The notes under the pieces were generated by a model. The model was given only the letters and a program-made list of their open reading frames with translations. It did no database searches and was not told the DNA's origin. Of a DNA stretch of 53,807 nucleotides, positions 1-53,807 are shown piece after piece. A program made the position numbers and the translations under genes. Origin of the DNA: Myxococcales bacterium (GTDB lineage: Bacteria > Myxococcota_A > Polyangia > GCA-2747355); assembly GCA_020431405.1 (NCBI GenBank), contig JAGQIK010000133.1:1-53807 (forward strand). The letters run 5' to 3'. How positions within the stretch are numbered: the first letter of the stretch is position 1; the number at the start of each line of letters is the position of its first letter.

Positions 1-1
1 C

Positions 2-163
2 TCCGGCGCGCAGTTCTATCGCGTGGTGGTCTCGCTGATGCTCGAGGGCTTCCTCTGCGATCCGGTCTACGGCGGCAACCGCGGCGAGGTTGGGTGGAAG
101 CTGGTTGGCCACGTACCGCAGCTTCCGCGGCCGTTGAAGCCATATTCGAGCTGGCGGAGCTAA
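2..163 (+). CDS. Gluconate 2-dehydrogenase subunit 3-like protein, C-terminal fragment
   Basis: Reading frame 2 is open from the window edge to a TAA at 161-163 and encodes about 53 residues with the motif DPVYGGNRGEVGWKLVG, which is typical of the C-terminus of the small (subunit 3) component of membrane-linked gluconate or sugar dehydrogenases. The next gene, a GMC flavoprotein, starts 5 nt after this stop, which is the usual small-large subunit arrangement. In the family this subunit is exported by the Tat route together with the flavoprotein and hands electrons to a cytochrome. The N-terminus lies outside the window, so a Tat signal cannot be checked. The substrate cannot be told from this fragment. 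Confidence 0.75.
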   Translation, partial: SGAQFYRVVVSLMLEGFLCDPVYGGNRGEVGWKLVGHVPQLPRPLKPYSSWRS

Positions 164-168
164 CGCCG

Positions 169-1881
169 ATGAAGCCGCTCGAGCGTTGGGGCAAGCCCAT
201 CGGCAAGGACGTTACGCGTGGCGGCGTGGTCGACGCGGTGGTGATCGGCAGCGGTGCTGGCGGCTCGCCGGTGGCGCTGACGTTGGCGCGCGCCGGCTAT
301 CGCGTGGTGGTGCTCGAGAAGGGGCCGCACTACGACCAGCGCGACTTCGTCTACGACGAGATCCGATCCTGCCGGCGCGACTTCTTCGTGCCCTCGACGG
401 CCGACGAGCCGCACATGCGCGTGGATCCCAGCGGGCGTGCGCGCCGCACCACCGACGGCTGGATCTCGAACTGCGTTGGCGGCGGCACGGTGCACTTCAA
501 CGGCTGGTCCTTTCGCGCGCACCCCGAGGATCTGAAGCTTCGCAGCGCGCTCGGCGAGGTCAGAGGCAGCAGCGTCGCCGACTGGCCGATCGAGTGGGCC
601 GAGCTCGAGCCCTACTACGAGCGCGTCGAGTACGAGATCGGCGTCTCGGGCGATGCGCGCAAGAACCCCTTCGAGACCTTTCGCCGGCCGCTGCCGCTGC
701 CGCCGCTCCAAGGCAACGGCATCGGCGCGCTGATCGACGAGGCGTGCAAGGGCCTCGGTATGCATCCGTATCCGACGGCGCGCGCGATCCTCTCGCGCGC
801 TTGGAACGGCCGCTCGCCCTGCCGGCGCTCGTTTTTCTGCGGCAGCTACGGCTGCGAGACGGGCGCCAAGTCGTCGGCGCTGGCCGCGCTGCTGCCGCAA
901 GCCGTGGCGACGGGCAAGTGCCAGGTCAGGCCGCTGTGCATGGCAACGCGCATCGAGACCAACGCTGCAGGTGATCGCGCCGTGGCGGTGCACTACCTCG
1001 ACGCCAACAAGACCAAGCAGCGGCTGCAAGCGGCCGTGGTGGTGGTGGCCTGCTCGCCGGTGGAGAGCGCGCGGCTGTTTCTGCTCAGCAAGAGCAACAA
1101 GCACGCGCAGGGGCTGGCCAACGGCAGCGGTCAGGTTGGTCGCAACCTGATGTTTCTCGGCAAGGGCACGGGCGACGCCGAGTTTTCGCGCGCCGACGCG
1201 CGCATCAAAGCCATCGACTGGCGCGAGCCGTTCGTCAACCGCGCGCTGCAGGACTTCTATCTCATCGACTGGAAGGACCAAAAGAAGCGCCGCAAAGGCG
1301 GCACGATCAGCTGGCTGCTGCCGCACGCCAACCCGATCTACACCGCCGAGACGGCCGCCACGCGCGGTCGCGCGCTGCCGCTGTGGGGCGCAGCGCTCAA
1401 GGACGAGCTGCGCCGCCTCGGCACGGTGCGCCGGCTGGCCTTCGAGATCTTCAGCGAGACGCTCCCCGTGGCCGATTCGCGCGTGACGCTCGATCCCGAG
1501 GTCAAGGACCGCTTCGGCTTGCCGGTGGCGCGCCTCTCGATCGCGCAGCACGCGGTGGATCGCGAGGTCAGCTCGGTGCTGGTGGATCGCGCGATCAAGG
1601 TGCTCGAGGCGATGAAGGCCAAGCACCTGCATGTCGAGTCGCGCGGCGGCCAGGATCACGTGCTGCAAAGCGGCACGCTGCGCTTCGGCAAGGATCCCGA
1701 AAAGTCGGTGCTCGATCGCGACTGTCGCGCGCACCAGTTGCCGAACCTGTTTGTCACCGACAGCAGCTTCATGCCGACTAGCACCGGTGTGCCGCCCTCG
1801 TTGACCATCGAGGCCAACGCCATGCGCGTGGCCGATCGCATCGTGGCGCTCGGCAAGCAACACGGGCTGTTCAAGCGGTGA
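169..1881 (+). CDS. GMC family FAD-dependent oxidoreductase (sugar/gluconate dehydrogenase large subunit-like)
   Basis: A 570-aa flavoprotein. A Rossmann FAD-binding motif VIGSGAGGS lies at residues 25-33, followed by an FAD ribose-binding acidic residue in VVLEKG. The GMC C-terminal signature NLFVTDSSFMPTSTGVPPS is near the end. Three cysteines at about 218, 224 and 229 (CRRSFFCGSYGC) recall the Cys cluster of bacterial FAD sugar dehydrogenases, where it can hold an Fe-S centre; that role is inference here. I chose ATG 169 because it lies 5 nt after the stop of the upstream subunit gene; a GTG at 94 would add 25 residues that overlap that gene in another frame. Likely periplasmic, oxidising a sugar or alcohol with electrons passed to the respiratory chain. 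The substrate is unknown. Confidence 0.85.
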   Translation: MKPLERWGKPIGKDVTRGGVVDAVVIGSGAGGSPVALTLARAGYRVVVLEKGPHYDQRDFVYDEIRSCRRDFFVPSTADEPHMRVDPSGRARRTTDGWISNCVGGGTVHFNGWSFRAHPEDLKLRSALGEVRGSSVADWPIEWAELEPYYERVEYEIGVSGDARKNPFETFRRPLPLPPLQGNGIGALIDEACKGLGMHPYPTARAILSRAWNGRSPCRRSFFCGSYGCETGAKSSALAALLPQAVATGKCQVRPLCMATRIETNAAGDRAVAVHYLDANKTKQRLQAAVVVVACSPVESARLFLLSKSNKHAQGLANGSGQVGRNLMFLGKGTGDAEFSRADARIKAIDWREPFVNRALQDFYLIDWKDQKKRRKGGTISWLLPHANPIYTAETAATRGRALPLWGAALKDELRRLGTVRRLAFEIFSETLPVADSRVTLDPEVKDRFGLPVARLSIAQHAVDREVSSVLVDRAIKVLEAMKAKHLHVESRGGQDHVLQSGTLRFGKDPEKSVLDRDCRAHQLPNLFVTDSSFMPTSTGVPPSLTIEANAMRVADRIVALGKQHGLFKR

Positions 1882-2924
1882 GACGGACCGCGCTCGTCAT
1901 CGGCGCGTTGCTGCTCGCCGGCTGCCCCAAGTCGGGCGGAGGCGAAAGCAAGCCGGACGTGCAGGCAGCCAAGCCGGACGCCAGCGCGCCAGCCAAGTCG
2001 CCGCCGCGGGCTCGTATCCCTAACACGCTGCTCGGCGGCGAGCGCGGCATCGATCACGTGGGCGTGGCGGTCAAAGACCTCGCCGCCGCTCAGAAGACCT
2101 ATCACGAGAAGCTCGGCTTCAGCCGGCCCACGCGCGGGCGGCTTCCCAACGGCCTCGACAACGTCAACTACTACTTCGAGGACGCCACCTACCTCGAGAC
2201 GCTGACCTACTACGACGACAAGAAGGCCAAGTGGCTGGCCTACTTCCTCGGCAAGTTCGGCGAGGGCGGCAACTTCCTGGTGCTCAGCGTGCGCTCCATC
2301 GATGCCACGGCGCGCTTTCTCGAGGCGCGCGGCGTGAGCATGTCCAAGCCACACCTCGGCAGCATTCGCGTCAAGGGCAAGCGCGGCGGCAGCTGGCGCA
2401 CCTTGTTCTTCAAGAAGTCGCCGCTGCCCGGCGCCCCGGTGTATTTCATCGGCTACCCGCGAAAGCGGCGCGCTCGTTTTCTGCGCAAGCTGCAGAGCCC
2501 GCGCGTGCGGCAGCGCTACTTCGCACACGAAAACGGCGCGCTGGGCATCAAGGCGGTGTGGATGGCGGTCAACGATCTCGAAGCGGCCGCCAAGGGCTAC
2601 GAGAAGATCGGGCTCGCGAGAGGGCGCGCCATCGAGCACGCCAAGCTCGGCGCGCGCGGCATCGAGCTCGCCGCCGGCATCGGCAAGATCCTGCTGCTCG
2701 CGCCGGCGAAGAAAGGCAAGGGTGCGGTGGCGAAGTTCCTCGCGCGCCGACCGCCGGGCGTGCTCGGCATGAGCATTCTGGTCAAGGATCTCGAGGCGGC
2801 GCGCGCGCTGATCAACAAGCGCAACAAGACCAAGCTGAAGGTCTACGACGGGCCGCTGGGCAAGAGTGTGCTGGTGCCCGCGAAGCTGGCGCACCACACC
2901 TATCTAGAGCTCTTTTCTCGCTAG
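1878..2924 (+). CDS. Lipoprotein with two glyoxalase/VOC-fold modules
   Basis: A 348-aa protein that starts with GTG inside a 4-bp GTGA overlap with the flavoprotein stop, so the two are translationally coupled. The N-terminus is a lipoprotein signal with lipobox LLAGC (Cys 16), then a Pro/Ala/Lys linker. From about residue 57 GIDHVGVAVKDL begins a vicinal-oxygen-chelate module, and a second, more degenerate copy begins at GIKAVWMAVNDL (about 222). The first module has a glyoxalase-like HVGVAV strand with a potential metal His, but the second lacks it, so catalysis is uncertain. It may bind a ligand at the outer membrane. The gene ends 19 nt from the stop of the convergent Kelch gene; I see no clear terminator between them. 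Confidence 0.7.
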   Translation: MRRTALVIGALLLAGCPKSGGGESKPDVQAAKPDASAPAKSPPRARIPNTLLGGERGIDHVGVAVKDLAAAQKTYHEKLGFSRPTRGRLPNGLDNVNYYFEDATYLETLTYYDDKKAKWLAYFLGKFGEGGNFLVLSVRSIDATARFLEARGVSMSKPHLGSIRVKGKRGGSWRTLFFKKSPLPGAPVYFIGYPRKRRARFLRKLQSPRVRQRYFAHENGALGIKAVWMAVNDLEAAAKGYEKIGLARGRAIEHAKLGARGIELAAGIGKILLLAPAKKGKGAVAKFLARRPPGVLGMSILVKDLEAARALINKRNKTKLKVYDGPLGKSVLVPAKLAHHTYLELFSR

Positions 2925-2943
2925 CAGCGGGGCGCCGGCGGCG

Positions 2944-4416
2944 TCACGGCGCGACGTAGATCTCGACCGTCTCGCTGGGCGAAGGTCCCACGCCGCCGAT
3001 GACGACCACGTTGCCGCTGCCCAGCAGCGTCGCGGTATGGCCCGCGCGCGGTTGGTTGAGTCGCGCTTGCAGCGGCGTGATCTGCACGTTGCCGGAGTCG
3101 AGCAGGCGCAGCTCGGTGACGATGTTTGTCTGGCCGCCGTTGACGCTGTCGGCGAAGCCGCCGATGACGAGCTGCACCGTCGCGTCGAGGGCCGTCGCCG
3201 TGTGTGCCCACACCGCTGTCGGCAGCTGCCCGACCTCTTCGACGGTGAGCGTCTCGCCGTCGATGCGCAGCCGCTCGAGCTTGTTGACCGCCACGCCGCC
3301 GTCGCCGAGGCCGCCGCTGACGATGTAGCTGTCGCCGAGGCGTGCGACGCGCAGGTGCGCGCGTGCGGTCTCGAGGTTTGGGCCCTGGGTCCAGACGGGC
3401 GAGCCGGGCGTGTGGATCTCGATCGACGCGAGCGCTCGCCCGCCGGCGTCGAAGCCGCCGATGGCGACCAGCCTGCCGTCGTCGAGGCGGATCAGGGCGT
3501 GGGCGCGCCGCGGCTGCAGCAGGCCAGGGTGCGGCTCGGGCACCACGCCGCCACCGTTGACCAGCGTCACGCCACCGAGGGCGCCGGAGCCGCTCTGTCC
3601 GCCGCGGCCGCCGACGAGCACGGCGTTGTCGCCGCGTGCGGCCGCCGCGTGCTCCGAAAACGCCGTGCCGAGGCTGCCGCTGACGAAGAAGCCCTGCTCG
3701 GGGATGAACGTCAGCAGCTTGGCGACGGGGGCGCCCTGCTGTTGGCCGCCGGCGATGATCACGCTGCCGTCGGGCAAACGCGTGGCGGTGTGAAGCGCGC
3801 GCGGCGTGCAGGTGTCGGCGAGGCATTCGACGCGCTCGAAGCGCAGGCTGTCCTGGTGGGCCCGCTCCACCGAGGCGAGGGCGGGCACCGCCATGTTCTG
3901 TTCGGGACGCCAGCTGCTCGGATCGACGCCGCCGACGACGAGCAGCTTTCCGTTGCCGAGCAGCGTCGTGGTGTGAAAGGCGCGCGGGGTCGACAGCCCA
4001 CCGTCGCCGCTGCCGTCGACGGCGCGCGCCGGTGCGCGCGAGAACTGCCCGATGAAGCCCATGAACAGCTCGATCACGTTGTTGCCCTCGTCGATGCGTA
4101 ACGGGGCGCTGCGGGCGCGACTCTTGGGCACGTTGGACAGCACGCCCTCGACGGTGACCACCTGTCCGTCGCCGGTGGGGATGCCGGGCAGCTCGCCTGT
4201 GCCGTCGAGCGAGATGGTCACGGGGCCGGTGAGGCCCTCGGGGCCGTCGACGCGGAAGCGCAGCTCCGAGACCGAGCTGGCGAGCGGGTTGTCTGCGTCG
4301 ACCGCGGACGGCAGCAGCTTGACGATCAACCGCCCGACGTTGCGCTCGCAGCCGCTCGTCGAGAGCACGAGCGCGAACAGCGCGAAGGCGAAGGAGCGGC
4401 GAGGCACGGACAGCAT
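2944..4416 (-). CDS. Kelch-type beta-propeller lipoprotein
   Basis: A 490-aa lipoprotein with lipobox LSTSGC (Cys 23). An N-terminal domain of about 120 residues is followed by six Kelch-like repeats, each with a double-Gly strand. Examples are FHTTTLLGNGKLLVVGGVD, LHTATRLPDGSVIIAGGQ, AHALIRLDDGRLVAIGGFD, AHLRVARLGDSYIVSGGLG and AGHTATLLGSGNVVVIGG. This predicts a six-bladed propeller anchored to the outer or inner membrane, probably a binding platform. It is the last gene of the long minus-strand block and starts 47 nt after the preceding gene. No good ribosome-binding site precedes the ATG. I do not know its ligand. Confidence 0.75.
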   Translation of the reverse strand: MLSVPRRSFAFALFALVLSTSGCERNVGRLIVKLLPSAVDADNPLASSVSELRFRVDGPEGLTGPVTISLDGTGELPGIPTGDGQVVTVEGVLSNVPKSRARSAPLRIDEGNNVIELFMGFIGQFSRAPARAVDGSGDGGLSTPRAFHTTTLLGNGKLLVVGGVDPSSWRPEQNMAVPALASVERAHQDSLRFERVECLADTCTPRALHTATRLPDGSVIIAGGQQQGAPVAKLLTFIPEQGFFVSGSLGTAFSEHAAAARGDNAVLVGGRGGQSGSGALGGVTLVNGGGVVPEPHPGLLQPRRAHALIRLDDGRLVAIGGFDAGGRALASIEIHTPGSPVWTQGPNLETARAHLRVARLGDSYIVSGGLGDGGVAVNKLERLRIDGETLTVEEVGQLPTAVWAHTATALDATVQLVIGGFADSVNGGQTNIVTELRLLDSGNVQITPLQARLNQPRAGHTATLLGSGNVVVIGGVGPSPSETVEIYVAP

Positions 4417-4463
4417 CGTATGCTGAAAGGGGTGAGGGGAGAAAGGCGCTCTAGGTGGGCGTG

Positions 4464-5612
4464 CTACGGCAGGGCGATGGAGCCGGTGACGGTGTCACGC
4501 CTCACCGACAGCGGCACGATGATGGCGGCTGCCACGCCGACGCCGAGGCCGACCCACGTGTACCAGCGCTTGTACCAGGGTGTGGGCGGCGGCGGGATCA
4601 CGATCGGCTTCTTGCCATTTTTGATCTTCACTAGCGTCTTGGGCGCAGGATAGAGCTGGTCGGCGCGCTCGCGCGCGCGCGTGATGAATGCGGCGAGCGC
4701 CTTATCACGCGCGTCTCCCGACGCGGCGATGACGTGCGAGGTGTTCGCCAGCGCGCGCTTCTCGCGGCGTGACAGCAGCATCGTGCTGAGCAGCAACGTG
4801 CCGTCCTGCGCCTCGCCGCGCACCAGCAGCAGCGCGCGTGCGTCGGCGAGCTCGACGACGCGAAGCAGATCCGTCGCCGTCGGTGCAGGCGCCGGCGGCA
4901 GCGAGCTCTTGGCCGAATTGAACGCGGCGCGCACCTGCGGGCTGTAATGTGCGGTGAGCGTGAGCGAGGGGTCGAGGTGCAGCGCGCGCACGAACGCGTC
5001 GCGCGCCTGATCCGGCTCGACGCTCTGCATCGCCGCCACGCCGACGAGCACCTCGATGCGCGCGATGCGCCGCGGATCGTAGTAGCGCACGAAGCTGCCA
5101 TCGAGCAGCTGCCTCGCCTCGCCCAGCACCTTGGCCGCCTTGGGGTGATCGAGCGCGATGGTCGCCTGCCGGCCGCGCAGCCGCAGCGCCTTGGCGCGCT
5201 CGAGCACGCGCCGCTGGCGATCGTGCGAGCGCATCGCGGGCAGCAGCGCGCGCAGCGGCACCACGCGCATGCGCTTGGACTTGGACAGCTCGGCGATGAC
5301 GATGGCGCGCGCCCTGGCGTCGAGGCCTTGCTCGACGAGCACCAGCGCAGGCAGCTCGCCGTCGGCGCTTGCCAACGCGGGCTGAGAGCTCGCCGGCTGC
5401 CCTGCTGCGGGGCGGGACGCTGCGGGGCGGGACGCCGCGGGCTGCGATGCGGGCTGTGAGGTGGGGGCGGAGGTCGGAGGCGCGGCCGAGGCGCTAGAGC
5501 CGGCAAGGAGCGCCGTCGCAAATGCGACCCGACGCAGAGGCGCGAGGGCGCGAAGGCGCAAGGGCACTGTCTCTAGAGCTTCGCGCCCGTGCGCCTTGGC
5601 GTTGATCCCCAA
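4464..5612 (-). CDS. Exported protein with Pro/Ala/Ser-rich linker and C-terminal membrane anchor
   Basis: A protein of up to 382 aa that I do not recognise. The longest reading starts at a TTG (5612) directly abutting the stop of the upstream gene. A GTG at 5567 gives a more normal signal peptide beginning PLRLRALAPLRR and is a real alternative. After the signal comes a low-complexity SQPA/RPAA linker, then a globular region of about 230 residues containing a TPR-like helical part (DQARDAFVRALHLDPSL). The C-terminus has a Pro run, WYKRWYTW, and one hydrophobic helix followed by RR. That tail is common in myxobacterial proteins and would put the protein in the periplasm, tethered to the inner membrane. 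Function unknown. Confidence 0.65.
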   Translation of the reverse strand: MGINAKAHGREALETVPLRLRALAPLRRVAFATALLAGSSASAAPPTSAPTSQPASQPAASRPAASRPAAGQPASSQPALASADGELPALVLVEQGLDARARAIVIAELSKSKRMRVVPLRALLPAMRSHDRQRRVLERAKALRLRGRQATIALDHPKAAKVLGEARQLLDGSFVRYYDPRRIARIEVLVGVAAMQSVEPDQARDAFVRALHLDPSLTLTAHYSPQVRAAFNSAKSSLPPAPAPTATDLLRVVELADARALLLVRGEAQDGTLLLSTMLLSRREKRALANTSHVIAASGDARDKALAAFITRARERADQLYPAPKTLVKIKNGKKPIVIPPPPTPWYKRWYTWVGLGVGVAAAIIVPLSVRRDTVTGSIALP

Positions 5613-6242
5613 CTACTTGTGGCAGGCCGCTTGCGTGTCCACCGCCTTGCACTCGAGGCCAGTGGTCAGGTCGGGGTTGGCGAGATCAGGCGGGCCGCCG
5701 TCGCCGATGGGGCCGGCGTCAGGGGTGCCCTGCTGCGGGTTGTAGGCGAGGCCGCACACCGGCAGCTTCAGCACCGGGAAGTTCTGCGCGTTGGAGTAGA
5801 CGCGCAGCTGGCCGTGGTCTTCGCCGACGGCGGTCGGAAAGTAGTCGGTCTTGACGCCGATGGTCTCGCGCGGGTTGGCCGAGCGGCCAGGCTGGATGTC
5901 GGCGTCGGTGACGTTGGTGAAGAAGCAGCGGCTGTCACCCCAGACCTCGACCTTGGTAATCTCGAGCTTGGCGTTGTTGGAGCAGTTGGTGAGGATGAAC
6001 GCGATCTGGCCCGGGGCCGCGTTGGGATCGATGCCGAAGCCCACCGCCTGACCACGCAGGTCGGGACAGATCTGCGGCTCGCTGCAGTTGTACTCGAGGG
6101 CCTTGGCGAGCTGGTCGGCGGCGCTCACGCCATTGTAGTCCTCGACGCCGATGCCCTTCGGCGGACACGGTTTGAGGTCCTTGTCGGTCGAGCTGCACGC
6201 TCCACACAACAGCAGGGTGCTGACAGCGATCCAGGCTTTCAT
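5613..6242 (-). CDS. Cys-containing lipoprotein, unknown function
   Basis: A 209-aa protein with a lipoprotein signal (lipobox LCGAC, Cys 16). GGGAG lies upstream of the ATG as a ribosome-binding site. The body has about eight cysteines and a beta-rich stretch (IAFILTNCSNNAKLEITKVEVWG) resembling the Ig-like folds found in many myxobacterial surface lipoproteins. The end is a Pro/Gly/Asp linker followed by a short Cys-containing tail. It starts 25 nt after the sigma-54 activator gene and abuts the next gene, so it is probably co-transcribed. I cannot assign a function. Confidence 0.65.
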   Translation of the reverse strand: MKAWIAVSTLLLCGACSSTDKDLKPCPPKGIGVEDYNGVSAADQLAKALEYNCSEPQICPDLRGQAVGFGIDPNAAPGQIAFILTNCSNNAKLEITKVEVWGDSRCFFTNVTDADIQPGRSANPRETIGVKTDYFPTAVGEDHGQLRVYSNAQNFPVLKLPVCGLAYNPQQGTPDAGPIGDGGPPDLANPDLTTGLECKAVDTQAACHK

Positions 6243-6267
6243 GGTGTTCTCCCGTTCGAGCTACGTA

Positions 6268-7605
<1,338 letters not shown>

Positions 7606-7620
7606 GGCCCCGCGCGCGCG

Positions 7621-9723
7621 CTACTTGCCCTTCTTCAGCTTGTCCAGCGCGAGGACTGCCGCCGAGTACTTCGGGTTGGCCTTGATCGCCGCCTGGAACG
7701 CAGCGGCCGCTTCGGCCTTCTTGCCCTGGCCGACATAGATCAGGCCGAGGTTGTAGTGCGCTTCGGCGAAGCTGGGGCGCAGCTTGACCACCTGCTTGAA
7801 GCTCGCGATGGCCTCTTCGACGCGCTGTGGGTTGGAGTTGTAGAGCACGCCGCCGCGGTAGTAGTGGGCGAACTCGTTGTTGGGCGCCTGCTTGACGGCG
7901 ATGTCGAGCTGCGCGAGCGCCTTCTTGCGCAGACCGAGCCGCGCCAGCGCGTAGCCGAGCGCGATGCGCGAGCGCACGTGCTTGTCGTTGACCTTCAGCG
8001 CAGCCTGGTACTCGGCGATCTCGGCCTGGGTCTTGTTTTGGCGAAACAGCACGTCGCCGCGCTTGTAGTGCGCCTCGGCGGCGACGCTCGGATCCGACGC
8101 GGCCGCGGCGGCGTAGGCCTTGAGCGCCTTCTTGAACTCGTTGCGGCTGTGGTAGGTCTCGCCGAGGCGGAACTGCGCGCCGGCATGGCGCGGGTCCGCT
8201 CGCGCCGCGGCCTCGTAGTGCGCGATGGCGCGCTTGCGCTTGCCCATCGCGTAGAGCACCTCGCCCATGTTGAAGTGCGCCTCGGCGCTGTGCGGCTTGA
8301 GCGCCAGCGCCTCCTTGTACTGCTCGATGGCGCGCTCGGCCTTGCCCGCAGCGGCGAGCAGCTTGCCGAGCACGAGCCGCGACGTGGCGTCTCGCGGGGC
8401 GGCGCGCACGGCGGCCTCGAGCTCGCGGATAGCGCGCCTCGAGTCGCCTTTCTGCGCCAGCGCCAAGCCCATCACGCGGCGCGCCTGCGTGTCGCCCGGC
8501 TTGAGCTCGAGCGCCCTGGCGAGGGCGATCTTGGCCTCGTGGATCTTGCCGCGCTTGAGCAGCGCTTCTCCGAGCATGCGGTGCGCCGACGCCATGTTGG
8601 GGTTGACCACCAGCACGTCGCGCAGCAGCTTGATCGCCTCTTTGACCTTGCCCGAGCGCATCACCGCGACGGCGAGGTTGAGCTTGGCGAGCGTGAACTT
8701 GGGGTCGACCTTGAGCGCCTCGCGGAAGGCGCGCACCATCTCGGTGCTCTTGTTGAGCCGACCGAGGCTCACGCCGAGGTTGTTCCACGCGCGCGCGTGT
8801 TTGCGTTTGAGGCGCAGCGCCTGGCGGTAGGCCTTGGCCGCGTCACCCCAACGTTTGAGGCGAAACAGGCACACGCCGCGGTTGTAGTGCAGCTCGGAGT
8901 CCTTCTTGGCGAGCTTGATCGCGCGGTCGTAGAGCTTGAGCGCCGCCTCGAGGCGGCCGCTGAAGAGCAGCAGGTTGGCGAGGTTGTTGTACGCGGCGAC
9001 AAACTTGGGGTCGAGCGCCAGCGCGCGGCGATAGCGCGATTCGGCACGCGTGCTGTCGAGCGACTGGAAGCGCGCCTCGCCGAGATAGAACTGCGCCTCG
9101 GCCGAGCTGTCGCGCAGCTTGACCGCCTCGCCGAAGGCGTAGGCCGCGCGGCGCGGCAGACCGCGACGCAGATACGTCATGCCGAGGTTCATCCAGGCCA
9201 GGTACATGCGCGGCGCGAGGTCGGTGACCTTGAGAAACTGTTTGAGCGCTTCGTCGGTGCTACCGCGCCGGTAGAGCGCGACGCCCAGCTCGAGGCGCGC
9301 CGAGGCGTCTTGCGGGCGCGAGGCCACCACGCGACGAAACGCCGGCAATGCGTCATCGAGGTTGCCGAGGCGCAGCGTCACGCCGCCGTACTTGCGCAGC
9401 ACGTCGATGTCGCCAGGGTTGCTCTTGAGCGCCGCCTTGAGCTTGCGCAGCTCGCGCTTGAGCGCCCCTTTGGATTTGGCGTCGACGGTGGGCAGCAGCA
9501 CTTCGCCGCTGGCGGCGCTGGTCGTGCCGCTCTGCTGCGGGTCGGTGCTCTTGTTGTTCTCGACCGCTCGCTTGGCGAGGTTTCCGCTGATGCCTTTGAC
9601 GCGCTTCCACAGCGGCTTCTTCTTGGCGGGCGCGCGCCGCTCGGCCTGCGCCGTGGTGGCGCCGGCGAGCAGAAGCCCAGCCGACAACAGAAGCCCAGCG
9701 ACCCCTTTGATCCTCTGCCCCAT
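7621..9723 (-). CDS. Large exported TPR-repeat protein (Glt/Nfs-like machine component)
   Basis: A 700-aa protein: signal peptide (cleavage after AQA, about residue 26), a short basic/Asp linker, then an almost continuous array of tetratricopeptide repeats from about residue 65 to the end. Consensus positions recur every 34 residues (A..NLG..Y...G....A...Y..AL...P). I chose ATG 9723 because it overlaps the upstream stop by 1 nt (TGATG); the longer open frame running to 10209 is antisense-like Arg/Ala sequence over the neighbouring gene. It probably forms a periplasmic superhelical scaffold. Large TPR proteins such as GltD and NfsD/NfsC are parts of the Myxococcus gliding and spore-coat machines; equivalence with any one of them is inference. 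Confidence 0.88.
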   Translation of the reverse strand: MGQRIKGVAGLLLSAGLLLAGATTAQAERRAPAKKKPLWKRVKGISGNLAKRAVENNKSTDPQQSGTTSAASGEVLLPTVDAKSKGALKRELRKLKAALKSNPGDIDVLRKYGGVTLRLGNLDDALPAFRRVVASRPQDASARLELGVALYRRGSTDEALKQFLKVTDLAPRMYLAWMNLGMTYLRRGLPRRAAYAFGEAVKLRDSSAEAQFYLGEARFQSLDSTRAESRYRRALALDPKFVAAYNNLANLLLFSGRLEAALKLYDRAIKLAKKDSELHYNRGVCLFRLKRWGDAAKAYRQALRLKRKHARAWNNLGVSLGRLNKSTEMVRAFREALKVDPKFTLAKLNLAVAVMRSGKVKEAIKLLRDVLVVNPNMASAHRMLGEALLKRGKIHEAKIALARALELKPGDTQARRVMGLALAQKGDSRRAIRELEAAVRAAPRDATSRLVLGKLLAAAGKAERAIEQYKEALALKPHSAEAHFNMGEVLYAMGKRKRAIAHYEAAARADPRHAGAQFRLGETYHSRNEFKKALKAYAAAAASDPSVAAEAHYKRGDVLFRQNKTQAEIAEYQAALKVNDKHVRSRIALGYALARLGLRKKALAQLDIAVKQAPNNEFAHYYRGGVLYNSNPQRVEEAIASFKQVVKLRPSFAEAHYNLGLIYVGQGKKAEAAAAFQAAIKANPKYSAAVLALDKLKKGK

Positions 9724-10355
9724 CAATCGATCCACAGCCCAGTGTTGTAGTCGCCGGTCTGCGCCACGTAGCGGCGACGCAGCGTCCACCAGCGTTGCTC
9801 CTTCTTGCGCGCGTCGCGCCGCATCTTGCGCACGCGCTTGCGCGCGCGGTCGAAGCGCTTCTTCAGCTCGTCGTACTGCACCTTGAAGTCTTTGACGTTG
9901 AAGTTCTTGCCGCCGAGCAGGTCCTCGCGCTGGATCACCTGCGCCTTGGCTAGCTCCACCGCCGCGCGCGCCACGCGCAGGCCGAAGCGATGCAGCCGCA
10001 CGTTGAGCTTCGCCCAGTCCTCGAGCGACTCGAGGTGCACCAGCCAAGCCTCCGCGACGCGCACGGCGCTGCCTTTGCCGCCCTTTTCGGCGCGCCGGAT
10101 TGTGCGCTCGGCCTTCTTGATGCGCAGCCGCACCGTGTGCAGCTCGTCTTTGGCTTCGTCGAGGCGGTCGAGGGCGACGACGATCTCGTTTTCGGCGTCG
10201 TAGACCCACAGCTGCCCGCGGCGCGAAGCCTCGCGCAGCTGCTTTTTGTCGATGGTGTACGACAGCGAGCTGCCGCAGCCAGCAGCGGACAATACGAGCA
10301 GCGACAGAGACGCTGCCCCGACGATGGCTGCTCTACCGATGGCGTGCTTGCTCAT
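9723..10355 (-). CDS. Coiled-coil lipoprotein of the envelope-machine block
   Basis: A 210-aa lipoprotein with lipobox SAAGC (Cys 27). The mature part is highly charged and helical. A long heptad-like segment (about 50-100) and a second Lys/Arg-rich helix (about 160-195, YDELKKRFDRARKRVRKMRRDA) suggest an antiparallel coiled coil, and the protein ends in an aromatic tail. Its ATG overlaps the stop of the upstream TPR lipoprotein in an ATGA quartet, and AAGGGG lies ahead of the ATG. Its own stop overlaps the next start. This tight coupling between two TPR genes suggests it binds one or both. I do not recognise a named family; the small lipoproteins of Glt/Nfs systems are the nearest functional parallel. 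Confidence 0.78.
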   Translation of the reverse strand: MSKHAIGRAAIVGAASLSLLVLSAAGCGSSLSYTIDKKQLREASRRGQLWVYDAENEIVVALDRLDEAKDELHTVRLRIKKAERTIRRAEKGGKGSAVRVAEAWLVHLESLEDWAKLNVRLHRFGLRVARAAVELAKAQVIQREDLLGGKNFNVKDFKVQYDELKKRFDRARKRVRKMRRDARKKEQRWWTLRRRYVAQTGDYNTGLWID

Positions 10356-13300
10356 TTCATCCCCTTCAGCTTCGCCGCCGCGCCCGGAATGAGGCCCGGA
10401 TCGTCATCGGAGTAGGAGGAGACGCGCGCGCGCCGCGCGTGCTTCTTCGCGGCCGCCTTGTAGCCGTACTCGAGCAGCAGCGCCGCCATGTTGGCGTGGG
10501 CGCGGCGGTAGCCCGAGTCGCGCTTGAGCGCCTTGTCGAAGTAGTCGAAGGCTTCCTGATCCTCGCCGAGACGCTGCGTGGCGACGCCGATGAGGTTGAG
10601 GATCAGCGCCGACGGTCGAATCTCGAGGCCCTTGCCGAGGATCATGCGCGCCATGTAGGCGTTGCCGGAGCTGATATACATCGCGCCGAGCTTGACGATC
10701 ACGCGCAGGTCCTTGGGCTGAACGGCCAGGTGGCGCTGCAGCTTCTTGGCGCCGCGCGGGCGCGTGCGGGTGACCGTCGGCGCCGAGCGCGCTTGCGGAT
10801 CCGTCTCGGGCGGCTGGCCGCTGATGCAAGCCTTGGCTGCGTCGGAGAGCACCTTGAGCTTGAGCGCGGTCTTGGCGCACTGCTTGAGCGCGGCGCCGGC
10901 CTCTTTGATCAGCGGCTTGGCGTTGCTGGCGAGCGCCGCCTTGACCTGTTGCTGCACGTTGGCGGGCAGGCCGCTAGGAAGCGCGAGATTGGTGAGCGCG
11001 TCTGCTGCCTCTTTGTCGACGGCGGCCAGGCGGCCGAGCGCGGCGACACTCCAGATCGCGCTCCCGATGCTGACGACGCCCTTGTAGGCGGTGCGCGTCT
11101 GGCCCAGATAACCGAGCTTCTGCTGCAGCGAGGGGCCGAGCTTGGAGAGGTCCGAGCTGAGCTGCACGGCCTTGAAGGTCTTGAAGGTGACCTCGCCGAG
11201 ATAGAACTGCGCCGCGGCGGCGGCCTCCTTGTCGTCGGCCGAGCCGCCCTTGCCACCCTGCACGGCCTGGCCGAGGAACTGCACGGCGTTCTGCAGGTCG
11301 TTGGTGCGATAGAGCGCGTAGCCGAGCAGGTAGTTCATCTGCGGCGACGAGGCGCCGGCGGAGACGGCGCGCTTGAGCAGGCGGATCATGCCCGACCAGT
11401 CGTTGGCCTGGATGTAGAGGCGTGCGATGCGAACAGCGAGGCTCGCCTTGTCGCCCGCGGACATGCCCGAGCGCAAGAGCACGCTGAAGTCCTGCTCGGC
11501 CTTGTTGGCCTGGCCGAGGCTCGCGCGGATCTCGCAGGCGGCCTGGTAGAGCGTCTGCGCTTTGGAGCCCGTGTTGCGGCGCCCTGCGGCCTCGAGGTAG
11601 CGCGCGCCGCGCGCGAACTGCAGCGAGGCGGTGGCGATCTTGCCCATGGTCGAGAGCACGGCCGTCAGATCCTTGCTGCTCGGGTAGGCACGCAAGAACT
11701 CCTCGCCCACGGTGAAGATCTTTTCAGGGTCCTTGGAGTTCTGCGCGGTGGCGAACTTGTTGAGCAGCGCCTTCTTGCCGAGGGACGTGCCGCGGTACTT
11801 GCGTGCGATGGCGTCGAGCTTGTCCTCGCCGCTGTCGTCGGAGGCCTTGATCGTCTCGGTGCGCAGCAGGGCATCCTCGGCGCCCTTGACGATGGCGGCG
11901 ACCTCGGACTTGAACTGCGCGCCGCCGAGGTTCGACATCTTGGCGAACGTCTTGCCGGCCTCGATCAGGCCTTCGTAGTCTTCGCGGCTGCGGTAAGCGT
12001 CGAGCACCAGGTGCGCCGAGTTGGGCGCTTCCTTGCTGGTCGGGTACTGGTTGACGAACGCGGTGTACAGACGGATCGCGTCGTCGAACTCGCCAGCGTC
12101 GTAGTAGGTGCGGGCGATGTTGAACTTCACCTGGCGCGTCTTCTCCGGGTCCGCCTTGGCGTACTTGCGGATATAGATGCGGCCGGCGCGACGCAGCCCG
12201 GCGCGCGCACGCACCACCTCGAGCCGCGTGAGCTTGTTTTTGCCCTTGAGCGCCTCGAAGTAGGCGACGACGGCGGTGTAGACCGAGTCCTGGTGCGACT
12301 TGCCGGTCTGCAGGCGCGCAGCGCGCTCGTAGTAAGTGCCGGCGTCGATGAACTCCTTGGCCGCGTAGAACACCTCGGCGAGGTTGGCGCGCACGAGGCT
12401 AGCCTTCTGATGGTCGGCGAAGAACGTGAGGTACGCCTTGTAGGCCTCGGCGGCCTGCAGGTAGATGTCGCGATCCTTCTTCTCGTTGGCCAGGTCCTGC
12501 AGCTTGGTCGCGATGTAGCGCGCGTACTTCTCGAACGAGTCCATCAGCGTCTTGCGCTTCTTGGGCTTGAGCTCGTGGTTGTAGGAGCGGCGACGGATGA
12601 CGTTGATCAGCGCGCGCACGTCGTCGGCGCCGTGGTCGAAGAGCTTGCCCTGGCTGACGGCCTCGTAGAGGCGGTGCGCGTACTCGAGCGCGTCCTCGAC
12701 GTCACCGGCGAGATTGAGGATCTCGCGGTAGACCATCGCCGTGGCCTTCCAGTTCTGCTTGACGTAGTAGCGGTTGCCGAGCTTGTGCAGCGCGGCGAGG
12801 TAGGTCGTCTTGGAGTCGGCGCGACGCTTGAAGTACGAAAGCGACCCCTTGGGCTTGTGCACCTCGGTGAAGCAGAAGACGGAGTCGACGAGCGCCTCGC
12901 GGCGGAGGTCGATCTTGGAGCCCTTACGCGAGCGGCCGCCGGTCTTGGCGAGCCACTTGCGCGCCGCGTCGACCGAGCCCTCGAAGAGCTTGAGCGCGCC
13001 CTTGAAGTCGGCGCGGTTGATGCGGCACCAGGCCAGCTTGTAGCGCGCCATGGCGTGCACGCGCGCTTCGGGCGACTCGATGACCTTGCGGTAGTACTTC
13101 TCGGCGTCGTCGAGCTTGGCCTTGTCGAAGTAGTAGTCGCCCATCACGAGCAGCGCCTCGAGGCGATACTTGCTCTTGGGGTACTTGTCGGAGAGCTCTT
13201 GATACGTCGTGAGCATCTTGTCGTACTCGCCGAGCTCGCGCATCTCGTGGCCCATGAAGAACATGACCTTGTCGCCGTCGGGGTACTTGGGAAACAGCGC

Positions 13301-13651
13301 CAGCAGGCGGCGGTAGGTCGCGATCGCTTGGTTCTTGAGCAGTCGCGCCTGCACCGAAACGACGCCGGCCGAGCGCACCTTCTGCTTCTCGACCGAGATC
13401 TGGTAGTGGTAGCGCGCCTGCTCGACATACAGCTCGGCGAGGCGGTTGAAGAGGTCGGGCTGATACTTGGCGCCGCGCGCGCGCGCCACGAGCGTCTTGG
13501 TGGTGCGGATGGCGAAGCGGACCTTGCTGACGTCGCGCTTGAGGCGGCCGATGCGATCCTCGGGGACCGCGCGCCGGATGCCGGGACCACATGCACCGAC
13601 ACTCAGCGCCACCATCGCCGCGGCAAGAGCTAGCGTGATAACAGACTTCAT
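10352..13651 (-). CDS. Giant TPR lipoprotein (Glt/Nfs-like machine component)
   Basis: A 1,099-aa lipoprotein (lipobox LSVGAC, Cys 21) built mostly from TPR-like helical repeats. Repeats of the outer-membrane lipoprotein type (YqfG/BamD-like, for example ATYRRLLALFPKYPDGDKVMFFMGHEMRELGEY) fill the first 250 residues, and further repeats run to the C-terminus. I chose ATG 13651, which lies 2 nt after the upstream TAA with GGAG 7 nt ahead of it. An in-frame ATG at 13666 would add five residues that overlap the upstream gene. The protein should be anchored in the outer membrane facing the periplasm. Long TPR lipoproteins recur in gliding (GltE-like) and Nfs systems. Confidence 0.88.
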   Translation of the reverse strand: MKSVITLALAAAMVALSVGACGPGIRRAVPEDRIGRLKRDVSKVRFAIRTTKTLVARARGAKYQPDLFNRLAELYVEQARYHYQISVEKQKVRSAGVVSVQARLLKNQAIATYRRLLALFPKYPDGDKVMFFMGHEMRELGEYDKMLTTYQELSDKYPKSKYRLEALLVMGDYYFDKAKLDDAEKYYRKVIESPEARVHAMARYKLAWCRINRADFKGALKLFEGSVDAARKWLAKTGGRSRKGSKIDLRREALVDSVFCFTEVHKPKGSLSYFKRRADSKTTYLAALHKLGNRYYVKQNWKATAMVYREILNLAGDVEDALEYAHRLYEAVSQGKLFDHGADDVRALINVIRRRSYNHELKPKKRKTLMDSFEKYARYIATKLQDLANEKKDRDIYLQAAEAYKAYLTFFADHQKASLVRANLAEVFYAAKEFIDAGTYYERAARLQTGKSHQDSVYTAVVAYFEALKGKNKLTRLEVVRARAGLRRAGRIYIRKYAKADPEKTRQVKFNIARTYYDAGEFDDAIRLYTAFVNQYPTSKEAPNSAHLVLDAYRSREDYEGLIEAGKTFAKMSNLGGAQFKSEVAAIVKGAEDALLRTETIKASDDSGEDKLDAIARKYRGTSLGKKALLNKFATAQNSKDPEKIFTVGEEFLRAYPSSKDLTAVLSTMGKIATASLQFARGARYLEAAGRRNTGSKAQTLYQAACEIRASLGQANKAEQDFSVLLRSGMSAGDKASLAVRIARLYIQANDWSGMIRLLKRAVSAGASSPQMNYLLGYALYRTNDLQNAVQFLGQAVQGGKGGSADDKEAAAAAQFYLGEVTFKTFKAVQLSSDLSKLGPSLQQKLGYLGQTRTAYKGVVSIGSAIWSVAALGRLAAVDKEAADALTNLALPSGLPANVQQQVKAALASNAKPLIKEAGAALKQCAKTALKLKVLSDAAKACISGQPPETDPQARSAPTVTRTRPRGAKKLQRHLAVQPKDLRVIVKLGAMYISSGNAYMARMILGKGLEIRPSALILNLIGVATQRLGEDQEAFDYFDKALKRDSGYRRAHANMAALLLEYGYKAAAKKHARRARVSSYSDDDPGLIPGAAAKLKGMK

Positions 13652-13653
13652 CG

Positions 13654-15429
13654 TTACTCCACGCATCGATCTTCAATGTTGAACTTGTACCGAGGAAGCT
13701 CGTCGGTCCAGTACTCGCCGTTGAAACGGTAGTACACGCGCTCGGACGCGATAGGCACCTTGGCTGCTGGTTTGCGCACCTTCGCGTCGCTGCTCTCGCC
13801 AACGCGCTGGAAGATCGCCTGGCCGACCTCGTACTCGAGCAGGTTGACCTGCTCCTCCGCGGTGAGCATCTCCTCGCCGATCTCGGCCGAGGTCTTGGCC
13901 AGCGAGCGGCGCAGCTCGGCGCGAATCTGCTGGCGCTTGCGGCCGTAGAGCTTGCGCAGGTTGGCGAGCAGGCCGCCCTTCTTCCAGTAGTCCATCTCGC
14001 CGAGCGCCTTCTGCTCGTTGCGGATGGTGCGATAGAAAAGGTACAGCGGGCGCGTCGGTACGCGGCGCAGCGCGGCGTAACGCACCGCCTTGATGCGCTC
14101 GAGCCCGCGGCCGCCGCGGATCATCAGCAGCGTCTTTTCGTACTCGCGCCGAAAGCCGCGCGCGGCGATCTTGGCGGCGCGGAAGTGGCAGAAGCGGCGA
14201 TAGATCAGGCCGCGCAGGATGAACTTCTCGGGCGCGAAGAGGCCGCGATAGACCGGCGCGTCGAGCGCGTAGAGCAGACCCATGGCGCGGTGCGGGTCGC
14301 CGGCCTTGTACTTCGACCAAGCGCGCTCGAGCAGGATCTCGGAGCCGAGCTCGGTGTGGCGTGGAACCTTGCCGAGGGTGTCGTAGGCCGCGGCGTAGCG
14401 CTTCTGCTCGTAGAGCAGGCGCGCGAGCGAGTGCATGGCCAGGCCGCGCAGCTTGCGCACGGCGTTGTAGCGCTTGGCCACCGCCTTGATCGCCGGCGCG
14501 CGCGCCTCGAAGCGCGGGGCGCGGCGATAGATCGGCAGACCGCCGATGCTCACCGAATAGGCGAAGGGCTTGCCGAGCTCTTCGTCGTCGGTCTGCTTGG
14601 CGCGCTTGAGCAGGGCGCCCGTTTCGGCGGCGACGCGCGACAGGCCGAGCATCGCCAGCTCCATGCCCCAACCCTTGGGCAGGCGGTTGTAGCGCAGGCT
14701 GACCTCGTTATCCTCGTTGAGCAGGGCCTTGATCGAGTAGGCGAGCTTGCTGTCCGACTCGCCGCGGCGGCGCAGCGCCTCGAGCGCCGACGTCAGGTCG
14801 AGCGGACCGAACAGCTCGGCGAACGAGCGCACTGACTCGGCGAGCGCTTTGGGCGTGCCGGAGCGCAGCAGGCGCACCGAGCCCGCGTAGAGCGACGCGA
14901 AGAAGTAGTAGCCGCGGCGGCGGATCTTCTCGAGACGCTCGGACGCCCACTCTTGCAGGCCGCGACGCATGTTGGTGACGCCCTGCCAGTAGTGCACGAA
15001 GTCGGCGAGGTCGCCGCTGAGCTGGCCGAAGTCGGTGTCGCCGATGAGGTCGCGCAAGATCAACCCGCGGTCGATCGGGCGCTCGAGCGCGATCTTCTCG
15101 AGCTCGCGCACGGCGCGCGGCAAGAGCTCGGGTGTGCGACGGTTGCTGGCGACCTGGAAGTAGTACTCGACGGCGCCGTGATAGAAGCCGAGCTTCTGCA
15201 GCGACTGCGCCAGGTAGAACTGCGCCGCCTCGTACTTCTCGGCGGCGGGTTTCGAACGGCGCAGATAGGCCCAGCAAAGGCGCGCCGCGCGCTTGTACTC
15301 CTTGCGCGCGAATGCATCTTTGGCGAGCACGTAGATCTTGGCGGCCGCCACCGCGTGCGCGGGTGGCGGAGCGAGGCTGCCGCTAGCGGCGAGCGACGCG
15401 ACGAGCGTGAGTGCGAACAGACGCCTCAT
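13654..15429 (-). CDS. Periplasmic helical-repeat protein (Glt/Nfs-like machine component)
   Basis: A 591-aa exported protein: signal peptide ending near PPPAHA, then TPR/Sel1-like helical repeats (for example YEAAQFYLAQSLQKLGFYHGAVEYYFQVA and LARLLYEQKRYAAAYDTLGKV). The second half is rich in Arg and Tyr, and the end is a short beta-like tail (RVYYRFNGEYWTDELPRYKF). The start overlaps the beta-barrel stop by 1 nt (TGATG), with GGAGGA 6 nt upstream, so expression is coupled to the barrels. In Myxococcus, gltC and nfsC encode periplasmic TPR proteins beside paired beta-barrels; the position fits that role, but identity is inference. Confidence 0.82.
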   Translation of the reverse strand: MRRLFALTLVASLAASGSLAPPPAHAVAAAKIYVLAKDAFARKEYKRAARLCWAYLRRSKPAAEKYEAAQFYLAQSLQKLGFYHGAVEYYFQVASNRRTPELLPRAVRELEKIALERPIDRGLILRDLIGDTDFGQLSGDLADFVHYWQGVTNMRRGLQEWASERLEKIRRRGYYFFASLYAGSVRLLRSGTPKALAESVRSFAELFGPLDLTSALEALRRRGESDSKLAYSIKALLNEDNEVSLRYNRLPKGWGMELAMLGLSRVAAETGALLKRAKQTDDEELGKPFAYSVSIGGLPIYRRAPRFEARAPAIKAVAKRYNAVRKLRGLAMHSLARLLYEQKRYAAAYDTLGKVPRHTELGSEILLERAWSKYKAGDPHRAMGLLYALDAPVYRGLFAPEKFILRGLIYRRFCHFRAAKIAARGFRREYEKTLLMIRGGRGLERIKAVRYAALRRVPTRPLYLFYRTIRNEQKALGEMDYWKKGGLLANLRKLYGRKRQQIRAELRRSLAKTSAEIGEEMLTAEEQVNLLEYEVGQAIFQRVGESSDAKVRKPAAKVPIASERVYYRFNGEYWTDELPRYKFNIEDRCVE

Positions 15430-16115
15430 CAGTCGTCCTCCGAGGTGTCATCGCCGAAGCCGAACGTCAGGCTCAGCCCCAGTGAAATGTAGAGGTTGTT
15501 CTCGACCTTGGAGAAATCGGGCAGCAGCAAGTAGTCGCGGATGTCGAAGCGCACCGAGAAGTACTTGCCGACGAAGAAGCGCAGCCCAGCGCCGTAGTCG
15601 ACGCCGAACGGCACGCTGCCGCCCTCGTAGAAGCCGAGGGCAGGGCCGAGCACGAAAAAAAGCTCCGCCGTCAGCAGCGTGTTGTTGATGAAGGCCAGCT
15701 TGCCGTAGAGCGGCTTGAAGACGAAGTTGGAGGCGAGCAGGGCGACCAGCCGCGGATCCTGCTCGGGCTGCACGTCGAATCGATCGCGCAGGTCGCGCTC
15801 GAGCCCGGTCTCGAAGTTGAACGAGTAGAGCCCGCTGACCAGCTCCCAGGCGATCAGCTGCGTGAAGTGATAGGTGTACGAGCCCTGCAGGGTCAGGCCC
15901 TTGGCGAAGGCGTCGAGCGGCAGCGTGCCGATCGAGATCGACAGCTCGTGATGTCCGAGCAGGTCGCGCTTCTCGATCGAGTAGAGCTCGCCGCCCTTTT
16001 CGCTGGCGACGTCGGCGCGCGCGGTGGACGGCGCGCCTGCGAGCACGAGCAGGGCGAGCGCGATGGCGACCGATACGCCACGCGAAACGCGGGTGCAGGT
16101 CATCTGCGGCCTCAT
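15429..16115 (-). CDS. Outer-membrane beta-barrel protein, myxobacterial type (copy 2)
   Basis: A 228-aa protein with signal peptide (cleavage near STARA|DVAS) and alternating amphipathic strands, ending in Phe-containing strands before an acidic tail. It shares a layout with the gene just upstream: a DAFxKG segment, the block FKPLYGKL, and KYFSxRFD near the C-terminus. This is the outer membrane beta-barrel type largely confined to Myxococcota. The ATG overlaps the upstream stop (ATGA), with GAGGA 7 nt ahead. Paired barrels of this sort (GltA/GltB, NfsA/NfsB) form the surface end of gliding and spore-coat machines, which is the role I infer. Confidence 0.85.
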   Translation of the reverse strand: MRPQMTCTRVSRGVSVAIALALLVLAGAPSTARADVASEKGGELYSIEKRDLLGHHELSISIGTLPLDAFAKGLTLQGSYTYHFTQLIAWELVSGLYSFNFETGLERDLRDRFDVQPEQDPRLVALLASNFVFKPLYGKLAFINNTLLTAELFFVLGPALGFYEGGSVPFGVDYGAGLRFFVGKYFSVRFDIRDYLLLPDFSKVENNLYISLGLSLTFGFGDDTSEDD

Positions 16116-16867
16116 AGGTCGGTCCTCGTGGTGACGGCGATAGACAGCGTGAGCGTGAGCGGGACGTGAAGCTCGCCCGCCGAGTAGAGCAACATCGCTT
16201 GCATGTCGAAGCGGGCGGAGAAGTACTTGCTGAGATAGCCGCGCAGACCGAAGCCCGGCGCGCCACCGAAGGCGAGGCGCTGGCCTTTGCCTTGTGGCTC
16301 GGTGTCGGTGGCGCGGCCGCCTTCCATCTGTGCGACGGCGGCGTGCACAGAGAAGTAGAGCTCGCCATAGACCAGCGAGTCATTGAGCAGCGAGAGCTTG
16401 CCGTAGAGCGGCTTGAACAGCAGGCCGAGCTGTCCGTACCAGCGCAGCTCGTCGAAGCGCGAGGTGGGGATGTTGAAGTTGTTCTCCAAGTCCTCGCGCA
16501 GCGAGGTCTTGAAGTTGAACATGTAGTAGAAGCGGCCCTCGACGGCGAACAGATCGGTGATGTGCCAGCCGTAGCCGCCCGATACCGAGAAGCCTTTGTA
16601 GAAGGCATCGATGGGCAGCACGCCGGCGCCGACCGAGAACTCGTGCTGGTTGCGATACAGCCGGTTTTGCACGGCGGGCAGGTCGTCCTGCTCGTCGAGC
16701 GAGTCGGTGTCGTCGTCGTCCTTCTTCTTGGACGCGTCGGCAGGCTTGGCTGCTGCGGGCTTCTTCTTCTTGGCTTGCGCGGTGGATGCGGCGAACAGCA
16801 GCGCGAGCGTGGCGACAAGCAGCGTTCGCGCGAGGCGAGACAACCGCGTGCGAGAGTGGGGCGCCAT
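16112..16867 (-). CDS. Outer-membrane beta-barrel protein, myxobacterial type (copy 1)
   Basis: A 251-aa protein: signal peptide ending AQA near residue 32, a Lys/Asp-rich linker, then a beta-barrel with the same landmarks as its neighbour (DAFYKG, FKPLYGKL, KYFSARFD). The pair looks like an old tandem duplication: motifs are conserved but loops differ, and this copy has an extra loop with EGGRATDTEPQGKGQ. A GGAGGG ribosome-binding site lies 10 nt before the ATG. It is preceded by the only long gap in the block (306 bp), so a separate promoter for the barrel-TPR half is possible. Predicted outer-membrane part of the envelope machine. Confidence 0.85.
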   Translation of the reverse strand: MAPHSRTRLSRLARTLLVATLALLFAASTAQAKKKKPAAAKPADASKKKDDDDTDSLDEQDDLPAVQNRLYRNQHEFSVGAGVLPIDAFYKGFSVSGGYGWHITDLFAVEGRFYYMFNFKTSLREDLENNFNIPTSRFDELRWYGQLGLLFKPLYGKLSLLNDSLVYGELYFSVHAAVAQMEGGRATDTEPQGKGQRLAFGGAPGFGLRGYLSKYFSARFDMQAMLLYSAGELHVPLTLTLSIAVTTRTDL

Positions 16868-17173
16868 CTGTTTCGTTCCCTCCGTCTAGCGGGGGTGAGT
16901 ACCGTTGGCTGGCGGAGCTTTCGCGCTCCGCGGCGCATGCACCGAGGTCAGCGGTGGCCTCTGCGGGAGACGCCTGCGCGTCACCACCTGCACCGACGCA
17001 CCGGCGCTGCTGGTGCCGCGACACAGCCGAGATCTATCAGTTTGCAGTGATAGAACCGAAGTCTACGACAACGTGTTGTGGACTAGAAGCATGGAATTTG
17101 GCCGCGTCAGCGGTCGAATCAATTTGATGTTGTCGCGCGCGCTTCTGCAGCTGCGTCTAGGGCGAAAGGAGCG
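16868..17173 (-). promoter_or_regulatory. 306-bp gap inside the envelope-machine block with palindromic sites
   Basis: No convincing gene lies here. It is the only gap above 300 bp in the window. It contains two inverted repeats: CTATCA/TGATAG with 8 nt between (17034-17053) and ACAAC-GT-GTTGT (17068-17079). A 7-bp hairpin (GCGGAGC/GCTCCGC, 16912-16931) lies nearer the barrel gene. The stretch around 17040-17130 is less GC-rich than its surroundings. On the minus strand TTGATT and AAATTC are separated by 17 nt, a weak promoter match. I infer a secondary promoter or operator driving the barrel and TPR genes. Confidence 0.35.
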
Positions 17174-19459
17174 CTAGAAGCCCGACACGCGGAAGACGAA
17201 CGGGTATCGCACCTGCACCGACCCGCCCACCGGTTTGGGGAAACGCCAGCCGCGGATGAGGCGCAGGATGCACTGAGAGACGGCGGCGCTGCGCAGGCTC
17301 GAGCGCGCCTGCCGAGCGCTGCCGACGCCACCGCCTTGCGTGATGACCCAGTCGAAGACGATCTTGCCGGCGAGGCCGGGGCTGGTGATCAGCTGGCGCT
17401 CGTAGCAGGCCTGCACCTGCGCCATGTGACGGCTGACGACCTTCTGGATCTCGGCGCGCGACAGGTGGCCGCCGCTGGCGCCGATGGCGCGCGTGGGTGC
17501 GCGACGAACGCGGCCGCGAACGCGAGTGCCGGTGCCGCGGTTCGCCTTGAGCGCGCCGAGGCCGCGCAGCAGCTGCGAGCCGACCTTGGTGTCCTTGCCG
17601 CCGCCGCCGCCGCCGCCGGCGAGCCGCACGCCGCCGCCGGGCAGCTTGCGGATCACGCCCGAGACCTTGAACGACGAGGCCGTGCCGCCGGGCGTGCGGA
17701 TCGCAGCGATGTTGCTGGCCAGCTTGCTCAGGTCGGCGCGACCAGGCCCTGCCTTCGGCTTGAGGTTCTGCAGCGCGGAGAGCACGTTGCTGACCTGCTT
17801 CTTCTGCACCGCGGCCTTCTGCTTGGCGCTGACCTGCTGCCGGGTCTGCCGCCGTGGCAGCCTGGGCATGCGGCGCGTCGGCGCGCGCCGCCGAACGACC
17901 TTCTGTTTGATCGGCTTGGGCTTCTCGGCCTTCGGCTTGGGCTTCTTCTCTTTGGGCTTCTCTTCCTTCTTCTTCTCTTTGGGCTTCTCGAGCTTGAGGT
18001 CCTTGACCGAGATCTTGGCGAAGCGCTCGGCGTCGGTGACCTCGCGCAGGTCGGCCCCCGGCGCGATGAATCCGAGCAGCACCAGCAGCAGGAAGTGAAA
18101 CGCCGCGCTGCCGGCGAACATCTGCAGGTTGGCCCAGCTCCAGTTGATCTCGAGCTTCGGCTTGGGCACCGTCGGCGGGCGCACGAAGCGCACCAGGTAG
18201 CCGCTGCCCTCGTTGATCAGCTGCGCGTAGTCACCCTCGGACAGCTCTACGCCGTAGATCTTGTGCTTGGGATAGACGAGGTACTTGTCCGAGCAGAGGC
18301 GCTTGAGCGGGCGCGCCTTGCCGCCGCTGACGATGGTGCCGCCCATCTTGTCGCGGAAAAACAGCTGGGCGCGGCCGTCGTCGTGCACGTTGACGAGGCG
18401 GAAGTCGTCGGTGCCGACGCGGACCGTCTGGCCGGGGTCGGCGCGCAGCAGATCGATGATCTCGCCCTCGCCGTAGCGGATCACCTCGACCATCGCGAAG
18501 CTCTCGACATCGGCGGGCGCCTTGAAGCGCTCGCGCACGATGTTTTCGAGCAGGCTGAACGGCTCGACGAAGTACTCGTCGTCGTCGTCGTCGTCGTGCC
18601 AGTAGGGGTCGTAGTCTTCGCCGCGCTCGACAGGTGGGGCGCTCGACGCCGCCATCGGCGCGAAGTCGGGCTCGGGCTCGGGCTCGGGACGCTCGGCGGT
18701 CTCGGCCTGGTGCGCGCGGCCCTGACGACCGCCTGCGGCCTGCCGTGCTTGATGGGGATCGGTGACGTCTTCGTACTTGGCCGCGCCGGTGCTGGCCTCT
18801 TCGAAGTCTTCGAAGTCCGAGGCGCCGCTCGGTTGCAGGCGCTCCGGGGCGGGAGCAGGGGACGCGTAGCCGCCGCCGCCGGTGGCGCGCGCGCGGACCG
18901 CCTGCGCGGCGAGACCGTCGCTGCGCGTCGAGACGTTCTCGAACTCCTGCGCCGCACTGTTGGCGCCCCAGTCGTCGCGCGCCGCGGGTTGCGCCGCGGG
19001 CGCGTCGTATCCGCCATGGTCGTAGCCGCTCGATCCGCGCGGATCGAGGCGCGGCGCCGCGGCGGGAGCCCCCGTCGACTGCGCGGCGAGCGGCGAGCGC
19101 CGCACCTGCGTCGGCTCGACGTCGTTGACGTCGGCGTCGCCGAATCCGTCTTCTTCGACGCCGAGCAGCTGCAGCTTGAGCTTGAACGGCCCGATGGCGA
19201 TCTCGTCAAAGGACGTCACCGCCCGCATCGTCACCTGCGTGCCGTTGACGTAGACCCCGGCCTCGCTGTGGTTGTCGGCGACGACGACGTTGTTGCCCTC
19301 CACGCGCACGATGGCGTGGCGCTTGGAGACGGTCGGATCCTTGAGCTTGAGCGTCGCGTCGGAGCCGCGCCCGATGACGATCGTGTTCTGGCCGTAGCAG
19401 CGCGATCCGAGAAAGCGCCCGCCTTTGAAGACGAAGACTTCTACGCCGCTCTTGGTCAT
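17174..19459 (-). CDS. FHA - transmembrane - TonB-like protein with AgmX/PglI C-terminal domain
   Basis: A 761-aa inner-membrane protein. An FHA domain (about 26-75: VIGRGSDATLKL, VSKRHA, GVYVNGTQ) lies in the cytoplasm, followed by a disordered Ala/Gly/Glu/Asp region with YDPYWHDDDDDDEYF. One transmembrane helix follows at about 447-470, then a TonB-like Lys/Pro/Glu spacer and a Gly run. The C-terminal domain of about 100 residues has the two cysteines (QACYERQL, SQCILRLI) and the GWRFPKP strand of the AgmX/PglI type. This is the architecture of GltG/GltJ and NfsG: motor-coupled proteins that reach across the periplasm. It lies directly after the TolQ/TolR-like genes, as expected for their energy-transducing partner. 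Confidence 0.92.
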   Translation of the reverse strand: MTKSGVEVFVFKGGRFLGSRCYGQNTIVIGRGSDATLKLKDPTVSKRHAIVRVEGNNVVVADNHSEAGVYVNGTQVTMRAVTSFDEIAIGPFKLKLQLLGVEEDGFGDADVNDVEPTQVRRSPLAAQSTGAPAAAPRLDPRGSSGYDHGGYDAPAAQPAARDDWGANSAAQEFENVSTRSDGLAAQAVRARATGGGGYASPAPAPERLQPSGASDFEDFEEASTGAAKYEDVTDPHQARQAAGGRQGRAHQAETAERPEPEPEPDFAPMAASSAPPVERGEDYDPYWHDDDDDDEYFVEPFSLLENIVRERFKAPADVESFAMVEVIRYGEGEIIDLLRADPGQTVRVGTDDFRLVNVHDDGRAQLFFRDKMGGTIVSGGKARPLKRLCSDKYLVYPKHKIYGVELSEGDYAQLINEGSGYLVRFVRPPTVPKPKLEINWSWANLQMFAGSAAFHFLLLVLLGFIAPGADLREVTDAERFAKISVKDLKLEKPKEKKKEEKPKEKKPKPKAEKPKPIKQKVVRRRAPTRRMPRLPRRQTRQQVSAKQKAAVQKKQVSNVLSALQNLKPKAGPGRADLSKLASNIAAIRTPGGTASSFKVSGVIRKLPGGGVRLAGGGGGGGKDTKVGSQLLRGLGALKANRGTGTRVRGRVRRAPTRAIGASGGHLSRAEIQKVVSRHMAQVQACYERQLITSPGLAGKIVFDWVITQGGGVGSARQARSSLRSAAVSQCILRLIRGWRFPKPVGGSVQVRYPFVFRVSGF

Positions 19460-19504
19460 CGGCCGCTCTCTGGAGGCGTGCTGCGGTTCATCATCAGGTC
19501 AATG

Positions 19505-20008
19505 TCACTTTGCCGTCGGATAGATCGTACGCACGATCTCGCGCCGATATGACCTGCGCTCCTTGACCATGCTGCGCAGCTCGCTGCGCTTGCGCGCGAA
19601 CAGATAGATCGCGCCGGACTTCGCCGTCTGACCCTGGACCAGGCGGCCGTCGAACTCGACGCGTGCGCCGCGGCGCAGCGCACCAGGCGCGGTGGGCGGC
19701 GGCTTGTCGGCGTCCGCGCGGGTGGTCTTGACACGCGCGGGGGCGATCGAGCGTTTGACCTTCGGCGGCCGCTTCATCCGGCGGCGACGACGGCGACGGC
19801 GCGGCCGGCGACGACGACGGCGGCGGCGACGACGGCGCGCGACCGTGGTCGCCTTGCCGTCGAGCTTGGACCACACCGGCGTGGCCGGTCCGTCGCCGAC
19901 GTTGGCCTGCGCGGCCGGAACGTCGCCGATGACGAACAGCGCGGCGACAAAGAGCACGACAAACGCGCGCTTCAGTGTGGAAGTAGAGGGGGCAGAGCTC
20001 GAAGGCAT
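19505..20008 (-). CDS. Exported arginine-tract protein
   Basis: A 167-aa protein with a signal peptide (cleavage after AAQA, residue 35), a short linker, then 11 consecutive arginines, one proline and 8 more arginines (residues 58-77), a basic segment, and a small C-terminal domain (about 108-167) with GARVEFDGRLVQGQTAKSGAIY. The start is firm: AAGGAG lies 6 nt before the ATG, and the ATG is 3 nt after the ExbD-like stop. The tract is encoded by mixed CGN codons, which suggests selection on the protein rather than simple repeat slippage. The position between the motor subunits and the TonB-like protein suggests a machine part, possibly binding anionic polymer or peptidoglycan. No family recognised. 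Confidence 0.75.
   Translation of the reverse strand: MPSSSAPSTSTLKRAFVVLFVAALFVIGDVPAAQANVGDGPATPVWSKLDGKATTVARRRRRRRRRRRPRRRRRRRRMKRPPKVKRSIAPARVKTTRADADKPPPTAPGALRRGARVEFDGRLVQGQTAKSGAIYLFARKRSELRSMVKERRSYRREIVRTIYPTAK
19778..19837 (-). repeat. CGN-codon tract encoding an Arg11-Pro-Arg8 run
   Basis: Sixty bases of trinucleotide-like low complexity made of CGC, CGT and CGG codons with one CCG. All 19 arginine codons are CGN, with no AGA or AGG, and the third base varies irregularly. Confidence 0.85.
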
Positions 20009-20011
20009 CGA

Positions 20012-20491
20012 CTACTCCTTCTGGATCGCGAAGCGGAACTGTGGATAGCCCGCCATCGCACACGTGCGCAGCACCGAGTTGAGCACCTCGAAGGAGAAGC
20101 CCTTGTCTGCCTGCAGCACGACGGTGTTCTTGTTCTTCTGGCTCTTGGCAAGCGCCTTGTAGCGCTTGAGCATGTTGAAGAGGGGCACGATCTTGGAGCC
20201 ATCCACCTCAGCTCCGACAAGGCGGTGCCCCGAGATCTTGGCCACGAAGGTGTCTTCGACGAGCAGCTCCGAGCGCGTGATCTTGACCTGCACGGCCTTG
20301 GTGAAGCCGAGCTTGCTGGTCGATCCGGGCAGCGAGAGGTTCTTGGCGAGCACGAAGTCCTGCTCCTCGGCCGACGAGTTGCAGAGCAGGAAGACCAGGA
20401 TGATGGAGAGCATGTCCATCATCGAGTTGAGGTTGAGGATCGGCAGCTCTTGTTGCTCGCGGTTTCGCCGCCCCATGCTCTCGTCGAACAT
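20012..20491 (-). CDS. ExbD/TolR-like motor subunit (Asp retained)
   Basis: A 159-aa inner-membrane protein with one N-terminal helix (about 17-38) containing the family's proton-path aspartate (D26 in NLNSMMDMLSIILVFLL), then a periplasmic domain. It starts immediately after the stop of the preceding ExbD-like gene (TAGATG), so the two are made together. An internal ATG at residue 6 is an alternative start. In this family two ExbD-type chains sit inside a TolQ/ExbB pentamer and use proton flow to move a partner. The likely partner is the FHA-TM-AgmX protein two genes downstream. AglR and AglS of Myxococcus are the closest functional parallel. Confidence 0.85.
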   Translation of the reverse strand: MFDESMGRRNREQQELPILNLNSMMDMLSIILVFLLCNSSAEEQDFVLAKNLSLPGSTSKLGFTKAVQVKITRSELLVEDTFVAKISGHRLVGAEVDGSKIVPLFNMLKRYKALAKSQKNKNTVVLQADKGFSFEVLNSVLRTCAMAGYPQFRFAIQKE

Positions 20492-21001
20492 CTATTCCAC
20501 CAGGCTCGTGACGACGACCACGGGGAACAGCGGCAGCTTGCGCATCTTGCCGCCGACGCTGGCCTTCATCGTTCGGGCCGCGTCCATCAGCTTGATCATC
20601 TGGTTGTAGCTCGTCGTCTTGTGCGGCACGAGCATCATGGTGTCGCTCTGCTCGTACTTGCGCTTGATGCGCTCGAGCGCCGCGGTGAGCGCCTTGGCGT
20701 CGTGCATGTTTCCCTTCTTGGGGATGAACGCGTCGAGCGCCTTGAGCTCGTCGGGGGAGATGGTTCCGCTCGAAGCGGTGATCGTGAGCCCTTTGGGATC
20801 CGCCTTGACGTTGACCGTCACCGAGGCCTTGCCCGTCTCGACGCTGCTCTCGCCGGTGCTCTGCGTGGGCACCGAAACCGAGACCATGCCGATGTGATAG
20901 AAGGCGGCCGTCAGCAGCAGCAGCGGGATCATCGTGACGAACAGGTTCATCAGTGGGATCAGGTTCAGATCCTCGACCTTGTTCACCTTGACGCGGGCCA
21001 T
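20492..21001 (-). CDS. ExbD/TolR-like motor subunit with Asp-to-Asn change
   Basis: A 169-aa protein with one N-terminal helix (about 14-38) and a periplasmic domain. The conserved membrane aspartate position holds asparagine (N19 in NLIPLMNLFVTMIPLLLLTA), whereas the adjacent paralogue and the unrelated copy at 46381 keep Asp. In ExbD and TolR this Asp is needed for proton-driven work, so this chain may be a non-protonatable partner in a hetero-dimer. GAGG lies 5-6 nt ahead of the ATG. It follows the TolQ gene after a 57-nt gap that holds an 8-bp hairpin. Confidence 0.85.
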   Translation of the reverse strand: MARVKVNKVEDLNLIPLMNLFVTMIPLLLLTAAFYHIGMVSVSVPTQSTGESSVETGKASVTVNVKADPKGLTITASSGTISPDELKALDAFIPKKGNMHDAKALTAALERIKRKYEQSDTMMLVPHKTTSYNQMIKLMDAARTMKASVGGKMRKLPLFPVVVVTSLVE

Positions 21002-21024
21002 CTAATCCTCTCGCTCGGGGTCCT

Positions 21025-21043
21025 CGCGCGGTCAAACCGCGCG
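21025..21043 (-). promoter_or_regulatory. Hairpin between the TolQ-like and first TolR-like genes
   Basis: A perfect 8-bp inverted repeat (CGCGCGGT/ACCGCGCG) with a 3-nt loop in the 57-nt gap. There is no T run after it, so it is not a classical terminator. It could cause partial termination or act as an mRNA processing or stability site, giving more TolQ-like than TolR-like protein, as the 5:2 stoichiometry of such motors requires. Confidence 0.45.
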
Positions 21044-21058
21044 TGGGCGCTGATACCG

Positions 21059-21703
21059 CTACGCCGCCTTCGAAGGCTTGCTGGCGCTGCCTCGACGCGA
21101 TGCGAGGTGGTTGAGCAGCTGAACCGCCGACTCTTCCACCGTCTCGACCATCCGTAGGCCGCGTCGGTTGAGCCAGTAGTGCACGAAGAGGAACGGGATG
21201 GCGATGATCAGACCGAAGGCGGTGGTGTACATGGCGACCGAGATGCCCTTGGCCAGGTGCTCCTGACGGGCCTGGGCCGACTTACCGGCGACGCCTTTGA
21301 ACGCCATGATCAGTCCGAAGATGGTGCCGAGCAGGCCGAGCAGGGTGGCGGTGTTGGAGGCCATCGAGACGTAGTCGATGTTCTTCGTCACGCTCGGCAG
21401 GCTGCGCAGCATCTCCTCTTCCATGGAGCGCTGGATCTCTTTGTCGCTCTTGTTCGCCTTGAGCAGGCCTGCCTTGAGCACGCGGCTCATCGGGTTGCCC
21501 GGCTTGGCGTTACAGACTTCGATCGCGCGCGCGTAGTTGTTGGAGTTGACGAAGAAGAGCACGCGCTTGACGAACTCTTTTTGGTCGATGCGGAAGCGGA
21601 ACCAGAGCGTGATCACGCGTTCGATGATGAAGCCGAGGCCAACCACCGACCAGCCGAGCAGGACCCACATCATCCAGCCGCCCTGCGTGAGAAAATCAAA
21701 CAT
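21059..21703 (-). CDS. MotA/TolQ/ExbB proton-channel family protein
   Basis: A 214-aa inner-membrane protein. A first helix lies at about 9-31 (WMMWVLLGWSVVGLGFIIERVI), a cytoplasmic loop follows, and then two helices carry the family signatures TATLLGLLGTIFGLIMAF and SVAMYTTAFGLIIAIPFLF. The Thr residues lining the channel are present. AGGAG lies 9 nt before the ATG. It is the first gene of the long minus-strand block, followed by two ExbD/TolR-like genes. That order matches an AglR/AglQ/AglS-type motor, although a Tol-Pal-like or TonB-like role cannot be excluded from this gene alone. The 215-bp gap upstream, with an AT-rich stretch near 21780-21840, is the likely promoter region. Confidence 0.9.
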   Translation of the reverse strand: MFDFLTQGGWMMWVLLGWSVVGLGFIIERVITLWFRFRIDQKEFVKRVLFFVNSNNYARAIEVCNAKPGNPMSRVLKAGLLKANKSDKEIQRSMEEEMLRSLPSVTKNIDYVSMASNTATLLGLLGTIFGLIMAFKGVAGKSAQARQEHLAKGISVAMYTTAFGLIIAIPFLFVHYWLNRRGLRMVETVEESAVQLLNHLASRRGSASKPSKAA

Positions 21704-21918
21704 GCGTGCGTGCTCCTTTAGACACTACGCTTCGGAAAACACCGAGCGCGCGCGGATCGTCTGCGATGGCCGCGCGACAGCTCTAGGACTTTTTAGGTAA
21801 AACGAATGCAACGTAAGTTATCACGCCGCCGGTCAACGCGTCGAGTGGCGGCGGCGATTTAGCGCGATGATTGTGCGCGTCGCACCCACACTTGGCGCGC
21901 TCGCGTGCGACCAACGCA

Positions 21919-22854
21919 TCACTGCTTGAGCTTGATCACCACGCGCTCGATAGCGCGTGCCTCAGCGGCGGTGTCGCCAGATATCTCGTTGACCGAGACG
22001 TTGATGCGCTTGATGGTCAGCTCGAAGTTGTTCTCGGGGGCCATGCCGAGCAGCAGTCGGTCGAAGGCGACGGCCGGCAGCGTGTGGCAGCCGTCGTCGC
22101 GCGCCACGCAGACCACCGCGTCGGTGTCACCCTGGCGATCGGTACGAAGGCTGATCTCGACGAAGTCGGCAGCCCCGGCGTTGGTCCACTTGACCTCTAC
22201 ATCGCCGAGCGGCGCGACGGTGCCGTTCTGCGGAGACGTTAGATCCAGCGGTCGCGGCGCCTTGAGCGTCTGCTTGTAGCTCGGGAAAAACGCAGCGTCG
22301 TTCTTGCCGGCGAGGTCGACCGTGAGGTCGTCGCCGCCGAAGAGCGGATCGGGCGCGTCGGCGTTGACGTAGTTTCCGGTGGCCTGCTTGTCGAGCGAGA
22401 CGCCGCCAGGAACGCCGCTCACCGTGACGCTGTCGGCGTCGAGGCGCTCGGGCACGCAGGGGCCGGGGTCGTTGGGGTCGCGGCAGTTGTTGGTGCTCGG
22501 CGCGCCGCTGAGGAACACGCACGAGAGGCTGCCCGGCAGCTGCTCGGGCGGGCGCTGGTCGATGCGCACCTTGGTCAGGTCGAGCAGCGAGAGGGCGACG
22601 ACGCTCTCGATGGTCTTGGTGCCGTCGATCTCGTAGAGCTGCTGCCGCTCGAAGCGCAGCGCGGCGCGGCGCAGCGCGCTGTCGGACACGCGCGCGTAGC
22701 TCGGCGGCGCTTCGTCGCTGCAGTCGCCGCTGCTTTCGCTGCTGCACGCGGCGCAGGCGAGCAGGGCAGGCAATAGCGCGAGCGCGCGCGCGCGCCGCAG
22801 GAGGAGGTCACCGCGCGAGATGGCTGCGCGGTCGGCTGATCTGTCTTTGGCCAT
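21919..22854 (-). CDS. Lipoprotein, unknown function
   Basis: A 311-aa protein with a long basic N-region and a lipobox LACAAC (Cys about 37). The mature part has several cysteines (GDCSDEAPPSYARV, SCVFLSG, NNCRDPNDPGPC) and then beta-rich sequence including an Ig-like strand pattern (VEVKWTNAGAADFVEISL). The ATG lies 15 nt after the stop of the VWA lipoprotein gene, so the two are probably one transcript and may act together at the cell surface. A shorter N-terminus cannot be excluded. I recognise no family. Confidence 0.65.
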   Translation of the reverse strand: MAKDRSADRAAISRGDLLLRRARALALLPALLACAACSSESSGDCSDEAPPSYARVSDSALRRAALRFERQQLYEIDGTKTIESVVALSLLDLTKVRIDQRPPEQLPGSLSCVFLSGAPSTNNCRDPNDPGPCVPERLDADSVTVSGVPGGVSLDKQATGNYVNADAPDPLFGGDDLTVDLAGKNDAAFFPSYKQTLKAPRPLDLTSPQNGTVAPLGDVEVKWTNAGAADFVEISLRTDRQGDTDAVVCVARDDGCHTLPAVAFDRLLLGMAPENNFELTIKRINVSVNEISGDTAAEARAIERVVIKLKQ

Positions 22855-22869
22855 GGACTGGACGTTGGG

Positions 22870-25401
22870 TTACTGGAAGAGCTTGAAGTCGTCGTCGGTA
22901 AACACGATCTCTGCGATGCGCGGCGTGCGCGTCTCGGGCGGTCCCTTCTTGTAGTTCAGGCGCGTGCTGGCTACCCGGAAGATGCCGTAGGCGTCCTTCT
23001 GACCCTGCGGTGCCTGCGCGAAGTAGACGAGCACGGTGTTGGTGCCCGGATCGTTGAGGTCGGGCTCGGCCAGCGTCTCGAGCAGCGTGATGTTCTTCAC
23101 CGAGAAGCGCAGGCAGTTGCGCAGCGCCGAGCTGATCGTGATGCGATCGAAGCTCTGCTTGGGCGGGTAGGCCTGCGGGCCGTAGACCAGCACCGTGATG
23201 AAGCGCTCCTGGCTCTCGGGCGAGCAGTTGCCGCTCGCGTCGCGCGAGCAGCTGGTCAGCCGGAAGCCCTCGGAGTTGGGCTTGCTGATGTCGACGGGCG
23301 GACCGAAGTCGCCGCCGGGACCGTTGTCGGCGAAGTCTTTCCAGGCGACCGACGGCGGACAGACGTTGTCCGAGCCGCACGCCACGCCGCTCGGGCAGGT
23401 GTCGCCCTGCGAGCAGGCCTCGCCACCTGGATCGAACTTGATCTGGCCGAGACCCGGCGTCGACTTGGAGGAGACGTTTTTGATCTCGACGCCGGTGATC
23501 GTCGGAGGCTGCGTGAAGCTGAGCACCGTCTTGATGCCCTCGTCGGACTCGTCGTAGCGATAGGCGAGGTCGAGCGCGGCCTGCGCGTCGTTGGAGCGCG
23601 CGTCGGTGTGCGCGCGCAGCTCGTCGCGGTTGACCTGGCCGTCGAAGTCGATGTCGGCGAGGGGATCCACCGCGAGATAGTTCGTGCCAGCGACGAACTC
23701 GACCTTGTCGGGGATGCCATCGGCGTCGCTGTCGATGAGCGTGTCGATGGTGCCGAGCAGGCGCTCCTCGCACGGATTGAAGCCGTCGCCGTCGCCGTCA
23801 CGCTTGTCGTCCTCGGTCAGGTAGACGACCTTCTCTTTGGTCTGACCCGGGTTGCAGAGGTCATCGACCGTCTCTTTGTCCTTCTTGATGTCGACGCACT
23901 CGATGGGATCGTCGGCGACGAGCGGGTTGAGGGCGAGCTTGACCTCGATGGCGTCGCTGATGCCGTCGCCGTCGGTGTCGGGATCGCTCGGGCAGGTGCC
24001 GATCTTCTTTTCGTCCTCGTCGGTGAGGCCGTCGGCGTCGCTGTCGACCTTGATGCCGCCCTGGGTGGCGATGACGTTGATGTTGGTGACCACCAGCTCC
24101 TTGATGACGAGCGGGGCGCGCGAGCGGAAGAGCTCGACCTGGTCGAACTGGATCGCCGACGCCTGAGCGAACTGGGTGAAGCCGCCGTCACCGGTGAAGG
24201 CCATCTGCGTGAGCAGCTGCACCGTGCGCGCCTGGTCGGCCGCGGCGTCGCAAAGCGGGCGGAACTGGCTGGTGGGCTGCGACGTGTAGTCGACCTGATC
24301 GGGCAGGTAGCTGGCGTGCAGCTGCAGCGAGGCGGTGCCGTTGGTCAGCGCGAACTGCTTGAGCTCGCGAACGGCTTGCACCAGCACGCGCTCCTCGCAG
24401 CTGTCAGAGTGGCCGCCGCCGTTGGGGTAGTATACGCAGGCAGGGTTCTGACAGTTGAGCGGGTCGCCGGCGTTGAGCGGGCGGATCTGGGTCGGGTCGA
24501 GCGTGTTGGCGACCGACGGGACCCACACGCTGAAGGTGTCGGGCGTGGTGACGGGCGTGTTCGACACGGGCGGCAAGCTGATGCCGCCGGGCGGGGCGGT
24601 GCCCATCTGACAGGTGAAGTTCGCGTCGCAGTATTCGTCCTGCGGATCGCAGCCGGGGTTGCAGATCGGGATGCAGAGCGTGTCCTGGCACTGCGTGTTG
24701 GGCGGGCAGGTGACCTTGCAGCCATCGCACTCGGCCCACGCGCAATTGAGCCCCGTGTTCGTCGGCCACTTGTCGGCGTCGGCCTCGGTTTTGAGGTCGC
24801 GGCAGGCGCAGCGTCCGACGGCCGGCACGGGAGGGCCGCCGGCGAAGAGGATCACGACGTACGAGGTGCGCGAGTTGGTGCCGGGATCGGCGGCGAGGAT
24901 GTCGCCGGTGATCACGCTCGAGGCGACGCTCATCGCGGCGCGCAGGTCGCGGCAGCGTGGTCCGAAGCAGCCGCCAGCGCCGCCGATGCCGGCGCCGCCC
25001 TGCAGCGAGCTGGTCGCGGCGGTGAGCTTGGTCGAGTCTTGTGTGAAGCCTTCGTCGATGAGGCTGCGTGCTTTGCCGGCGTAGGCGATGATGCCGAAGT
25101 GGTAGTTGGGGCTCTTGCCGAGGTCGGTGATGATCTTCTGCACGGCTTTGCCGCGATAGCCGGTGGAGTCGTTGGCGGTGTCCTGCACCGACAGGCTCGA
25201 GTCGATGACGAACAGCACCTTGACGGGGAAGTTGCGCTGGCGTGGATCGTCGGTGCACACAGTGCCGCTCACCGTCAGCTTGTTCGCTTGAAACGGATCG
25301 CGCTTCCACTGGTACAGACCGACGTCCGTACAGCCGGTGTACGCGGCTGCACAGAGCAGACCTGCAGCCGTCGCGGCGAAGGCGAAGCGGTGTGGTTTCA
25401 T
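22870..25401 (-). CDS. VWA-domain lipoprotein with calcium-binding (thrombospondin type 3-like) repeats
   Basis: An 843-aa lipoprotein (lipobox AAYTGC, Cys 24). A von Willebrand A domain begins at about 58 with the MIDAS motif DSSLS (D67, S69, S71) in VKVLFVIDSSLSVQ. A Cys-rich insertion follows (about 240-290). Then come Asp-rich calcium-binding repeats (DSDADGLTDEDEKKIGTC, DTDGDGISDAIEVK, DSDADGIPDKVEFV, DIDFDGQVNRDEL), and a beta-rich C-terminal domain. I prefer ATG 25401 for its compact signal peptide; an in-frame ATG at 25455 would add 18 basic residues and neither has an ideal ribosome-binding site. It is predicted to be surface or outer-membrane adhesive, binding protein or glycan ligands through metal. 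Confidence 0.82.
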   Translation of the reverse strand: MKPHRFAFAATAAGLLCAAAYTGCTDVGLYQWKRDPFQANKLTVSGTVCTDDPRQRNFPVKVLFVIDSSLSVQDTANDSTGYRGKAVQKIITDLGKSPNYHFGIIAYAGKARSLIDEGFTQDSTKLTAATSSLQGGAGIGGAGGCFGPRCRDLRAAMSVASSVITGDILAADPGTNSRTSYVVILFAGGPPVPAVGRCACRDLKTEADADKWPTNTGLNCAWAECDGCKVTCPPNTQCQDTLCIPICNPGCDPQDEYCDANFTCQMGTAPPGGISLPPVSNTPVTTPDTFSVWVPSVANTLDPTQIRPLNAGDPLNCQNPACVYYPNGGGHSDSCEERVLVQAVRELKQFALTNGTASLQLHASYLPDQVDYTSQPTSQFRPLCDAAADQARTVQLLTQMAFTGDGGFTQFAQASAIQFDQVELFRSRAPLVIKELVVTNINVIATQGGIKVDSDADGLTDEDEKKIGTCPSDPDTDGDGISDAIEVKLALNPLVADDPIECVDIKKDKETVDDLCNPGQTKEKVVYLTEDDKRDGDGDGFNPCEERLLGTIDTLIDSDADGIPDKVEFVAGTNYLAVDPLADIDFDGQVNRDELRAHTDARSNDAQAALDLAYRYDESDEGIKTVLSFTQPPTITGVEIKNVSSKSTPGLGQIKFDPGGEACSQGDTCPSGVACGSDNVCPPSVAWKDFADNGPGGDFGPPVDISKPNSEGFRLTSCSRDASGNCSPESQERFITVLVYGPQAYPPKQSFDRITISSALRNCLRFSVKNITLLETLAEPDLNDPGTNTVLVYFAQAPQGQKDAYGIFRVASTRLNYKKGPPETRTPRIAEIVFTDDDFKLFQ

Positions 25402-25441
25402 CCTCACTCGCTTGCGCGAAGACGAGTGTGCCCGTCTGAGC

Positions 25442-25471
25442 TTGCGGTGTGTCATGGCAACTGGCTATGCT
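25442..25471 (+). promoter_or_regulatory. Candidate promoter for the Ser/Thr kinase gene
   Basis: TTGCGG (25442-25447) and TATGCT (25466-25471) are 18 nt apart, a moderate sigma-70 match in the divergent gap before the kinase gene. The predicted transcript start falls in or next to the palindrome at 25477-25492. Confidence 0.35.
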
Positions 25472-25476
25472 GTGAA

Positions 25477-25492
25477 GGTACACGAGTGTACC
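25477..25492. promoter_or_regulatory. 16-bp perfect palindromic operator candidate
   Basis: GGTACAC-GA-GTGTACC is a perfect 7-bp inverted repeat around GA, placed about where transcription of the kinase gene would start. Its size and symmetry suit a dimeric repressor of the TetR, GntR or LuxR kind. The regulator is not identifiable here. Confidence 0.5.
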
Positions 25493-25574
25493 ATGTTCAC
25501 CGTCGCAGCGCAGTGGCTAGACCGCCGCGTGACGACGAGTACGCGCGAAGGCGCCGCCGACCTGAGCTGCACAC

Positions 25575-27254
25575 TTGCCCGAAGCGACCTCTAGTCCCGT
25601 TGAGCAGAGCGATCCCGTAGCGCCGCTTGCGGCCTTCGGCCGCTACGAGCTGCTCGAGCTGATCGCCAAAGGCGGTATGGCCGAGGTGTTCATGGCGCGC
25701 CAGGCCGGCGCGGCAGGCACCGAGAAGCTGCTCTGCATCAAGCGGATCCTGCCGCACCTGTCGAAAGACTCGGAGTTTCTGCGCCTCTTCATCAGCGAGG
25801 CGAAGATCGCGCTGCCGCTCAATCACGGCAATATCACGCAGGTCTACGACTTCGGCGAGCTCGACGGCGTCTACTACCTCGCGATGGAGTACATCCGCGG
25901 GCCGAACCTCGCCAAGGTTATCGAGCGCTGCGCGGAGTCATCGCCCATCGGCGTGCCGGCGGCCTTATATATAGGGTCGGAGATCTGCAAGGGGCTGTCG
26001 TACGCCCACTCGTACACGGACTCGGGCGGCAAGCTGCGCGTGGTGGTGCATCGCGACGTGTCGCCGCACAACGTTCTGATCTCGTACACCGGCCAGGTGA
26101 AGCTCGCCGACTTCGGCATCGCGCTGGCCGCGAGCAAGGCGCGCGAGCGAGAGAGCGTCGTACGAGGTAAGCCGTGTTACGTCTCTCCCGAGCAAGCCGA
26201 CGGCAAGGCGACCGATCCGCGCAGCGACATCTTCTCGCTGGGCGCGGTGCTCTACGAGATGCTCACCGGCAAGCGCTGCTTCGAAGGTGAGACGGAGAGC
26301 GAGACGCTGTCGCGCGTGCGCGAGGCCAAGGCCGACGCGCCGAGCAAGCACAACAGCCAGGTCACGCCCGAGCTCGACGCCGTGGTGCTCAAAGCGCTCG
26401 CGCGCGATCCGGCAGCGCGCTACCAGCGCGCCGGCGACATGCAGGTCGCGCTGACGCAGGCGCTGGTGCGCGGCTGGCCCGACTACACCGCCGAGCAGCT
26501 GGCCGCGAAGATGCGCGAGCTGTTCAGCTGGGAGATCGAGCAGCTCGAGGGCGGCGAGAACGGCGCGCGCGACCGCTTGTTGATGCAGCTGTCGCGCGCG
26601 GGCGTCGAGGTGCAGGACCCGAGCGCGAGCACGGGCGAGCTGCTCGACATGGCCACGGTGGCGATCGATACGGCGGGCGCTACGCCCGACCACGATCCGG
26701 GGCGCAAGCGCAACGTGGTGCCGTGGGCGATCGCGGGCTCGCTGTTGGCCGTGGTGATCGCCTTCGTCGCGCTGTTCTTGCTCGACAAGGGCAAACAGGA
26801 CGGCGGCAACGACAGCGGCGGCGTGGTCGCGCACAAGCTGCCGCCGCCGCCCAAGGCGGCGCCCACCGAGCACCTCGCACCGGCGTCGCTGCAGCAGCAC
26901 CCTGGCGAAGGCTCGGCGCTCGGCACATCCGAGGGCAATGGCGAAGGCAGCGGCGAGGGCAGCGCAGCGAGCGCGAAGAAGGGCTCGGGCGCGGCGCCGA
27001 GCAAGACGCGCAAACGGCCGCGTATGCGCGCGGCGCCGCCCAAGGTCGGCTACCTCAACTGCAACAGCTGGCCGTGGTCAGTCGTGTATCTCGACGGCAA
27101 GCGGCTGCCCGGCAACACGCCGATCTATCGGGTCAAGGTCACGGCGGGCAAGCACACGATCAAGTTCGTCAACCCAGAGCTGAGCTTGAGCAAGGAAGTG
27201 AAGGTCACGGTCGCGCCTGACCGCGTTCGTACCGTGGCCATCTCGTTGCAGTAG
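25575..27254 (+). CDS. Membrane Ser/Thr protein kinase with PEGA domain
   Basis: A 559-aa kinase. The start is a TTG because an in-frame stop lies at 25563-25565 and no ATG or GTG gives a complete kinase fold. The kinase domain (about 22-290) has the Gly loop AKGGMAEVF, the Lys of LCIKRIL (K56), HRDVSPHN (from H159), DFGIA (from D179) and SPEQADG, so it looks active. A transmembrane helix at about 382-403 is followed by a Pro/Gly/Ser/Lys linker and a C-terminal PEGA-like domain (about 488-559, NSWPWSVVYLDGKRLPGNTP) outside the membrane. It could phosphorylate threonines read by the FHA proteins encoded at 6268 and 17174. The beta-propeller gene follows 15 nt later. Confidence 0.92.
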   Translation: MPEATSSPVEQSDPVAPLAAFGRYELLELIAKGGMAEVFMARQAGAAGTEKLLCIKRILPHLSKDSEFLRLFISEAKIALPLNHGNITQVYDFGELDGVYYLAMEYIRGPNLAKVIERCAESSPIGVPAALYIGSEICKGLSYAHSYTDSGGKLRVVVHRDVSPHNVLISYTGQVKLADFGIALAASKARERESVVRGKPCYVSPEQADGKATDPRSDIFSLGAVLYEMLTGKRCFEGETESETLSRVREAKADAPSKHNSQVTPELDAVVLKALARDPAARYQRAGDMQVALTQALVRGWPDYTAEQLAAKMRELFSWEIEQLEGGENGARDRLLMQLSRAGVEVQDPSASTGELLDMATVAIDTAGATPDHDPGRKRNVVPWAIAGSLLAVVIAFVALFLLDKGKQDGGNDSGGVVAHKLPPPPKAAPTEHLAPASLQQHPGEGSALGTSEGNGEGSGEGSAASAKKGSGAAPSKTRKRPRMRAAPPKVGYLNCNSWPWSVVYLDGKRLPGNTPIYRVKVTAGKHTIKFVNPELSLSKEVKVTVAPDRVRTVAISLQ

Positions 27255-27269
27255 ACTACTGGAGAGCTG

Positions 27270-28529
27270 ATGACAGAGCAGACGTCGCCACAGCGAAGAG
27301 GCGAGGCACTGGGCGGGCTGGTTGCCTTGGCGGCGGTGGTGCTGCTGGTCGTCGGCGCGGTGACGGCGCTCGACTCGTGCAAGAAGGACGACACGCAGAC
27401 CGACGCGGCGGACGCTGGCAACCTCGACGTGCCGTTCGGCGGCTGCGGAGACGCCGACCCCAACGAGTTCGCCGTGCAGGCGCCGCACGACCCGTCGGTG
27501 GTCGATGACGCCGGCACGCGCGCCAACTACTTCGCCGTGTGGGGCGCCAGCGAGAACGCGATCTGGGCGGTGGGCTCGCATGGTCGCATCGTCTTCTGGG
27601 ACGGCACGACGTGGACGCAGCAGCAGACGCCGACCGACGTGCAGCTGACCAGCGTCTGGGGCGTCAGCGACGAAGAGGTCTGGGCCGTCGGCTTTGACGG
27701 CACGGTGCTGCGCTACAGCGGTGGGCAGTGGCTCGCCGATCAGATGCCGCCCGACGAGCGGTTCTTCGAAAACGATGCCGGGCCGCCGCCGGCGCCCGAC
27801 GTCGGCACCACCGTGACCGAGGCCGGCCCGCGCGACGCGATCGTCACCTCGCCGCGGCGCAACCTGTGGGGCGTGTTCGCGGCCGGCAAGGCCGGCACCG
27901 CTGGCAAAGACGTCACCGACGCGGTCTACGTGGCTGGTGATCGCGGCACCGTGCTGCACTGGCAGAACAACGTCTGGACGCGCATCGACAGCGGCGTCGA
28001 AGAGAAGCTGACCGGCATCTGGGGCACTAGCGCCACCAACGTCTACATCGTGGGCGACTTCGGCACCGTGCTCAAAGGCGGCCTCGCCGGCTTCACCGAA
28101 GAGCAGACCAACACCGACAAGCCGCTGCGCGGCGTGTGGGGACGCGGCGATGACGATGTCTACGCCGTCGGCCTCGCCGGCACCATCGTGCATCGCAATG
28201 GCGGCACGTGGACGGACCTGCCCAACGCGCCCAAGCAGTTCTTCCGCGGCGTGTGGGGCCGGCCGGGTGGATCCAACCCGGTCTACGTGGTCGGTTGGGA
28301 CGGCGTGATCCTCAAGGTCAGCGGCGGCCCCGGCTTCGCCAACGGCGCCACCTTCAGCCCCTTCTTCTGCACCACGCAGCAGCGTCTGGAGGGGATCTGG
28401 GGCCTGATGATCGAGGTGCCCGCGCCGGCGCCCGATGGCGGCGTGCTGCCAGGGCAGGATCTCGGGACGGTGATGGTGCCGCGCACGTGGGCGGTGGGCG
28501 TCAACGGGACGATCGTCACCGGCCCGTAG
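27270..28529 (+). CDS. Membrane-anchored beta-propeller protein (WGV/VxAVG repeats)
   Basis: A 419-aa protein with an N-terminal hydrophobic segment (about 15-33) ending TALDSCKKDD, possibly an atypical lipobox. Repeats of about 40-50 residues follow, each with a pattern like SVWGVSDEEVWAVGFDGTVLRYSGGQW or GIWGTSATNVYIVGDFGTVL. This predicts a propeller of six or seven blades of the HCF136/BNR-like sort. GGAG lies just ahead of the ATG. It is 15 nt behind the kinase gene and probably co-expressed, so it may be a sensor or ligand-binding partner of the kinase's outer domain. The same repeat type fills the lipoprotein at 34519. Confidence 0.8.
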   Translation: MTEQTSPQRRGEALGGLVALAAVVLLVVGAVTALDSCKKDDTQTDAADAGNLDVPFGGCGDADPNEFAVQAPHDPSVVDDAGTRANYFAVWGASENAIWAVGSHGRIVFWDGTTWTQQQTPTDVQLTSVWGVSDEEVWAVGFDGTVLRYSGGQWLADQMPPDERFFENDAGPPPAPDVGTTVTEAGPRDAIVTSPRRNLWGVFAAGKAGTAGKDVTDAVYVAGDRGTVLHWQNNVWTRIDSGVEEKLTGIWGTSATNVYIVGDFGTVLKGGLAGFTEEQTNTDKPLRGVWGRGDDDVYAVGLAGTIVHRNGGTWTDLPNAPKQFFRGVWGRPGGSNPVYVVGWDGVILKVSGGPGFANGATFSPFFCTTQQRLEGIWGLMIEVPAPAPDGGVLPGQDLGTVMVPRTWAVGVNGTIVTGP

Positions 28530-28538
28530 CTGCTGAAT

Positions 28539-29987
28539 TCACCCCACCGCTAGCCGCAGCCCGCTCCCGCCCGAGAACACGCCTTCGACGTCGCAGAACG
28601 TCTCTTTGACGCGGATGAACTCGCGCTCGCAGGCGAGGAAGCTGGCGACCACGTCGGGATCGAAGTGGCTGCCGCAGGACTCGAGGATGCGGTCGCGCGC
28701 GGTCTCGTGCGAGAGGGCGTCCTTGTAGACGCGCTTGGAGGTGATCGCGTCGTAGGCGTCGGCGAGCGCGACGATGCGCGCGGCGATGTCGATCTCTTCG
28801 CCGCCGATGCCGTTGGGGTAGCCGCTGCCGTCGAACTTCTCGTGGTGCTCGAGCGCGATGGTGCGCGCCAGCGCGAGCCACGAGCGGTGCGCTAGCGTGT
28901 CGCCCGTCGCCGAGAGCACCTCCGCGCCGATCAGCGTGTGCGTCTGCATCACCTCGCGCTCGGCGTCGGTGAGGCGTCCCGGCTTGAGCAGCACGGCGTC
29001 AGGGATGCCGACCTTGCCGATGTCGTGCAGCGGGCTGGAGAAGTAGATCGCCTCGACGTACTTGTCGTCGAACTGATCGCGGTAGCGCGTGGTGGCGAGG
29101 TGCCGCGCGATGATCTGGCTATAGCGGCGCATGCGCTCGAGATGCGCGCCGGTCTCGGGGTCGCGGTACTCGGCGAGCTTGGCCAGCGCGTAGATCACCT
29201 CGTACTGGGCGGCGCGCGCCGAGTTCTGCAGGTGGTAGCGCTCGGTGACGTCGCGTTCGCTGGCGGCGTACGCGTACGTCTTGCCGTCGTTGGAGGTGAT
29301 CGCCGAGATCGAGAGCAGATTCTGTCGTCCGTCGTGCTCGGTCTCGTCGACGAAGCGCCCTTCGCGCTCGATGGTCTCGCGGATCTCGGCCCAGCGACCA
29401 CGCTGCAGCGGGTCGGTGAGCACGTGGGGCCGGTTGCGCAGCGCGTCGGCGCCGCTGTCGCCGTAGAGCTGGTCGAAGATCGCGTTGGCCTCGACGATAT
29501 AACCTTCGAGATCGGCGACCATCATCACGTCGGCGTTGCAGGTGAAAAGCTCGCGATAGCCTTGCAGGTCGAGCTCGAGCTTGCGCGAGCGTTGGTTGGT
29601 CTCGCGCGCGCGACGCGCCTCGGCGATGCCCTCGCGCAGCGCCTGCTTGAGCTTGCGCGGGTGGCAGGGTTTGTTGAGGAAGCGGAAGATCCCGCCGCGA
29701 CGGATGGTCGCCTCGACGATCTCGACGTCGGTGTAAGCCGTAACGAGCATACGCACCGTCTCGGGCCAGCGCGCTCGCACGACCTCGAGGAAGGCGTCGC
29801 CGTTCATGCGCGGCATGCGGTAGTCGGCGACGACGACGTCGACCGGCTCCTGTTCGAGCATCTCGAGCGCGAGGCTCGGCGAATGGGCCAGCCTCAGGTC
29901 ACCGACATCCTTGAGCGTCCGCTCGTAGGTCGAGAGGATCAAGGGTTCGTCGTCGACGATCAGGATGCGTGCGTTTTGCTGCGACAT
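28539..29987 (-). CDS. Response regulator with PAS and HD-GYP domains (cyclic-di-GMP phosphodiesterase)
   Basis: A 482-aa cytoplasmic protein. A receiver domain (about 5-125) has the phospho-acceptor D55 in VVVADYRMPRMNG and the acidic pair VDDEP. A PAS domain follows (about 140-255), then an HD-GYP domain with HDIGKVGIPD (H321-D322) and HHEKFDGSGYPNGI. This is the RpfG-like architecture that degrades cyclic-di-GMP. GGAGAG precedes the ATG. No histidine kinase is adjacent, so its partner is elsewhere. The gene converges on the propeller gene with 9 nt between stops. With the GGDEF protein at 47396 it gives this locus both cyclic-di-GMP activities. Confidence 0.93.
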   Translation of the reverse strand: MSQQNARILIVDDEPLILSTYERTLKDVGDLRLAHSPSLALEMLEQEPVDVVVADYRMPRMNGDAFLEVVRARWPETVRMLVTAYTDVEIVEATIRRGGIFRFLNKPCHPRKLKQALREGIAEARRARETNQRSRKLELDLQGYRELFTCNADVMMVADLEGYIVEANAIFDQLYGDSGADALRNRPHVLTDPLQRGRWAEIRETIEREGRFVDETEHDGRQNLLSISAITSNDGKTYAYAASERDVTERYHLQNSARAAQYEVIYALAKLAEYRDPETGAHLERMRRYSQIIARHLATTRYRDQFDDKYVEAIYFSSPLHDIGKVGIPDAVLLKPGRLTDAEREVMQTHTLIGAEVLSATGDTLAHRSWLALARTIALEHHEKFDGSGYPNGIGGEEIDIAARIVALADAYDAITSKRVYKDALSHETARDRILESCGSHFDPDVVASFLACEREFIRVKETFCDVEGVFSGGSGLRLAVG

Positions 29988-30093
29988 GTCGCCTGCTCTC
30001 CGACCTCGCGGGACTGCACGACGCAGACCCGCCTGGGGTTCACCCCTGGTAATCGGAGGTCTTGGCGAGATCCTTAGAGGTTGGTTGCGCCGA

Positions 30094-30118
30094 ATGCAGC
30101 CTTCGACGTAAGCTGCAT
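30094..30118. promoter_or_regulatory. Inverted repeat upstream of the Cys-rich lipoprotein gene
   Basis: ATGCAGC and GCTGCAT form a perfect 7-bp inverted repeat with 11 nt between, ending 15 nt before the ATG of the next gene. It may be an operator or a leader hairpin. A ribosome-binding site AGGGAG follows it. Confidence 0.4.
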
Positions 30119-30133
30119 GTCAGGGAGTAGCTT

Positions 30134-30466
30134 ATGTCTCGCTTTTTCAGGGTCGCGGCGATCGCCTTGCTCGCCGTAACGATCGTGGTCGGTGCCTCCT
30201 GCGGCGACAGCAAGCCGGCGCAGCAGGACACGGGTGTCAAGGACGTCAACGCGCAGGACGTCCCACAGACCAGCGACATCACGATCGATCAGCCCCAGGG
30301 CAACGACGTCTGGCCTGACGTCAACGCCGATATCTGGCCGCAGAACGAGGGCGGATATGGCGGTGGCGCGCCGTTTGGCTGCCTCAACGACACGGACTGC
30401 TTCGGTCAGAAGTGCTGCCCGACACCATGGGGTGTTCGCATGTGCGCCGCGTCCTGCGGCTCGTAA
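30134..30466 (+). CDS. Small cysteine-rich lipoprotein
   Basis: A 110-aa protein with signal peptide and lipobox VGASC (Cys 23). The mature chain is Asp/Gln/Asn-rich with repeated short motifs (QDV, NDVWPDVNADIW). It ends in a compact module with six cysteines (CLNDTDCFGQKCCPTPWG followed by MCAASC) that resembles small disulfide-knot domains. AGGGAG lies ahead of the ATG and the gene stands alone. Such lipoproteins are common on myxobacterial surfaces; I cannot give a function. Confidence 0.7.
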   Translation: MSRFFRVAAIALLAVTIVVGASCGDSKPAQQDTGVKDVNAQDVPQTSDITIDQPQGNDVWPDVNADIWPQNEGGYGGGAPFGCLNDTDCFGQKCCPTPWGVRMCAASCGS

Positions 30467-30492
30467 CCCTCGGGGCGCTGTAGCGCTTCTCT

Positions 30493-30559
30493 CGCGCACG
30501 CAGTGCGCGGTATCTTCCATCCCTCCACACTATGCTGGCCGCGGAGCAGTCGTCCGCGG
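30493..30559 (+). other. Two hairpins between the Cys-rich lipoprotein and the transglutaminase gene
   Basis: CGCGCAC/GTGCGCG with a 3-nt loop (30493-30509) and CCGCGGA/TCCGCGG with a 7-nt loop (30539-30559). Neither is followed by a T run. They may be a Rho-dependent or weak terminator, or leader structure for the next gene. Confidence 0.35.
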
Positions 30560-30592
30560 ACGTTTGATCACCTCACGCTGGACGAGGGATAC

Positions 30593-33500
30593 GTGCATCG
30601 ATCTCGCGCGCGTGCTCGCGCCATCTCCCGCAGTCTGATAGTCGTCACGCTCCTGGCGCTCGCCGCCGGCTGTACACCCCCGCGCTACCTCGTGCTGGGC
30701 ACGCCCTTGTCGCCAAAGGTCGCGGCCATCGTCGGCGCGGCACACGCCAAGCTCTATGACGCCGGTCAGCCCGCGCGCGCCGCAGAGCTCGCCCGCGAGG
30801 CGCTGCGCATCGACGCGCACGCCGCGGGCGCGCACGAGGTGCTCGCGCAGGTCGCCGAGCTTTCGGACGATGTTGGCGCGGCGTTCGAGCACTGGCTCGC
30901 CGCGATCGCCGACGGTCGCAGCCAGGCGGTGGGCCTCTATCTGAGCCGCATCGGTCACCATCGCCTGCTGCGGCGCACGCAGCGCCAGCGGCTCGCCGCG
31001 CTGCTCGTCGACATCGCCGCACGGCACCGCTCTTACCACGCGCGCGATGTGGCGCAGCGCTACCTGGTGCCGCTGTTGGTCTCCCTGGGCGACGTCGAGA
31101 GCGCGCGCGACGTGATCCGGCAGCTCGGGCTGGTGCGGCGCTTTCGGGCTATCGCGGGCTTCGACAACCTGCAGGACAAAGGCTACGACACACCCTACGC
31201 GCCAGAGACCGAGGTCAAGCTCGACCGCAAGTACCCGGGCCAGCGCGGCATGGTTTCGTGGCGCCGCGTCGAGCACGTCGGACCGCTGGCGTCGCTGCGC
31301 CTGCGCGACTACTTCTATCCCTTCCACTCCAATGTGGCCTACCTGCTGAGCTACCTGCGCAGCGCCGGCGAGCAGAAGCTGATGCTGCACATCACCACCA
31401 GCTCGCCGATCAAGATCTGGGTCAACGATCGCAGCGTGCTCGCCACGCGGCGCATCAAGCACGCCAACGTGCGGCAGCTCGCCGTGCCCGTCACGCTGGC
31501 GCGCGGCTACAACAAGCTGCTCGTCAAGTCCTGCCAGGACAAGGGGGCGTGGAGCGTCTCGATGGCGCTGCGCATGCCCGACGGGCGACCGGCGACGGTG
31601 GCGGTCAGCGACACGCCGCAGCCCTACGAGCGCGACCGTCGTCCGCCCGCCCGTTTTCGCGCCGGCTCGGCGCTGCCTCCGGCGCTGGCGGCGCTCAAGC
31701 GCGGCGCGCGACGCTCGTACTGGATCGCCGTGGCGCTCGGCGCCGCTGGGCTGCGCCAGATCGCGGGGCGACACCTCGCGCGGCACCTCGTGCGGCACCG
31801 GCGCGATGTGATGGCGCTGCTCTACGCGGCGCGCGTGGCGCGCTCGCAGGGCGAGCTGCAGCGCGCGACGCAGCTGACCGACGTTGGCCGGCGTATGCCC
31901 AAGCCCTACCGGCTCGCCTTCGAGCTGGAGCGCATCCGGCTGTATCGCCAGCGTGGGCAGCTCGACCGCGCCTTCGACGTGGTGGCCAAAGAGTTCTCGG
32001 CGCCGAACGGCGGCGGCGGCGGCAAGGGCAAGACGCGCATCGCGCTTTCGCCCGGCCAGCGCGCCGTGTTCGTCGAGCTCGACGCCCTCTACCACGCCAA
32101 GGGCTGGGCGCTCGACCGCTGCCGCGTGTCGCAGGCGCTTCACCGCGTGCTGCCCGACGCGATCTTCCCCATCGATACGCTCGCCTCGTGCAACTTCGAG
32201 CTCGGGCGTGTGCGGCGCGCCATGGGGTGGCTGCGGCGAGGCGTGCGCCTGGCGCCGGCCTCGCAGTCTCTGCGGCGCCGGCTGGCGCAGGCGCTGGCGC
32301 GCGTGGGGCGCTGTCGCGCGGGGCTCTCGGTGGTGCGCGACGTCGTTCGCGACTGGCCGACGCGGGTTTACCACCAGATGGCGCTTGGCCACTTCTATCG
32401 GCGCTGCGGCAACAGCGACAAGGCGCTGGTGACCTACATGCGCGTGGCGGCGCAGGCGCCTGCGTGGGATCGCCCCTACCAGGCGATGGGGCTGGCGCAT
32501 TTCGAGCAAGGCAAGATCACCAAGGCGGTGGCGGCCTGGCGCGAGGCGCTCGAGCGCAACCCTGACGACTCGCGGCTGTGGGATCGTGTCTCGCATCTCG
32601 AGCCGCTGCATGACCCGGTGCTCGACAAGCAGCGGCCCAGCGAGAGCGACATCGCCGCCGTGATCGCGGCGGGCCGCAGCGTGCGCCCGGTGGAGGGCGC
32701 GTCGATCGTGTGGCTGCTCGATCACGAGGTCTCGCGCCTGATGCCGGACGGCACGCTCAAGCGCGTGGTCACCATCGTCCGGCGCGCCGTCGATCGCGCC
32801 GGGCGCGACGCGCTCGGGCAAGCCAAGCTGCCGCGCTCGGGCCTCGTCAAGGTGATCGAGGCCTACAGCATCGACAGCCGCGGGCGGCGCCGCGAGGTGA
32901 CGTCGATGCACGGGCGTCGCGTGCGCTATCCGACGCTCAGCGAGGGCGCCATCGTCGTCCTGCAGTACCGTCATATCCGCAACCCGAGCGGCTACCTGCG
33001 CCATCACCTGGCCACGAGCTGGTACTTCCAGCACCCGCTGGGGCAGGTCGTTCGCGCGCAGTGGAAGCTCGCGCTGCCCGCCGACCGAAAGCTGCGCATC
33101 GCCAAGCAGGGCCGCTCGATCAGCCACAGCAAGACGCGCATGGGCAACGTCGTGATCCACACCTTCACCTCCACCAACGTGCCGCCGCTGCGTCCGGAGC
33201 GCAGCTCGCTGCCGACGGCGGATCTACTGCGCGCGGTGACGGTGAGCACGGTGCCGTCGTGGAACTACTTCTCGTCGTGGGGACGCAGCCTCACCGAGGA
33301 CGTCTTCGAGCTCGATCCGGAGCTCGAGCGTGCGCTCGTGCGGCTGACGCGCGGCGCCAAGACCGTGCCCGACAAAGTGCGTCGCGTTTACCACTACGCC
33401 GTGCGCGCAATCCGCTACCAGCAGGACTACGAGACGTTTATCGCCGGCGTGAAGCCGCATCCCGCCACCGTCGTGTTGGCGCGCGGCTACGGCGACTGCA

Positions 33501-34522
33501 AAGACAAGTCGGTGCTGATCATCGCGATGCTGCGCAAGCTCGGCATCAAGGCGCACCTGGCGCTGGTGCGCACGCGGCGCGTGGGGCGCGTCAAGCCGGA
33601 GGTCCCGTCGCAGCAGTTCAACCACGCGGTGGCCTATCTGCCGCCGCAGCCGGGCATTCCCAAGGGGCGCTTTCTCGACGCCACCGCCGAGACGCTCGAT
33701 CTCGACACGCTGCGACACGACACCCAAGGCACGCTGTCGCTGGTGCTCTTTCCGCACGGCCACAAGCTGGTGCCGATCCCCTACCAGTCGCCCGAGCACA
33801 ATCGCATGGACGTCAACGTACATCTCACCCTCGACGCCGACGGCAGCGCGCAGGCGCGCACGCGGCTCGAGATGACGGGCCATCGCGCGGGCGCGCTGCG
33901 CAAGCCGCTGCAGAATCGACAGCAGTTGCGGCAGTACGGCCAGCTGATCGTGGCCTCGCTGTATCCCGACACGACGCTGAGCACCGTGCACGTCAAGGGC
34001 GAGCGCACGGTGCTCAAGCCGCTGCTGATCGCGCTCGACGCCAAGACCGTCGGCGCAGCGCGCAAGGAAGAGGGCGCGCTGCGGCTGCGGCTGCCGCGTA
34101 TCGTCGGCGCCATGCCGATGGGCAGCGCGCCGTGGAGCGAGCGCCGCCACCCGCTGTTCTTCGGTCCGCCCACGCTGGTGCGCAGCAAGCTCGAGCTCGT
34201 GCTGCCCGAGGGCCTTCGCGTGCAGAGCCGGCCCAAGGATATCGATCTGTCGGGGCCGTGCTTCGTCGTGCACGGGCGCTGGAAGCTCGACGAGGCCAAG
34301 CGCACGTTGACGTACCGCCAGGAGACCACGCGCAGCTGCCCAGTGCTGCCGGCGTCGCGCTATCCGGCGTTTCGCAAGGCGGTCAAGACGCTCAAGCGGG
34401 CGCTGGAGGAGGAGGTCGTGCTCAGCGCGGGCAAGCAGAAGGGCAAGAAGTCGCGCAAGGGCAAGAAGGGCAAGAAGGGCAAGAAGGGCAAGAAGTCACG
34501 CAAGAAGAAGCGTGGGGCGTGA
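30593..34522 (+). CDS. Lipoprotein with TPR, DUF3857-like and transglutaminase-like domains
   Basis: A 1,309-aa lipoprotein. I chose GTG 30593 because GAGGG lies 4 nt ahead of it and it yields a clean signal with lipobox LAAGC (Cys 27); a GTG at 30503 would add 30 unsuitable residues. TPR-like repeats fill about 60-640 around a beta-rich insert (about 200-360). A DUF3857-type domain follows (about 680-900), then a transglutaminase-like core with Cys 969 (GDCKDKS), His 1011 (FNHAVAYLP) and Asp 1029 (FLDATAETLD), so the catalytic triad is complete. The C-terminus is a Lys/Gly/Arg tail. It may cleave or cross-link peptide bonds in the envelope. The stop overlaps the next start (GTGA). Confidence 0.85.
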   Translation: MHRSRARARAISRSLIVVTLLALAAGCTPPRYLVLGTPLSPKVAAIVGAAHAKLYDAGQPARAAELAREALRIDAHAAGAHEVLAQVAELSDDVGAAFEHWLAAIADGRSQAVGLYLSRIGHHRLLRRTQRQRLAALLVDIAARHRSYHARDVAQRYLVPLLVSLGDVESARDVIRQLGLVRRFRAIAGFDNLQDKGYDTPYAPETEVKLDRKYPGQRGMVSWRRVEHVGPLASLRLRDYFYPFHSNVAYLLSYLRSAGEQKLMLHITTSSPIKIWVNDRSVLATRRIKHANVRQLAVPVTLARGYNKLLVKSCQDKGAWSVSMALRMPDGRPATVAVSDTPQPYERDRRPPARFRAGSALPPALAALKRGARRSYWIAVALGAAGLRQIAGRHLARHLVRHRRDVMALLYAARVARSQGELQRATQLTDVGRRMPKPYRLAFELERIRLYRQRGQLDRAFDVVAKEFSAPNGGGGGKGKTRIALSPGQRAVFVELDALYHAKGWALDRCRVSQALHRVLPDAIFPIDTLASCNFELGRVRRAMGWLRRGVRLAPASQSLRRRLAQALARVGRCRAGLSVVRDVVRDWPTRVYHQMALGHFYRRCGNSDKALVTYMRVAAQAPAWDRPYQAMGLAHFEQGKITKAVAAWREALERNPDDSRLWDRVSHLEPLHDPVLDKQRPSESDIAAVIAAGRSVRPVEGASIVWLLDHEVSRLMPDGTLKRVVTIVRRAVDRAGRDALGQAKLPRSGLVKVIEAYSIDSRGRRREVTSMHGRRVRYPTLSEGAIVVLQYRHIRNPSGYLRHHLATSWYFQHPLGQVVRAQWKLALPADRKLRIAKQGRSISHSKTRMGNVVIHTFTSTNVPPLRPERSSLPTADLLRAVTVSTVPSWNYFSSWGRSLTEDVFELDPELERALVRLTRGAKTVPDKVRRVYHYAVRAIRYQQDYETFIAGVKPHPATVVLARGYGDCKDKSVLIIAMLRKLGIKAHLALVRTRRVGRVKPEVPSQQFNHAVAYLPPQPGIPKGRFLDATAETLDLDTLRHDTQGTLSLVLFPHGHKLVPIPYQSPEHNRMDVNVHLTLDADGSAQARTRLEMTGHRAGALRKPLQNRQQLRQYGQLIVASLYPDTTLSTVHVKGERTVLKPLLIALDAKTVGAARKEEGALRLRLPRIVGAMPMGSAPWSERRHPLFFGPPTLVRSKLELVLPEGLRVQSRPKDIDLSGPCFVVHGRWKLDEAKRTLTYRQETTRSCPVLPASRYPAFRKAVKTLKRALEEEVVLSAGKQKGKKSRKGKKGKKGKKGKKSRKKKRGA
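34439..34510 (+). repeat. AAGGGCAAG-type tandem repeat encoding a lysine-rich tail
   Basis: About eight imperfect copies of a 9-nt unit (AAGGGCAAG, with CGC variants) at the 3' end of the transglutaminase gene. It encodes Lys-Gly-Lys steps. Being a multiple of three, copy changes would alter tail length without frameshift. Confidence 0.8.
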
Positions 34523-36915
34523 CCGTGGTTCGTGACCGTGACCGTGACCGTGGCCGTGGGTGGGGGGTGTTGGTGTTGGCGATCGTGCTGGCGGGATGTC
34601 CAGGGCAGCAGGGCAAGGTTGCTGGTGCCAAGAAGCCGGCAGTGGAGGCCGGGGTGAGCACGACGGTCGAGGTGGGAGCCTCGGCGGAGGCGCTGCTCGC
34701 GCAGGTTGGCGAGGCGCTGGCGAAGGGGGACAAGGCGGCTGCGGCGGTGGCGGTGGACAAGCTCTTGGCACAGGACGGCGAGCATCTCGAGGGGTGGGTC
34801 GCGCGCGCGCTGGTGGCCGAGCTTCGCGGCAACAAAGCGCGCGCGCAGCAGTCGTGGCAGCGGGTCGAGCGCGTGTTGGTCTACCGCGGCAAGACGTCCG
34901 TCTTCGCGCTCGAGCGCACGCTCTTCGCGGCGGCACGCCACTACATCGAGGCCGACAATCGCGAGCGCGCCGATCTGTTTCTCGAGGAGCTCCTGAGGCG
35001 CTTTCCGCTGGGGGACTCGAGCGCGCGCTCGCAGCTTCTGATCGCCGAACGCGCCTTCGCGCGGCGCCAATACAGCGTGACCATCGAAACCTGCAAGCAG
35101 CTCGAGCGCGTGACGACGCGCCACGCGGCGAGCACGCGCTGCCGAGGGCTGCGCTTCGCTGCCGAGCGTTTGCGCAACGCCGGCGTGATGGCGGGGGCGG
35201 GCGCGCGTCGCTGGCGCTGGCTGTCGCCAGGTGTCACCGCCAACACGCTGCGCGGCGTGTGGATCGGCAAACGAGCGCTGTTCGCCGTGGGCGAGGCGGG
35301 CACCATCGTGCGCCGCGCGGGCCGCAAGACCGAGCTCATGAAGAGCGGCACGCGCTGGGCGCTCAACGGCGTGGGTGGCAGCCCCGGAGGAGCGGTCTAC
35401 GCCGTCGGCGCAGGCGGCGTCGTGCTCGCGCTCGATAGCGAGAAGGCCGATACGTGGCGCGTGCTGCGCGCGCCCAAGCCGCACCAGGCCGATCTCTACG
35501 GCGTCTACAGCGCGCGCTCGGGGCACGCCGCGTGCGTCGGCGCGTCGGGCACGCTGCTCGAGATGAGCGGCGGCAGCAAGCTCGCCAAGCGAACCATCGC
35601 CAAGGTCAACCTGCGCGGCGTGACGGGTTTTGGTCCGAGCGATCTCTGGATCGTCGGCGACGAGGGCACGCTGCTTCGTGTCGAAGGCGCCGGCGCAGCG
35701 AAGCGACTGCGCTCCGACACCTACGAGGATCTGTGGGGCATCGCGCCGGTGGCCAACAAGGGGCACGTGCACGCCGTCGGCAGCAAGCGCACCTGGGTCT
35801 ATCACGACGGCAAGCGCGCCAAGGAAGACATCGTCAGCCTCGTGCACCTGCGCGGCGTGACGGCGACGGGCGTCAAGCAGGCCTTCGCCGTCGGCACGGG
35901 GGGCGCGGCGCTGCGCTGGGATGGCCGCAAGTGGCGACAGGAGCGCACGGGCACGGCGCTCGATCTGCTGGGCGTCGCCGGGCGTGGCGGCAGGGTGCTG
36001 GCCGTCGGCGCAGGTGGAACGCTGCTGCGCCGAGCGGGCTCGACGTGGCGTGTCGAAGCAGGCGGGGTGCGCGAGCATATCGTCGGCGTTAGCAGCGGCC
36101 TCTCGCCGGCGCTGGTGCTCGGGGCACGAGGTCTGATGATGACGCGCCGCAAGGGCGGGCGCTGGACGCGCGCCACCTTGCCAGTGCTCGGCACCTATGG
36201 CGCGCTGTACGCGCAGGGCAAACGCTTCGTCGCGGTCGGCGCTGCCGGCCTCGTCGTCGTGCGCGAAGGCGCCTCCTACCGGCGCGTCAAGAGCGGCACG
36301 GTCGAGAACCTGCACGGCGTGTGGGGCTACCCTGGCGGCCTCGTCGCCGTCGGCAATCGCGGCGCCATCGTGCGCGGCGCTGATGGCGCGCTGCAGGTCG
36401 ACCGCAGCCCCACCGGGCTGCGCCTGCGCGGCGTGCACGGCCGCTCGGCGCGCGACATCGTCATCGTCGGCAACCGCGGCGTGGTGCTGCGCTGGCGCGG
36501 TGCAGGCTGGAGCACCGAGCAGAGCCACACGCTGCGCGACCTGCACGCGGTGTACATGGCCAAAGACGAGATCATCGCCGTCGGCGCCGGCGGCGTCGTC
36601 GCGCGTCGCCGCGGGCGAGCCAACTGGACGGTGGAGCAGTCTCCGATCGCGCGCGACCTCATCGCCGTGCGCGCACAGCGCGACGGCACGTTCTTGGCGC
36701 TCTCGCGCGGCGGCGAGGTGCTGCGCATCGAACGCGATCAGATGGTGCTCGAAGACTCGCCGGCGGCCTGTTTGCGCGCGCTTGGCAGCGACGCCCAGGG
36801 CGATCCGCTGGCGGCGGGTTGCTACGGCGGCGTGATCGCGCCCGCCAAGGCGCTCGCCAAGCCGGCCAAGCGAGCCAAGCCGCGCGCTAAGAAACCTCGG
36901 CGAGCGCGGCGCTGA
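34519..36915 (+). CDS. Beta-propeller lipoprotein with N-terminal TPR-like region
   Basis: A 798-aa lipoprotein. It starts at GTG 34519 in a GTGA overlap with the transglutaminase stop; GTG 34525 is an alternative. The N-region is an odd alternating RDRDRDRGRG followed by the hydrophobic core and lipobox VLAGC (Cys 27). A helical, TPR-like part (about 50-215) precedes a long array of propeller repeats (about 230-780) such as LRGVTGFGPSDLWIVGDEGTLL and LHGVWGYPGGLVAVGNRGAIV, enough for two propellers. The C-terminus is Lys/Arg/Ala-rich. The last 29 nt overlap the end of the convergent gene at 36887. Co-translation suggests it works with the transglutaminase-like protein. Confidence 0.8.
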   Translation: MTVVRDRDRDRGRGWGVLVLAIVLAGCPGQQGKVAGAKKPAVEAGVSTTVEVGASAEALLAQVGEALAKGDKAAAAVAVDKLLAQDGEHLEGWVARALVAELRGNKARAQQSWQRVERVLVYRGKTSVFALERTLFAAARHYIEADNRERADLFLEELLRRFPLGDSSARSQLLIAERAFARRQYSVTIETCKQLERVTTRHAASTRCRGLRFAAERLRNAGVMAGAGARRWRWLSPGVTANTLRGVWIGKRALFAVGEAGTIVRRAGRKTELMKSGTRWALNGVGGSPGGAVYAVGAGGVVLALDSEKADTWRVLRAPKPHQADLYGVYSARSGHAACVGASGTLLEMSGGSKLAKRTIAKVNLRGVTGFGPSDLWIVGDEGTLLRVEGAGAAKRLRSDTYEDLWGIAPVANKGHVHAVGSKRTWVYHDGKRAKEDIVSLVHLRGVTATGVKQAFAVGTGGAALRWDGRKWRQERTGTALDLLGVAGRGGRVLAVGAGGTLLRRAGSTWRVEAGGVREHIVGVSSGLSPALVLGARGLMMTRRKGGRWTRATLPVLGTYGALYAQGKRFVAVGAAGLVVVREGASYRRVKSGTVENLHGVWGYPGGLVAVGNRGAIVRGADGALQVDRSPTGLRLRGVHGRSARDIVIVGNRGVVLRWRGAGWSTEQSHTLRDLHAVYMAKDEIIAVGAGGVVARRRGRANWTVEQSPIARDLIAVRAQRDGTFLALSRGGEVLRIERDQMVLEDSPAACLRALGSDAQGDPLAAGCYGGVIAPAKALAKPAKRAKPRAKKPRRARR
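34531..34560 (+). repeat. CGTGAC hexanucleotide repeat at a signal-peptide N-region
   Basis: Three perfect CGTGAC units followed by CGTGGC and CGTGGG, encoding Arg-Asp then Arg-Gly pairs right after the start codon of the propeller lipoprotein. Copy changes would alter the charge and length of the signal N-region. Confidence 0.7.
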
Positions 36916-38467
36916 GCTCGGCGATCTCGGCCTCGCTGCCGTCGCCTTCGCGAGCGCGTGCCAGAGCGCGGCGCAGGTGATGCGGCGGACATCGCAGGAA
37001 CGGTCGCGGGTCGAGCAAGCGGTAGAGCCACGGACCGACCTCGTCATCGACGCTGACGAAGTCTCGAAACACGAGCCGTTCTTCGGCCATCTGCGGCGAG
37101 CCGATCTTCAGCGCCGCGATCACGCGCTCGATGGCGCTGTAGCTGCCCGGCAGCTCACCGCGAGCGAGGTCGAACAGTCTCGGTCGCTCGCCGGCGCGGA
37201 TCAGCGTCGATCCGTTGACGCTGCGCTCGACGCAGATGTCGGGATCGTCGAATGCGAGCTCGATGCCGGCGCTGGCGAAGGCGCGCGAGAAGGCAGGGCC
37301 GAGCAGCGTGAGCCAGTTTGCACCGCGTAGGCCATCGCATAGCAGCGGGTAGAAGCCGTTGGCGTCCTGCAGATCGAGCCCCAGGAAGCGGCGCGTCCAG
37401 GCGTAGCAGCGCTCGAGACCTTCGTCGCCGAGGCTGCTCCACAGTGCCTGCGGCCCGCCGACGCCTGACTGCACCGGCAACACCTCGAGCAGGTCGCGCG
37501 CCAGCTCGGCGAGCGGCGTCGGGTCATCGTCCATCGGCAGCCGTGCCACCAGCAGCGGCGCGGCCGCCTTGCCGTCCACCGCGCCGAAGACGCGCAGCGA
37601 GAGGTAGCGCCGCTCGCTCGGCCCCTCGACCCAGTTGAAGCCATAGGTGCCGCGCTTGGCGCGAGCGGGGATGAAGCGCTGCCAGCTCTGCTCGTCGTCG
37701 GGCGTCTCGACGCGCGTGTGGATAGTGCCGTAGGGGCCCGCCTGCATGTCGCCGTGCCACGGCAGCCGCGCGCGCCAGGCGCGAAGCGCTGCGTGCATCT
37801 CGTCGGTGGTCGGCGCGTGCGCGAGATACAGGCACAGCGACCAGACCACGTGGGCGTCTTTTCCGCCGGCGTCGAGCTCGCCGGTCCACTCGGTGCGGCG
37901 CACGTAGGCGGGACACATCTCCGGCTGCGGCGCTCGCGGCGTGAGTCTCGGGGCGCTCTGGATGCGCGCGAGCGCGCGCTGGTAGACGGCGCGCTCGCGT
38001 TCGGGGCGCGTGCTCGGATCACGTCCGTCGGCGCCGCGCATGCGCTGCTCGCTGATGATCGCGCCGCGAAGCTGTGTGATGACCGCGTCGAGGTAGTCGG
38101 CGAGGCTTTCGTATGTGATCGCGTCGTGCTCGCCGCGACCGGCGACGTAGCAGCGCTGCGGATCGAAACGCAGCTGCCAGCGGTCGAGGCGGCTGCGCGC
38201 CAGCAGCAAGCCGTCGCCCGAGCTCGCCGCGATGTCGGCGCACGACAGCAGCTCGCGCCCGAGCTCGACGTCGCGCCAGCCGTCGCAGTAGCCGAGCAGC
38301 TCGCCCACGTTGTCGGGGAGCTCGCATGTGATCGCCGCGCGCAGCGCTTCGATGGCCTCGCGCGTCGCCGGCTCGCCCTTGTTGGCGCTCGTCCTGCGCA
38401 CGCCCTGCGCGAGCGCCTCGGCGAGCAGCGCCTCGAGCTGCTCGCAGCGGTCGCGCAGCGCGCTCAA
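36887..38467 (-). CDS. Possible SUKH plus DUF3396-like (immunity-type) protein
   Basis: A 526-aa soluble protein. The start is probably TTG 38467, which overlaps the upstream stop (TTGA); the open frame runs further but as Arg/Ala shadow sequence over the neighbour. Residues about 35-135 (ELPDNVGELLGYCDG, LLSCADIA, TYESLADYLDAVI) resemble the SMI1/KNR4 (SUKH) fold. Residues about 200-460 contain FLGLDLQDANGFYP and GLRGANWLTLLGPAF (WLTLLG at 385-390), resembling DUF3396, a family of type VI effector immunity proteins. Both fits are by eye and need profile searches. There is no signal peptide, so it is cytoplasmic. No toxin gene is visible nearby. The 3' end overlaps the convergent propeller gene by 29 nt. 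Confidence 0.6.
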   Translation of the reverse strand: MSALRDRCEQLEALLAEALAQGVRRTSANKGEPATREAIEALRAAITCELPDNVGELLGYCDGWRDVELGRELLSCADIAASSGDGLLLARSRLDRWQLRFDPQRCYVAGRGEHDAITYESLADYLDAVITQLRGAIISEQRMRGADGRDPSTRPERERAVYQRALARIQSAPRLTPRAPQPEMCPAYVRRTEWTGELDAGGKDAHVVWSLCLYLAHAPTTDEMHAALRAWRARLPWHGDMQAGPYGTIHTRVETPDDEQSWQRFIPARAKRGTYGFNWVEGPSERRYLSLRVFGAVDGKAAAPLLVARLPMDDDPTPLAELARDLLEVLPVQSGVGGPQALWSSLGDEGLERCYAWTRRFLGLDLQDANGFYPLLCDGLRGANWLTLLGPAFSRAFASAGIELAFDDPDICVERSVNGSTLIRAGERPRLFDLARGELPGSYSAIERVIAALKIGSPQMAEERLVFRDFVSVDDEVGPWLYRLLDPRPFLRCPPHHLRRALARAREGDGSEAEIAELSAALAEVS

Positions 38468-39162
38468 TCCTCGCCGTCCAGATCGTCGAGGATGCCCGGC
38501 CAGTGTTTGGCGTCGCCGGTGGCCTCGATCTGCGAGCGCGCGAACTCGCGCAGCAGGTCTTGCTCGAGCGCCTCGAGCTCGGCGCGGCGCAGCGTCAGTG
38601 CCAGCGAGTAGGCGAGGTTGCCCATCACCACGCGCAGCGTCTCCTCGCGCTCGCGCTCGAAGGCTTGCTGCATCGGATAGAGCACGCGGCTCGGCTGCAC
38701 GAGCGCGAGCGCCTCGGCGGTCTCGTCGTAGTCGGGCAGGTCGATCGGCGCCTCGGAGACGACGTACGTCAGACGGCAGCGCGCGTGCACGCCGCGCAGC
38801 CACCCGTCGAGCGCGCGGTAGAACGCCTCGAGCTCGTCGTCCTCGGCCTCGTCGTCGAAGCCGCCGTCGACGATCTTGTTGAACAGGTCGTCATCGTCGA
38901 GCGCGATGCCCTGCTCGGCGATGAAGGCGGCGATCTCGTCGTTGTAGGTCGCGCGGATGGCGACGCTGGGGTACTGGTCGCTGCAGACCCACAGCGTCTG
39001 CTCGCCCCACAGTGGCTCGTTGAAGCGCATCGGCGGCGGGATCGCCGCTTCGAGCTCGGCTCGCAGCGCCACGTCCACCGGCTCCTCGAACCCGAGGAGC
39101 ACGGCGGCGTAGCTGCCTAAGGTATCGCCCTCGTCACTGAACGCGTAGGCAAAGGGAAGCAT
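38464..39162 (-). CDS. Acidic cytoplasmic protein of unknown function
   Basis: A 232-aa protein with an Asp/Glu-rich middle (DDDDLFNKIVDGGFDDEAEDDELEAF) and helical C-terminal half. I recognise no family. The frame stays open to 39414, but that extension is Pro/Arg shadow sequence running through three strong hairpins, so I place the start at ATG 39162; no good ribosome-binding site is visible and the start is uncertain. Its stop overlaps the TTG start of the immunity-like gene, so the two are coupled and probably act together. Lack of a signal peptide indicates a cytoplasmic protein. Confidence 0.55.
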   Translation of the reverse strand: MLPFAYAFSDEGDTLGSYAAVLLGFEEPVDVALRAELEAAIPPPMRFNEPLWGEQTLWVCSDQYPSVAIRATYNDEIAAFIAEQGIALDDDDLFNKIVDGGFDDEAEDDELEAFYRALDGWLRGVHARCRLTYVVSEAPIDLPDYDETAEALALVQPSRVLYPMQQAFEREREETLRVVMGNLAYSLALTLRRAELEALEQDLLREFARSQIEATGDAKHWPGILDDLDGED

Positions 39163-39211
39163 GTAAGGGAACCGGAATGTCTCGTGGCCCAAAACCGCCG
39201 ACGCGCCGCGA

Positions 39212-39246
39212 CCCGCGGAGCGCCGCGGAAGCGGCGCGACCGCGGG
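39212..39246 (-). repeat. Nested hairpin (CCCGCGG outer, GCGCCGC inner)
   Basis: Outer arms CCCGCGG/CCGCGGG (39212-39218, 39240-39246) enclose inner arms GCGCCGC/GCGGCGC with a GGAA loop (39220-39237). Together they make a 14-bp, nearly continuous stem. No T run follows on either strand. Confidence 0.6.
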
Positions 39247-39269
39247 CGAAGCGAGCGCCTCGGGGGTGA

Positions 39270-39288
39270 GCCACGCCAGAGGCGTGGC
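39270..39288 (-). repeat. 8-bp hairpin GCCACGCC/GGCGTGGC
   Basis: Perfect 8-bp stem with an AGA loop, the middle of three hairpins in a row between citrate synthase and the next minus-strand gene. Confidence 0.6.
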
Positions 39289-39290
39289 GA

Positions 39291-39311
39291 GGGGGGCTAG
39301 AAAAGCCCCCC
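39291..39311 (-). terminator. Hairpin directly after the citrate synthase stop
   Basis: GGGGGGCT/AGCCCCCC with a 5-nt loop begins at the base next to the citrate synthase TAA. The strong G-C stem suits a terminator for the minus-strand transcript, but no U tract follows, so termination may depend on the two further hairpins or on Rho. Confidence 0.55.
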
Positions 39312-40586
39312 TTACAAATTGCCCCAGTCCTCGAACTTGCGCTTCGTCTCGCCGACGTAGATCTGGCGCGGGCGATGGATGCGGTAGGTCGGGTCGTCGC
39401 GCATCTCTTTCCACTGCGCGATCCAGCCCGGCATGCGGCCGAGCACGAACATCACCGTGAACATGTTCGTCGGGATGCCCATCGCTCGGTAGATGATGCC
39501 GCTATAGAAGTCGACGTTGGGGTACAGCTTGCGCTCGACGAAGTACTCGTCGCTGAGCGCCGCCTCCTCGAGGTTCTTGGCCAGGTCGAGCAGTGGGTCG
39601 TTGACGCCGAGCTGCGCGAAGATGTTGTCGGCGGCCTGCTTGAGCAGACGCGCGCGCGGGTCGAAGTTCTTGTAGACGCGGTGGCCGAAACCCATCAGGC
39701 GGATGCTGCTCTTCTTGTCTTTGACCTGACTGAGGTACTCGTCGAGCTTGATGCCCGAGGCCTGGATGTTCTCGAGCATCTCGATGACCATCTGGTTGGC
39801 GCCGCCGTGACGCGGGCCCCACAGCGCGCAGACCGCCGCCGAGATCGAAGCGAAGAGGTTGGCCTCGCTGCTGCCGACCATGCGCATGGTCGACGCGCTG
39901 CAGTTCTGCTCGTGGTCAGCGTGCAGGATCAGAAGCAGGTTGAGCGCGTCCTCGAGCACCTTGGGCACGTCGTAGGGCTCCGACGGAACCGCGAACATCA
40001 TGCGCAGGAAGTTGGCCGGGTAGCTCAGGTCGTTGCGCGGGTAGATGAACGCCTGACCGATGGACTTCTTGTAGGCGAACGCCGCGATGGTTTTGCACTT
40101 GGCGAGGATGCGCACGATGTTGAGGTCGAGCTCTTGCTCGCTCTCGGCCTCCGGGTAGTAGGTCGAAAGCGACGCGATCATCGACGCCATGATCGCCATC
40201 GGGTGCGCGTTGGGTGGGAAGCCCTCGAAGAACTTCTTCATGTCTTCGTGCAGGAGCGTGTGATACGTCATGTCCCGCCGAAATCGAGTGAGCTCCTCCT
40301 TGTTCGCGCGCTTGCCGTAGATCAGCAGGTAGCAGACCTCCGTGAAGCGCGCCGAGGCGGCGACCTCTTCGATGGGGTAGCCGCGATAGTGCAGCACGCC
40401 CTTTTCACCATCGATGAAGGTGATGGCGCTCTTGCACGAGCCCGTGTTGCCGTAGCCATCGTCAAGTGTGATGAGCCCCGATTGTGAGCGGAGCTTGGCG
40501 ATGTCGATCGCGCGCTCGCCCTCGGTGCCCTCGATGATGGGGAACACGTACTCTTTGCCGTCGACGATTAGCTTTGCGTTGCTCAT
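39312..40586 (-). CDS. gltA: Citrate synthase
   Basis: A 424-aa enzyme that condenses acetyl-CoA and oxaloacetate to citrate, the entry step of the TCA cycle, in the cytoplasm. All catalytic landmarks are present: the His of WGPRHGGAN, the His of FGHRVYK and the Asp of NVDFYSG, plus the HADHEQNCSAST stretch of the hexameric bacterial type. Length and sequence are typical. I chose ATG 40586 because GAGGGGG lies 4-5 nt ahead of it; an in-frame upstream start at 40613 would add nine residues without support. It is a single-gene unit with a hairpin right after its stop. A TATGGT hexamer about 80 nt upstream is a weak promoter candidate. Confidence 0.97.
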   Translation of the reverse strand: MSNAKLIVDGKEYVFPIIEGTEGERAIDIAKLRSQSGLITLDDGYGNTGSCKSAITFIDGEKGVLHYRGYPIEEVAASARFTEVCYLLIYGKRANKEELTRFRRDMTYHTLLHEDMKKFFEGFPPNAHPMAIMASMIASLSTYYPEAESEQELDLNIVRILAKCKTIAAFAYKKSIGQAFIYPRNDLSYPANFLRMMFAVPSEPYDVPKVLEDALNLLLILHADHEQNCSASTMRMVGSSEANLFASISAAVCALWGPRHGGANQMVIEMLENIQASGIKLDEYLSQVKDKKSSIRLMGFGHRVYKNFDPRARLLKQAADNIFAQLGVNDPLLDLAKNLEEAALSDEYFVERKLYPNVDFYSGIIYRAMGIPTNMFTVMFVLGRMPGWIAQWKEMRDDPTYRIHRPRQIYVGETKRKFEDWGNL

Positions 40587-40700
40587 CGGCCCCCTCGCAG
40601 TCCGGAAGCCCACGCACCTCGCTCTCGACGCGGCGCGTTACTCCCAAGATGGAACAGTAAACGCGCGCACCATAGCACCCTCGGCAAGAGTGGGGAAGTG

Positions 40701-42170
40701 TCAGCGGTAGGGGCGCTTGCGTCGCAAAAAGATCAGCAATAGCAAAGAGATAAGGGTGGGCCAATCCGACCCGGCGGGAGAGCCGGAGACACCCTCCGAC
40801 GCGATGCGGCAGCCGCTGGATCCGCCGCCGGATCCAGCCCCGGATCCGGCGTCCGAACCGCTGCGCGCGTCGTCTCGCGACGCGTCTTTCGAGGCCCCGC
40901 TGTCGGCGCTCGCGCCGGCGTCCGGCGTGCTCACCGCACCGTCAGCTGGTGTCGCCGCGTCGGCAGCCGGCGCAGGCCCATCGCTCGCCGCCGGACCCGA
41001 GTCGGCGCTCACGCCGTCGCGCTCGTCATTGTCGCCGGCGCCGCTGCAGCCGGGGTCGGCGCTGTCTACGAGCCCGTCACCGTCGTTGTCGAGCCCGTCA
41101 CTGCACGCCGCGCCGCTACCGCCGAAGGCGGGATTGGTCAGCGCCTGCTCGAGCACGCTCCACGCCTTCTTCGTCTTGTAGCCGGCCGGATAGCTCGCGC
41201 TCGAGCGCAGCGCGATGCCCCACTTGTCGTTGATGTTGTTGTCGTCGACGATCTCGTAGAAGAACGTGTGCGTCCACCAGGGGCGCTTGAGCTGCTCTTC
41301 GAGCACGCGGCGGTAGTAGGTCGCTTGCAGCGCCTCGGCCGCCGCGTCGCCGGCGGGCGCCTTGTAGCCCGTCTCGGTGATCCACACCGGCAGGTGCTGC
41401 ACGCCGTTGTCCGTGAGCACCTGGCGCAGCGGCTTGCGCCCGACGGGGATCACGCAGACGCGCTGCTCGTCGAGGTCGTGCACGAACAGGTCGCCCGACC
41501 AGCAGGCCCAGTTGGGCGTCACCTCTTTGAACGTGGAGTAGTTGTGCCACGTGATGATGTCGTACATCAGGTTGTTCTGCTTGAGCGCCTTGAGCGCCGC
41601 ATCGAGCCACACGTCGTGCTTGTCGCCAACCGACGCCATCTCGGGGCCGAGCACCTTGCAGCTCAGACAGCCGGCCTTGATGCCGCGCACGCCTTCGAGC
41701 ACCACGCGATCGATCCACTGCTGCATGGTGCCCTCGAAGAAGTCGAGGTTGGGCTCGTTCCAAAGGCCCCAGTGTGAGATGCGGCCAGCGAAGTGCGCCG
41801 CGGCCTTCTGGCAGATCGACTGGTAGAGCCCCGCCTTGGGCACGTCGTTGTCGGTGCGGGCGTCGCTGCCGCCGGCCGAGGCCCACGCCGGGCCGTAGCC
41901 GATGGTGGCGAAGACCTCGAGGCCACGCGCGCGCGCGTCGTTGACGAGCTTGTCGAAGAGCGCCCAGTCGTACTGGCCCTGCGACGGCTCGACCATCAAC
42001 CAGTTGAAGTCGATGCGAATCCAGCTGGCGCCGACGCCCTTGACGGCGTCGAGCACGTCGTTGGCCGGAACGTGCGTGTTGAGGCCGACCCAGTTGGTGG
42101 GCGCAGCGAGAGGGCTCGTCGCGGCGGTCGTTACGACCAGCCACGACGCCAGGGCGAACCAGCGACGCAT
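40701..42170 (-). CDS. Secreted clan GH-A glycoside hydrolase with MYXO-CTERM-like tail
   Basis: A 489-aa exported protein: signal peptide ending near SPLAA, then a TIM-barrel glycoside hydrolase domain (about 25-345). The acid/base Glu is E139 in GLWNEPN and the nucleophile is E266 in VWITETGY. The fold resembles GH5/GH39-type enzymes; the substrate is unknown. A Cys/DNDGDG repeat (CSDGLDNDGDGLVD, DPGC) follows, then a Ser/Asp/Ala-rich linker. The end is a Gly-Cys, hydrophobic helix, Arg cluster tail (SSGC to LLLLIFLRRKRPYR), matching the MYXO-CTERM layout for surface sorting in myxobacteria. GGGAG lies 7 nt before the ATG. It stands alone between citrate synthase and the tRNA terminator. 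Confidence 0.88.
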   Translation of the reverse strand: MRRWFALASWLVVTTAATSPLAAPTNWVGLNTHVPANDVLDAVKGVGASWIRIDFNWLMVEPSQGQYDWALFDKLVNDARARGLEVFATIGYGPAWASAGGSDARTDNDVPKAGLYQSICQKAAAHFAGRISHWGLWNEPNLDFFEGTMQQWIDRVVLEGVRGIKAGCLSCKVLGPEMASVGDKHDVWLDAALKALKQNNLMYDIITWHNYSTFKEVTPNWACWSGDLFVHDLDEQRVCVIPVGRKPLRQVLTDNGVQHLPVWITETGYKAPAGDAAAEALQATYYRRVLEEQLKRPWWTHTFFYEIVDDNNINDKWGIALRSSASYPAGYKTKKAWSVLEQALTNPAFGGSGAACSDGLDNDGDGLVDSADPGCSGAGDNDERDGVSADSGPAASDGPAPAADAATPADGAVSTPDAGASADSGASKDASRDDARSGSDAGSGAGSGGGSSGCRIASEGVSGSPAGSDWPTLISLLLLIFLRRKRPYR

Positions 42171-42261
42171 CTCTATCTCCCGGCGAGCGCGCTTGGCCCC
42201 GGCAGCCTGCGCGCACTCCTACACTTACGAACAAGTCGTCGTGCAGGGCCCCGCGCGGGCG

Positions 42262-42298
42262 AAAAAAAACCGGTCGAAGCGGCTTAGGCTTCGACCGG
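42262..42298 (-). terminator. Rho-independent terminator of tRNA-Ala
   Basis: On the minus strand an 11-bp perfect stem (CCGGTCGAAGC/GCTTCGACCGG, loop 7 nt, 42270-42298) is followed by eight Ts (42262-42269). It begins 9 nt after the tRNA 3' end. Confidence 0.9.
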
Positions 42299-42306
42299 CT
42301 TTCGAG

Positions 42307-42379
42307 TGGAGGTGAAGGGATTCGAACCCTCGACCTCATGACTGCCAGTCAGGCGCTCTCCCAACTGAGCTACACCCCC
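42307..42379 (-). tRNA. tRNA-Ala (anticodon GGC)
   Basis: A 73-nt cloverleaf on the minus strand. The acceptor stem GGGGGTG/CACCTCC has the G3-U70 pair that marks alanine tRNAs, and A73 is the discriminator. D arm GCTC/GAGC with AGTTGGGA loop, T arm GAGGG/CCCTT with TTCGAAT loop, and anticodon loop CTGGCAG give GGC at 34-36. CCA is not encoded. The anticodon stem CCTGA/TCATG has one C28-U42 mismatch. Promoter and terminator are both visible, so it is a single-gene unit. Confidence 0.95.
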
Positions 42380-42391
42380 AAACAACGCGGT

Positions 42392-42420
42392 TGATTAGCA
42401 GGGGCTGCGAGCGCTGTCAA
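42392..42420 (-). promoter_or_regulatory. Promoter of tRNA-Ala
   Basis: A consensus -35 TTGACA (42415-42420) and a -10-like TAATCA (42392-42397) are 17 nt apart on the minus strand. The tRNA 5' end lies 12 nt past the -10 element. Confidence 0.6.
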
Positions 42421-42431
42421 CGCACCGGACG

Positions 42432-43268
42432 TTACTTCTCGCCGAGCAGGCGGCGGAACTCGGGGTGCGAGCGCAGGCGGTCGAAGTCATTGCTCTGGCG
42501 CATGACGCGCTGGGTGCTGCTGCGGCTGTAGGTCATCGCTTTGCGCAAGTACTTGAGCGCCATGCGCGCGTTGCCGGCGGCCGCGTAGTAGTAGGCGACG
42601 TAGCTGGCGCGCCAGCTGTGGCGATACTGCGCTTTGGGCAGCTTCTTGAAGAGGCGCTGGCCTTTGTCGTGCTGCCCGACCTCGTGATAGAGCGCCGCGA
42701 GGCTCAGCTGCGCCTGCGGATAGGAGGTCGTGCGGCCGAGCACGAAGGTGTAGTCGGCGATGACCTTGTCGAGCAGCGCGCGCGGGGCGCGTCCTGTGAA
42801 GGCGCGGATCGCGAGCCACTTGTTGTGCATCGCCTCGGCGCGACGCCAGCGGTAGCTCGGGTTGCGATAGCGATAGCGGTAGTAGTAGCGCCGGTAGTAG
42901 CGGCTGGTGCGCAGGCGCGAGCTCTGCGAGCGCATGTACTCGGCCTTCTCGATCCACAGCTCGATCATCTTCTTCCAGCGCGGCCGCTTGCTGATCATCT
43001 TGCGAAACTCGCCGATAGCCTGCGAGTACGCCGTGTAGCTGTCGTCCCAGCGCATCTTGCTGTCGAGCTCGATGGCGCGCGCGTAGGCGCCATCGCGCGG
43101 CATGTTGGCTTCGACGCCAGCCGTCGGGTTGGCGCTGACGGTCACCATGTGGCTCTCGCCCGTGGAGAGGCCGGTGTCCGAGCCGCTGGCGCGCGCGGGG
43201 GCGGCGCCGCTCGACCACGCCAGCGCGAGCGCGGCGACGGCGAGGCGAGTGAAGGATCCGAGGTTCAT
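42432..43268 (-). CDS. Exported TPR-like protein with Tyr/Arg-rich stretch
   Basis: A 278-aa protein with signal peptide (cleavage near ARASG, residue 29). A TPR-like segment (ELDSKMRWDDSYTAYSQAIGEF) is followed by an unusual Tyr/Arg stretch at about 122-145 (RYYRRYYYRYRYRNPSYRWR), then more TPR-like helices to the end. It is predicted to be periplasmic or surface-exposed. The Tyr/Arg stretch could bind polyanions, glycans or nucleic acid. The gene diverges from the propeller lipoprotein at 43355, with 86 bp between them. No family recognised. Confidence 0.7.
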   Translation of the reverse strand: MNLGSFTRLAVAALALAWSSGAAPARASGSDTGLSTGESHMVTVSANPTAGVEANMPRDGAYARAIELDSKMRWDDSYTAYSQAIGEFRKMISKRPRWKKMIELWIEKAEYMRSQSSRLRTSRYYRRYYYRYRYRNPSYRWRRAEAMHNKWLAIRAFTGRAPRALLDKVIADYTFVLGRTTSYPQAQLSLAALYHEVGQHDKGQRLFKKLPKAQYRHSWRASYVAYYYAAAGNARMALKYLRKAMTYSRSSTQRVMRQSNDFDRLRSHPEFRRLLGEK

Positions 43269-43354
43269 CTATCGTACGTGATACGCCAAGACTGGCCCGA
43301 GTTTACAGCACGTTTCTTGACAGGACGCGCGCGCCGCTGCTAGGCAGGGGAGCT

Positions 43355-45373
43355 ATGAGGCTAAAACTTAGTATTGTGGCGGGGTTGTCGGTGGCTCTGG
43401 CCTTCGCAGGGTGCACGCCGACCCGCGGCAAGGCCGAGACGCTCGGATCGCTGCCGCGCACGTCGCGCGTGCCGCTGCGATCCTTCTCCGAGACGCAGCC
43501 CTACACGGGCCTCGCGTTGCACGGCAATCACCTGTACGCGGGCACACCACGCGGGGTGGTTCGCTTCACGCTCGGCTCGCGCGCGAGCACGCGCATCAGC
43601 GCCAAGAGCGGCCTGTCGGGCAACCGCGTCAGCGCGCTCGCGGCGAGCTCGAGCAGCGGCGTGTGGGTCGCCACCGAAGGCGGGCTCTCGCGCTACCACA
43701 AAGACGTTTGGACGAACCGCCCGCTGGCCGGCTCGCTGCGCTCGGTGACCGCGATGGTGGCCACCTCGGCGGGTGTGTGGTGCGGCAGCAAGAGCGGCAT
43801 CGCCTACTACGACGGCGCCAAGTGGAGCTCGTATCTGCCGGGCGTCAAGGTGCGGCACTTGGTCGGCGATCAGAGCGGCGGCGGCGTGTGGGTCGCCACC
43901 GAAGGCGAGGGTCTCTATCACTTCGAGAAGGGCAAGTTCGTCCCGCACAACGTCTCGCGCGGCCAGCCGCTGCGGGCCGTGCGCTCGTTGGCCTACGCGA
44001 TGGACGGCGGCCTGTTTGCCGTGGGCAACCTCTCCGCCGACGAAGGCAAGATCGGCGACGAGCGGCTGATCTACTACGATGGCCGCCACTGGACGATCTT
44101 CCGCGTGGCGCCGGGCGCACGGCTGCGCTGGGTCAGCCTCGTGCGCGGCCGCGTGCTGCTTGCCGCCGAGGCCAAGGGCGGCCAGAGCCGCATCTTCGCG
44201 CTGAAGCGCGCCGACCTCTCGCTGCGCGGCCCGAAGAAGCCGCCGATCGGTCCATTGCGCCTGGCAGGCAAGCGCTCGAGCACCGCACCGTCGCGCTATC
44301 CGGTGCCGTACTTCTACACCATCGCGCTCGAGCTATGGCTGCCCAGCGAAGCCACCGTGGTCGAGGGGCAGGGCAACATGGTGATGATCGGAACGCGCGG
44401 CACGGGGGCGATCGTCTACGACGGCAAGAAGAGCACGTGGTATCGCACCAACGATCTCACCGGCGACACGCAGCGCTTCAAGCTCGCCTGCGAGACGCCC
44501 GACGCCTGCTATCTCGCCGGCGGCGGCGGGCGCGCCTACCGCTTCGACGGCCAGCGCTTCGCGCGCGTCAGCGTCGACGCCGACGCCAACGCCAAGGTGC
44601 TCGGCTTCGCGCTCGACGGCTCGAAGAAGGCCGTCGCCGTCTACCGGCTCGGCGACAAGCTGGTGCTCTCGCGCCACGCCGGCTCGCTGTTTCAGCGCGT
44701 GGTGGAGCTTCCGATCAAGACGCCACACGGCGCGCCGGGCGTGCGCTTCGCGCGCTACGCGCCGAGCGGCGAGCTGTGGATCGGCCTCGACTACGCCGAC
44801 AAGGATCACGAGGTGCGCCCCTGGGGTGTGATCGTGATCAAGCGCGATAACTCGTACGTGATGCACCGCAGCTCGCTGCTGCCCACCGAGGACCGCAAGC
44901 CCGGCAGCCTCGCGCTGCCCGATGACATCCGCGACGCCATGTTCCGCAAGGACGCGGCGTGGCTCGCCACTGGCAACGGCGTGTGCTTCGTCAAAGGCAC
45001 GCGCGTCGTGCTGCACACCGAAAACGAAGGCATGCAGAGCGAGATCACGTACAGCGTCGCCGAGCGCGACAACGGCGAGATCCTGGCGGCGACCTTCGGG
45101 GGGCTGGGGCGGCTTGTCGGCGGGCGCTGGCGCTTCGACCTCGGCAACCTGCGCGGGCATGTCACGCGCGCCGTCGCCACCGACAAGAACGTGATGTTCG
45201 TCGGAGGTGACGAGGGGCTGCTCGTGCTGCGCGGCAACGAGAGGCTCAGCGTGCGCGAGCGCGATGGTCTCTCGAGCGATCAGGTCCGCGATCTTCGCAT
45301 CGTCGGCAACGCGCTATGGGTGCTGACCGCCGGGGGCATCTCGATCATCGAGCGCCCAGTGAACAGGCGCTAG
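43355..45373 (+). CDS. Reg_prop-type beta-propeller lipoprotein
   Basis: A 672-aa lipoprotein (lipobox AFAGC, Cys 20). The body is a series of propeller blades like those of two-component regulator propellers: GVWVATEGGLSRYHKDVW, GVWCGSKSGIAYYDGAKW, GVWVATEGEGLYHFEKGKF and, near the end, VTRAVATDKNVMFVGGDEGLLVL and LSSDQVRDLRIVGNALWVLTAGGISI. Two seven-bladed propellers would fit the length. There is no kinase or DNA-binding domain, so it is a periplasmic or surface binding module. AGGGGAG precedes the ATG; a perfect TTGACA at 43317-43322 lies upstream but its -10 partner (TAGGCA, 18 nt on) is weak. Confidence 0.8.
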   Translation: MRLKLSIVAGLSVALAFAGCTPTRGKAETLGSLPRTSRVPLRSFSETQPYTGLALHGNHLYAGTPRGVVRFTLGSRASTRISAKSGLSGNRVSALAASSSSGVWVATEGGLSRYHKDVWTNRPLAGSLRSVTAMVATSAGVWCGSKSGIAYYDGAKWSSYLPGVKVRHLVGDQSGGGVWVATEGEGLYHFEKGKFVPHNVSRGQPLRAVRSLAYAMDGGLFAVGNLSADEGKIGDERLIYYDGRHWTIFRVAPGARLRWVSLVRGRVLLAAEAKGGQSRIFALKRADLSLRGPKKPPIGPLRLAGKRSSTAPSRYPVPYFYTIALELWLPSEATVVEGQGNMVMIGTRGTGAIVYDGKKSTWYRTNDLTGDTQRFKLACETPDACYLAGGGGRAYRFDGQRFARVSVDADANAKVLGFALDGSKKAVAVYRLGDKLVLSRHAGSLFQRVVELPIKTPHGAPGVRFARYAPSGELWIGLDYADKDHEVRPWGVIVIKRDNSYVMHRSSLLPTEDRKPGSLALPDDIRDAMFRKDAAWLATGNGVCFVKGTRVVLHTENEGMQSEITYSVAERDNGEILAATFGGLGRLVGGRWRFDLGNLRGHVTRAVATDKNVMFVGGDEGLLVLRGNERLSVRERDGLSSDQVRDLRIVGNALWVLTAGGISIIERPVNRR

Positions 45374-45392
45374 CGCCGTCGCGGCCGTGGCC

Positions 45393-45406
45393 CTTCGCTA
45401 GCGAAG
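45393..45406. promoter_or_regulatory. 14-bp perfect palindrome upstream of the second ExbB-ExbD pair
   Basis: CTTCGCTAGCGAAG is fully symmetrical and lies between the propeller stop and the ExbB-like start. It could be an operator or a small hairpin ending the upstream transcript. Confidence 0.4.
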
Positions 45407-45490
45407 CAGCCGCTTCAGTGCATACTGGTCAAATAGAAGGCCTGGCGCCGACGCGCTGACCCTCCACTCCTCTCGAGCTCCGAGGCGCGA

Positions 45491-46384
45491 ATGTACGAGA
45501 TCTACCAGTTCCTCTTCGTCAAGGGCGGTCCGGTCATGTACCCGATCGTCCTCGGCTCGGTCGTCGCGCTGGCGCTGTTCCTCGAGCGCCTCTGGGCGCT
45601 GCGCCGCGAGCGTGTCATCCCGCCGGTGTTTCAGCGCCGCCTGCGCGTGCTGCTGCGCGAGGACAAGCTCTCCGAAGCCGAGGTGCTCTGTCAGGAGAAC
45701 GCCTCGGCGCTCGCCAACATCGTCAGCGCCGGGCTCGACCGTGCCGGTCGCCCCAAGAGCGAGGTCAAAGAGGAGATAACGGACGTGGGCCGGCGCGAGG
45801 TCTCGCACCTCGAGCGCCACGTCGAGTTTCTCGGCACCATCGCCGCCGTCGAGCCGCTGATGGGCCTGCTCGGCACCGTCACCGGTCTGATCGGCGCCTT
45901 CCAGCGCGTCGAGTCGCTCGCCTCCAAGGGCGGCGGCGTCAACCCCGGCGCGCTTGCCGCCGGCATCTGGGAAGCGCTGATCACCACCGCCGCCGGGCTG
46001 GTGGTCGCCATCCCAGCCTACGTCGGCTACCGCTACCTGCAGGGACGCGTCAACACGCTGGTCGTCGAGATGGAGGAAGACGCGCTGCAGATCGCCGACC
46101 TGCTCTCGCATCGACACCGCGACGGCAGCGGCGCCGCGCGGTCCGAGCGCCGTGACGCCAGCGGCTCGACGCGCGCGTCCGAGCAGCCCGCGTCCTCGAG
46201 CGCGCGCGCCAGCAGCGACGACGACGACTCGGACAAGGCGCCCGCCAGCGCCAAGCCCAAGCCCAAGCCCGAGCCGAAGGACGAGGCTGCGAGCGAGGAC
46301 AAGGACAAGGACAAGGGCAGGGGTGGGGGCAGGGACAAGGACGACGACGACGACGCTGACGACGGCTCGGAGAAGAAGCGATGA
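45491..46384 (+). CDS. MotA/TolQ/ExbB family protein with charged C-terminal tail
   Basis: A 297-aa inner-membrane protein. The first helix (about 16-35, VMYPIVLGSVVALALFLERL) and the paired helices AVEPLMGLLGTVTGLIGAF and EALITTAAGLVVAIPAYVG match ExbB. After about residue 205 comes a disordered tail of about 90 residues, first Ser/Arg-rich, then alternating Asp/Lys runs (EDKDKDKGRG, DKDDDDDADDGSEKKR), which is unusual for the family. GAGG lies 5 nt before the ATG. The stop overlaps the ExbD start (ATGA). It differs clearly from the TolQ-like protein at 21059, so the two pairs serve different machines. Confidence 0.9.
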   Translation: MYEIYQFLFVKGGPVMYPIVLGSVVALALFLERLWALRRERVIPPVFQRRLRVLLREDKLSEAEVLCQENASALANIVSAGLDRAGRPKSEVKEEITDVGRREVSHLERHVEFLGTIAAVEPLMGLLGTVTGLIGAFQRVESLASKGGGVNPGALAAGIWEALITTAAGLVVAIPAYVGYRYLQGRVNTLVVEMEEDALQIADLLSHRHRDGSGAARSERRDASGSTRASEQPASSSARASSDDDDSDKAPASAKPKPKPEPKDEAASEDKDKDKGRGGGRDKDDDDDADDGSEKKR

Positions 46385-46797
46385 GCGGCTTTCGCGGTGG
46401 TGGTTTTCGCGAGCGCAAGCCGCCGATCGTGCTCGACCTGACGCCGCTCATCGACTGCATCTTTCAGCTGCTGGTGTTCTTCCTGCTCACGGCGTCGTTC
46501 ATCACCACGCCCAACCTCGGCGTGGAGCTGCCCAAGGCGGCGTCGAAGGCGACGAGCAGCCAGCAGCGCGACCTGATCTTCGTGGTCACGCGCACCGGCC
46601 AGATCCAGTACGAGAATCAGAACCTCAGCACCGGCGGGCTGCTCTCCAAGCTCAGGGAGCTGCACAAGAAGCGCCCCAACGCGCGCATCCTGATCCAGGC
46701 CGACACCAAGGCCTATCACGGCAAGGTCGTGCGCGTGATGGACGCCGCCAAGGCGGCCGGCTTCAAGCGCCTCGGTGTTGCGATCCAGCGTAGGTAG
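46381..46797 (+). CDS. ExbD/TolR family protein
   Basis: A 138-aa inner-membrane protein with one helix carrying the expected Asp (D25 in LTPLIDCIFQLLVFFLLTA) and a periplasmic domain of normal length (LIFVVTRTGQIQYENQ to the end). It starts in an ATGA overlap with the ExbB-like gene. Together they form a proton-driven motor of the ExbBD kind, whose TonB-like partner is not in the immediate neighbourhood. The Arg/Gly-rich first ten residues are cytoplasmic. Confidence 0.92.
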   Translation: MSGFRGGGFRERKPPIVLDLTPLIDCIFQLLVFFLLTASFITTPNLGVELPKAASKATSSQQRDLIFVVTRTGQIQYENQNLSTGGLLSKLRELHKKRPNARILIQADTKAYHGKVVRVMDAAKAAGFKRLGVAIQRR

Positions 46798-46818
46798 GAC
46801 GAAGGGCCCCGGGCCTCC

Positions 46819-46961
46819 GGCCTCGGGCCTCGGGAGCGCGCCGACCGTCTGCAGTGGGCACTGCTGTGGCACTGCTGCTGTGGCACTGCCGCTGCGGCGC
46901 TGCTGCGGACTTACTGACCGCGAAGCTGGCCGCTCGCGAAGCACTCCCGAGGCCCGAAGCC
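46819..46961. repeat. 143-bp element bounded by 21-bp inverted repeats (MITE-like or structured RNA)
   Basis: Arms at 46819-46839 and 46941-46961 match inverted at 19 of 21 positions, with a perfect 14-bp core (TCGGGCCTCGGGAG and its complement). In a minus-strand transcript the two differences become G-U pairs. Inside are CTG-rich direct repeats (GGCACTGCTG-like units at 46857-46890) and no reading frame I can support. It sits between the ExbD stop and the promoter of the FtsB-like gene. A small non-autonomous mobile element or a large terminator-like hairpin are both possible. Confidence 0.55.
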
Positions 46962-46971
46962 CTGCATTTTT

Positions 46972-46999
46972 TTGACCCCACCCACCGCGCCCTAATAAT
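46972..46999 (+). promoter_or_regulatory. Promoter of the FtsB-like gene
   Basis: TTGACC (46972-46977) and AATAAT (46994-46999) are 16 nt apart and each matches the sigma-70 consensus at 5 of 6 positions. The predicted transcript start falls at or next to the ATG at 47006, implying a leaderless mRNA; no ribosome-binding site is seen. Confidence 0.6.
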
Positions 47000-47005
47000 G
47001 GTGCC

Positions 47006-47386
47006 ATGCTCGACTGGGCTCGTTGGCTTCTGCGATTGGCGTTCGCGTTCGCGCTCGCCGTCGGTCTCGGCTACCTGCCGTACCGCGCGTGGGGCCCCGC
47101 GGGCGTGGGGCGCGCCGCGCGTCTCGACCGCCAGCTCGACGAGCTTCGCCGCGGCAACCGCGAGCTGCGGCACGACAGCCTCAAGCTGCGGCGCGAGATC
47201 GCGCGGCTGAAGTCCAATCGGCGCGCCATCGAGCACGCCGCGCGCGACGAGCTCGGCCTCGTGCGCCCCAACGACATCGTCTTCGATTTCTCGCCGCCCC
47301 CTGCGCGCCGCGTGGCTTCGCGCAGTATCGACTCGCGCAATGTCGCTTCCAGTGCCGACTCCGCCGCCGCCCGCGCGCGACGCTGA
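47006..47386 (+). CDS. FtsB/DivIC-like septum formation initiator
   Basis: A 126-aa bitopic membrane protein: short cytoplasmic N-terminus, one helix (about 8-24, LLRLAFAFALAVGLGYL), a coiled coil (about 38-75, LDRQLDELRRGNRELRHDS), and the family's conserved end ARDELGLVRPNDIVF. A variable Ala/Ser/Arg tail follows. FtsB-type proteins bind FtsL and FtsQ in the divisome and help trigger septal wall synthesis. The GGDEF gene starts 9 nt after its stop, so the two may be co-transcribed. The promoter lies only 7 nt ahead of the ATG. Confidence 0.85.
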   Translation: MLDWARWLLRLAFAFALAVGLGYLPYRAWGPAGVGRAARLDRQLDELRRGNRELRHDSLKLRREIARLKSNRRAIEHAARDELGLVRPNDIVFDFSPPPARRVASRSIDSRNVASSADSAAARARR

Positions 47387-47395
47387 GCCGCTTGT

Positions 47396-49642
47396 ATGGG
47401 TAGCTCGCTAGAACGCGCCATCTTCTCCGCGCGGCGCCTGCTCGTCGAGCGGCTGGGGCTCTTCGTCGCCGTCGTCGCTGCGCTGCACCTGTGGCTGGGC
47501 GAGTTTCGCCAGCTGACGCTGAGCGCGGCGCAGTGGCCGCCGCTGCTCGTCGCGTCGGTGGTGGTGGCGCTGCTGGGGCTGCGCGCGCTCGTCGGTCGCG
47601 CGCCCGGGCGCTCCAAGCTCGCGCTCGCCTTCGACCGCTTCGAGCTCGGCCTGCTGCTGCTCGTCGCCGTCTACGTGCTGATCCAGCGTACGGCTGGCGG
47701 CGAGGCCGCGAGCGCCAGCGGCGGCAGCTGGGCGCAGCCACTGGCGTACATCGCCGTCGTGTTCCTCGTCGGTGTCAGCACGCGCGGCGTCGGCCTCGCG
47801 CTCGCCGCCGTCGCGCTGCTGCTGCAGCTCTGTGTCGAGCTCGGCTTCGGCGCCGCGCCGCCCAACGTGCTAGGCCTCGGCGTGCGCTGCGGCGCGCTGG
47901 TGATCTTCGCGCTGGCCAGCCTGCTGCTGCTGCAGGCAGAGATCGCGCGCTATCGCCGCGAGCACCAGCGCAAGCTGGCGCAGGCGGTGTCGGCGATGCG
48001 CGAGGACGCGCGCGAGTTTCGCCTCATCTCCACCTCGCTGACCTCGAGCTCGAGCCAGCAACGCGCCGCCGAGGAGTCGAAGCTCGCACGCGGCGCCGTC
48101 GAAGCGATCCACGAGGGCATGTTCTTCATCCTCGAGCTGCTCAAGCAGGCGCTCGACCTGCAGACTTGCGTGCTGCTATGGCTCGACCAGAGCGGCGAGC
48201 GGCTGCGCATCAAGGAGCTCGTCACCGACAGCAACATGGTCAGCGAGACCTCGATCCCCGCGCAGGCAGGCGCCCTCGGCGGCATCGTCAAGAACCGGCT
48301 GCTGATCAACCTCTCTCGCCCGCGCAACGGCGCGCGCGGCATTCCCTACTACAGCGGGCCCGAAGAGATCGGCGCCTTCGTCGGCGTGCCTGTGATCGAG
48401 AGCGGACACCTGCGCGGCGTGCTGTGCGCCGACCGCCGCGAGGACTGCGCCTTCTCGGCGGACGAGGAGAAGCTGCTCGTCGACGCCGCGGCGCAGGTGC
48501 TGCGCGCGATCCAGAACGAGCGCGTCTTCTCCGCCGTCGAGCGCTCCAAGTACGAGCACGAGCGCTTCTATCGCGCCAGCGAGATGCTCAACGGCGCGCT
48601 GACGCTGGCGCAGGTCTACGACACGGCCTTCTCGGCGGCGCGCGAGATCGTCGACTTCGACTTCGGCGCGCTGACGCTCTACGACGCCGAGAAGCGAACG
48701 CACACGATCTGCCGCGTGGCCGAGGGCCGCCGCCGCGGCGACGACCACAGCGCGCCCATCGCCGTTTCGGAGCCGCCCAAGCAGCACAAGCTGGAGGGCG
48801 AGAGCTTCGGCGCCAACGCCGGCCTCGTCGCGATGGTCGTCAAGAACAAGCACTTCCTGCCGGCGGGCGACGGGCGCTCGTCGTCGGCCGCCAAGGACAT
48901 GGTGGTCTTCACGCGAAAGCTCAAGGTCTCGGGCATGAGCTCGCTGGTGGTGCTGCCGCTGATCGTGCAGGACCACGCCATCGGCACCGTCGCCCTCGGC
49001 GCACGCGAGGCCGGCCGCTTCCCCACGCGCATCCGCGAGATGCTGGGCGTGATCTGCAACCAGGTCGCCGTCTCGATCGAGAACGCCAAGATGTACAAAC
49101 GCATGGAGGAGATGGCGACCACCGACGGCCTCACCGCGCTGCCCAACCACCGCACCTTCCAGGCGCGCTTCTCGGAGATGCTCTACCGCGCCGAGCGCAC
49201 CGGCAAGCCGGTGTCGATGGTGCTCACCGACGTCGACAAGTTCAAGAACGTCAACGACACCTATGGCCATCCGGTGGGCGACGCGGTGCTCAGGCGCGTC
49301 GCGCGCGTGCTCGCCGAGCAGGTGCGCAAGGTCGACCTCGTCGCGCGCTACGGCGGCGAGGAGTTCGTGATGGTGCTCGAGGAGACCGACGCCGACGGCG
49401 CACGACTGCTCTGCGAGCGCGTGCGCAAGGAGGTCGCCGCGCAGGTGATGAGCTCCGACAAGGGCCCGTTCCGCGTGACGCTCTCGCTCGGCGTCGCCAG
49501 CTACCCCACCGACGGCGAGATCAAGGAAGACCTCGTCGAGCGCGCCGACCAGGCGCTCTATCACGCCAAGCAGACCGGCCGGAACCGCACGGTGCTGTGG
49601 CGCGCCACCAAGGCGCAGCGCAAGGCGACGGCCTCGCAGTAA
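47396..49642 (+). CDS. Membrane GAF-GAF-GGDEF diguanylate cyclase
   Basis: A 748-aa protein. Several transmembrane helices fill about 20-185, then come a coiled-coil stretch and two GAF-like domains (about 225-370 and 395-545). The C-terminal GGDEF domain (about 570-735) has an intact active site GGEEF (653-657) with the substrate-binding DVDKFKNVNDTYGH. The product-inhibition I-site RKVD (644-647) is exactly five residues before it. So it should make cyclic-di-GMP under feedback control in response to a ligand or redox signal at the GAF domains. It lies between a division gene and xerC-hslVU. Confidence 0.93.
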   Translation: MGSSLERAIFSARRLLVERLGLFVAVVAALHLWLGEFRQLTLSAAQWPPLLVASVVVALLGLRALVGRAPGRSKLALAFDRFELGLLLLVAVYVLIQRTAGGEAASASGGSWAQPLAYIAVVFLVGVSTRGVGLALAAVALLLQLCVELGFGAAPPNVLGLGVRCGALVIFALASLLLLQAEIARYRREHQRKLAQAVSAMREDAREFRLISTSLTSSSSQQRAAEESKLARGAVEAIHEGMFFILELLKQALDLQTCVLLWLDQSGERLRIKELVTDSNMVSETSIPAQAGALGGIVKNRLLINLSRPRNGARGIPYYSGPEEIGAFVGVPVIESGHLRGVLCADRREDCAFSADEEKLLVDAAAQVLRAIQNERVFSAVERSKYEHERFYRASEMLNGALTLAQVYDTAFSAAREIVDFDFGALTLYDAEKRTHTICRVAEGRRRGDDHSAPIAVSEPPKQHKLEGESFGANAGLVAMVVKNKHFLPAGDGRSSSAAKDMVVFTRKLKVSGMSSLVVLPLIVQDHAIGTVALGAREAGRFPTRIREMLGVICNQVAVSIENAKMYKRMEEMATTDGLTALPNHRTFQARFSEMLYRAERTGKPVSMVLTDVDKFKNVNDTYGHPVGDAVLRRVARVLAEQVRKVDLVARYGGEEFVMVLEETDADGARLLCERVRKEVAAQVMSSDKGPFRVTLSLGVASYPTDGEIKEDLVERADQALYHAKQTGRNRTVLWRATKAQRKATASQ

Positions 49643-49658
49643 GTGTAGGCTCTGAGCG

Positions 49659-50603
49659 ATGGCGCGCGAGAGCTCACCGCTGGCACCGCAGGTCGAGGCG
49701 TTCCTCGACAGCATCCTGCACGAGCGCCGCATGTCGCCGGCCACCGCGCGCGCCTACGGCACGGACCTCGCCGAGTTCGTCGCCTTCGTCGAAGCAAAAG
49801 CCGAGCGCAAAGCGCGCCTGGGCGACCTTGACACCCTCATGGTGCGTGGATACCTTGCCAGCCTGTTCGGCCGGAATGACCCGGCCACGGTGTCAAGAAA
49901 GCTCAGCAGTATCAGAAGCTTGGGCGCCTTTCTGGTGCGCCGCGGACTGCGAGAAAAGAACCCTGCGAAGCTCGTGTCCATGCCGAAGCGCGGCAAACCC
50001 CTGCCGCGCTTTCTTTCTGTCGACGAAGCCTTCCGAGTGGTGGACATGCCCGAGGGCGACGGGGCCGCGGCGCTGCGCGACCGCGCCATCCTCGAGCTAC
50101 TCTACGGCGCCGGGCTGCGCGTCTCGGAGCTCTGCGCGCTCGACATCGGCGACGTCGACCTCGCCCAGCGCACGGTGCGCGTGCGACGCGGCAAGGGCGG
50201 CAAGCAGCGCATCGCGCCCATCGGCGACAGCGCCGTCTCGGCCGTGCACGACTACCTCGCTCGACGCGCCGAGCTCGCCGGCAAGAATGGACGTCTCGAC
50301 GTGGCCGCGCTGATCCTCAACCAGCGCGGCGCGCGGCTGAGCACGCGCTCGGTGGCGACGATCGTCGATCGTGCCTCGCGCGCGGCCGGCACGCGCCACA
50401 AGGCGTCGCCTCACTCGCTGCGCCACTCCTGCGCCACGCACCTGCTCGACGGCGGCGCCGACCTGCGTACGATCCAGGAGATCCTCGGGCACGCCAGCTT
50501 GCAGACCACCCAGCGCTACACACACGTCAGCGTCGACCGACTGATGTCGGTCTACGACGGCGCGCACCCGCACGCGCGCGGCGACGACGGCGACGGCGAC
50601 TAG
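49659..50603 (+). CDS. xerC: Tyrosine recombinase XerC
   Basis: A 314-aa site-specific recombinase. The N-terminal SAM-like core-binding domain (about 10-95) is followed by the catalytic domain with R154 (GAGLRVSEL), K179 (RGKGGKQR), H252 and R255 ([12 protein letters not shown]), H278 (ILGHASL) and the nucleophile Y287 (TQRYTHV). All are present, so it should be active in resolving chromosome dimers with XerD at dif. It directly precedes hslV-hslU, the arrangement known for xerC-hslVU operons in other bacteria, which supports XerC rather than an integron or phage integrase. A short Asp/Gly tail ends the protein. Confidence 0.92.
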
Positions 50604-50664
50604 GCCGCGTCGCCACGACGACCACCACCACGCACGCGCGCGCGCGCGACGAACGGAAATCACC

Positions 50665-51210
50665 ATGGCGAACACACGCATCCGCAGCACGACGATCCTC
50701 GCGCTGCGCAAGGACGGCCGCACCGTCGTCGCGGGCGACGGTCAGGTGACCCTCGGCGATACGAAGATCAAAGGCAGCGCGCGTAAGGTGCGCACCATGC
50801 AGGACGGCAAGGTCGTCGCCGGCTTCGCCGGCTCTGCTGCCGACGGCATGACGCTCTTCGACCGCTTCGAGGCCAAGCTCAAGGAGCACAACGGCCAGCT
50901 GATGCGCGCCGCGGTGGAGCTGGCCAAAGACTGGCGCACCGACAAGTTCCTGCGCCGCCTCGAGGCGCTGCTGATCGTCGCCGACGCCGACCACATCCTG
51001 ATGCTCTCCGGCACTGGCGACGTGATCGAGCCGGATGGCGGCGTCGTCGGCATCGGCTCGGGCGGCACCTACGCCCTCGCCGCGGCGCGCGCGCTGATGC
51101 AGAGCACCGACCTCGGCGCGCGCGCCATCGCCGAGCGCGCCATGAGCATCGCCGCAGACATCTGCGTCTACACCAACGACAAGCTGATCATCGAAGAGCT
51201 GCCGTCATGA
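50665..51210 (+). CDS. hslV: ATP-dependent protease subunit HslV
   Basis: A 181-aa proteasome-like peptidase that degrades proteins unfolded by HslU. The catalytic N-terminal Thr is T9 ([12 protein letters not shown]), so there is an eight-residue propeptide (MANTRIRS) that must be removed; in Escherichia coli only the initiator Met precedes this Thr. Family blocks [28 protein letters not shown] and [14 protein letters not shown] are intact. Its stop overlaps the hslU start (ATGA). Confidence 0.97.
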
Positions 51211-52604
51211 CCGATACCCAGTCGCTCAAGAAAACCATGCAGGGCCTCACGCCGCGCGCCATCGTCGAGGCCCTCGATCGCTACATCATCGGACAGAAGG
51301 ACGCCAAGAAGGCCGTCGCCATCGCGCTGCGCAACCGCTGGCGCCGCCAGCAGGTCCCCGACGAGCTGCGCGACGAGATCTATCCGAAGAACATCATCAT
51401 GATCGGGCCGACGGGCGTCGGTAAGACCGAGATCGCGCGACGGCTCGCCAAGCTGGCGCAGGCGCCGTTCATCAAGGTCGAAGCCTCGAAGTTCACCGAG
51501 GTGGGCTACGTCGGGCGCGACGTCGAGTCGATGATCCGCGACATCACCGAGATCGGCATCGGCTTGGTAAAAGCCGAGGAGCGCGAGGCGGTCAAGGTGC
51601 AAGCGCGCCAGAACGCCGAGCAGCGGCTGTTGACGCTGCTGCTGCCGGATCCGCCCGTGACACACGGCTTCGGCGATCGCGCCGACGACGACGATCAGAT
51701 CGAAAAGAGCAAGGCCTCGGTGGAGGCCACGCGCGAGAAGCTGCGCTCGCTGCTGCACAAGGGCAAGCTCGACGACCGCGAGGTCGAGCTCGAGGTCTCT
51801 GAAAAGACGCTGCCCGTGTTCGAGAACTTCTCGTCGCAAGGCATCGAGGAGATGGTGGTCAACATCTCCGACATGTTCGGCAACGCGTTTCCCAAGCGCA
51901 CCAAGAAGCGGCGCGTCAAGGTGCCCGAGGCGCTCGAGCTGCTCGAAGAGGAAGAGGCGAGCAAGCTCATCGACTCAGAGAAGGTCGTCAAAGAGGCGAT
52001 CGAGCGCGTGGAGAACTCGGGCATCGTCTTCATCGACGAGATCGACAAGGTCGGCAGCCGCGAAGGCGCCGGCGGCGGACCCGACGTCAGCCGCGAGGGT
52101 GTCCAGCGCGACCTGCTGCCCGTCATCGAAGGCTCGACCGTCACCACCAAGTACGGTCCGGTCTCCACCGACCACATTCTGTTCATCGCGTCAGGTGCCT
52201 TTCACGTCTCCAAGCCGAGCGACCTGATCCCCGAGCTGCAGGGTCGCTTTCCGATCCGCGTCGAGCTCAACGCCCTGACGCGCGACGACTTCGCGCGCAT
52301 CCTCGTCGAGCCGAAGAACGCGCTCTGCACGCAGTACCGGGCGCTGATGGCCACCGAGGGCATCGACCTGAGCTTCGAGGACGACGCCGTCTCCGAGATC
52401 GCGCGCATCGCCGCCGAGGTCAACGACTCGATGGAGAACATCGGCGCGCGCCGGCTGCACACGGTGATGGAGAAGCTGATCGAGGAGCTGTCCTTCGAGG
52501 CGCCCGAGATCGGCCCGCAGCGCGTCCCGATCACCGCCAAGTACGTGCGCGAGCGGCTCGACGAGGTGCTCGCCCGCGAAGACCTCTCGCGCTACATCCT
52601 CTAG
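51207..52604 (+). CDS. hslU: ATP-dependent protease ATPase subunit HslU
   Basis: A 465-aa AAA+ unfoldase that forms a hexamer on HslV. Walker A is GPTGVGKT (67-74), Walker B is GIVFIDEID, the pore loop lies in GYVGRDVES, and the I-domain is in the middle (about 120-230). The C-terminal SRYIL is the tail that inserts into HslV and switches it on. Length is normal. It is translated in an ATGA overlap with hslV and is the last gene of the xerC-hslVU unit. Confidence 0.97.
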
Positions 52605-52664
52605 CGCTAGCGCGGCGGGCGCGTCGAGCGCGGGTGGTGACTTACGACGCTGGGCGAGACAGCG

Positions 52665-52670
52665 TAGAAT
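52665..52670 (+). promoter_or_regulatory. Candidate -10 element of the J-domain gene
   Basis: TAGAAT matches TATAAT at five of six positions and ends 11 nt before the ATG. The -35 position 17 nt upstream is TTACGA, a weak match. The transcript would start about 5 nt before the ATG, again with almost no leader and no ribosome-binding site. Confidence 0.4.
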
Positions 52671-52681
52671 AGCCGCTGCCT

Positions 52682-53807
52682 ATGACGAGCAGTGGTCACA
52701 TCGATGGCGTGGGTGACCCCGACCAGCCGATCAAGCTGGTCGGCGGGGTCGACGTCGCACGCCTCGCGTTGAGCGCGATGGAGGGCTTCATCCTCTCGCG
52801 CATCGACGGCTACACGACCGTCAGCCAGCTGTGCGTGATCAGCGGGCTCGGCGAGCTGGCGACCCTCGACGTGATCCGCAAGCTGCGTAGTCAAGGCGTG
52901 GTTATCGTGGGCGACGAAGCGCCGCAGGTCGCCGCGGCCGCCGTCACCGTGGGCGTTGCGGGTGGGCAGGGCGACTGGGACGACGAGACGCTCGACGACG
53001 ATGAGGACGACGACGAGCTGATCGACGAGCACGACGAACGGCCGCACGACGACGGTCACGCCTTCGCCCCGCCCGACGCCGAGCCGCGCATCCGCCTCAC
53101 CGGCGACCAGCTCAAGGCGTCGGCGAGCGGCATTCACGAGCTCGATCACGCCGCGGTGGAGAGCGAGCTCGACAGCGAGCTGCACGACGACATCGATCTC
53201 GATCGCCAGACGCGCAAGAAGATCCGCACGATGTTCGCCCAGCTGGGTGACTTCAACTTCTTCGAGCTGCTCGACGTGGAGGCGACGGCGGACGCCCGGA
53301 CCATTCGCCGCGCTTACTTCAAGCGCTCGAAGGAGTTTCACCCCGATCGCTTCTACACGCGCCGCCTCGGCCGCTACAGCGACATGCTCGCCGAGATCTT
53401 CAAGCAGGTCTCGGCGGCGCACAGCTTCTTGCAGGACGAGGAGCAGCGGCGCGCCTACGCCGAGATGGTGCTGCAAGAGCAGGCCAGCGAGGACCTCGGC
53501 CACGAGCTCGAAGCGGAGTCACGGCGCCTGCTCGAGGCCGAGGGGCTCACCGACGCCGCGGCGGCCGTCGACGGCTCGTACACCTTCACGCGCAAGCGCG
53601 GGCTGAGCCAACGCGAGCAGGTCAGCAAGGGGCTCGGCGAGGTCCAGCAGCCGAGCAGCGGCGGCACCGGCCCGCGTATCGATGGCCCGCGCACCGCGCG
53701 CACGGGCACGGCGGCGGCGCTGCGAAACCGCGTCGCCCGGCGTGCCGGGACGCTGCCCAAAGGCATCGCCAAGCCGGTGGACACGCCCGAGCGGGCGGCC
53801 CGCCGCC
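52682..53807 (+). CDS. J-domain protein with N-terminal winged-helix-like domain, 3' end outside window
   Basis: The frame is open from ATG 52682 to the window edge (375 codons seen). The N-terminal part (about 15-85, VDVARLALSAMEGFILSRIDGYTTVSQL) resembles the winged-helix or DUF4388-like domains used in deltaproteobacterial signalling proteins. A very acidic linker follows (about 100-140, DDETLDDDEDDDELIDEHDE). A J domain lies at about 195-260 with the HPD motif in RSKEFHPDRFY, so it should stimulate an Hsp70/DnaK ATPase. The later part is basic and disordered. The Gly/Phe and zinc-finger regions of DnaJ are not seen, so this is a type III J protein. Confidence 0.85.
   Translation, partial: MTSSGHIDGVGDPDQPIKLVGGVDVARLALSAMEGFILSRIDGYTTVSQLCVISGLGELATLDVIRKLRSQGVVIVGDEAPQVAAAAVTVGVAGGQGDWDDETLDDDEDDDELIDEHDERPHDDGHAFAPPDAEPRIRLTGDQLKASASGIHELDHAAVESELDSELHDDIDLDRQTRKKIRTMFAQLGDFNFFELLDVEATADARTIRRAYFKRSKEFHPDRFYTRRLGRYSDMLAEIFKQVSAAHSFLQDEEQRRAYAEMVLQEQASEDLGHELEAESRRLLEAEGLTDAAAAVDGSYTFTRKRGLSQREQVSKGLGEVQQPSSGGTGPRIDGPRTARTGTAAALRNRVARRAGTLPKGIAKPVDTPERAARR

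Follow-up and report, generated by a model that had tools for sequence, protein, structure and literature searches.

Does a single myxobacterial locus encode a complete Glt/Nfs-like trans-envelope machine together with its own motor, and if so, what would such a machine do? Two roles of the Agl-Glt family are known, in gliding and in building the spore coat, and both were established in Myxococcus. The stretch analysed here (53,807 nucleotides of contig JAGQIK010000133.1, hereafter the window) belongs to an assembly of 11.2 Mb whose relatives are Myxococcota, and an original prediction from its sequence had proposed an ancestral or divergent, self-contained machine for motility or polymer export.

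The gene cluster and its family

All the predicted parts (a TolQ-like gene, two TolR-like genes, an Arg-tract protein, an FHA-TM-TonB-like protein, barrels, and repeat, TPR and coiled-coil proteins) were found on the minus strand, where eleven co-directional genes run from position 21703 (AglR-like) to 7621 (GltE-like). The genes overlap slightly or are spaced by 0–57 bp, except for 306 bp between the GltG-like gene and barrel 1. The same-strand run extends beyond both ends of this set (21919–25455 upstream and 5613–7605 downstream), and upstream of AglR a gap of 215 bp is followed by a lipoprotein gene and then by a gene for an MtsD/CglD-like lipoprotein, both on the minus strand. In gene order, the features are:

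22870..25455, minus strand: MtsD/CglD-like lipoprotein with VWA, TSP3 repeats and a C-terminal domain, start codon uncertain (TSP3 2e-9; MtsD model 3e-34)
21919..22854, minus strand: lipoprotein between the MtsD-like gene and AglR (lipobox in sequence; no match in Pfam and NCBIfam searches)
21059..21703, minus strand: AglR-like TolQ/ExbB-type motor subunit, 214 aa (PF01618, MotA/ExbB, 4e-27)
20492..21001, minus strand: TolR-1, AglQ/AglS-like, 169 aa, Asn at the usual transmembrane Asp position (PF02472, ExbD, 2.5e-12)
20012..20491, minus strand: TolR-2, AglQ/AglS-like, 159 aa, transmembrane Asp kept (PF02472, ExbD, 1.9e-13)
19505..20008, minus strand: GltF/CglF-like exported protein with Arg tract, 167 aa (weak NCBIfam CglF match, E 0.0019)
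17174..19459, minus strand: GltG-like force transducer, 761 aa, with FHA domain, transmembrane helix with S-x3-H and AgmX/PglI (TonB-like) C-terminal domain (NF033760 8e-52; NF033768 2e-30; FHA 1.4e-13)
16112..16867, minus strand: outer-membrane barrel 1, GltA/GltB class, 251 aa (TIGR04565, 75.8 bits, cut-off 60)
15429..16115, minus strand: outer-membrane barrel 2, GltA/GltB class, 228 aa (TIGR04565, 81.7 bits, cut-off 60)
13654..15429, minus strand: GltC-like exported repeat protein, 591 aa (NF033756 4e-28)
10352..13666, minus strand: GltD-like TPR lipoprotein, 1104 aa (TPR families; matches Glt-type GltD)
9723..10355, minus strand: coiled-coil lipoprotein of no named family, 210 aa (lipobox Cys; AlphaFold model)
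7621..9723, minus strand: GltE-like TPR protein, about 700 aa (NF033758, GltE, 8e-37, among many generic TPR models)
6268..7605, minus strand: FHA-sigma54 activator, candidate regulator (Sigma54_activat 1e-66 plus FHA)
5613..6242, minus strand: small lipoprotein from a family conserved near the machine (15 of 50 loci have a homologue)

For the Arg-tract protein, a 189-aa ORF (19494–20063) was dropped in favour of the 167-aa one. A scan with a loose consensus, for which about 0.6 hits per 380 bp are expected window-wide, gave no sigma54 promoters upstream of the window genes.

The GltE-like TPR protein and the AgmX-type protein matched Glt profiles, and both barrels exceeded the TIGR04565 cut-off. 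The NCBIfam equivalog cut-offs were missed by the GltG-like (177 of 650 bits), GltC-like (99 of 450), GltE-like (127 of 225) and CglF-like (18 of 90) proteins, and none of GltH, GltI, GltJ and GltK was recognised in the cluster, the GltJ model hitting only the shared C-terminal domain. An Agl-like motor, an FHA-TM-TonB-like transducer and homologues of GltC, GltD and the barrels nevertheless place the cluster in the broad Agl-Glt family.

The original prediction had stressed that motor and envelope parts lie in separate loci in known systems. This holds for M. xanthus, whose motor, GltC–GltG and two barrels all have counterparts in the single cluster of the window, but not for Geobacter, Gammaproteobacteria and Bdellovibrio; motor and Glt parts in one locus are thus a known arrangement. 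In Geobacter and non-Deltaproteobacteria, the seven core genes including the motor occupy one region (Luciano et al., PMC3169522). The Group B core complex of Geobacter and Gammaproteobacteria (PMC3169522), compared by its description, unites GltD, E, G and C with AglR, Q and S as the window does, but lacks GltA, GltB and GltF, all three of which have counterparts here. Closer still is the expanded core complex of Bdellovibrio bacteriovorus (Bd0828-0838), in which AglRQS stands together with GltD, E, F, G, C, A and B and without GltH, I, J and K (Luciano 2011, PMC3169522). Compared by published description only, its gene set is near-identical to that of the window cluster, in which the counterparts of GltF and GltE are weakly assigned.

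A Tol-Pal-like or TonB-like system, serving outer-membrane integrity or uptake, would also bring TolQ/TolR-type subunits, a TonB-like C-terminal domain and the transmembrane motif found in the transducer. Such a system is highly improbable: the AglR-like protein reached 67 bits with the TolQ equivalog, whose cut-off is 221, the ExbB score was likewise far below and the ExbD score below cut-off, and the locus showed no recognisable TolB, Pal or TonB-dependent receptor. Moreover, the window AglR grouped with Agl-like motors in the AglR tree (98% SH-aLRT for this clade) and separately from TolQ and ExbB; parts of this tree have moderate support, and it includes several long rows. On the equivalog scores and the motor clade, membership in Tol-Pal and TonB was rejected.

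A branch apart from the ordinary Glt cluster

With the window GltC as query, genome hits split into two tiers, the window-type GltC being a clearly separate subfamily. Matches stronger than 1e-28 occurred in 17 of the 285 sampled genomes of the phylum, the window's own genome counted, and the loci behind these strong hits held the same gene set as the window. The weak-hit loci comprised GltC-GltD-GltE, mostly with GltG, and showed no adjoining motor in the stretch read, with a distant TolQ in one case. Similarly, a GltD tree built by a quick method divided 46 window-type from 15 Glt-type rows by one branch (100% SH-aLRT). Both GltD types were present in G000, G001, G003, G005, G060, G065, G094 and G127, and the window's own genome also carries a Glt-type cluster on contig C290 and several Agl-type motors on contig C717. 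Judged from its sequences, the cluster is a deep paralogue of the ordinary Glt-type cluster, both residing in one genome, which lends no support to the ancestral standing that had been proposed as one option. What looks new is its apparent standing as a separate branch of the Agl-Glt family with its own motor clade.

The layout recurs in dozens of genomes, which argues against a chance arrangement. Syntenic loci were found throughout Myxococcota, and MAGs of Desulfobacterota and Nitrospirota also contained them, which makes three phyla; the named relatives were mostly Myxococcota MAGs, joined by records from Deferrisomatales, Desulforapulum, Desulfosarcina and Desulfobacterales and by a single Nitrospirae MAG. 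For the Desulforapulum and the Nitrospirae genome, the sole GltG match at 1e-20 was the GltG of the window-type cluster, so the machine need not be accompanied by a Glt-type one. Neither a motor allied to Tol or TonB nor a lack of synteny among relatives, the two outcomes named beforehand as speaking against the original prediction, was thus encountered.

Synteny figures are limited by their source, MAG contigs of which many are truncated. Among 35 loci with GltG, barrel, GltC and GltD, several of which end at contig edges, AglR was also present in 24 and an MtsD-like gene in 23. Syntenic homologues of the GltF/CglF-like protein were seen in 30 of 50 loci, a GltE-like protein in 9 and the FHA-sigma54 activator in 8. 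A plasmid search returned no GltD match, and in the phylum samples no GltG or MtsD match passed the cut-off, which is no evidence of absence.

Motor, TolR pair and transducer

The motors of this branch fell into two groups in the AglR tree, one upstream and one downstream of the envelope genes. The linked motors clustered with those of G003, G005, G306 and G307, which are unlinked, and the C717 motors stood outside this grouping. In these four genomes the matching motor lies elsewhere and not in the envelope cluster, and in G306 the unlinked motor sits directly behind MtsD-like genes; in its sister genome G001, an MtsD-like gene also precedes AglR. Being self-contained, with a linked motor, is therefore not a fixed trait of the branch.

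The two TolR proteins differ at the position of the transmembrane Asp of TolR/ExbD. TolR-1 carried Asn there in all 12 non-redundant upstream-type loci, while TolR-2 had Asp in all aligned homologues. The TolRs of a locus in G060, ordered GltC-GltD-GltE-motor-GltG, were also Asn/Asp; downstream-type motors had Asp in both TolRs, and the C717 TolRs had Asp. In M. xanthus, by comparison, the Asp is described for AglQ as well as for AglS (PMC9389320), and the D28N exchange in AglQ kills function (PMC3858216). We infer that AglR and the TolR-1/TolR-2 pair conduct protons, which the TolR-2 Asp carries. The constant Asn/Asp pair would then offer a direct test of a 5:2-type motor running on one proton carrier.

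The transducer is similarly distinct. About 30 of 32 window-type GltGs had a His in the predicted transmembrane helix, often as S-x3-H, and this His was absent from all 7 Glt-type GltGs read; the helix was assigned from hydropathy with a simple rule, and a few of the assignments are uncertain. The S-x3-H motif is known from TonB and TolA (PMC12204202), force transducers that share with the window GltG both this helix and a TonB-like C-terminal domain. The window protein differs from them in its cytoplasmic FHA domain and its Agl-type motor.

The linked VWA/TSP3 lipoprotein and possible functions

The original prediction had missed the most widespread neighbour of the machine, the family of VWA/TSP3 lipoproteins represented upstream of AglR. 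Sixteen MtsD-like members aligned over their full length with 28–61% identity to the window protein, and the lipobox Cys and the TSP3 Asp residues were invariant. The model of the window protein (mean pLDDT 76) contains a VWA fold resembling the bacterial adhesins Mfa5, GBS104, RrgA and LapA; some homologues keep an intact metal site in the VWA domain and in many it is degenerate, so ligand binding may not hold for all. The NCBIfam families MtsD, MtsC and CglD comprise surface proteins with VWA domains, TSP3 repeats or both, whose names link them to cohesion or gliding; CglB of myxobacteria, as cited in PMC13104615, belongs with them. The window lipoprotein is of the same make, but the names MtsD and CglD denote models that it matched far below the equivalog cut-offs. 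It is probably exposed at the cell surface.

All 13 genomes with the cluster had MtsD-like genes, against 0 of 12 genomes without it (Fisher 2e-7, relatedness ignored), the latter having been chosen for absence of a strong GltC match. Families f4, f34 and f14 each include genomes with and genomes without the machine plus MtsD-like gene. TSP3 and VWA were among the commonest domains near the machine, and no polysaccharide synthesis or export family was among the identified recurrent neighbours (first 25 of 122 families listed in both cases). The conserved VWA/TSP3 lipoprotein favours adhesion or motility over polymer export, which becomes the less likely half of the function originally proposed.

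This bears directly on whether the cluster could be an Nfs-like machine for arranging or exporting a coat of polysaccharide. Nfs is a single-locus Glt paralogue, as the window cluster is, and acts on spore-coat polymer (PMC3858216). As the original prediction had noted, it runs on AglRQS (Wartel et al., PMC3858216), a second M. xanthus motor (MXAN_3003-5) being dispensable for sporulation (PMC3858216). Nfs has no motor of its own, whereas the window has AglR and two TolR genes and so falls outside the Nfs type, and with the neighbours described above we regard a coat-building role as unlikely.

The sequences establish which genes the cluster holds, that the arrangement is conserved, that GltD and the motors form clades of their own, and that a VWA/TSP3 lipoprotein gene is linked to them. 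Together these results suggest a trans-envelope Agl-Glt force machine of its own branch, in which a PMF-driven motor probably pulls an outer-membrane complex that holds or moves an adhesin, for cohesion or gliding. Protons passing the TolR-2 Asp would set the motor in motion, which would be handed to the GltG-like transducer via its TonB/TolA-like transmembrane helix. GltG would cross the periplasm together with GltC, GltD, GltE, GltF and the coiled-coil lipoprotein, and the assembly would reach the barrel platform in the outer membrane, which may in turn hold or move the MtsD-like adhesin. Proton force could in this way become movement or tension at surface contacts. The linkage of an adhesin-like gene would also set the cluster apart from M. 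xanthus Agl-Glt.

The main rival is an energised exporter or assembler that brings MtsD-like and other lipoproteins to the surface, the adhesin being cargo and not a moving foot. Genes for several conserved lipoproteins are linked to the cluster, and export or unmasking would be a fitting task for barrels with a TonB-like transducer; indeed, the gene data alone fit this reading and a moving adhesin alike. The closest characterised relatives, however, move surface complexes (PMC3169522, PMC3858216), and we hold the exporter to be rather improbable, if less so than a coat builder. Since these relatives are joined by neighbours that point to surface adhesion, a moving or tension-bearing adhesin is the preferred reading.

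More tentatively, and with some doubt, the branch might constitute a third functional class of Agl-Glt systems besides Glt and Nfs, dedicated to VWA/TSP3 cohesion proteins and marked by occurrence in three phyla, a stator whose unequal TolR pair has one proton carrier, and TonB-like transmembrane coupling to its load. A separate branch with its own motors and one adhesin-like family would offer a simpler setting in which to ask what these motors do at the surface, to which the Desulforapulum and Nitrospirae MAGs contribute by having no Glt-type GltG.

One putative part of the periplasmic path, the coiled-coil lipoprotein, was missing from those loci of Desulfobacterota and Nitrospirota that were read, as far as could be detected, and a fold search against the PDB gave nothing below E 0.001. 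It was present in 37 of 50 loci, its lipobox Cys was invariant among 24 homologues, and its AlphaFold model consists of three long helices (pLDDT 89).

Motor position and TolR residues in related loci

In loci L061-L067, L069 and L093, which form a subtype, the motor lies downstream of either GltE or the coiled-coil gene, and both TolRs carry Asp at the transmembrane position; this downstream placement, together with Asp in both partners, suggests motor replacement. In genome G060, the cluster has a motor of its own, the genes forming a single locus with an Asn/Asp TolR pair:

L142 (G060:C78), 106-10609 onward, GltC-GltD-GltE-AglR-TolR-TolR-GltG

The window's own genome has a motor-only locus:

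L141 (G000:C717), 2794-8803, both directions

Four AglR-type and several TolR-type genes lie there in two orientations, with Asp present in those TolRs that were read.

Downstream genes in Desulforapulum and Nitrospirae

A conserved set is found downstream in these loci:

L083, 13353-19876
L086, 13269-19376

It comprises TSP3 proteins (MtsD-like in both loci, MtsC-like in L083), a large lipoprotein and a protein without known family.

Other genes in the window

30503-34522, +, large ORF in which TPR and transglutaminase-like domains occur
45491-46384, +, second TolQ/ExbB-type gene, which the tree does not place within the Agl-like clade
from 46381, +, ExbD-like ORF following that gene

A diguanylate cyclase gene (47396) lies near the latter pair.
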